Below the pieces are notes generated by a model. The model was not told the DNA's origin, ran no database searches, and was given only the letters and a program-made list of their open reading frames with translations. From an uncultured Opitutia bacterium (lineage in GTDB: Bacteria; Verrucomicrobiota; Verrucomicrobiia; Opitutales; Opitutaceae): 34,870 bases of DNA. Made by a program: the position numbers and the translations under genes. The stretch lies in assembly GCA_903896015.1 (NCBI GenBank), contig CAITWF010000060.1, positions 1 through 34,870 of the forward strand. Direction: 5' to 3'. This document shows positions 1 to 34,870 of the stretch, piece after piece. Every line of letters starts with the position of its first letter. The first letter of the stretch is position 1.

Positions 1-98
1 AATCGCCGTTTCCGCTGTTCGGACGGTGTCGTTAGGCTTTCGTTGCCTCTGCTCCCAAACGGGCACGTGCAATAAAAGCCTATGGTTTTACGAACGGT
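1..98. repeat. Left arm of a 98-bp perfect inverted repeat
   Basis: Positions 1-98 are the exact reverse complement of 34733-34830; identity stops at 98/99 on this side. The repeat may extend beyond the window because its outer edge here is the first base. It contains a long stem: 33-46 pairs with 69-82 (14 positions, one mismatch at 41/74 and one G-T pair at 42/73), with CCC/GGG facing each other across AAAC in the loop. I see no open reading frame that belongs to it. It could be the end of a dispersed mobile element present in two opposite copies, or an assembly boundary. Confidence 0.95.
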
Positions 99-310
99 AA
101 CAGAGGAACCGACGAGAGGCTAGACAGTTCGACTCTGTCCTCACCGCTTCGTTCTATAAGGCCCCTTTTTCGCCGTTTGCTCCTATTTGCAGCCAATGAA
201 TTCGGATCAAGGCACAGCGTCAGCAAGACTGACGCCCTACGTGCGGAACGGACAAATTCGGAGTTGCGTGGACTGCGGCGCGCCGCATCACTCGTCGCAA
301 CTTTACCCGC
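99..310. other. Non-coding leader region upstream of scpB
   Basis: No supportable gene lies between the inverted-repeat arm and scpB. The stretch holds a REP-like palindrome (218-241) and a 5-bp hairpin with loop TTCGACT at 123-139. The scpB promoter is presumably here, but I cannot pick out convincing -35/-10 boxes. The gene that would normally precede scpB is not visible, which fits a boundary at position 98. Confidence 0.6.
218..241 (+). repeat. REP-like palindrome, copy 1
   Basis: Arms CGTCAG and CTGACG surround CAAGA and are followed by CCCTACG. The same 24-nt core recurs on the same strand at 2374-2397 (one difference), 2970-2993 (three differences) and 29015-29038. This copy lies 69 bp before scpB. 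The family is probably mobilised by the RAYT encoded at 2400-2954. Confidence 0.85.
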
Positions 311-1216
311 ATGGCGTTCAACCTGAAAAAGGTGCTCAAGGCACTGTTGCTGTCCTCCAACCAACCGCTCGCCATCAAGGATGTGCAGGCGGCGTTCACG
401 CGTTTTCACGATGCCACATCGTCGCTGCCGATCGTCGAGAGCGAAGTCGAACAGCAGCCGGTGTCGCCCGCAGCCGTCGTCGACGGCGACGCGAAACCCG
501 CGGAAGCGGCCGAGGCAGCGACCGCCCCGACCGAAGTGCCGGTGACGGCCGCGGAGGCTGCGGAAGTCGTGACCGAGACGCCGCAGGATCCGGAACTTTA
601 CGGCGAAGTGCCCTCGCTCGTGACGGCGACGCAGATTCGCGAAACGATGGATGCGATCGCGGAAGAGTTGCGCGCGGCGGACGATGGCTTGCTGCTGATC
701 GAAGGCAACGCGGGCTACCGCATCGTGACGCATCCGCGCTTCGCACGCTGGGTGCGCATCCTCCGGCAGGAGCCGCCGCCGGTGAAGCTCAGCCAGTCCT
801 CGATCGAGACCCTCGCGGTCGTCGCGTATCGCCAGCCGGTCACGCGCACCGAGATCGAAACGATCCGCGGCGTGTCGGCCGAAGCCGGCGTCAACAAACT
901 CCTCGAACGCGATCTGATTTACGTCGTGGGCCGCGCAGACACGCCGGGCAGGCCGATCCAATACGGGACGACGGAGCAGTTCTTGGAGTTCGTTGGCGCG
1001 AAGTCGCTCGATGAATTGCCGGCGTCGGACGTGCTGTCGTCGCGCCAGATCGACGAGTGGCTGAAGAATTCCTCGAACGCGCACCAACCCAACGACACGG
1101 ACATGGGGCTGTCGGACGAGCAGTTGCCGCTCGAAGGTCCCGCCACCGGCGAAGCGCCGGCCGAGCAGATTACGACCGCGGCGGCGACGGAAGCCCCACC
1201 GGCTGAGTCAGCCTGA
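311..1216 (+). CDS. scpB: Segregation and condensation protein B (ScpB)
   Basis: ScpB is the winged-helix partner of ScpA in the SMC condensin complex that organises and segregates the chromosome in the cytoplasm. The 301-residue product begins with the typical N-terminal helix and ends its conserved part with the second winged helix at about 157-235, which holds IETLAVVAYRQPVTR and RGVSAEAGVNKLLERDLI, followed by GRPIQYGTTEQFLEFVG. The family is usually near 200 residues; the extra length is an Ala/Glu/Thr/Val-rich insertion at about 38-100 inside the first winged helix, plus an acidic Ala-rich tail after 245. There is no clear Shine-Dalgarno motif; the ATG is chosen because MAFNLKKVLKALLL matches the family start. 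scpA is not in the window. The stop lies 2 bp before pheA, so co-transcription is likely. Confidence 0.93.
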   Translation: MAFNLKKVLKALLLSSNQPLAIKDVQAAFTRFHDATSSLPIVESEVEQQPVSPAAVVDGDAKPAEAAEAATAPTEVPVTAAEAAEVVTETPQDPELYGEVPSLVTATQIRETMDAIAEELRAADDGLLLIEGNAGYRIVTHPRFARWVRILRQEPPPVKLSQSSIETLAVVAYRQPVTRTEIETIRGVSAEAGVNKLLERDLIYVVGRADTPGRPIQYGTTEQFLEFVGAKSLDELPASDVLSSRQIDEWLKNSSNAHQPNDTDMGLSDEQLPLEGPATGEAPAEQITTAAATEAPPAESA

Positions 1217-1218
1217 TC

Positions 1219-2298
1219 ATGAGCCTCGAACCGATTCGCCAGAAGATCGACCAGTTGGACAAGCAACTCGTCTCGATCATCAACGAGCGCCTCGCCCTCG
1301 CCGCCGAGATCGGAAAGATCAAGCGGAAGGAAGGCGGTCAAATCTACGTCGCGGAGCGCGAGGATGCGGTGCTGCGCAAGGTCACTGGCCAGAACGATGG
1401 CCCGATCAAGAATGAGGCTCTGAAGGCGATCTACCGCGAGATCATGTCGGCGGCGATCGCGTTGGAGAAGCCGCTGCTCATCGCGTATCTTGGGCCCGAG
1501 GCGAGCAACACTCACGCAGCCGCGATGAAGAAATTCGGGGCGAGTGTGGACTATCACGCGATGGCCACGATCGGCGACATTTTCACCGCGGTGGAGAAGG
1601 GCGAGACCGACTACGCCGTGATTCCGATCGAGAACTCGACTGAGGGCAGCGTGCGCGAGGCGCTGGACAATTTTGTGGAGAGCGACCTGAAGATCGTCGC
1701 GCAGATCCATTTGGAGATTTCGCACGCGCTCATCTCTAACTCGCCGCTCGAGCAGATCGAGCGCGTCTACTCGAAGGATCAGGCGCTCGCGCAATGCCGG
1801 CACTGGCTGCAGCGCCACCTGCCTCACGCGCAACTGGTCGACGCGCCGAGCACGTCGCGCGCGGTGCAATTTGCGAAGGAAGAGCCGGGCACCGCAGCCG
1901 TGGCGGGTGAACTCGCCGCGGAGCATTACGGCGTGCCCGTGATCGAACGAAACATTCAGGACCGGGCGGACAACACCACGCGGTTTTTCGTGATCGGCAA
2001 AAAGCCCTCGGGTTCGGCGGGCAGCGGGAAGGATATTTCGAGTTTTCTCGTTTCGCTTGGTGATGAGGCGGCGTCGCATTCAGGCGCGCTGTTGAAGATG
2101 CTCATGCCGCTCGCGGAGCGCGGGATCAATCTCTCGAAGATCGAGTCGCGCCCGAGCAAGAAGCGTCCGTGGGATTATTATTTCTTCCTCGATGTAACGG
2201 GGCACTACGACGACGCGGCCATGAAGGAAGCGTTGGCCGAGCTGAAGAAATTCTGCCCGATGGTGAAGTGGCTCGGCAGTTATCCGGTCGCGAGCTGA
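1219..2298 (+). CDS. pheA: Bifunctional chorismate mutase / prephenate dehydratase (P-protein)
   Basis: The enzyme converts chorismate to prephenate and then to phenylpyruvate, committing carbon to phenylalanine. The 359 residues divide into an AroQ-type chorismate mutase helix bundle (about 1-85, with IRQKIDQLDKQLVSIINER), a prephenate dehydratase domain (about 88-262, with PIENSTEGSV at 136-145 and the catalytic TRF in TTRFFVIG at 253-260), and an ACT regulatory domain (about 274-355, with GALLKML and ESRPSK at 309-314) that binds phenylalanine for feedback inhibition in this family. Length and domain order are normal. It starts 2 bp after scpB stops, so the two genes are probably translated from one message. 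Confidence 0.96.
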   Translation: MSLEPIRQKIDQLDKQLVSIINERLALAAEIGKIKRKEGGQIYVAEREDAVLRKVTGQNDGPIKNEALKAIYREIMSAAIALEKPLLIAYLGPEASNTHAAAMKKFGASVDYHAMATIGDIFTAVEKGETDYAVIPIENSTEGSVREALDNFVESDLKIVAQIHLEISHALISNSPLEQIERVYSKDQALAQCRHWLQRHLPHAQLVDAPSTSRAVQFAKEEPGTAAVAGELAAEHYGVPVIERNIQDRADNTTRFFVIGKKPSGSAGSGKDISSFLVSLGDEAASHSGALLKMLMPLAERGINLSKIESRPSKKRPWDYYFFLDVTGHYDDAAMKEALAELKKFCPMVKWLGSYPVAS

Positions 2299-2373
2299 GG
2301 GGTTTGCGCGGACGCGGTTCGAAGGAAGGCGTCTACCTTGCAGATGCCGCCCCGGTCGGAATAGGATCGACGA

Positions 2374-2397
2374 CGTCAGCAAGACTGACGCCCTGCG
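2374..2397 (+). repeat. REP-like palindrome, copy 2 (upstream flank of the RAYT gene)
   Basis: This has the same core as copy 1, with CGTCAG/CTGACG around CAAGA followed by CCCTGCG. It ends 2 nt before the transposase start codon, so in RNA the hairpin would sit where a ribosome binding site is expected. It may therefore affect translation of the transposase as well as act as its DNA target. Confidence 0.9.
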
Positions 2398-2399
2398 CT

Positions 2400-2954
2400 A
2401 TGAATCAACCTGAGCTGCCGACACGAAAAACATCCGATCTTCTGATCGGTCGGCGATCAATCCCTGGCGCGACATATTTCCTGACGCTGGGTGAAGCCAA
2501 CCGTCGCCCCGCGCTGCTCGACCCTGCGGTCGTTCAGGATATTCAGCGCTCGCTTGATCGCCTACATATCGCTGACCATTTCATCCTGATTGCGGCAACG
2601 GTAATGCCGAATCACATCCATGTGCTTGGGACGCTCGGCGAGCGGTTGGCGCTCAACCGGGTGGTTGCGAAACTCAAGGCGGGTACGCGCACGGTCCTGG
2701 GCTCGCGCGGCCTCGCATGGCAGGAGAATTACGTCGAGCACCGCCTGCGAAATGACACCGATCTTGAGCCGTTTGCTCGCTACATCTTTCTAAATCCGTA
2801 TCGCGGTAACTTGCTCCGCCTTGCCGGGCGGTGGCCCCATTGGTGGCGCTGGGGCGAATTGCGATTCGAGTTCGAGGCGATGGTCGCGCAGGCGGGAAGC
2901 GTGCCTCCCGCCTGGCTCGGCGAATCCGATCCGCTCGGTGTTTCGGATCTTTGA
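2400..2954 (+). CDS. REP-associated tyrosine transposase (RAYT, IS200-like Y1 family)
   Basis: The 184-residue protein has the Y1 HUH fold signature: a beta-rich start (GATYFLTL, 23-30), the metal-binding HUH motif as HIH at 72-74 in VMPNHIHVLG, and a catalytic-tyrosine region WQENYVEHRLRND with Tyr111 as the likely nucleophile, followed by YIFLNPYRG. RAYTs are domesticated single-strand transposases that bind and cleave REP hairpins. The setting supports this: a REP-like palindrome ends 2 nt before the ATG and another begins 16 nt after the stop. The longer open frame (from 2169) would overlap pheA, so the ATG at 2400, where similarity begins, is preferred. The product looks intact, since motif residues are present and there is no frameshift. 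It sits between pheA and a convergent small membrane-protein gene. Whether it is active is unknown. Confidence 0.9.
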   Translation: MNQPELPTRKTSDLLIGRRSIPGATYFLTLGEANRRPALLDPAVVQDIQRSLDRLHIADHFILIAATVMPNHIHVLGTLGERLALNRVVAKLKAGTRTVLGSRGLAWQENYVEHRLRNDTDLEPFARYIFLNPYRGNLLRLAGRWPHWWRWGELRFEFEAMVAQAGSVPPAWLGESDPLGVSDL

Positions 2955-2969
2955 TGGTTGGTTGTACAG

Positions 2970-2993
2970 CGTTAGCAAGACTGACATCCTACG
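2970..2993 (+). repeat. REP-like palindrome, copy 3 (downstream flank of the RAYT gene)
   Basis: This is a degenerate copy with CGTTAG and CTGACA around CAAGA, followed by TCCTACG. It differs from copy 1 at three positions, which weakens the stem. With copy 2 it brackets the transposase gene in the same orientation. Confidence 0.75.
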
Positions 2994-3018
2994 ACAATCT
3001 AATGAGTCGCTCCTCCGC

Positions 3019-3414
3019 CTACTTCCCGCGCTCAAATAAAAAATAGAGCGTGACGACGGCGAGGGCGACGAGCGCGAACGCGGCGAAGAAATAGAGCAGG
3101 CAGCCCTTCTTTACGTCGGTCTTCGTAGTATCGGGGCCACGATGATATTGCTGAATGATCTCGTCGGCGACGGCGGCGACTTCGGGCGCGACGTCCGCCG
3201 CGGGCGGGGGAAAGGGCGAAGCAGCCGAAGAGGCGGCGAGGATCTGAGCGGCCTGGCTCGCGACGAAAGGGGTGGAGGCAGGGGCCGGCCTGACTATCGG
3301 AACGGGCTTGGCGGGCGCGCTTTCCGAGGCCGCTGCGATTTCGCGATCGAGCCAGGCGAGGTGCTCCTGCAGAAGCGCGCGCTGGCGGAGGAGTTGTTGA
3401 AGCCGATCGGACAT
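3019..3414 (-). CDS. Hypothetical protein with a C-terminal membrane anchor
   Basis: I do not recognise a family. The 131 residues start with a short coiled-coil-like segment (MSDRLQQLLRQRALLQEHLAWLDREIAA without helix breakers), continue with an Ala/Pro-rich linker (about 30-75), and end with one hydrophobic helix (about 107-124, LLYFFAAFALVALAVVTLYFLF) and a basic tail. This suggests a tail-anchored inner-membrane protein. The ATG at 3414 is chosen over one 14 codons upstream because the protein composition begins to look natural there and the upstream part runs towards the rpmA terminator. It lies downstream of rpmA beyond a strong terminator, so it probably has its own promoter, and it is convergent with the RAYT gene. 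Confidence 0.6.
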   Translation of the reverse strand: MSDRLQQLLRQRALLQEHLAWLDREIAAASESAPAKPVPIVRPAPASTPFVASQAAQILAASSAASPFPPPAADVAPEVAAVADEIIQQYHRGPDTTKTDVKKGCLLYFFAAFALVALAVVTLYFLFERGK

Positions 3415-3454
3415 GATAGCGACGGCGACGGTGACGGGACCGGCAATCGCGGGC

Positions 3455-3483
3455 AAGAAAAAGGGCCGGTCAAAGACCGGCCC
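3455..3483 (-). terminator. Rho-independent terminator of rplU-rpmA
   Basis: A perfect 9-bp GC-rich stem (GGGCCGGTC at 3463-3471 with GACCGGCCC at 3475-3483) and a 3-nt loop are followed on the minus strand by five T (3462-3458). It lies 28 bp after the rpmA stop. Confidence 0.9.
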
Positions 3484-3510
3484 GGTGAAAACGTGACGAC
3501 GATCCGCGGA

Positions 3511-3756
3511 TTAGGCGGTGACGATCGCGACCTTGCGGTGCGGCTTGTCGTATTTGACCGTGCCGTCCTTGAGTGCGAAGAGCGTCCAATCGCGACCCGT
3601 GCCGACGTTCTTGCCAGCGTGGAGCTTGGTTCCGCGCTGGCGGATGATGATGGTGCCCGCGGTGACGGTCTGACCGCCGAAAACCTTTACGCCGAGACGT
3701 TGTGAATGGCTATCGCGGCCATTCATCGATGTGCCCTGACCTTTTTTATGCGCCAT
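3511..3756 (-). CDS. rpmA: 50S ribosomal protein L27
   Basis: L27 is a small basic protein near the peptidyl-transferase centre of the large ribosomal subunit. The 81 residues match the family along the whole length: [20 protein letters not shown], then [20 protein letters not shown] and [17 protein letters not shown]. The N-terminus starts directly with the mature-type AHKKG, so there is no cleaved N-terminal extension of the Firmicute kind. An AAGGAA motif about 9 nt before the ATG is a plausible ribosome binding site, which is uncommon among genes in this window. It is 24 bp downstream of rplU in the usual rplU-rpmA order and is followed by a strong terminator. Confidence 0.98.
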
Positions 3757-3780
3757 GGTGGGTGGTTCCTTGTTTAGAAA

Positions 3781-4095
3781 TTAGGCTTTGATGGACTCGA
3801 TCTTGATGACGGAGAGTTCCTGGCGATGGCCGCGTTTGCGCTCCATGCCCTTGCGCTTCTTTTTCTTGAAGACGATGACCTTGTCACCGCGCTTGTTCTC
3901 GAGAATTTTGGCGGAAACGATCGCGCCAGCCAAAGTCGGGCGGCCAACCTTGTAATCCGCGCCTTCGCCGGCGGCCAAAACGTCCTTAATCTCGACGGTC
4001 GAGCCCTTTTCGGTGCCCGGATAGCGGTTCACAATGAGAATGTCGCCCTCGGAGACAGTGAACTGCTGGCCTTGGGTTTTGATGGTGGCTTTCAT
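3781..4095 (-). CDS. rplU: 50S ribosomal protein L21
   Basis: L21 binds 23S rRNA in the large subunit. The 104-residue product shows the family pattern: [18 protein letters not shown] at the start, [51 protein letters not shown], and the basic RKRGHRQE end. The start is the ATG at 4095 because the family begins exactly there; the frame is open further upstream only by chance. No Shine-Dalgarno motif precedes it; instead a hairpin occupies 4100-4122, ending 4 nt before the start codon. rpmA follows after 24 bp and shares its terminator. Confidence 0.97.
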
Positions 4096-4099
4096 AAAT

Positions 4100-4122
4100 A
4101 AAACCGCTGAATAAGCGGTTTT
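4100..4122 (-). terminator. Hairpin between the sugar-kinase gene and rplU (terminator or rplU leader element)
   Basis: AAAACCGCT (4100-4108) pairs with AGCGGTTTT (4114-4122) around a 5-nt loop. On the minus strand the stem ends in TTTT and continues ATTT, as in a short intrinsic terminator for the upstream kinase gene. It also lies immediately 5' of the rplU start codon, so it could act on L21 translation instead. The stem is weaker than the one after rpmA. Confidence 0.65.
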
Positions 4123-4163
4123 GAGCCGGCCAAAGCAAGGGAATTTTTGGGAAAACGCGCGCG

Positions 4164-5084
4164 TCAATCGATCGCCGGTTCGGGAAACTCGGCGATCCCG
4201 GGATGGGCGGCGTTGGCGGCGGCAAACGGGAGGGACCACGCGACCGAATCGCGCCAGCTCAGCCCGCGGTGAAACCGCGCGAAGAGGATGCAGGCGAGCA
4301 TCACATCGCCCGACCCCGTGGCGGAAACTTCGCGCACCACTGGGCCGGTGATCGTTTCCGGTGCGTTGTGATCGGCGAGGAACCAGACGGGGCCCGGGCC
4401 GTCGGTTACGGCCCAGCGCAGCGCGCCGCCGCGATCGCGGAGTTTCAAGAGGAGTTCACCGCTGGAGAGCTTGGCCTCGGCGGTGGGGAAAAGCGTTTCG
4501 AGCTCGGTGCGGTTGATTCGAATCAGCGCGGCAGCGCGTTCGACGAACCAGGCGAGCGGCGGTCCATACGTGTCGACGATCAGGCAGCCGCGCTCCGGCC
4601 AGCGGTGCAGCAACTCGCGCAACGGATCGAAGTCAGTCGAATCCCAGCCGGGCAGGCTGCCGCAAATCGCGAGTACGGAGCCGGTGGGCTGAGTCGAGAG
4701 AAAGTCGACGCACGCGCGGATCGCCTCGGCGTCGGGCGCGACGTCGGGTCCGAGAAACGTCGTTTCCCGATACGCCCGCGAGAGATCCCGGATGACGGTG
4801 CCGCGGCGCGTCGCAGCCAGTGTAGGGAACGCCCGAAACGAAAAGTTTTTTTCGCGCAACCAGTGTTCGCAGGTGTGGCCCGCAGCGCCTCCGGAAAAGC
4901 ACAGCGCGGTGTGGGACCCGCCGAGACGATTGAGCATCTTCGCAACGTTGATACCCTTGCCGCCGACTTGGAGAGTTTCATTGACCGCTCGCTGCGTCTT
5001 GCCCGGAGCCCAAGTGGCAAACTCGAGCGTGTGCTCCAGCAGCAGATTGCCCGTCAGCGTGAAAATATGCGGTGTGACACTCAT
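4164..5084 (-). CDS. PfkB-family sugar kinase, 1-phosphofructokinase (FruK)-like
   Basis: The 306-residue cytoplasmic protein belongs to the PfkB/ribokinase fold and looks closest to the 1-phosphofructokinase / tagatose-6-phosphate kinase branch, which phosphorylate sugar phosphates with ATP. It has the first PfkB signature ([17 protein letters not shown], starting about 40) and the second as [10 protein letters not shown], with the catalytic aspartate at about 260 and an anion hole formed by [13 protein letters not shown] is also typical. The ATG at 5084 overlaps the stop of the upstream MFS gene in an ATGA arrangement, which fixes the start and indicates translational coupling. No phosphotransferase-system gene is nearby, so the true substrate may differ from fructose-1-phosphate; it may act on a sugar imported by the MFS neighbour. 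Confidence 0.85.
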
Positions 5085-6505
5085 CGTTTTGTGGGCCGGT
5101 AGAACACGTAGTTCACCAGGAAGTCGAGCCCGAGCACGCCACTCAATGTGCGAATGTTGCGCATGGCGCCGAAGACCTCGGTGAGGGGCGCGGCCTGCGG
5201 CTCGCGAACTTTCAGCAACAGCACACAGCCGGCGATCGCGAGCGCCGGTTGCAGCACGAAGCATACATGGTAAACCGCGAGCGCATCGGGCCAGCGTGCG
5301 AGCGCCCAACTCAACACCGCGCCACCCAGCACCGGCGCAATCGCAGCGGCGAGCGAGGTGATTGCCAGGTTGAAACCAATCGCGAGGCCCTTCGCTTCGA
5401 CGGGAATCAGCCGCAGCAAAATCGTGAATTGTCCGAGCACAAAGCCCGCGCTCGCGATCGCGCCCATACTCGTCATGCCACCGAGCGCCCAAATAATGTA
5501 AACCATCGTGTGGCTGTAAGGCGTGAGAAAGCACCAGAGGGCGTTGACGATTTGCCACACGAGCAGCGAGACGGCCATCACGGGACGATTGCCATAGCGA
5601 TCGAGGAGTCGGCCCCAAGCTGGTAGCGCGAGTGCACCGCCGAGCGCGGAGACAGTGGACAGCACACCAACATCGAACGCGGATAGGTTGAGCTGCTCGA
5701 AGAGAAAGACCTGGTAGAACGGCCCAAAACAATTCGAAGCGAAGAACCACACCGCTCCGAAAGCGATGAACCACAGGAGAGAGTGCGATCGCCGCAGCAC
5801 GGCGATTTGATCACGTAACGGCAGAGGCGCGGTCGTGACCGGCCGGTGTGATCGCGTCGGGCTCGACCACTGCCAGTAGATCGAAAATGCCCGCAGCACC
5901 ACCGCGACGACGATGATCGCTTGAAACACGGCGATCGAATAGGCCCAGCGCGCCAGCGCCCAGCCCGTGAGGAGCAGAAACGTCAGCGTGGAGATTTGCA
6001 GCAGGCGGTTGCGAAAACCGAAATATTTTCCGCGCAGCCGCGTCGGCACCCAGTCCTGAATCCAGGCGTTCCAGGTCACGCCGGTTACCGCAACCGATGC
6101 GCTGATCAAAAAGAAGCCGCCAATGAACCACCACGCCGCGACCTCCGGTTGATCGCGCGGTACGAAGCTGAGCATCGCGGCAAAACCCAGCCAGGACACG
6201 GCGCCGACCGCGGCACCGATCGCGGTCATGGGCTTCGCGGGGAGCCACCGCAGAAAAAAGGGCGCGGCGAAAATCTGGAGGAAATTCGCGAGATACGGCA
6301 TCGCGGTGAGCAACCCAATCGCGGGCTTCGGCAGCGCCCACGCCTTGGTGACCAGTGCGGTGAGAAACACGTTTACCGGGAGCGACATCGTCACGATGGG
6401 CATCGCGACGAGACCTTCACGCGTGCAGAGTTTGAGGCTGCGGGCCAAGTCGGCTTTACGCTGGTAGGGTGTCGGTGCGTCGGCGCGCGCAAAAGTTGCG
6501 TTCAA
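5081..6505 (-). CDS. Major facilitator superfamily transporter
   Basis: This 474-residue inner-membrane protein shows about twelve hydrophobic segments and the loop motif GRLLDRYGNRP in the second half, which resembles the MFS loop 2-3/8-9 signature. The first 35 residues are soluble (MNATFARADAPTPYQRKADLARSL). The substrate cannot be read from the sequence; pairing with a PfkB-type sugar kinase through a 4-nt overlap suggests a sugar or sugar derivative. Its start codon is only 26 bp from that of the divergent DNA glycosylase gene, so the two promoters must overlap each other or the coding ends. Confidence 0.85.
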   Translation of the reverse strand: MNATFARADAPTPYQRKADLARSLKLCTREGLVAMPIVTMSLPVNVFLTALVTKAWALPKPAIGLLTAMPYLANFLQIFAAPFFLRWLPAKPMTAIGAAVGAVSWLGFAAMLSFVPRDQPEVAAWWFIGGFFLISASVAVTGVTWNAWIQDWVPTRLRGKYFGFRNRLLQISTLTFLLLTGWALARWAYSIAVFQAIIVVAVVLRAFSIYWQWSSPTRSHRPVTTAPLPLRDQIAVLRRSHSLLWFIAFGAVWFFASNCFGPFYQVFLFEQLNLSAFDVGVLSTVSALGGALALPAWGRLLDRYGNRPVMAVSLLVWQIVNALWCFLTPYSHTMVYIIWALGGMTSMGAIASAGFVLGQFTILLRLIPVEAKGLAIGFNLAITSLAAAIAPVLGGAVLSWALARWPDALAVYHVCFVLQPALAIAGCVLLLKVREPQAAPLTEVFGAMRNIRTLSGVLGLDFLVNYVFYRPTKR

Positions 6506-6531
6506 GGTGAGATTGCTCCGAATAAAATGGG

Positions 6532-7146
6532 ATGAGCCGCATAGTTAAAGCGAATCCACTGCGCGCCAAGCGAACCGTGGCGCTCGCGCGCTGGTTGCTC
6601 GGCAAGCACCTCGTGCGTCGCCACGCAGATGGTTCGATGGACGCGCGACGCATCACGGAGGTTGAAGCCTGCGACGGCGAGCGCGATCGCGCGTGCCACG
6701 CGCGCATGGGGCGCACCGCTCGCAATGCGGTGATGTATGAGCCTGGCGGCATTTGGTATGTCTACCTCTGCTATGGACGGCACGAGATGCTCAACCTCGT
6801 GGTCGGTCCGCGCGACTGGCCGGCGGCGATTTTGATTCGTGGCGTCGAGGGTGCGAGCGGGCCGGGCCGCGTTACAAAAACGCTCGCGATCGATCGGACG
6901 CTCAATGCTGGTTTAGCGACTGCACGATCGACGGGACTTTGGATCGAGGATAGAGGGGAGCGCGTTTCGCGCAGGCACATCCGCGCGACGCCGCGCGTCG
7001 GCATCGACTATGCCGGACCGATCTGGTCGAAAAGGCCGTGGCGTTTTATTTATTCGCCGACGCTGGAGCCGACGCCTTCCCCGCGTAAACCTGATCGGCC
7101 CCGGGGAGATCGTGAGTCGTCCAGCCGCCGCCGAGCGCTTCGGTGA
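6532..7146 (+). CDS. 3-methyladenine DNA glycosylase (alkyladenine glycosylase family)
   Basis: The enzyme removes alkylated purines from DNA to begin base excision repair. The 204 residues carry the AAG motifs: ITEVEACDG with catalytic Glu45, a DRACHARMGRTARNAVMYEPGG stretch with His57, then the intercalation region IWYVYLCYGRHEMLN (Tyr78 and Tyr81 equivalent to human Tyr159 and Tyr162) and AAILIRGVEG. The residue matching human Tyr127, which stacks on the flipped base, is Cys47 here. Conserved similarity ends around FIYSPTL (about 172-178); the last 27 residues are Arg/Pro-rich and run antisense through the end of the outer-membrane factor gene, a convergent overlap of 101 bp, suggesting that an earlier stop was lost. 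The start at 6532 fits the family start. Confidence 0.88.
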   Translation: MSRIVKANPLRAKRTVALARWLLGKHLVRRHADGSMDARRITEVEACDGERDRACHARMGRTARNAVMYEPGGIWYVYLCYGRHEMLNLVVGPRDWPAAILIRGVEGASGPGRVTKTLAIDRTLNAGLATARSTGLWIEDRGERVSRRHIRATPRVGIDYAGPIWSKRPWRFIYSPTLEPTPSPRKPDRPRGDRESSSRRRALR

Positions 7147-8539
7147 GCGCGACGGACGCGATCAGCCGGCCTTGGAGGATGGTGAGCGCGGTCTGGCGAT
7201 CGTTCAATTCGGTAACTTGCGCGGTGACGACTGTCGTGAAATCGACCGTGCCGGCGTTGTATTCGTTGAGCGCGATGCGTGCGGCTTGGGCAGCTTCCGA
7301 TACGGCGGCATCTTGGATTTCTGCCTCCGATCCGAGCAGGCGCAGGCTGGCGAGATTGTCCTCCACCTCTTGCAACGCACCGAGCACGGCGCGGCGGTAG
7401 CTGGCGACGTTGGCGTCGTAGGAAGCGCGTGCCGCGGCGACTTGGTCGCCGCGTCGGCCAAAGTCGAGCAGCGTGTCGGCAAGGCCGGCGCCAAGCGACC
7501 AGAAGCGATCGGGGGCGCTGAAGAGCCGCGCGAATTGCGCGCCTTGGAAACCGCCGCTGGCCGAGAGCGTGAGATCGGGAAAATAGGCCGCGGTCTGAAT
7601 GCCGACGCGCGCGTTGGCGGCGGCGACCGTGCGCTCCGCGGCCGCGATATCGGGGCGGCGCTCCAACAACTCGGAAGGTAGGTGTAGCGGAAGTTCGGGC
7701 ACGGAAAAATTGAGCGCGGGCTGGGGCGCGAGGGTGAACTCGCCCGGCGCCTTGCCGACGAGCACGGCAATTGCGTGCTCGAGTTGGGCGCGTTGCACTC
7801 CCGCGTCGATCGCCTGCGCGCGGGCGGCGTCGAGCAGCGCTTGTGCGGAGATGACATCGCTGCGTGCGACGATGCCGACCTTGTATTTGTTCTGTGCGAT
7901 GGCGAGGGTGCGGCGGTAGGCGGCGACAGCGTTTTCGCGGAGACGGATTTTTTCGTCGGCGATGCGCAGCTGGATGTAGCTCTGCGCGAGCGTCGACTGC
8001 ACAGAAAGTCGGGCGAGGGCGAGGTTGGCGGCGCTCGTCTGGGCGGTGGCGAGGTCGGACTCGTCGAGGCGTCGCACACGTCCCCAGAAATCGGGGGTCC
8101 AACTGGCGCTGCCGGAGGCCGAGAAGGTATTGGCGGGCGGTGTGGCCACGCCGGTGCGGCTAACCGCACTCTTCGCGCGCTGCGCGGAACCGGCGAGAGA
8201 AAGGGTGGGTAGTAGCGTCGTCCGATCGGAGCGGGCGAGCTGGCGAGCCTGCTCGTAGTTCGCCACGGCGATCAGCAGCGATTGGTTGGCGGAGGCTGCC
8301 TGCGCCTCCAGATCGTTGAGGAGAGGATCCTGATAAACCTCCCACCATGGGCCGCGTTCAGCGGCGTCGTTGGGTGAGGCGGCCTTCCAGCCGGCGGCTT
8401 CCTTAAAGGCCGCGGGCATGGTGGCAGATGGGCGGTGATAGTCGGGGCCGACCGCGCAGCCGGCAGTCCCGAGCAACATCGCTACCGCGATTGCGGGTTG
8501 CCAATCAAACCGAAGTGCGGGGAAAAAAATCAAGGCCAT
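7046..8539 (-). CDS. Efflux outer-membrane factor, TolC/OprM (NodT) lipoprotein family
   Basis: This 497-residue protein forms the outer-membrane channel of the tripartite pump encoded upstream. The N-terminus has a signal peptide with a weak lipobox before Cys28 (LGTAGC), then the NodT-family start AVGPDYHRP and PWWEVYQDPLLNDLEAQA. Two outer-membrane efflux repeats follow, each with the usual long helices and repeats of QLARSDRTTLLPTLSL and ERRPDIAAAERTVAAANARVGIQTAAYFPDLTLS type. It begins 14 bp after the second RND pump gene stops and is the last gene of the efflux operon. Its 3' end overlaps the convergent DNA glycosylase gene. Confidence 0.94.
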   Translation of the reverse strand: MALIFFPALRFDWQPAIAVAMLLGTAGCAVGPDYHRPSATMPAAFKEAAGWKAASPNDAAERGPWWEVYQDPLLNDLEAQAASANQSLLIAVANYEQARQLARSDRTTLLPTLSLAGSAQRAKSAVSRTGVATPPANTFSASGSASWTPDFWGRVRRLDESDLATAQTSAANLALARLSVQSTLAQSYIQLRIADEKIRLRENAVAAYRRTLAIAQNKYKVGIVARSDVISAQALLDAARAQAIDAGVQRAQLEHAIAVLVGKAPGEFTLAPQPALNFSVPELPLHLPSELLERRPDIAAAERTVAAANARVGIQTAAYFPDLTLSASGGFQGAQFARLFSAPDRFWSLGAGLADTLLDFGRRGDQVAAARASYDANVASYRRAVLGALQEVEDNLASLRLLGSEAEIQDAAVSEAAQAARIALNEYNAGTVDFTTVVTAQVTELNDRQTALTILQGRLIASVALTEALGGGWTTHDLPGADQVYAGKASAPASANK

Positions 8540-8553
8540 GAGAGAAAGGTGGA

Positions 8554-11500
8554 TCAGGCGGGCGCGCGGGCCGAGTTGGATGGTAGAGTAGTGGCAACCA
8601 CCTTTTCGGGAGATCCCGCACAGGCTCGTCTGACGCGGTCGATGTAGAGGTAGATGACGGGCGTCGTGTACAGCGTAAGAATCTGGCTGACGACGAGCCC
8701 TCCGACGATCGCAATGCCGAGTGGTTGGCGGAGCTCGGAACCCGTGCCAAAACCAATGGCGAGTGGGATCGCGCTGAGGATCGCGGCCATGGTCGTCATG
8801 AGGATGGGACGGAATCGAAGCAGGGAGGCCTGAAAGATCGCGTCGCGCGGGCTGAGGCCCTGTTCACGCTCGGCCGCAATGGCAAAGTCAATCATCATGA
8901 TTGCATTTTTCTTCACAAGACCGATGAGCAGAAAGACACCGATGAGCGCGACGAGGCTGAACTCGATATTGAAAAGCATGAGCGCAAGGGCGGCGCCCAG
9001 GCCGGCGGAGGGCAGGGTCGAGATAATCGTGAGCGGGTGAGTGTAGCTTTCGTAGAGCATGCCGAGCACAAGGTAGATGGCCACGATCGCGGCGAGGATG
9101 AGGACGGGCTCGTTGGCGATGGATTCCTCGTACGTTTTCGCCGTGCCTTGGAAGCTCCCATGGATGGTATTTGGCATGCGGATGCGGGCGGTCTGACGGT
9201 TGACCGCCTCGACGGCGTCGCTTAAGGAGGCGTTGGGTCCAAGGTTGAAGGAGATCGTGCCTGCGGCGAAGAGGCCCTGGTGATTTACCGAGAGTGGGGT
9301 GGTGCCGGTCTCATAATGCGTGAAGGCGGAGAGCGGGATCATTGTTTCTTTGCGCGTGCTGACGGCTTGGCCGGAGGAAGCGCTGCCCTTGCCGGTGGTG
9401 CCGATAGAGTTGAGCCGTGCATTGCTGGCGGAGTCGGCGCCGCCGCCGCCGCCGCCAGAATTCTTTCCCGTGGCGACCGTACCAGCGACAGCGTTGGTGG
9501 TCTGGGTGCCAGCGGCGGCGCCCCCGGAGGTGCTGACAAAAATATTATCGAGCGCGACTGGATCCTGCCAGAACTGCGGAGCCACCACCATCACGACGTG
9601 ATACTGGTTCAGTGACTGATAGATCGTTGAAACTTGGCGCTGGCCGAAAGCATCGTACAGGGTGTTGTCCACTTGACTGGCGGTCAGACCCAGCCGTGAG
9701 GCGAGATCGCGATTGATTACGAGATCGGTTTCGAGCCCTTTGTCCTGCTGGTCCGTGTTGACGTCGGTCAGAATCGGCTCGGCCTTGAGCGCCTCGACGA
9801 GCTTCGGCGTCCACGTGCGCAAATCGGTGAGGTTGTCGGCCTGCAGGGTGTATTGGTAGAGGGAGTTGCTTTGCCGGCCGCCGGCACGAATCTCCTGCGT
9901 CGCCTGCAGGAAGACCGTGGCGCCCGGCACCACCATGAGTTTGGGCCGGAGACGCGCGATGACCTGATTAGCGGTCTCTTTGCGCTCGCTGATGGGTTTA
10001 AGATCGATATACAAAAACCCGGAATTTGTGCCGCCGCCGCGTCCGCCGCCGCCGCCCGTTGAACCGACTACCGTGCGCACCGCAGGATCCTGGCGAACGA
10101 TGTCGATGAACTGCTGAAACTTCTTCGCCATCAGCTGAAATGAAATGCTCTGATCCGCCTGGATGCCACCGACGAGCCGGCCGTTGTCCTGCTCGGGGAA
10201 AAATCCCTTTGGAATGATCTTAAAGAGCCACAGATTGAGCAGGATCGTGGCGCATAGACTCACGAGCATAAGCGGCCGGTGATCCAGCACCCAAGCGAGC
10301 GTGGTGCGGTAAAAATTGATAAGATCTTGGAAGAGGCCTTCGGTCCAGAGGAAGAAGCGCCCTCGCTCCGCGGCGCTCCTATGAGTTAGGAGGCGCGAGC
10401 ACATCATGGGTGTCACGGTGAGCGAGACGACCATTGAAATCAAAATCGACATTGAGAGCGTGACGGCAAACTCCCGAAACAGCCGACCCACGAGCCCGCC
10501 CATCAGCAGAATCGGGATGAATACCGCCACGAGCGAGAGGCTCATCGACAACACGGTGAAACCCACCTCACGCACGCCGAGCAGCGCAGCCTTCATCCGC
10601 GGCACGCCGGCCTCCATGTGGCGGACGATATTTTCCATCACGACAATCGCGTCATCGACCACGAAGCCGGTCGCGATGGTGAGCGACATGAGCGACAAAT
10701 TATCGAGGCTGTAGCCCAGCATATACATCGCCGCGAAAGTGCCAATAAGAGAAATGGGGACGGCGACGCTCGGAATCAGCGTGGCGCGGCCGTCGCGCAG
10801 GAACAGGAACACGACAAGGACGACTAAGACGACCGCGAGCAAGAGCGAGGTCTGCACATCACTGAGCGAGGCGCGTATGGTCTTGCTGCGATCGATGCCA
10901 CCGACGATCCTAGCGCCCTTCGGCAGCGCGGCCTGGAGCGCGGGCAGCGCGGCCAGCACCCGATCGACGGCCTCGATGATATTGGCGCCCGGCTGGCGCG
11001 AAATCTGGATGATGACGGCGGGCTTGCCGTCGGAGAGCCCGAGGTTGCGGATGTCCTCGACCGAGTCGCTTATCTTTGCGACGTCCGTGAGGCGGACCGG
11101 AGCGCCATTGCGGTAGGCGACGACCAGCGAACGATACTCGGCGGCGGAGCGCGCTTGGTCATTGCTGTAGATTTGCCAGCGGCGGCGGGCATCGGAGACG
11201 GAGCCCTTTGGACTGTTGGCGTTGGCGGCGGAAAGAGCCGCGCGGACGTCCTCGAGTCCGATGCCGTATTTGAACAAGGCGGTGGGATTGATCTCCACGC
11301 GGACCGCCGGCAGTGAACTGCCTCCGACGTTGACGTCGCCGACCCCGGGCACCTGGGACAATTTCTGCTCAAGGATCGTTGCGGCGGCGTCGTAGAGCTC
11401 GCCCTGCGAAAGTGTGTCAGATGTGAGCGCGAGGATGAGGATGGGCTGATCCGCTACGTTGAGTTTTCGGTAGGAGGGATTGCTCTTGAGTGCGGCCGGG

Positions 11501-11856
11501 AGATCAGCGCGAGCGGCGTTGATTGCAGCCTGCACGTCGCGCGCGGCACCGTCGATGTCGCGGCTAAGGCCGAATTGAAGCGTGATGTTCGTGCTGCCGA
11601 CCGAACTGCGCGAGGTCATCTCGCTCACGTCGGCGATCGTGCCGAGGTGGCGTTCGAGCGGCGTCGCCACACTGCTGGCCATCGTCTCAGGGCTCGCACC
11701 GGCCATTGAAGCCGAGACAGTGATCGTCGGAAAATCCACTTGCGGCAAGGGAGCGACCGGCAACCGGAAATAGGCCGTGAGCCCCGCTAGCGCGACGCCG
11801 ACGGCCAGAAGCGTGGTGGCCACTGGCCGTTTGACGAATGGCTCCGAAAGATTCAT
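8554..11856 (-). CDS. RND efflux pump, HAE1/AcrB family (MdtC-like)
   Basis: This 1100-residue inner-membrane proton-driven drug exporter works as one of two paired pump subunits, as in MdtBC. It starts with [20 protein letters not shown], has the RND duplication, the TM4 acidic pair in [14 protein letters not shown], the TM10 lysine in [14 protein letters not shown], and [17 protein letters not shown] near the end. It is about 60-70 residues longer than usual because of low-complexity glycine-rich segments: a short one after the TM7-8 porter region ([16 protein letters not shown]) and a longer Gly/Ser/Thr/Ala-rich stretch before [13 protein letters not shown]. Its ATG overlaps the stop of the upstream pump gene by 4 nt. 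Confidence 0.95.
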
Positions 11857-14800
11857 GCGACCGGTTCCTCGGCGGCGAGCGCCTGGGCACTGGGGGCGCG
11901 GTGCGCGCGGATTTTCGCCCCGAGACGATCAAACGCGAGGTAGATGACGGGCGTGGTAAAGAGCGTCAGGACTTGGCTGACGATCAGGCCGCCGACAATT
12001 GTGATACCGAGCGGGTGGCGCAGTTCGGAGCCTGTGCCAGTGCCGACCATGAGCGGCACCGCTCCGAGGAGCGCGGCCATTGTCGTCATTAGGATCGGTC
12101 GGAAGCGCAGGAGGCATGCCTGGTAGATTGCTTCGCGCGCCGGCAGACCTTCGTTGCGCTCCGCATCGAGGGCGAAGTCGATCATCATAATTGCGTTTTT
12201 CTTCACGATGCCGATCAGCAGAATAATACCGATAATGCCGATTACGCCCAAGTCCTGCCCGGTGAGCATGAGCGCGAGCAGCGCACCGATGCCGGCCGAC
12301 GGCAGGGTCGAGAGGATCGTAATCGGGTGGATGAAGCTCTCGTAGAGGACGCCCAGAATGATATACATCACGACGATTGCCGCGAGGATCAGGAAGAGCT
12401 CGTTGGAGAGAGAGGACTCGAACGCCGAAGCCGCGCCTTGAAAGCTTGTGATGACGCTGGCGGGTAGTCCGATTTCCTTCTGCGCCACCCGGATCGCGCT
12501 CACGGTCTTGCCGAGAGAGCCGCCCGGCGGGACGTTAAAGGAAATGGTGTTGGCGGGAAACTGGCCGAGGTGATTGATGAGGAGCGAGGCGGGACGCTCC
12601 TCAATTCTTGCAATGGCGTTGAGCGGCACCTGCCCGCCGCCAGCGGCGGGTACGTAAATTTCACCGAGCGCTTCTGGCGAGGTCTGCATCTTCGGATCCG
12701 CCTCCATAATGACTCGATACTGGTTGGACTGCGTGAAGATCGTGGAGATGATCCGCTGGCCGAAGGCGTCATAGAGCGCGTTGTCGATCGTGGCGGCGGT
12801 GATGCCGAAGCGCGCGGCGGTGTCACGATCGACGATGATGTGTGCGGCCAGTCCACCCTCGGCGACATCGGTCGCGACATCGCTCACTTCGGGCAGCTGC
12901 GCGAGACGATCCGCCAGCCGGGGCGCCCAGATCGCCAGATCCTCCGGCTTGGCTGACTGGAGCATGAACTGGAATTGCGTGCGGCTGACGCGATCCTCGA
13001 TGGTAAGATCCTGAATGGGCTGCAGGTATACGGCAAGATCGGGGATGTGGGCCGTGGCACGCTGGAGGCGCTGCATGATGACGGTGACGCTGTCCTTGCG
13101 TTCCTCGCGCGAGCGCAGGTTCACTAGCATGCGCCCGGTGTTGAGCGTGGCGTTGGCGCCGTCGATGCCGACGACCGAGGACAGGCTTTCGACGTCAGGA
13201 TCCTTCAGGATGACCTCGGCGAGCGCCTGCTGGCGCTCGGCCATCGCGGCATAGGAGGTGGATTGCGGGCCCTCGGTGATTACCTGAATGAGGCCCGTGT
13301 CCTGCACCGGGAAAAACCCCTTCGGCACTATGATGTAGAGCAAGGCCGTGAGGCCAAGGGTACCGACGGCAATCCCAAGCACGAGACCCTGGCGATCGAG
13401 CACCCAGCGCAGGCAAGTGCCGTACATCGCGATGACGTCGTCGAACCATTTGCCGGCGAGGCGGCTCCACTTTGGCTCCTCGGCGGGCGTCGTGTGGCGG
13501 AGGAGTTTCGCGCACATCATGGGGACCAACGTGAGCGAGACGACCGCCGAAATCAGAATCGTGACTGCCAGTGTAATGGCAAACTCCCGGAACAAGCGAC
13601 CGACGACATCGCCCATGAAAAGCAGCGGGATCAGCACCGCGATCAGCGAGACGGTGAGCGAAATGATCGTGAAGCCGATTTGATCGGAGCCCTTGAGCGC
13701 GGCTTCTTTCGGGGAGTCGCCCATTTCGATGTAGCGCGCGATGTTTTCAATCATCACAATCGCGTCATCGACGACGAATCCCGCCGCGATCGTGAGCGAC
13801 ATCAGCGAGAGGTTGTTGAGGCTAAAGCCCAGTAGATACATCACAGCGAACGTCCCGATCAATGAGAGCGGCACCGAAAGACTCGGAATGATCGTGGCGG
13901 GTACGTTGCGCAGAAATACGAAGATGACGGCGACGACGAGGATGACCGCGAGGGTGAGCTCGATCTCGACGTCGCGGATCGAGGCCCGGATGGTGTTGGT
14001 GCGATCGGTCAGGATCGCAACATCGACGGCGGGCGGGAGCGAGGCCTGCAGCGCGGGGAGGAGGGAGCGCACGCCCTCGACTACCTTGATGACATTGGCA
14101 CCGGGCTGGCGCTGGATGTTGAGGATGACTGCGGGTGTGGTGTTGTACCAAGCCTGCAGTTTCGTGTTTTCCGGCGCGCTTTCGACGGTCGCGACATCGG
14201 CCAGCCGCACGGGCGCGCCGTTGCGGTAGGCAATGATGAGATTCTTGTATTCCTCTGGGGACTTCAGCTGATCGTTGGCGTTGATCGTGTAGGCGCGCGA
14301 GGGACCGTCGAAGCTGCCCTTGGCGGTGTTGACGTTGCCGTTGCTCACGGTGCTGCGCAGGTCATCGATGTTGAGACCGTGGGCGGCAAGCGTGCGGGGA
14401 TTGACGCGAATACGCATCGACTGGCGCTGGCCGCCTCCGATGCTGACCAGGCCGACACCCGGGAGCTGGGAAATCTTTTGCGCAAGGCGCGTGTCGGCCA
14501 GATCCTCAATTTCCGTGAGCTGTAGCGTCTTCGACGTGAGCGCAAGGGATAGCACTGGGGCGTCGGCCGGATTTACCTTCGCGTAAGTCGGCGGCGCCGG
14601 GAGATCGGTGGGGAGCAGGTTGCCGGCGGCGTTGATCGCGGCCTGCACTTCCTGTTCGGCGATGTCCAGCCGTAGCTCGAGGTCGAATTGGAGAGTAATA
14701 ATCGAGGCGCCTGCGGAACTGGTCGACGACATCTGCTTCAGGCCGGGCATCTCACCCAGCTGGCGCTCAAGTGGAGCGGTCACCGACGAGGTCATCACGT

Positions 14801-14969
14801 CCGGGCTCGCGCCCGGATAGAAAGTCTGCACCTGAATTGTCGGGTAGGCGACCTCGGGGAGCGCAGAGAGCGGTAGGAAGCGAAAAGCGACGAGTCCAAC
14901 GATCAAGATTGCTGCCATTAGCAGCGTGGTCGCGACGGGCCGCAGGATGAAGAGGCGGGAGGGGCTCAT
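11853..14969 (-). CDS. RND efflux pump, HAE1/AcrB family (MdtB-like)
   Basis: This 1038-residue inner-membrane RND transporter is the first of two tandem pumps. It begins [18 protein letters not shown], carries TM4 [21 protein letters not shown] with the proton-relay aspartates, TM10 [14 protein letters not shown], and porter-domain motifs such as [15 protein letters not shown] and [11 protein letters not shown]. The length is standard, without the glycine-rich inserts of its partner. The open frame continues upstream, but the ATG at 14969 is where family similarity begins and it lies 52 bp after the fusion-protein gene ends. Two different adjacent RND subunits downstream of a fusion protein is the mdtABC arrangement, in which the pumps form a heterotrimer. 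Confidence 0.95.
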
Positions 14970-15021
14970 GGCCGGGCGATGCGGAGCTGCTGCGATGCGG
15001 CTTGGCGGAGTTCGGGGAAAC

Positions 15022-16395
15022 TCACGGGGTGCCGTCGGCGTTCGGGCGCGATTTTTTGCCTTCACCGTCGACACCACCGCCGCGCGACCATTTTTTCTCG
15101 CCTCCCTCCGCGCCGGGTGGACCACCGCGGCCGCCGCGTCCACCCCGCCCACCGCGGCCAGCGGCAGGCGCAGAAGAGTCGGTGAGAATAACCTTCATGC
15201 CTTCGCGGAGCTTGTCCGCTCCGTCGATGACTACGCGGTCGCCGACGGCGAGTCCCGAGGTGATCGCCACACGCTCACCCTCGACCAATCCTAATTTAAT
15301 CGGTGTGACGGCCACGGAGCTGTCGGGCTGAACCACGTAAACGTAAGTGCCAGTTTGTCCGCGCTCGATCGAGGAGGTCGGGAGGGCGATGGTGTCCGGT
15401 ACGGTGTCGACGAGGAGGCGGATGTTAACGAATTGGTTCGGGAAAAGGGCCTCATCCTCGTTGGCGAATTCTGCGCGCAGACGGAACGTTCCGGTGGTGG
15501 TGTCAATTTGGTTGTCAATACTGGCGAGCACCCCGGTGGCAAGCGTGCGGCTCTGCGTGCGATCAAGCGCGGCGACGGGGAGTTTTGCACCTGCGTGCAG
15601 CCGGGCGGAGACCGGCCCAATATTGTCCTCGGGCAGCGTAAAGACCACTGAGATCGGTTTCACCTGAGTGAGGACGACGATGCCTCCCGAATCACCGGGC
15701 GTGACGTAGTTCCCAACATCGACCACCCGCAGACCGACACGGCCATCAACCGGCGCGATGATATGGCAGTAGGTGAGGTTAAGCTTCACGTTATCTACGA
15801 GCGCCTGGTCGGTCTGCACTAGGCCGAGATATTGGTTAACCTGCGACTGCGAGGTGTCGACTTGCTGCGCCGATATCGAATCCTCCTTCGCGAGCGTCTT
15901 ATAGCGCGCGAGATCGAGCTGGGCCGTTCGCAGCTGCGCTTGCGCCTGCTGCAGTTGACCCTCGGCTTGAGCTAGGGCGACTTCGTAGGGCCGCGGATCT
16001 ATCGTCGCGAGGAGATCGCCTTTCTTCACCGTCTGGCCCTCTTGGAACCCAAGTTGGACAAGTTGTCCGTTGATTTGTGTTCGGATGGTGACGGTGCGCA
16101 GTGGCGCCACAGTGCCAAGGGCATTAAGGTAAAGACTGATGTCGCCTTTCGCAGCCAAGACTGTTGCTACGGGGAGTGGCGCGTTACCACCGCCGAAGCC
16201 ACGCCGCCCGCCGCCACCACCGCCACCCGGCGCGCCACCAGCCGGGGAGTTGCGATGATTATACCACCACGTGCCGCCGAGCAGGGCAAGGCCGATGGCG
16301 ACTATCGTGATCATGGTCCACTGGCCTTTTGGCCGGTCGGACGGCGTCAAGTTGGCTTGGGCAGGCGCTGGTTTGCGGTCAGGAAGGTCGCTCAT
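15022..16395 (-). CDS. RND efflux membrane fusion protein (MdtA/AcrA-like)
   Basis: The 457-residue protein links the inner-membrane pumps to the outer-membrane channel through the periplasm. It has one N-terminal membrane anchor (about 27-44, [17 protein letters not shown]), a glycine-rich linker, a biotinyl-lipoyl-like half motif ([33 protein letters not shown] split across the fold), a helical hairpin rich in Gln/Ala (about 140-200), the second lipoyl half ([22 protein letters not shown]), a beta-barrel and a membrane-proximal domain. Unusually, the C-terminus is a 45-residue Gly/Arg-rich tail (RGGRGGRGG type). It is the first gene of the operon; the 147 bp upstream presumably hold the promoter. 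Confidence 0.94.
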
Positions 16396-16463
16396 CGGAG
16401 AGTGTGTCGTTGAGAAATTTGGGCACAGTGCGCGGAAGGGCGCCTGCGAGCAGGACGTTTTTT

Positions 16464-16528
16464 CTGACCAATAGTCTTAAATTATTTTGCAAAATTGCTG
16501 TTTTTGCTGACCAGCGCTCGTCGAGCGC
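16464..16528 (-). promoter_or_regulatory. Candidate promoter/operator region of the efflux operon
   Basis: Between the fusion-protein gene (start 16395) and the preceding gene's stop (16543) lies an A+T-rich island in otherwise G+C-rich DNA. It holds a perfect 12-bp palindrome ATTTTGCAAAAT (16484-16495), flanked by two direct copies of CTGACCA (16464-16470 and 16507-16513), and a 7+7 inverted repeat GCGCTCG-T-CGAGCGC (16514-16528). A regulator binding here is inferred; no regulator gene is adjacent and the exact -10/-35 boxes are unclear. Confidence 0.45.
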
Positions 16529-16542
16529 GGGAATTGTCACGA

Positions 16543-17424
16543 TCACTTCTTGAGACATTCTGCGACTGCATGCTGGACTTCCGCCAGCGTAATCACAGCA
16601 AGCGAAGTGCCGGATTTGAGCACACGCACGAAAGAGGTCGGCGGAGCCCAAAGAGACGGGATGGTCGGGCCGAACAACAACACGCACGGCACCCCGCAGG
16701 CTGCGGCGAGGTGGCTGATGCCGGAATCGTGGCCGACAAAGAGGTGGCACGAGGCGAGTTCGTTGGAGAGCGTGAGTAATGGTAATTGGTGGGCTGCGCA
16801 CCCAAAGCCGGCGAGGGCGCGAGCGTCTTCGGGTTCGGCTTCGCCTGTGACGATCAAAAGGCTCGCGCCGAGTGTGTCACGCAACCAAGCGCAGAGGTCC
16901 TTCCATCGACTGACCGGCCAATTTTTACGCGCGGAGCCACTGCCTGGATGCACGGCGATCCGGAGTTTCTCCGCGCGCGAGACCGATCGAGCGCGCAGCT
17001 GAAACATGAAAGAGTCCGGCTTGATTCCGAGTGTGCGCAACGGAGCGCAGAAGTGGGCGGCGGCCGGGGCCTCCTCGGGCTGCGCCGAGGCCGAAAGAAA
17101 ACACGGAGCCGATTTTTCGGGAAAGTGCCCCGCCAGCACGCCATCGGGGTCGGGCCAATAATTCAAAACGAGATCGAATGCGCGCAACCACGAGGCAAAC
17201 TTGGTGGGCAGCGGCTCCGGATTGAACAGGCTGCTCCAACGGGCTTCATGTTGCGAGTGCGCGACGTCGATAAGATGAGTGTCAAGCGCTAGGATTGAGG
17301 CATTGATATTCCCGGCGAGCTCGATCCAGGTGGTCGGCCATCTGCGGCGGAGCGCGGCGAGCGCGGGCAGGGTGACAATGAGATCGCCGAGCGCGCCGCC
17401 CCTAAGAACGAGGATTTTTTGCAT
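16543..17424 (-). CDS. Glycosyltransferase family 9 protein (heptosyltransferase-like)
   Basis: GT9 enzymes transfer heptose or related sugars to lipopolysaccharide core at the cytoplasmic face of the inner membrane. The 293-residue protein has the Rossmann start MQKILVLRGGALGDLIVTLPALAAL split by the usual GALGD motif, HPGSGSARKNWP (159-170), LIVTGEAEPED and the nucleotide-sugar site GHDSGISHLAA (231-241) with LFGPT (250-254). It is a little short for the family (usually 320-350). The acceptor cannot be deduced. Its start lies inside the 3' end of the DUF3108 gene (23-bp overlap), so it is the last gene of an overlapping five-gene unit. Confidence 0.88.
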   Translation of the reverse strand: MQKILVLRGGALGDLIVTLPALAALRRRWPTTWIELAGNINASILALDTHLIDVAHSQHEARWSSLFNPEPLPTKFASWLRAFDLVLNYWPDPDGVLAGHFPEKSAPCFLSASAQPEEAPAAAHFCAPLRTLGIKPDSFMFQLRARSVSRAEKLRIAVHPGSGSARKNWPVSRWKDLCAWLRDTLGASLLIVTGEAEPEDARALAGFGCAAHQLPLLTLSNELASCHLFVGHDSGISHLAAACGVPCVLLFGPTIPSLWAPPTSFVRVLKSGTSLAVITLAEVQHAVAECLKK

Positions 17425-18277
17425 CCGGCTCTGATTTCGCGACAGCGGATTGTCCCTCTGGAGCGCGTGTCGTCGACGGAGGCTGATAGTGGATCAGCGT
17501 TGCCACGCCCGCTCCGAATTTGAACTCGACCTGGAATTTCACTGGAAGCCGCTGTGCGTCCTGCGAAATCCACACGCGCACGGCGGAGCCGCGTTTGAAC
17601 ATGCCCTTGGGCGGGCTCTTCTCCATCCGCGGCTCGAGCACGAGCGTGTTGAACGTGCCGAGGGGCGTGCTGACCTCCTCGTAACGCTCGGCGTGGATGG
17701 TCAGGTCATAAAACTCGTTGTCGAAGAGCACGAGCGCGTCGCGCTGCTCGCCGGGCTTGAGATCCCAGAGCCGCGTCTGCACGAGGCTCATGATGAGGTC
17801 GAGCGGATCGCCGGATGGGACGGGGATCGTGGCGTTCTTTTCGGGATTGGTGGCGCTGACGTAGTCCGCGGTCGAGCGGGCGTAGTCGAACGTCACGGCG
17901 CTGCTCGTTTCCTTGTTGGGCTGCTTGGTGTTCTCGCGGTTGGTCAGCAAACGCCCCGAGGCGGCGTCGAGCATCGCCTCGGCGCTGCCCTCAAACTTGT
18001 AGAGTGCGCGGGCGAGCCCCTTGGTTTCAGTGGTGGTCGTCACGCGCAGGAGCGGCGGCGCGCTGGCAACGTGAGCATTTTCGGCGGCGATTTTGATCTC
18101 ACCCGCATGGTAGAAAAGGCCCCAGCCCACGCGAAACGTCAGCGCTTCGCCGTCCTGCAGCGCGGGCTCAGCCGCAGCGAAGGTGGTGGTGGCGAAAAGG
18201 AGAAACGTGGCAGGCAGGCGCATGAAGTGAAGGCGTGCAGACCGCACGAACCGCGAAAGGTGCGGCGCAGGGTTCAT
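17402..18277 (-). CDS. DUF3108 domain-containing exported protein
   Basis: The protein has an N-terminal export signal (MRLPATFLLFATTTFAAAEP) and a DUF3108-type beta-rich domain: GEALTFRVGWGLFYHAGEI near the start, and the end pattern GTFNTLVLEPRME, GSAVRVWISQDAQRLPVKFQVEFKFG. DUF3108 proteins are periplasmic; some family members are thought to take part in envelope or polysaccharide handling, but no reaction is established. Two starts are possible: 18277, which gives a 4-nt ATGA overlap with the upstream exonuclease gene and 291 residues, or 18223, which gives a conventional signal peptide and 273 residues. I list the former because overlapping starts are the rule in this operon. Confidence 0.8.
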   Translation of the reverse strand: MNPAPHLSRFVRSARLHFMRLPATFLLFATTTFAAAEPALQDGEALTFRVGWGLFYHAGEIKIAAENAHVASAPPLLRVTTTTETKGLARALYKFEGSAEAMLDAASGRLLTNRENTKQPNKETSSAVTFDYARSTADYVSATNPEKNATIPVPSGDPLDLIMSLVQTRLWDLKPGEQRDALVLFDNEFYDLTIHAERYEEVSTPLGTFNTLVLEPRMEKSPPKGMFKRGSAVRVWISQDAQRLPVKFQVEFKFGAGVATLIHYQPPSTTRAPEGQSAVAKSEPDAKNPRS

Positions 18278-19263
18278 CCCGGCAAGGAAAACTCCAACTG
18301 GTTCGAGTGACCGAGCGCGAGGGCATCGATCCCGCGTGCGCGCAACGTGGCGGCGAACTCGCGCGCGAAACCGTGGACGGTCAAGACGCGCTTCGGCTGC
18401 ACGCGCTCGACGAAGCGCAACAAGTCAGGGAAATCCGCATGATCCGAAAGAGGGAACGCCGCGGTGCAACGCAGTCGGTAAATCGCCCCGGGATCGAGCG
18501 CCCAGCCGGTGATCGCCGCAGTGCGGACTGCGGGGATGCGACTGAGCAGGCCGCTGCCGTGAGGCGGACAGATCACCACATGCCCGGCAACCTCGCGTGC
18601 GTCGAACGCGCGGTAGGGCGGAAACGTCACGCCGAGTTGCTCGTAGATCCGCGTGAGGCGGAGCGTCTCGGCGTGCAGCATCACCGGGAGGTTCGTCGCC
18701 GCGATCGCGCGGAGCACTTCCTGGCTCTTGCCAAGGCTATAGCACATGAGCGCGGGCGTGGCACCGTCCGCGACCGCGGCCTGGCAAAACGCGACGAGCT
18801 GCGCGATTACCTCGGCGTCGGGCGGAAACGCATAGCGCGGCAGTCCGAACGTCGTCTCCATGATGAGCGTGTCCGCGCGCGGTGTGGCGCATGCCTCGGC
18901 CGCGAGACTCGGACGCAGTTTGAAATCGCCGGTGTAAAGCAACGAACCGTGCTCCGCCGACTCCAGCAACACCTGGGCAGAGCCGAGGATGTGCCCGGCC
19001 GGGTAGAGGGTCGCCGTGGCACCGAACTCCAGCGCGTGCGGTTGGCCAAACTTCAACTCGGTGATCGAGCGGCGGCCAGGCATGCGCGCAAGGAGGAAGC
19101 GCGCGGTCCCCGGGGTGCAGATTATCTCGGGATGCCGCGCGATGTGATCAGCGTGCGCATGCGTGACAAACGATCGCGGCGTCCGCATCTGCGCATCGAG
19201 CCACCAACCGATTTGCGGCAGGTGCAGACCCTTGCGATACGACACTTCCCACGGTGCGCCCAT
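18274..19263 (-). CDS. Metallo-beta-lactamase fold nuclease, DNA ligase-associated exonuclease type
   Basis: The 329-residue protein has the metal-binding HxHxDH motif as THAHADH (34-40), PAGHILGSAQ with His91, YTGDFK with Asp113, ESTFG-like METTFGLPRY, and C-terminal PLSDHADF and LTVHGF, matching the MBL/beta-CASP nuclease group named for its association with an ATP-dependent DNA ligase (and also annotated as mRNA 3'-end processing factor). Neither ligase nor helicase partners are present here. The ATG at 19263 shares one base with the stop of the upstream zinc-ribbon gene (TAATG), which fixes the start; a longer frame upstream would overlap that gene. Its 3' end overlaps the DUF3108 gene by 4 nt. 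Confidence 0.87.
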   Translation of the reverse strand: MGAPWEVSYRKGLHLPQIGWWLDAQMRTPRSFVTHAHADHIARHPEIICTPGTARFLLARMPGRRSITELKFGQPHALEFGATATLYPAGHILGSAQVLLESAEHGSLLYTGDFKLRPSLAAEACATPRADTLIMETTFGLPRYAFPPDAEVIAQLVAFCQAAVADGATPALMCYSLGKSQEVLRAIAATNLPVMLHAETLRLTRIYEQLGVTFPPYRAFDAREVAGHVVICPPHGSGLLSRIPAVRTAAITGWALDPGAIYRLRCTAAFPLSDHADFPDLLRFVERVQPKRVLTVHGFAREFAATLRARGIDALALGHSNQLEFSLPG

Positions 19264-19535
19264 TACGGAAAAACAAATGCGCTGAGCACGAGCAGGAGCA
19301 AACACAGCGCGGCGGCCCACCAATACCACGCGAGGCCATTGACGCGGCGTGTCGGCGCTTTTTCGGCGGGATTCTCGTCCGCAAAGGCCTCGTCAGGCAG
19401 ATCGAGATCGTCGTAGAGGCTCGTTTCCCGCCAGCCGGTGCGCTCGTCCGCGCCGCAATCAGGGCACGCGCGCGCAGTGCGCGAAATCGCCGCGCCACAG
19501 TTTGCGCATTCCTCGGGCGGCAGCAGGTCAGGCAT
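19263..19535 (-). CDS. Small zinc-ribbon membrane protein
   Basis: This 90-residue protein has an N-terminal zinc ribbon with two CxxC knuckles (CANCGAAIS and CPDCGADE, about 10-28), an acidic linker (YDDLDLPDEAFADENP), and one C-terminal transmembrane helix (about 70-88, WYWWAAALCLLLLVLSAFVF). The ribbon is expected to face the cytoplasm. Proteins of this plan are common next to unrelated genes and have no established function. Its start overlaps the end of the AI-2E family gene by 8 nt and its stop overlaps the exonuclease start by one base, so it is clearly translated in the operon. Confidence 0.82.
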   Translation of the reverse strand: MPDLLPPEECANCGAAISRTARACPDCGADERTGWRETSLYDDLDLPDEAFADENPAEKAPTRRVNGLAWYWWAAALCLLLLVLSAFVFP

Positions 19536-20676
19536 GGGGTGCAGAAAAATATTTCCGCTTAGCGAGTCGCCACACTGTCACAAAAAACGCGGTGAGCGGG
19601 ATGGCGAAGAGCATTCCCAGCAAGCCGCCAAAGGCCGTGCCCCAGAAAAAAATAGCAACGATGATCACGACGGGATGCAGCCCCGTGCGATCACCCATAA
19701 TTTTGGGCGTGAGCACCCATCCTTCGATGCACTGCACGAGAACCTTTACGAGCAGCACGAGGCCGAGAAGCGCCGCTCCGCCCCCCGGCTGGAAAAACGC
19801 CAGCGGCAGCGCGATTGCGAGCCCAAGGATGGTGCCGAGGTAAGGCACGATGTTGAGCACCCCGAATGCGAGCCCGAGCGCGAAGCCAAACCGCAGCCCG
19901 ACCATCGTGAAGCCAAGCCCGAGCAGCACGCCCATGATCAAACCTATTAGGATTTGGCCGCGGAAGAAAGACTCGACGATCGCGACGAATTCGCGGACGA
20001 GAAACACGACGTCGTCGCGCAGCCCGGGTGAGAGAAACGTCAGATGCCGCGGCAGCTTTTCAGTCGGCTCGCCGCGCGCGAGCAGGAAGAAAAATAAATA
20101 TACCGGCACGATCGCGAGATGGGTGGCGAACGCGAAGACGCCGAGCAGCCCGCCGCCCGCGGCCCGTAACGAAGGCATTGCGTGAGCGATCAATGCCCTG
20201 CTTTCGGTCGCGATCGTTTCGATCAGCTGGCGGGCCACCGGATCGTTGAACTCTTTTTGGATGAGTTCGACCCAGCGCGGGAAATGCGCCGCGAGTGAGG
20301 CCTGCGCGCTAGTCCAGAGCGTCGGCGCATAGCTGATGAAATCGAGCAACTGGCTTGCGAGCGGCGGCACCGCGAGCACGAGCGCGCCGGCGACAAACAG
20401 CACGAAACTACCATACAGCAGCACGACCGCCGCGAGGCGACGCAGTTTCAGTTGCCGTTCGAGCCATTCTACCAGCGGCCGCAGGATGAGTGCGAAGACG
20501 CCTGCCACCGCGAGCGGCCAGAGCACACCGGAGAAAAATCCCGCGAGCCAGGCAAGCGTCGTGATCGTACCCACGAGGAGCGCGAGAATGCCGATAAACG
20601 CGACCAAAGCGATCGCGGCGGCAACGACGCGGCGTTGCGCGGGACTCAGCAGCGACGGTGATGGCTCCGATGACAT
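19528..20676 (-). CDS. AI-2E family transporter (PerM/TqsA-like)
   Basis: This 382-residue inner-membrane protein has about eight hydrophobic segments in the family layout: two pairs at the N-terminus, a soluble helical stretch (about 125-185), then VPVYLFFFLLA, a cytoplasmic loop with FVAIVESFFRGQILIGLIMGVLLGLGF, and the conserved NIVPYLGTILG followed by EGWVLTPKIMGDRTGLHPVVIIVAIFFWG. Members have been linked to autoinducer-2 export or ion exchange; the substrate here is unknown. The ATG at 20676 is chosen because similarity starts after MSSEPSPSLLSPAQR; the frame upstream is compositionally odd and overlaps the RND gene. It is 43 bp downstream of that gene and starts the five-gene overlapping unit. 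Confidence 0.9.
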   Translation of the reverse strand: MSSEPSPSLLSPAQRRVVAAAIALVAFIGILALLVGTITTLAWLAGFFSGVLWPLAVAGVFALILRPLVEWLERQLKLRRLAAVVLLYGSFVLFVAGALVLAVPPLASQLLDFISYAPTLWTSAQASLAAHFPRWVELIQKEFNDPVARQLIETIATESRALIAHAMPSLRAAGGGLLGVFAFATHLAIVPVYLFFFLLARGEPTEKLPRHLTFLSPGLRDDVVFLVREFVAIVESFFRGQILIGLIMGVLLGLGFTMVGLRFGFALGLAFGVLNIVPYLGTILGLAIALPLAFFQPGGGAALLGLVLLVKVLVQCIEGWVLTPKIMGDRTGLHPVVIIVAIFFWGTAFGGLLGMLFAIPLTAFFVTVWRLAKRKYFSAPHA

Positions 20677-20719
20677 GGACGAACGGTCACGGAAACCCGC
20701 GCGTGCGCCAAGCAAAAGC

Positions 20720-23068
20720 TCACGATTTCGCCGCCATCGGAAACGGCACCTGTGTCCGTCCCGTATGGTGCCGCCAGAACCAGCGCGCCATCGCCGGGAG
20801 CAGAATGATCGCACCCAGCATGTTCACCAAAAACATGAACGTGAGCAGCAGGCCCATGTCGGCTTGGAATTTCAGGCTCGAGAAAATCCACGTGCTCACG
20901 CCGATCGCGAGCGTGAGGCCGGTGAAGACGACGGCGGCCCCGGTGTCCTTGAGCGCGGCGGCCATCGCATCCTCGAAATACTCGCCGGCGTTCAACGCCG
21001 TATTGAGCCGGGCGAAGAGATAGATGCCATAGTCAACACCGATGCCCACTCCGAGCGCGACGACCGGCAACGTCGACGTCTTCAAGCCAATCCCAAGAAA
21101 CACCATCAACGCATAGGCGAGATAGTTCACAATCGCGAGCGGCACGACGATGCAGAGCGTCGCGCGCACCGATCGAAACGTAATCAGGCAGAGCGCGATC
21201 ACCGCGCCGAAGACCCAGTAGAGGATCGGGCGCTCAGCGGCGTGGACCACCTCATTGGTCGCAGCCATGACGCCGGCGTTTCCGCTCGCGAGCAGAAATT
21301 TTGCCTTCGGCGACGGATGTGCAGCGGCGAACGCCTTCACGGCGTCAGTCACGGCGGAGAGCGTTTCCGCTTTGTGATCGGCGAGAAAGATCATGATCGG
21401 CATCACGCTGCCGTCGCGGTTGAGCAAACCGGTCGAGGTTTCGATTGGCGAGACGGCCTGTGCGAGCGCCTGCTGGTTGCGCGGCAGGATGCGCCACTTG
21501 AGCGAGCCCTCGCTGTAGCCGGCGTTGACGATTTTGGCCATCGCCGGGAGCGAAATGACAGACTGTACGCCGGGCACGGTGCGGAGGGTGCCTTCAAATT
21601 GATCCATCAGCGAGACGACATCGTAGTCGACGCAGGCGTTGGGCGCGGCTTCGACGAGCACGGAGAGAATGTCCACACCGATGCTGAACTTTTCGGTGAT
21701 GACACGTGTGTCCTCGTTGTAGCGCGCGTGTGGACGCAACTCCGGCACGCCGGCCTGAGTGTCGCCGATGCGAATCCGACCGGCCGTCCACGCGCCCCAC
21801 GCGCCGAGCGCGAGGCCCAGAACCACGATGACCAGCGAAGGGCCCGGCTTCATCTCGTGGGCGAGCCGAGACCAGAACGCATCCATTGCCTCGCGCCGCT
21901 CCGTGACCCACGCACGGTAGCTGGCGGGCAAGCGCAGGTAGGAGAGCAACAGCGGCAGGAGGAAAAAATTCGTGACGACGATGACGCTGACGCCGAGGCT
22001 CGCGATAATTGCGAGCTCGCGGATCACCTCGATCTTGATGACAAGCATCGTGATGAAGCCGACCGTGTCGGTCATCAGTGCGACGAGGCCCGGTGCGATC
22101 AGCTGCATGAACGCGCCCTTGGCGGCAGTCGGGCCGTCGACGCCCTTGAACATCTCGTTGCGAAAGGTGCTGATTTTTTGGACGCCGTGACTCACGCCGA
22201 TCGCAAAGACGAGGAACGGCACGAGGATCGAAAACGGATCGATGCCGTAGCCAAGGGCGGTGAGTCCGCCGAGTTGCCAGACGACGGCGACGAGTGAGCA
22301 GAGCACGGGAGCAAGCGCGAGTTTCCAGCGGCCGGCATAGTGCCAGACGAGCAGCGCGGTGACGACGATCGAGACCACGAAGAGGACGAGGACGTTGCGC
22401 GCGCCGTCACTGATGTCGCCGATGACCTTGGCGAAACCGATGATATGGATGGAGATTTTCCCGCCGCTCGCGGACTCGATGCGTTGCCGGATTTTTTCGA
22501 GTCCGGTGGCGACGCGGGTGTAATCGATCTTCGCGCCGGTGCGCGGATCGATTTCGAAAAGCTGGGCACTGACGATTGCGCCGGTGAAGTCGTTAGCGAC
22601 GAGTTGGCCGAGTTTGCCTGACTTCAGGATATTTTCCCGGACCTTGGTGAAGTTGGCAGCCGTGGGCGAGAAGTCGGCCGGGATAACGTTGCCGCCGGAG
22701 AAGCCATCCTCGACTACCTCAATGTAACGGACGTTGGGCGTGAAGAGCGATTGCACCTGCGTGCGATCGACGGACGGCAGGAACGTGACCTCGTCGGTGG
22801 CGGTCTTCAGTTCGCGGAAAAATTCCGGCGTGAAAATGTCGCCTTCGGCGACGGTCAGCGCAACAAGGACGCGGTTCGCCCCGCCGAACTCGCTTTCGTA
22901 CTTCGTGAACGTGCGGATGTAATCGTGATCGAGCGGAAGGGTTTTGTTGAAGCTCGCGTCGACCCGCAGTCGCAACGCGAACACGGCCGTGACCGCCGTG
23001 AGCACCGCGAATGCGCACACGAGCGGCGTGCGCCAGCGAAACATCCAAGTCGTGAATTTTTCGAGCAT
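20720..23068 (-). CDS. RND superfamily exporter (MMPL-type, sterol-sensing-domain-like)
   Basis: The 782-residue inner-membrane protein has the two-fold RND plan in the short MMPL form: a TM helix at about 14-34, a periplasmic domain with FGGANRVLVALTV, a bundle of five helices (about 215-385), another single helix, a second periplasmic domain, and a final bundle of helices ending about 765. The motif GVGIGVDYGIYLFARL in the second bundle corresponds to the TM acidic site of the family. Such proteins export hydrophobic compounds or lipids in proteobacteria. It follows the YCF48-like gene by 4 bp, and the DUF1329 and DUF1302 genes lie upstream: a set that recurs in proteobacteria. Cargo is unknown. 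Confidence 0.9.
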   Translation of the reverse strand: MLEKFTTWMFRWRTPLVCAFAVLTAVTAVFALRLRVDASFNKTLPLDHDYIRTFTKYESEFGGANRVLVALTVAEGDIFTPEFFRELKTATDEVTFLPSVDRTQVQSLFTPNVRYIEVVEDGFSGGNVIPADFSPTAANFTKVRENILKSGKLGQLVANDFTGAIVSAQLFEIDPRTGAKIDYTRVATGLEKIRQRIESASGGKISIHIIGFAKVIGDISDGARNVLVLFVVSIVVTALLVWHYAGRWKLALAPVLCSLVAVVWQLGGLTALGYGIDPFSILVPFLVFAIGVSHGVQKISTFRNEMFKGVDGPTAAKGAFMQLIAPGLVALMTDTVGFITMLVIKIEVIRELAIIASLGVSVIVVTNFFLLPLLLSYLRLPASYRAWVTERREAMDAFWSRLAHEMKPGPSLVIVVLGLALGAWGAWTAGRIRIGDTQAGVPELRPHARYNEDTRVITEKFSIGVDILSVLVEAAPNACVDYDVVSLMDQFEGTLRTVPGVQSVISLPAMAKIVNAGYSEGSLKWRILPRNQQALAQAVSPIETSTGLLNRDGSVMPIMIFLADHKAETLSAVTDAVKAFAAAHPSPKAKFLLASGNAGVMAATNEVVHAAERPILYWVFGAVIALCLITFRSVRATLCIVVPLAIVNYLAYALMVFLGIGLKTSTLPVVALGVGIGVDYGIYLFARLNTALNAGEYFEDAMAAALKDTGAAVVFTGLTLAIGVSTWIFSSLKFQADMGLLLTFMFLVNMLGAIILLPAMARWFWRHHTGRTQVPFPMAAKS

Positions 23069-23072
23069 GGCG

Positions 23073-24008
23073 TCAGGGCTTCGGGAGCAGCGTTGCCCCC
23101 GCCTCGCCGACCGCGAGCACCGAGCCGTCGGGCAGTTCGATGATTTTGGCGACGGCGGTCGTTAACGGCGTGTCCCACGCGATGAACTTATGTCCGTAAT
23201 CGCGACTCACGAGGAAGCCCCGCGACTGGCCCGCGAGCAGCAGCGTGTTGCTCTGTAGTTGGAGCGCGGTCGCGAGCAGGACCGGATGCGGTGTGACAAT
23301 CGGCTCCCACGTGGCGCCGTCGTCCGTGGAGCGAAAAAGCCGGCCGCGCAGTCCGTGGGCGATCAGCGTGCGGCGATCGAGCGGGAGAATGCCGTAAAAC
23401 GAGCCGTCGTAGGGGGAAGCGATACGGGACCACTTTGCGCCGTTGTCGATGGAGCGGAGCAGGGTGCCATGCTCGCCCGCGAGATAGAGTGTGCCGCCCG
23501 GACCGCGAGTCAGTCGGTTGAGGTGGACGTCCTCCTCGATAATTTTCCGGCGCGCCCAGGTTTTGCCGCCGTCGTCGGTGGCCAGGAAAAGTCCGTAGGC
23601 GCCGACGGCGATGACGTGGCGCGCGTCGAACGCGCGCACATCGAGAAACGAATCGGAGAGATTTTCGCCCTGCCACTGTTCTTTCCATGACCGACCGCCA
23701 TCGCTGGACGAGAGGATGAGTGCATCGTGGCCGACAATCCAACCGTGCTGTGCGTCGGGCGCGAAGTTCAGCGCGGTGAGGGTAGCGGTTGTCGGCGCGG
23801 CGATGCTTTGCCACGAGCGAGCGGCGTCACTCGAGCGCAGAATCACGCCGCGCTCGCCGACAGCGATGAGATCGTGGGCGACGGCGGCAACGTCGAGCAG
23901 GAGCATCCGCGGGGCAATGTCCGTGGCAAACATCGCCGTCGCGATGACAGCTCCCAGCAGAGTTAGTTTGAGCACAGCGACGAATCCGCGCGAGGCCAGT
24001 TGGCACAT
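23073..24008 (-). CDS. YCF48/BNR-repeat exported beta-propeller protein
   Basis: The 311-residue protein has an N-terminal hydrophobic segment (about 8-28, probable signal or anchor) and six or so repeats of the photosystem II assembly factor YCF48 type, recognisable by the S/DDGGxxW pattern: SSDAARSW, SSDGGRSW, TDDGGKTW, SIDNGAKW, STDDGATW. It is not evidence for photosynthesis; members of this group commonly sit next to MMPL-type RND exporters and are presumed to be periplasmic partners. It ends 4 bp before the RND gene. The start at 24008 gives the full signal region; a terminator lies 56 bp upstream, so transcription probably starts in that short gap or reads through. Confidence 0.87.
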   Translation of the reverse strand: MCQLASRGFVAVLKLTLLGAVIATAMFATDIAPRMLLLDVAAVAHDLIAVGERGVILRSSDAARSWQSIAAPTTATLTALNFAPDAQHGWIVGHDALILSSSDGGRSWKEQWQGENLSDSFLDVRAFDARHVIAVGAYGLFLATDDGGKTWARRKIIEEDVHLNRLTRGPGGTLYLAGEHGTLLRSIDNGAKWSRIASPYDGSFYGILPLDRRTLIAHGLRGRLFRSTDDGATWEPIVTPHPVLLATALQLQSNTLLLAGQSRGFLVSRDYGHKFIAWDTPLTTAVAKIIELPDGSVLAVGEAGATLLPKP

Positions 24009-24059
24009 GAGAGATGCGAGTGTTCGGCTGAATTCTTCGCGATGTTTAGAATGACAAAC

Positions 24060-24087
24060 AAAAAGGGCCGGTTCCGAGAACCGGCCC
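24060..24087 (-). terminator. Rho-independent terminator after the DUF1329 gene
   Basis: A perfect 10-bp stem (GGGCCGGTTC at 24065-24074 with GAACCGGCCC at 24078-24087) and a 3-nt loop are followed on the minus strand by five T (24064-24060). It lies 9 bp after the DUF1329 stop and separates the DUF1302/DUF1329 pair from the YCF48/RND pair. It closely resembles the rpmA terminator. Confidence 0.9.
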
Positions 24088-24096
24088 GGAGGTGTT

Positions 24097-25449
24097 TTAC
24101 CGTGTGCCTTCGCGTCGGAGCGAGTCGGGTGTGAAATCAGCGGGCGTGCGCTTCAACGTGAAGTCATACATCGCTTGATCGTTATCGAGGCCGATGCAGA
24201 GGTAGCGGCCGTTGTCGAGGTGCGTATGGACCTCGATCGTGCTCCAGAAACTCTGCGCGTCGTAATAGTTGATGCAGTGCGCCTCCGAGATGACGCTGAG
24301 CTGGCCGCGCTTGTCGTATTGATCGGCGATGAGGATCTGCCAGCTGTCCTCGTCGATATAGAAGGTGCGGCGTGAGTAGACGTGATTGGTGCCGGGCTTA
24401 AGCGTGGCGTCGACAACCCAGACACGATGTAGTTCGTAGCGCGCGAGGTCCTGATTGATGTGCAGCGGCTTCAGGATGTCGGAGACTTTCGTCTTGTCGC
24501 TGTGCAGGGTGTAGGAGTTGTAAGGGACGAGTAGTTCACGTTTGCCCACGAGCTTCCAATCATAGCGATCGGGCGCTCCGTTGAACATGTCGAATTGATC
24601 GCTGGTGCGCTGGCCGTCGGCGGCGGTGCCGGGGTTGTCGTAGGCGACGTTGGGCGCGCGGGTGACGCGGCGGCGGCCGGCATTGTAGACCCACGCGCGG
24701 CGCGGCTCTTTGACCTGATCCATCGTTTCCTGCGCGAGCAGGATGGTGCCGGCGAGGCGCGCCGGTGCGGTCACGGCCTGCTTGAAGTAGATCAGCGTGT
24801 TGCTGTCTTCGAGCTCTTTGGCGGTGATGTCGGGGCGCGTGTAGTTGAACAGAAACTCGTCTTCAAACTGCACGAGCTGATAACCGCCGCCGCGCTCGAC
24901 GGCGGCCTGGCCGATGTGGCGGTTCGCCGCGACGCCCCGGTAGCGCGTAAGAAAATTCCACAGCACCTCCAGGCCGTTGTCCGGGATCGGAAAGGGCGCG
25001 CCGACAATGGCGCCGGAAATGCCGTTGCCATCGGAGACGAGTTTGGCGGTGGCGACGTTGGCCTTCGTGGCGTCGTAGATCCGCTGCGGATTGGAAGCGC
25101 TGCGGCGCGAGGGATAAACGATCAGCTTGTAATCGGGATAGGCCTTGAGGAGCGCAAGGGTGCCGGCAGCGAGCTTGGACTCGTATTGCGCGGCGTTGCC
25201 CGCAGTGATCGTGTAGAGCGGTTGATCGCCCGCGAACGGGTCGGGGTGGTGCATGCCCACCTTGTAGCCGGCGGGTGGCGTGGTGATTCCGCCGGTCCAT
25301 GCAGGGATTGAGCCGTCGGCATTGCCGGCCTGCTCGGCACCGAGCGGCGTGAGATCTTTGCCGAGGCGGGAGGCGTCGGCGGACCAAGCCGCGGGCGAGA
25401 GCAGGACAGCCGAGATGAGGAGGATGGAAGCGAGGAGAGTTTTGTTCAT
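24097..25449 (-). CDS. DUF1329 exported protein (outer-membrane lipoprotein-sorting fold)
   Basis: This 450-residue protein has a clear signal peptide (MNKTLLASILLISAVLLSP, cleavage near AWSADA). The mature part has the DUF1329 pattern: RLGKDLTPLGAEQAGNADGSIPAWTGG, PPAGYKVGMHHPDPFAGDQPLYTIT, the middle WNFLTRYRGVA, and the end HRVWVVDATLKPGTNHVYSRRTFYIDEDSWQI with DQYDKRGQL. The fold is related to LolA/LolB-type lipid-carrying half-barrels, so a role in moving hydrophobic molecules across the periplasm is plausible but unproven. It follows the DUF1302 gene by 27 bp and is followed by a strong terminator. The ATG at 25449 gives the signal peptide directly. Confidence 0.92.
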   Translation of the reverse strand: MNKTLLASILLISAVLLSPAAWSADASRLGKDLTPLGAEQAGNADGSIPAWTGGITTPPAGYKVGMHHPDPFAGDQPLYTITAGNAAQYESKLAAGTLALLKAYPDYKLIVYPSRRSASNPQRIYDATKANVATAKLVSDGNGISGAIVGAPFPIPDNGLEVLWNFLTRYRGVAANRHIGQAAVERGGGYQLVQFEDEFLFNYTRPDITAKELEDSNTLIYFKQAVTAPARLAGTILLAQETMDQVKEPRRAWVYNAGRRRVTRAPNVAYDNPGTAADGQRTSDQFDMFNGAPDRYDWKLVGKRELLVPYNSYTLHSDKTKVSDILKPLHINQDLARYELHRVWVVDATLKPGTNHVYSRRTFYIDEDSWQILIADQYDKRGQLSVISEAHCINYYDAQSFWSTIEVHTHLDNGRYLCIGLDNDQAMYDFTLKRTPADFTPDSLRREGTR

Positions 25450-25476
25450 GACGGGGTGGTTTTCGCGCAACGCGTC

Positions 25477-27462
25477 TTAGAAGGAATATTTCACGGTCGT
25501 CGCAACGTAGTCGCGATCGTGGAGCAGGTTGAACTGGCCGGCGCCGAAGAAGCTGACGTAGCGCAGCTCGAACGACCAGGCGTTGCGGAAGCTGAACTCC
25601 ACGGCGGCGTTCACACTCTTGCGGCCCTCGATGTAGTTGCCAAGGGGCAGCGGGGTGTTGCCCGCGACATCATGCGTGAAGGCGAGCGACGGCGACATGT
25701 TCACGTTCGGGAGCAGGTTGTTGTAATCCAAGCGTCCGAGGACTTGGTAACCCCACGAGAATTTGTCCGCAAAGCCATTGGCCGGGCTCGGGGGAATCGC
25801 GCCAAAGCCGGTATTAATCATCGCGGAGGGATTGCCGCTGGCGAACGTGCCCGTGCCGTCGTAGCGCAGGACGCTCTTATCCGGAAGATTGGCCCAGAGG
25901 CCGCCGACTTCGCCGAGGAGGGTGAACTGCTGGGAGCCAAGCACGGGACCGAAGACTTTCGTCAGCGTCGTCTGCGCGGTCCACACGTCATGGCGGCGAT
26001 AGCCGGATATCTCGCTGTTGTATTGGCCGAGGTAGCTGCCGAGCTGGTTGTTCGGCGGTCCGAAGGTGCCGCTCAGCGACGAGAGCGTCGCGAAGAGCAG
26101 CTCAACGTCGTCGATTTGAAGCGGGACGTCGTGCTTGTAGCCGACTTCACCCTGCCACGAGATGCCGGTTTTGCCGATCGCGGTGTTGAAGCTGGCGCCG
26201 AACATATCGATGCCTTCGGGATACTCGATGAAGTAGCGGCCCGTGGCGGCCGCGGTGAGGAGACCAACCTTACCCGCACCAGCAGCTGCAGCTTGGACGG
26301 TCGGATAAAACGGCTGCAAGCTCGCAGGCAGCGCGGCCGCGGGGACGCCGGTGAGCGCTGCGCCGATAAGCGTGGTGAGCGAGGCGGAGACACTCGCGGC
26401 CGGAATCCCCGCGGCGATCATGGCGGGTGCGAGCGGCGTCACGAGGCTCGTCGCCGTCGCGATCACGAGCGGCGTGCTGATCGGGCCGGTGGGTGTGCGT
26501 GCGCTGATGAGCGGCGAGCGACTGTTGTAGCGCGCGTAATAGAGGCCAAATTCGGTGTCGTGCAGCGCGGGCGCGAGGATGTGCGTGGCGAGGCCGTATT
26601 GGTTGAAGTTGGAGCCCTCGCGATCCTTGTCGCGCGGGATGGCACCGAGCGTGCCCGTGTCGGGCAGAGTGCCAAAACCAAGGAAGACATTGCTGCCGCC
26701 GCGGGTCGCAAAATCATTCGTCGAGAAATAGGTGCCGGCGGGCTCGAGTTCGTTGCGGCGGAATTCGAGGAGCCAAAACGGTTCCAGCGTCACGTTCTTC
26801 GTGATGCCAATCGAGGCCTTGATCATGTTGACCGGCAGCAGGGCCTCTTTGAGTTCGGAGCCGGGCACCCGGAGCTTCGAGAGGTCGGCGGAATTGACGA
26901 CATTGATGCCGTTCGGGATGAACGTGCTTTCGCCGAGGCTGAGAACCTGGCGGCCGATGCGAAAGTCAAAGGGCATATCCGCGCCGACCGTAAATTTTCC
27001 ACGGACATACATATCAAGCATCTCGCCGCCGCGGACGACGCGGTCCTTCGCCTGTTGCGAGAGCGTGGTGCGGAGGGTGTCGCCGCTCTTGCCGTCGGTG
27101 AACCAGTAGCCGCGGACGAACGCGCCGAAGTCGCCGTACTTCAACTCAAGGTCATGCGAGCCCTTGAAGAGCTCCGAAACCCAGCCCTTGCCGTAGTTGA
27201 GGTTGCCGTCGTCGGTATTAACGGAGTTGAGCTGACCGGCGACGCCGTTGAAGGAATTCGACGTGCCGTAATTGCTGGGGCTCGGATTTTGCAGGCGATA
27301 GAGGCCGCCAAAGGATAGCGTGCTGTCGAAGCTGCCCTGGATTTCGCCGGCCTTGAACTGAAAGGCGCGGACGGGCGCGGCACCGAGGAGCACGCCGAGT
27401 GCCGTGAGAAGGGTCACGCGCGCGAAGCGAGCGGCGACAAGTGAAGACGGATGATCATTCAT
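25477..27462 (-). CDS. DUF1302 outer-membrane beta-barrel protein
   Basis: The 661-residue protein has a signal peptide (MNDHPSSLVAARFARVTLLTALGVLLGAAPVRA region split at A-F), then FQFKAGEIQGSFDSTLSFGGLYRL typical of DUF1302, many alternating strands, and an ending VATTVKYSF with the C-terminal phenylalanine of outer-membrane barrels. An Ala/Thr/Val-rich stretch (about 365-450, between PTGPISTPL and GRYFIEYPEGIDMFG) looks like the extended loop seen in many family members. DUF1302 proteins nearly always travel with DUF1329, as here. A channel or receptor for a hydrophobic compound is inferred. The frame is open far upstream, but the ATG at 27462 starts the signal peptide. Confidence 0.92.
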   Translation of the reverse strand: MNDHPSSLVAARFARVTLLTALGVLLGAAPVRAFQFKAGEIQGSFDSTLSFGGLYRLQNPSPSNYGTSNSFNGVAGQLNSVNTDDGNLNYGKGWVSELFKGSHDLELKYGDFGAFVRGYWFTDGKSGDTLRTTLSQQAKDRVVRGGEMLDMYVRGKFTVGADMPFDFRIGRQVLSLGESTFIPNGINVVNSADLSKLRVPGSELKEALLPVNMIKASIGITKNVTLEPFWLLEFRRNELEPAGTYFSTNDFATRGGSNVFLGFGTLPDTGTLGAIPRDKDREGSNFNQYGLATHILAPALHDTEFGLYYARYNSRSPLISARTPTGPISTPLVIATATSLVTPLAPAMIAAGIPAASVSASLTTLIGAALTGVPAAALPASLQPFYPTVQAAAAGAGKVGLLTAAATGRYFIEYPEGIDMFGASFNTAIGKTGISWQGEVGYKHDVPLQIDDVELLFATLSSLSGTFGPPNNQLGSYLGQYNSEISGYRRHDVWTAQTTLTKVFGPVLGSQQFTLLGEVGGLWANLPDKSVLRYDGTGTFASGNPSAMINTGFGAIPPSPANGFADKFSWGYQVLGRLDYNNLLPNVNMSPSLAFTHDVAGNTPLPLGNYIEGRKSVNAAVEFSFRNAWSFELRYVSFFGAGQFNLLHDRDYVATTVKYSF

Positions 27463-27477
27463 GGTTTTTGAAACGAG

Positions 27478-27501
27478 AAAAACCTCCGCCCGGGGAGGTT
27501 T
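27478..27501 (-). promoter_or_regulatory. Terminator-like hairpin in the leader of the DUF1302 gene
   Basis: On the minus strand an 8-bp stem (AAACCTCC / GGAGGTTT; plus-strand arms 27480-27487 and 27494-27501) is followed by a T run (27482-27478), only 15 nt before the start codon. No minus-strand gene lies upstream (uvrA is divergent), so it cannot be the end of another operon and may be a transcriptional attenuator. Further upstream, CAACAC (27531-27536) can pair either with GTGTTG (27545-27550) or, through AACAC, with GTGTT (27516-27520). Confidence 0.6.
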
Positions 27502-27671
27502 GGTGCAGGGGTGAAGTGTTCGTAAACCAACAACACGGGGGTTTGTGTTGCGCGCAGAAAACGGCGGCGTGTCGTGCGGTGCAAGTGTGAATATGACACC
27601 GGTCCCGCCCCGGAAACTACGCATCGGGCTTTGACGCGCAGGGGAATTTCGCAACGTTGCGCGTTCGACTC

Positions 27672-30608
27672 ATGCAGGCCGCAACCCACATCCACATCAA
27701 AGGCGCCCGCGAACACAACTTGAAGAACCTCGAGTTGCGGCTCCCGCGTGGAAAACTAATAGTGGTCACGGGGCCCAGCGGCTCTGGCAAGTCGTCGCTG
27801 GCCTTCGACACGATCTATGCGGAGGGCTACCGGAAATACATGGAGTCGCTAAGCGCGCAGGCGCGCCAGGTGCTCGACCAACTCAAGCGGCCCGACGTCG
27901 ATTTCATCCACGGACTCTCGCCGGTCCTTGCGATTGAGCAGCGCACCGGCGCCGGCGGCCCACGCTCGACGATCGCGACGGCCACCGAAATCGCCGACTA
28001 CGCGCAGCTGCTCTGGGCGCTCGTCGGTCAGCAATTCTGCCCGAAGGACGGAGGTCGCGTGATGCAGCGATCACTTGACGATAACGTCCAGCGCGTCCTT
28101 ACCGAGTGCGTCGGTGAGCGTGTGATGCTGCTCGCACCGTTCATGCGTGCCAAGCCGAGCGTGCTGCGCGAAGAATTGCCACGGCTGCGCCAGCGCGGCT
28201 TCCAGCGCGTGCGGCTCGACGGTGAAATCAAGAATCTCGACGAACCCAAACTCATCCCGACCGGTGCGAAAGAGGTCGTGGTCGAAGTCGTGGTGGATCG
28301 CCTCGTCGCGACCGCCGACCAACGCGCGCGGCTCGCCGACTCCCTCGAACTCGCCTTTCGCGAAGGCAAGGATCGCGCCGTCGTGCTCGCGCAAAAAACG
28401 GCCGAGTCGCCGTGGCGCGAGCTGCCCCTCTCCCAGTCGCTCGCGTGCGAAGTGTGCGGCGATGTTTTCGAGAAACTCTCAGCCAAGCATTTTTCCTACT
28501 CGAATCGCGAGGGCGCCTGCTCCACGTGCGACGGATTGGGACGAAAGCTTCGCTTTGTACCCGAGCTGATTGTCGCCGATCCGGACAAAAGCGTGCGTGA
28601 GGGCGCGCTGAAGCCCTGGCGCATCGGCGGAAAAAATCTCATCATAAAGCACAACGCACTGCTCAAGCAGCTCGCCGAGCAGTTGCCGTTCGATGCCGAC
28701 GTGCCCTGGAAAAAACTTCCCGAAGAAACGCGCCGCGCGATTTTGTTTGGGGCGGGGGAGCGGGAGTTTGCGTTCAAGCTCCGCCGGATGCGCGAGGCGA
28801 AGGCGCAGACGTTTCCCGGCGTGATCGCCGATCTGGAGGAGAGCTGGCGGCACACCGATAGCGAAGGCTTTCGGGCGCGGCTCACAACGTTCATGGTCGC
28901 GGGCGAGTGTCCCGAGTGTCACGGCTCGCGGCTCAATGCCCGCAGCGGTGCCGTGCGTATCTCATGTCGGGCGTCTGTCGTGCAGACCCCGTCGTCCGAA
29001 GATCCTCAAGCCGACGTCAGCAAGGCTGACGCCCTGCGTGGTGACGGGCTCACTTTTCCTGAGTTCATGCAGCTAGACATCGGCGAGGCGCACACGGTGG
29101 CACGTGAACTGGTCGCCGCGCACAGCGCCAACGATGCCGCCAACGACGTGGTCACCGGCATCGAGCAACGGCTGCACTTTCTCCTCGAAACTGGGCTCGC
29201 CTACCTGACGCTCGATCGCGACTACGTGACGCTTTCGGGCGGCGAGGCGCAGCGCGTGCGGCTCGCGACGCAGCTCGGCATGGGCCTCATCGGCGTCATC
29301 TACGTCCTCGACGAACCGAGCATCGGTCTGCACCCACACGACAACCAGAAGCTCCTCGATACCATCGTCGCGCTCCGCGATCGCGGCAACACCGTCATCG
29401 TCGTCGAGCACGACGAGGACACGCTGCGTCTGGCCGACGAACTCATTGAGCTTGGCCCCGAGGCCGGCGTTGAAGGCGGCAATCTATTGTTTCAAGGCAC
29501 GCCGGCCGACTGCATGAAACTTTCGCCGCGTGTTTCTCGTACCGGTGGCTATCTCTCGCGCACACTCTCGGTCATCCGCGACGCGAAATTGAAGGAGCCT
29601 GACGGAGCGTGGCTCACCGTGCGCGAGGCCCGCGCCAACAATCTTCGCGGAATCGATGTGCGGTTTCCGGTCGGACTGCTCACGGTCGTAACGGGCGTCA
29701 GCGGCTCCGGCAAAAGCACGCTCGTCAACGATGTTCTCGCCGCCGCCGCTGCGCGCAAACTCAACGGCGCAAAAACGATTCCCGGCAAGCACCGCCACAT
29801 CGAGAATCTCGATTTCTTCGAAAAGCTCGTGCAGGTCGATCAGGAGCCGATCGGCCGCAGTCCGAGGTCCAATCCCGCGACCTACGTCGACCTGCTTACC
29901 CTTCTGCGGGATCTCTACGCGTCAGTGCCCCTCGCGAAGGTGCGCGGCTACAAGGCGAGCCGATTCTCGTTCAACGTTCGCGGCGGCCGTTGCGAACGCT
30001 GCCAAGGCGACGGCGCCATCAAGCTCGATATGCAATTCATGGCCGACGCCTACGCGCCGTGTCCCAGCTGTGGCGGCCGCCGCTTCAACCGCGAGACGCT
30101 GGAAATTCTCTTCCACGGCAAATCGATCGCCGACGTCCTCGATCTGACCGTGCGCGAAGCGATCACACTCTTCCGCAACATTCCGCGCGTGATCGACAAA
30201 CTCGCGACGCTCGATGCGGTCGGGCTCGGCTACCTCACGCTCGGCCAGTCGGCGACTACACTTTCTGGCGGCGAAGCGCAGCGCTTGAAACTCTCGCTCG
30301 AACTGAGCAAGCGCCAGCAAGGCTCGACGCTCTACATCCTCGACGAGCCAACGACGGGCCTGCACTGGACTGACATCCAGAAGCTGATGGACCTGCTTTT
30401 CAAACTCCGCGATCAGGGCAACACCGTCATCATCATCGAGCACAATCTCGACGTGATCAATCTGGCCGACTGGCTGATCGATCTCGGTCCGGGCGGCGGC
30501 CGCGAAGGCGGCGAACTGATCTTCTCCGGCCCGCGCGCAGAAATCGAAGCGAGCGAGCGGTCCCTCACCGGCGCGGCTCTGCGGCGTTGGCGCGAACAGA
30601 TCCTTTAG
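27672..30608 (+). CDS. uvrA: Excinuclease ABC subunit A (UvrA)
   Basis: UvrA is the damage-recognising ATPase of nucleotide excision repair; it loads UvrB onto damaged DNA. The 978 residues contain both ABC modules: Walker [10 protein letters not shown] (34-42) and GVSGSGKST (675-683), signatures LSGGEAQR (521-528 and 864-871), Walker B YVLDEPS (544-550) and YILDEPT, and zinc sites C259/C262/C283/C286 and C774/C777/C797/C800. The UvrB-binding insertion (about 131-245) is present, so it is not a shortened UvrA2. An extra loop at about 431-459 contains a REP-like palindrome read as DVSKADALR (448-456). The start ATG at 27672 is preferred over a TTG five codons earlier. The stop overlaps the convergent GH43 stop by 3 bp. 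Verrucomicrobia often have more than one uvrA, so this may be a paralogue. Confidence 0.94.
29015..29038 (+). repeat. REP-like palindrome, copy 4, inside uvrA
   Basis: CGTCAG and CTGACG surround CAAGG and are followed by CCCTGCG: one base different from the copy upstream of the RAYT gene. It lies in frame within uvrA and does not introduce a stop. It is 26 kb from the RAYT gene and in the same orientation as the other three copies. Confidence 0.88.
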
Positions 30609-31615
30609 TTTTTTTTCACGCGCAGAGTATCCCCGAGGTCTTCGAGTTCAAAAATCCGCTGGCGCGTGCTTGGCGAATCATTCGGAGAGTGCAGGGTCAG
30701 CATAAGCTGGCCGTCGAAACGGCGAAAGATCATCGGGTGGCCGCCGTCGGCGGCGTAGAGCGGTTCGGCTTGCTGCGTCCACGGGCCGGCTAGTTTTCCG
30801 CTTTGCGAGAGCGCGATGCCGGTCGTGTAGCCGCCGGTTCCGAAGCCCGACCACACCATGAGGAGCTTCCCGGTTTTGCTGCGGTAGAGATACGGGCCGT
30901 CGGTCACGTGGCAGCCATAGGTTTGGTTTTTCACGCTCCACGGCGCGTCGCTGCCGTCGAAGAGTTTCACGGGTTCGCCGTCGGCCGCGGAAAGATCATC
31001 TTTGAGTTTCACCAGCTCAATTGCGCCGTTCTTGATCTGCACCCACTCGTGCGAGAAGACCATGTAGGGGACGTCGTCCTCGACCCAGAGCGTGCCGTCA
31101 AGTGTCATCATGTCAGTCGGCAAGGTGGAGCGATTTTCGAATGGGTGAAACGGTCCCGTGATGGCGTCGCTCCAAAGCACCTGTGAGCCGCGCTTCACCC
31201 GAGCGCGCCAGTTGCGCCACTGCTCGGTCAGCAGGTGACTCGAGTCGAACGTGAGGAAGAGATAATACTTTCCTTTGTATCGGTGAATCTCCGGCGCCCA
31301 GATGCCGCGATCGCCCCACCAGTCCTCCGGCACCTCGAAGATCACACGCGGTCCATTCCAAGTATGGAGATCCTTGCTGGAGTATTGGACGACGGTGGCG
31401 CGGCCGTTGGGCCCGCGGCGCCCGGCGCTCACGAGATAGTAGGTTTTCGTCGCCTCGTCGGGTAGAATGCAGGAGTCGCGCAGCCGCACGTCGGTGAGCT
31501 TCACGCTCTGCAACACGGGCGGTGTCACCGGTTCGGTTGCAGGCTGTGCCGACGCAAGGAGCGCTGTCAGAAGCGCAAGGAGCGGGAGTGGCAAAGGGGA
31601 AAAGCGGAGGCGCAT
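30605..31615 (-). CDS. Secreted glycoside hydrolase family 43-like protein
   Basis: The 336-residue protein has a signal peptide ([23 protein letters not shown]) and a five-bladed propeller pattern of GH43 type, a group that cleaves arabinose- or xylose-containing side chains. Visible elements are [21 protein letters not shown] with the likely catalytic-base aspartate, [40 protein letters not shown] with a candidate acid glutamate, [21 protein letters not shown], and [22 protein letters not shown]. The exact substrate cannot be read. It diverges from a second secreted protein across a 124-bp region containing a 17-bp inverted repeat, suggesting joint control. The 3' end is convergent with uvrA. 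Confidence 0.86.
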
Positions 31616-31666
31616 CGGAGCGAGCAGGCGGGTTAAATCAGTTGCGAAACCGAGTGGAAATCGAAT

Positions 31667-31683
31667 CGGTCAGACTCTGACCG
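31667..31683. promoter_or_regulatory. 17-bp inverted repeat in the divergent promoter region, likely operator
   Basis: CGGTCAG (31667-31673) and CTGACCG (31677-31683) are perfect inverted halves around ACT, in the 124 bp between the divergent GH43-like and unknown secreted protein genes (51 bp from one start, 56 bp from the other). Symmetry and central position are typical of a dimeric repressor or activator site that serves both genes. No regulator gene is adjacent. Confidence 0.6.
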
Positions 31684-31739
31684 TCAATCGGGTTGCGACT
31701 CGTCTTTTGCAGCGCAGAGCGAAACATGGCGAGCACCCC

Positions 31740-33554
31740 ATGAAGTTACGCCATCTCTTCGCAACGGCTACGCTGGCGACGATCGTGTCTGCCTTTGCCC
31801 AGTCCACCAAGGCACCGATCGAAATCGCGACGCCGATGCCCGCGCCCGAGTGGGCCAAACTCGAGCGGCAGATTCTCGCCGAGAGCGTGCCGGCATGCCT
31901 CGAGTTCGAGCAAAAATATTACGACGAACGCGGCTATCTACAGTGCTTCGTGCGCTGGGGCGCAAATGATGGCGCGGATGATGCGTTTGAAAATTTTGCC
32001 GACTGGCCGCAACTCCACGCGCTCGGTGCGAGTGACGAGATCCTTCGGATTTTCCTGAAAACTTGGAACGGCATGATTCGCCAATACTCCGAGGCGAAGA
32101 CGATCGATGTGCCGGCGGGCCGCGACGGAATTTATTTCAAGGAGTTCAACGCGCAGGCCGACTGGATGCACCAGGGCGAGGGCTTGCGGACGTTCAACCA
32201 GTTGGGCCTCACGGCCCCCGACTTGCCGATTTATCAGGAGCGCGTGCGGCGTTTCGCCGGCCTCTACATGGCGGAGGACCCCGACGCGCCGAACTACGAT
32301 CCGAAGCTGAAACTAATTCGTTCGATGCAAAACGGGTCAAAAGGGCCAATGCTGCGCAAGGCCACCGCTCTCGACTGGGTCGGCGATCCGTTTGAAGTCG
32401 CGAACTTCCTCGCCGGACACGGCGAGAGCACCTACGCACAGTTTCTCGAACACTATCGCGACTACTCCGAGGTCGCCGGGGATCACTTCCTCAATCTCGT
32501 CGCGACGACGCTGCCGACCGACGCTTTTTTGCTCACGCACGAGCCGAGCTACAAACAATGGCTCATCGATTATATGGACGCGTGGGTCGCACGTATGAAG
32601 GCGAACGGCGGCGTCATTCCGAGCTATGTTGACTTTCGCGACGGAAAAATTGGCGGGCCGGATAACAAGTGGTGGGGCAACGCCTACGGCTGGGGTTTCT
32701 CGCCGTCGAACCCCGTCACTGGCAAGCGCGAGAACCGCAACCGCATTCCGCGCGCCACGGTTGGTTTCGCGAATGCGTTGCTCGTCACGGGTGATCAGAA
32801 ATATCCCGAGGCGTGGCGCACGATGATGGACGCGGTCAACTCGCACGCGCGCACCGCAGCGGATGGGAAAAGGGAGTATCCGACGATGTGCGGCGCGGAC
32901 GGCTGGTATGGCTGGCAGAAGGAGCCGTGGAATGTGGGTGCCCTTGAACTGTGGTATTGGTCACAACGCACCGACGATCGGGAGCGGATTGGTAAGAGCG
33001 AGTGGCTGGAGTTTCTTGACGGCAGGAATCCCGCCTTTCCCGAAGCCGCGCTGCGCCGTGACCTGGCCGCAATCGAAAAAAAGGTGACGGGCTTCCGCGC
33101 CGACACCAAGCCCCCCGAGCGCCGGCTCGCGGACAACATGATGGATTTCAATCCCGCGTCGGTGGCCGCCCTCGAGGAACTGATGTGGGGCGCGTTACCG
33201 CCGGGCCGCGAGGGGAGCCTGCTCAGCGCGCGTCTGCGCTACTTCGATCCGGTGGCTAAGCGTGCGGGCGTGCCGCCGGACGTCGGCGCGCTGGTCTCAG
33301 AAATGAGTGACACACGCACCGTCGTCACGCTGGTGAATCTCAGCGCAACGGAATCACGCACCCTGATCGTGCAAGGCGGCGGCTATGGCGAACACCGGAT
33401 CGAAGCGATTGACGTGGAAGGAAGGGCCGCGCCCATCGCGGCGCGCCACTTCTTTACGGTGCGCTTGGCACCAGGCGCAGGCGCGAGATTGGTGCTGACG
33501 ATGCGCCGCTACGCGAACCCGCCGACGGTGCATTTCCCCTGGGATCGCTCGTGA
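31740..33554 (+). CDS. Secreted protein of unknown function, probable alpha-helical toroid
   Basis: The 604-residue protein begins with a signal peptide (MKLRHLFATATLATIVSAFA). I recognise the pattern from uncharacterised proteins of Planctomycetes and Verrucomicrobia but know no characterised member. Notable conserved-looking stretches are FVRWGANDGADDAFENFADWP, a KEFNAQADWMHQGEGL segment, AEDPDAPNYDP, TALDWVGDPFE, WWGNAYGWGFSP, PTMCGADGWYGWQ and LELWYWSQR. The abundance of Trp, Tyr, Asp and Gly in helix-ending loops resembles the (alpha/alpha) barrels of glycosidases and polysaccharide lyases, and the C-terminal 130 residues look like a beta-sandwich. The ATG at 31740 is chosen for the signal peptide; the longer frame would overlap the divergent gene. 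The neighbour is a GH43-like enzyme, so a carbohydrate role is inferred. Confidence 0.75.
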   Translation: MKLRHLFATATLATIVSAFAQSTKAPIEIATPMPAPEWAKLERQILAESVPACLEFEQKYYDERGYLQCFVRWGANDGADDAFENFADWPQLHALGASDEILRIFLKTWNGMIRQYSEAKTIDVPAGRDGIYFKEFNAQADWMHQGEGLRTFNQLGLTAPDLPIYQERVRRFAGLYMAEDPDAPNYDPKLKLIRSMQNGSKGPMLRKATALDWVGDPFEVANFLAGHGESTYAQFLEHYRDYSEVAGDHFLNLVATTLPTDAFLLTHEPSYKQWLIDYMDAWVARMKANGGVIPSYVDFRDGKIGGPDNKWWGNAYGWGFSPSNPVTGKRENRNRIPRATVGFANALLVTGDQKYPEAWRTMMDAVNSHARTAADGKREYPTMCGADGWYGWQKEPWNVGALELWYWSQRTDDRERIGKSEWLEFLDGRNPAFPEAALRRDLAAIEKKVTGFRADTKPPERRLADNMMDFNPASVAALEELMWGALPPGREGSLLSARLRYFDPVAKRAGVPPDVGALVSEMSDTRTVVTLVNLSATESRTLIVQGGGYGEHRIEAIDVEGRAAPIAARHFFTVRLAPGAGARLVLTMRRYANPPTVHFPWDRS

Positions 33555-33571
33555 TCGTAGCGCGCTGCTTG

Positions 33572-34357
33572 TTAGTTGCCGCCGGGTCCCTCGCCGCCGA
33601 ACCCGCCGCCACCACGCCCACCGCCACCGCCACCACGACCGCCCCGGCCACCTCCGCCGAAACCGCCTTCGCCGCGCTCGTCGGTGAATTCTAGTGTCGT
33701 GGTGGTCTCGACGTAGATTCCTTTGCCGTCCTTCTTTGGCGGCTCGTAAGACATCAACGCCACCGCCTGCATCGCGGGGAATTCGAATTCCTTATGCTTC
33801 GCGCCAAGGACACTCGGGTTAAAGGTCGAGCCGTCTGGACCGACGACGAACTTCACTTGCACCTTTTCTTCGGTGCCGGATCCGGCGAGCGCCCGGGGAT
33901 ACATGACGCGGGCGTTCTTCTTCACCTTCAGTTTTGCACCATAGTCCTTCAGGCTGACCGCGGCTTCGGGCAACGTCACAAAAACCTTCCGCTTTACACT
34001 CGCATTGATCTGTTGATCGACGGGCGCTTGAAATCGAAACGGAATGCTCACGCGCCGGTCCACGGGTGCACCGTCGAGGGAGCCCGGCTGAAATTTCCAC
34101 GTGCTGACGGCGGCCATGGCGGCGCGGCCAAACGCGCGGTGCGTGGCCATCGCAAGTTCTGGCGCACTGACGGCGCCGTCGGCTTTCACCGTGAAGTCGA
34201 CCTCAGCGACACCACTCAGACCGGTGTCGGTCAGCGATTCCGGATAGCCGGGGGAAGGCGTGTCGAGCGGCTTCGGATCGACTTTTTGAGCGGGCGCGCT
34301 GACAACGCCGAGCGCGAGCCAAACGAGGAGACCGAAGAAGTGGTAAGATTTTTTCAT
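33572..34357 (-). CDS. Exported protein with two TonB C-terminal-type domains
   Basis: The 261-residue protein has a signal peptide or N-terminal anchor (MKKSYHFFGLLVWLALGVVSA) and two copies of the TonB C-terminal fold: about 38-115 (PGYPESLTDTGLSGVAEVDFTV, then AAMAAVSTWKFQPG) and about 146-225 (YPRALAGSGTEEKVQVKFVV, then AMQAVALMSYEPP). Each ends with the typical W/Y-x-F/Y-x-P-type strand. The proline-rich spacer and long N-terminal region of true TonB are absent, so it may be a periplasmic TonB-like adaptor and not an energy transducer. The last 35 residues are almost pure Gly/Arg ([12 protein letters not shown] type). It converges on the unknown secreted gene with a 17-bp gap. The ATG at 34357 is chosen for the signal peptide. 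Confidence 0.85.
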   Translation of the reverse strand: MKKSYHFFGLLVWLALGVVSAPAQKVDPKPLDTPSPGYPESLTDTGLSGVAEVDFTVKADGAVSAPELAMATHRAFGRAAMAAVSTWKFQPGSLDGAPVDRRVSIPFRFQAPVDQQINASVKRKVFVTLPEAAVSLKDYGAKLKVKKNARVMYPRALAGSGTEEKVQVKFVVGPDGSTFNPSVLGAKHKEFEFPAMQAVALMSYEPPKKDGKGIYVETTTTLEFTDERGEGGFGGGGRGGRGGGGGGRGGGGFGGEGPGGN

Positions 34358-34436
34358 GGGGAGAAACGGGGCAATCCCTGACAACGGACACTCGCCTGAA
34401 ATTCTGGCGCGGCGCAAGATCACGTTAGCGAGTGCA

Positions 34437-34732
34437 TCAGCCGGCGCCAATCAGCCAGCCAGCGAGAAACACGAGCACGCCGCCGACCACGACTTGATAC
34501 GTCGCCGCGAGCAGCGGCGTATCCATGTAGCGCCAGCGAATCCACGAGATGGCCGCCAGTTCCGCGATCACCACGGCGAGTGCGATGCCGGTTGCGAGGC
34601 GAAAGTCGTGGATGAGATACGGGAACGTGTGGCCGAGTCCACCGACCGTCGTCATCGCGCCGCACACCACGCCGCGCAACCACGGTGCGCCGCGGCCGCT
34701 GAGTTTCCCATCGTCGGAGAGCGCCTCGGCGA
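34437..34732 (-). CDS. C-terminal fragment of a VIT/CCC1-like membrane protein, 5' part missing
   Basis: About 97 residues remain, from AEALSDDGKLSGRGAPW to the end. They contain three hydrophobic helices (GAMTTVGGLGHTFPYLI, LATGIALAVVIAELAAI, and LLAATYQVVVGGVLVFLAG) and match the C-terminal part of VIT1/CCC1-type iron or manganese transporters, including the ferritin-fused MbfA kind, in my judgement. The reading frame stays open upstream into the inverted-repeat arm (NKSLWFYERF), but that sequence is shared with the other end of the window and is not transporter sequence. The gene is therefore cut at 34733, either by an insertion or by the end of a correctly assembled region. Function of the fragment is doubtful. 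Confidence 0.6.
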
Positions 34733-34830
34733 ACCGTTCGTAAAACCATAGGCTTTTATTGCACGTGCCCGTTTGGGAGCAGAGGCAACGAAAGCCTAAC
34801 GACACCGTCCGAACAGCGGAAACGGCGATT
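34733..34830. repeat. Right arm of the 98-bp inverted repeat
   Basis: This is the exact reverse complement of positions 1-98, with the same internal stem-loop. Its inner edge (34733) coincides with the point where the VIT/CCC1-like coding similarity stops. The 40 bp that follow (34831-34870) have no counterpart in the window because the left arm begins at position 1; I see no gene in them. Confidence 0.95.
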
Positions 34831-34870
34831 GGCCTCCGGGATTGCACCGGATACAACGAGCGCCACGTTG

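Follow-up and report, generated by a model that had tools for sequence, protein, structure and literature searches.

A four-gene DUF1302-DUF1329-YCF48-RND operon of Opitutaceae is a probable AmeABCD-type envelope transport cassette

The AmeABCD system of Castellaniella defragrans, described in 2018 as a monoterpene efflux system, combines a DUF1302 protein (AmeA), a DUF1329 protein (AmeB), a COG4447 (photosystem II factor-like) protein (AmeC) and an HAE3-type RND protein (AmeD) (PMC6394551). In the sections of that report used here, mutants deleted for ameABCD tolerate monoterpenes less well and show a greater influx of Nile Red, and the AmeD branch is a distinct HAE3 lineage whose every member is encoded in such a cassette (PMC6394551). 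A similar combination (COG4447, COG1033, PF07044 and DUF1302 together) was described in 2019 in the AphR/AphS/AphT-controlled operon of Betaproteobacteria, for which the passages concerned propose a role in coping with toxic aromatics (PMC6449761). The relevant parts of a 2024 study of P. putida report that PP_0765, PP_0766, PP_2018 and PP_2019 are required for growth on Tween 20, and that AlphaFold contacts are weak between DUF1329 and both DUF1302 and the RND protein but strong between the RND protein and the periplasmic PP_2018 (PMC10866462). None of the locus tags that we searched for was found in two further papers (PMC13291428 and PMC10949508). Finally, a 'Nanopod' cluster described in 2026 from ORM2a, a member of the Desulfobacterota, groups DUF1329, YCF48 and MMPL proteins with a porin-like protein in a proposed transmembrane complex. 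The excerpted text adds that this cluster is expressed in a benzene-degrading culture, and it cites a Delftia DUF1329 gene whose deletion impairs growth on phenanthrene (PMC13101534).

The window, by which we mean the whole stretch of 34,870 nucleotides from an uncultured Opitutia bacterium that was analysed here, carries genes for DUF1302, DUF1329, YCF48-type and MMPL-type RND proteins, all on the minus strand from 27462 to 20720 and transcribed in that order. The original prediction had named these four families in one direction, and exact coordinates and Pfam matches confirm it. The set and its two flanking genes are as follows:

25477..27462, minus strand: DUF1302 outer-membrane barrel, 661 aa from the ATG at 27462 (PF06980, E 5e-154)
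24097..25449, minus strand: DUF1329 periplasmic LolA-fold protein, 450 aa from the ATG at 25449 (PF07044, E 3e-151)
23073..24008, minus strand: YCF48-type beta-propeller, 311 aa (YCF48/PSII_BNR PF14870, E 3e-23)
20720..23068, minus strand: MMPL-type RND transporter, HAE3-like, 782 aa (PF03176, E 4e-30)
27672..30608, plus strand: uvrA, the divergent neighbour (TIGR00630 and PRK00349 UvrA models, above cut-offs)
19528..20676, minus strand: AI-2E family transporter, the next gene after the RND gene (PF01594, E 5e-48)

The boundaries of the set are exact, at the DUF1302 ATG (27462) and the end of the RND gene (20720). Four bases separate the end of the YCF48 gene from the start of the RND gene, and 210 bases lie between the starts of uvrA and DUF1302, which are read in opposite directions. 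The window genome (4.96 Mb) encodes one DUF1302 and one DUF1329 protein, and its best MMPL match is the RND protein of the window. No catabolic genes were seen beside the window's copy of the set. Elsewhere in the window, an unrelated second efflux operon (7046-16395, minus strand) encodes two AcrB-type RND proteins, an outer-membrane efflux protein and an adaptor in an MdtABC/MuxABC-like layout, the adaptor scoring 420 bits against the MdtA/MuxA model (cut-off 391). A 695-residue frame (31467-33554, plus strand) that adjoins a TonB C-terminal-domain gene has no Pfam or NCBIfam match at E 0.001 and may be a non-gene, and a Y1 transposase-like (IS200) gene (2169-2954, plus strand) is barely above its Pfam cut-off.

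Structures were predicted for the DUF1302 and DUF1329 proteins. Each model was built on the longest reading frame, whose start lies upstream of the probable ATG (for DUF1302, a frame of 725 aa compared with 661 aa from that ATG). The DUF1302 model is a beta-barrel (pLDDT 81.7) whose nearest solved folds are the Occ/OprD channels (Z 23.8) and AlgE (Z 21.1). Porins, MOMP and AlgE top the Foldseek matches, with TM scores of 0.28 to 0.37 by query length among the matches listed, and no solved relative of DUF1302 was found by sequence at E values up to 1. An alanine-rich, hydrophobic, partly helical insertion spans residues 387-472 of the 725-aa DUF1302 frame; it measures 81-90 residues in all six Opitutaceae rows and 10 to 103 in 24 other rows. 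The DUF1329 model (pLDDT 89.2) is best matched by LolA-type carriers, with a TM score of 0.84 by target length and E 7e-16 against LolA3 of Porphyromonas gingivalis and a TM score of 0.71 against 4z48, deposited as a DUF1329 family protein. The protein also matches the LolA_like family PF17131 (31.6 bits, cut-off 30), and its predicted model has the LolA fold. The YCF48-type protein has a signal-like stretch at its N-terminus, as read by eye, and its solved relatives in a sequence search are Ycf48 structures (E 5e-23). Its score against the PRK13684 equivalog model is 87.8 bits, below the cut-off of 326, which by sequence makes it a Ycf48 relative and not the photosystem II assembly factor Ycf48 itself.

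The RND protein belongs to the MMPL family (Pfam domain 105.5 bits, cut-off 20.5), and HAE3 and HpnN are among its nearest named groups. Its best NCBIfam match, TIGR00921 (HAE3), scores 173 bits, below the cut-off of 352, and the HpnN model scores 75.7 bits, below a cut-off of 751.85. By sequence, its solved relatives are MmpL5 and MmpL4, and HpnN weakly. An Asp-Tyr pair serves as proton relay in MMPL pumps and is usual in the family. In solved MmpL5 the pair is present in both halves, each of which was aligned to the second half of the window's RND protein; the latter, unlike MmpL5, has Ser293-His294 in its first half and Asp679-Tyr680 in its second. We take these motifs to lie in the counterparts of membrane helices 4 and 10. 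The asymmetry is constant across an alignment of 104 RND proteins that includes far plasmid forms: every row with a residue at the site has Ser-His in the first half (103 of 103) and Asp-Tyr in the second (101 of 101), and an invariant Gln lies three residues past the Ser-His pair. Judged from the alignment, this looks like a signature of the group, possibly, at a guess, one unreported so far. The Ser-His pair is a candidate marker of these pumps and a target for mutation.

The operon is concentrated in one family of its phylum and keeps one place there. Of the 387 genomes in a phylum sample, 25 have a strong DUF1329 match (E below 1e-150): 23 of the 37 in the window's family and 2 of the 350 elsewhere. 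All 25 neighbourhoods other than the window's agree with it in the order and strand of the four genes, with DUF1302 or the RND gene split into two frames at two loci (L033 and L037). A uvrA homologue stands beside DUF1302 in 23 of the 26 loci, window included, directly adjacent in 22 and separated in L055 just by a called frame of 91 aa (UvrA identity was established by model in the window and two relatives). Three loci have no uvrA: the second copy of the set in genome G010, that of G119, a genome from another family of the same taxonomic order, and that of G294, on a short contig. Every family genome with a neighbourhood read (23 of 23) thus has a copy at one place, next to uvrA. Distribution within the family is patchy, with strong DUF1329 matches in 61 of 120 genomes (67 have any match, six weak partials being counted as absent). 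The set is, in short, an old and stable chromosomal trait of Opitutaceae. The AI-2E transporter is often, not always, its neighbour, lying near the set in 11 of 26 loci within the fetched stretch and adjoining the RND gene in 8 of 26. A scan for an operator shared by uvrA and DUF1302 found that the commonest 8-mers reach just 10 of 23 intergenic stretches (up to 60 coding bases were included per end, and one stretch was empty).

The gene-neighbourhood survey called for by the original prediction extends this order to named genomes. A search with a DUF1329 alignment gave at least 596 confirmed stretches, and the best 80 were used. Strict order and strand are kept in 67 of these best 80 of at least 596, a count that leans to the window's close relatives because the best were kept. 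Together with the 25 of 25 phylum loci, this puts the co-occurrence of the four genes far beyond chance. The closest matches among the best 80 are Opitutae, Opitutaceae and Cephaloticoccus MAGs. By record title, the best 80 of at least 596 cover Opitutaceae and other Opitutales, Desulfuromonadales and other Desulfobacterota, many Gammaproteobacteria and some Alpha- and Betaproteobacteria, along with one member of the Nitrospirota, two Thermoanaerobaculia (Acidobacteriota) and one Flavobacterium, several of these being single MAGs. Among the 13 loci without strict arrangement, eight run into a contig end and L090 is ordered with an over-long YCF48 frame. The other four are real or apparent departures from the set: L133 and L138 have the DUF1302-DUF1329 pair only, L134 has no RND gene and L131 has DUF1329 alone. 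At L131 (9980-11359, a Flavobacterium MAG by title) the other three genes were not found within 10 kb, which could reflect mis-binning of the contig or divergence of the set. We further note that in marine Gammaproteobacteria (among loci L079-L128) the cassette occupies a second fixed chromosomal place, with an M1 peptidase gene (30 loci) on one side and NAD-glutamate dehydrogenase (32) and dihydroorotate dehydrogenase (31) genes on the other, these flanking genes having been identified by Pfam on one representative each.

Trees of the four proteins, built from 47 rows per protein (of 104 to 112; L056 and L086 were among those left out by choice), indicate a largely common history. The 12 Opitutaceae rows form one clade in the DUF1302, DUF1329 and RND trees (supports 95, 96 and 92), and in the YCF48 tree the clade also takes in the Opitutales rows L054 and L072 (support 97), which stand next to it in the DUF1329 and RND trees. 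Agreement is incomplete because L072 lies apart from the Opitutaceae in the DUF1302 tree, among rows of other phyla. The protein trees have 15 to 20 of 44 splits in common, and pairwise distance correlations range from 0.63 to 0.82 once four far plasmid rows are removed and from 0.42 to 0.89 if they are kept, compared with 0.27 at most for shuffled labels; these correlations speak for joint inheritance and not for contact, because species history alone would also produce them. Inconsistent trees had been put forward in advance as an argument against a single machine, and since the four trees largely agree, that idea stands unrefuted by them.

The original prediction had also offered transfer or an older, broader system as explanations for the presence of the set in this genome, and the two parts fare differently. 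Recent horizontal acquisition from Proteobacteria would fit the near restriction of strong DUF1329 matches to one family of the phylum, and DUF1329 relatives do occur on 42 plasmid records, the best at 56% identity, whose host genera we take to be Proteobacteria throughout. Six of these plasmid stretches were read: the whole set is contiguous in four (in one of them DUF1329 precedes DUF1302), one is split, and one has a DUF1302-DUF1329 pair. Against recent acquisition, the place beside uvrA is the same in all 23 family genomes read, the Opitutaceae rows form one clade in three trees, with just two Opitutales rows added in the fourth, and base composition is uniform across the window. We therefore reject recent transfer as extremely unlikely, and the older system is favoured by the uvrA-side place and the spread over several phyla. 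The set may have been acquired anciently, at the base of Opitutaceae.

Gene neighbourhoods give mixed hints about the substrate. FadD-like genes are found at 11, thiolase genes at 7 and either at 13 of the best 80 of at least 596 named loci (raw counts; FadD-like scores run from 72 to 378 bits, with one checked by Pfam). The second copy in G010 (L045) is followed on its strand by genes for an AMP-binding acyl-CoA synthetase (fadD-type) and a fadB-type protein. Upstream of this copy, and divergent from it, are a thiolase, an enoyl-CoA hydratase and a helix-turn-helix protein that contains an IrrE-like domain, and the contig also has acyl-CoA dehydrogenase matches at distances of up to about 15 kb. 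The DUF1302-DUF1329 pair on a P. aeruginosa plasmid adjoins a fatty acid-CoA ligase and a thiolase-kind acyltransferase, and some further copies are close to genes of the aromatic or ring-cleavage type. The housekeeping flanks (uvrA in one setting; M1 peptidase, NAD-glutamate dehydrogenase and dihydroorotate dehydrogenase in the other) are uninformative on this point.

Across 120 family genomes, strong matches to both 3HCDH_N (E below 1e-20) and acyl-CoA dehydrogenase (E below 1e-15) occur in 27 of 61 carriers of the set and in 6 of 59 others, in tables that treat genomes as independent and use cut-offs chosen after viewing the lists, with at most 25 3HCDH_N candidates scored per genome. The difference recurs in three genome-size classes (5/11 vs 1/22, 14/28 vs 2/19 and 8/22 vs 3/18) but weakens to p 0.07 when counted by genus. 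In the window genome, which is 97.9% complete, acyl-CoA dehydrogenase has no match and 3HCDH_N no strong one, with one weak partial at E 7e-5 (25 of 49 candidates scored). It is one of 27 carriers (of 61) without a strong match to either marker, and because of these 27, beta-oxidation is not a constant partner of the set. FadL as a complementary route was considered and dropped, since it shows no association across all 120 genomes (24 of 61 carriers, 24 of 59 others). Among the 33 genomes with both markers, 27 of which have DUF1329, FadL is found in 4 of the 6 without it and in 8 of the 27 with it, a hint of complementarity within this subset. Given the mixed neighbourhoods and the marker-less carriers, the best description of the substrate class is apolar and in many cases fatty-acid-like.

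We read the set as an AmeABCD-type envelope transport operon, an RND-driven and export-leaning route for an apolar molecule, with a probability of roughly 0.6; a proton-driven route for fatty-acid-like molecules is most likely. In such a route, the RND protein, using the proton gradient, would lift a fatty-acid-like or other apolar molecule from the inner membrane, with the YCF48 propeller docked onto it. We take PP_2018, the strong contact partner of the P. putida RND protein, to be a YCF48-type member. The LolA-fold DUF1329 protein would then shield the molecule while it is in the periplasm, and passage into or through the outer membrane would be the task of the DUF1302 barrel. The envelope-spanning route proposed in the original prediction is thus the most plausible reading and fits the work on AmeABCD and P. 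putida, with partial support.

Outward is probably the likelier direction, although the barrel fold fits import too because it is common to uptake channels (Occ/OprD). An uptake route would have the barrel admit fatty acids or esters, DUF1329 carry them inward and the RND protein act as a retrograde or conditioning motor feeding an acyl-CoA synthetase. This would account for the FadD and thiolase neighbours and the DUF1302 fold nearest to the Occ/OprD channels, and it agrees with the DUF1329 content of the both-marker genomes (27 of 33, with FadL in 4 of the remaining 6). Such a route fits poorly with a window genome that has no strong beta-oxidation markers and with FadL being no rarer in carriers than in others. 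To our knowledge, moreover, RND pumps of known direction export. The published phenotypes divide in the same way, as the P. putida homologues are reported to be needed on Tween 20 (PMC10866462), whereas AmeABCD is described as protecting against its compound (PMC6394551). On balance we regard uptake as rather unlikely.

Alternatively, the operon could supply the outer membrane with one of the cell's own membrane lipids, in the way that HpnN transports hopanoids. The fixed chromosomal place, its retention in genomes without strong beta-oxidation markers and the nearness of the RND protein to HAE3 and HpnN are in keeping with such lipid housekeeping. An essential lipid route would not be expected to be so patchily distributed within the family, and we hold this possibility to be improbable. 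Hopanoid transport in particular was rejected: no squalene-hopene cyclase match was found in the window genome (in the 120 family genomes, six have any match and two a match above cut-off), and the HpnN score falls far below its cut-off. As a further and rather unlikely possibility, the pumps may have a distinct motor that uses a single acid site, or a histidine, and is coupled differently, and the Opitutaceae cassette may serve general hydrophobe or lipid trafficking that is kept without beta-oxidation.

The export-leaning reading places a little-known envelope route, discussed in the papers cited here mainly for degraders of terpenes, aromatics and detergents, among the old family traits of a verrucomicrobial family. 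By record titles the set is found in five phyla: Verrucomicrobiota, Pseudomonadota and Desulfobacterota, with single or few MAGs of Nitrospirota and Acidobacteriota. As an old family trait spread over five phyla, the route therefore poses a general question about the cell envelope, beyond pollutant degradation. Desulfobacterota were long counted as Deltaproteobacteria. The suggestion that the set occurs outside Proteobacteria holds for Verrucomicrobiota and other phyla, and is not wholly new given the Desulfobacterota cluster of 2026, as far as its text describes it (PMC13101534). What is added here is the family-wide location beside uvrA, the largely agreeing trees, the patchy link to beta-oxidation and the Ser-His signature.

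Of the described systems, AmeABCD matches the window's operon in both family content and order. In gene set the Aph operon is also like it, and differs, in the passages describing it, by being co-controlled with aromatic degradation (PMC6449761). The P. putida genes likewise comprise DUF1302, DUF1329, a periplasmic protein and a transporter of the multidrug-efflux type, as far as that report describes them (PMC10866462), but by locus number they lie at two loci, whereas the window has one run of four. The 'Nanopod' cluster differs in having universal-stress-protein and hypothetical genes interposed, and its porin-like protein is not named DUF1302 in the text concerned (PMC13101534). HpnN resembles the window's RND protein as an HAE3-type RND protein, and differs in working without such partners according to the source sections used (PMC6394551). 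Compared by family and order, AmeABCD and the window's set have identical families in identical order; the former lies in a monoterpene-degradation island and the latter beside uvrA. The set was thus already known, and with the four families in this order on one strand, we judge the window's operon to be a new member of the AmeABCD-type cassettes.
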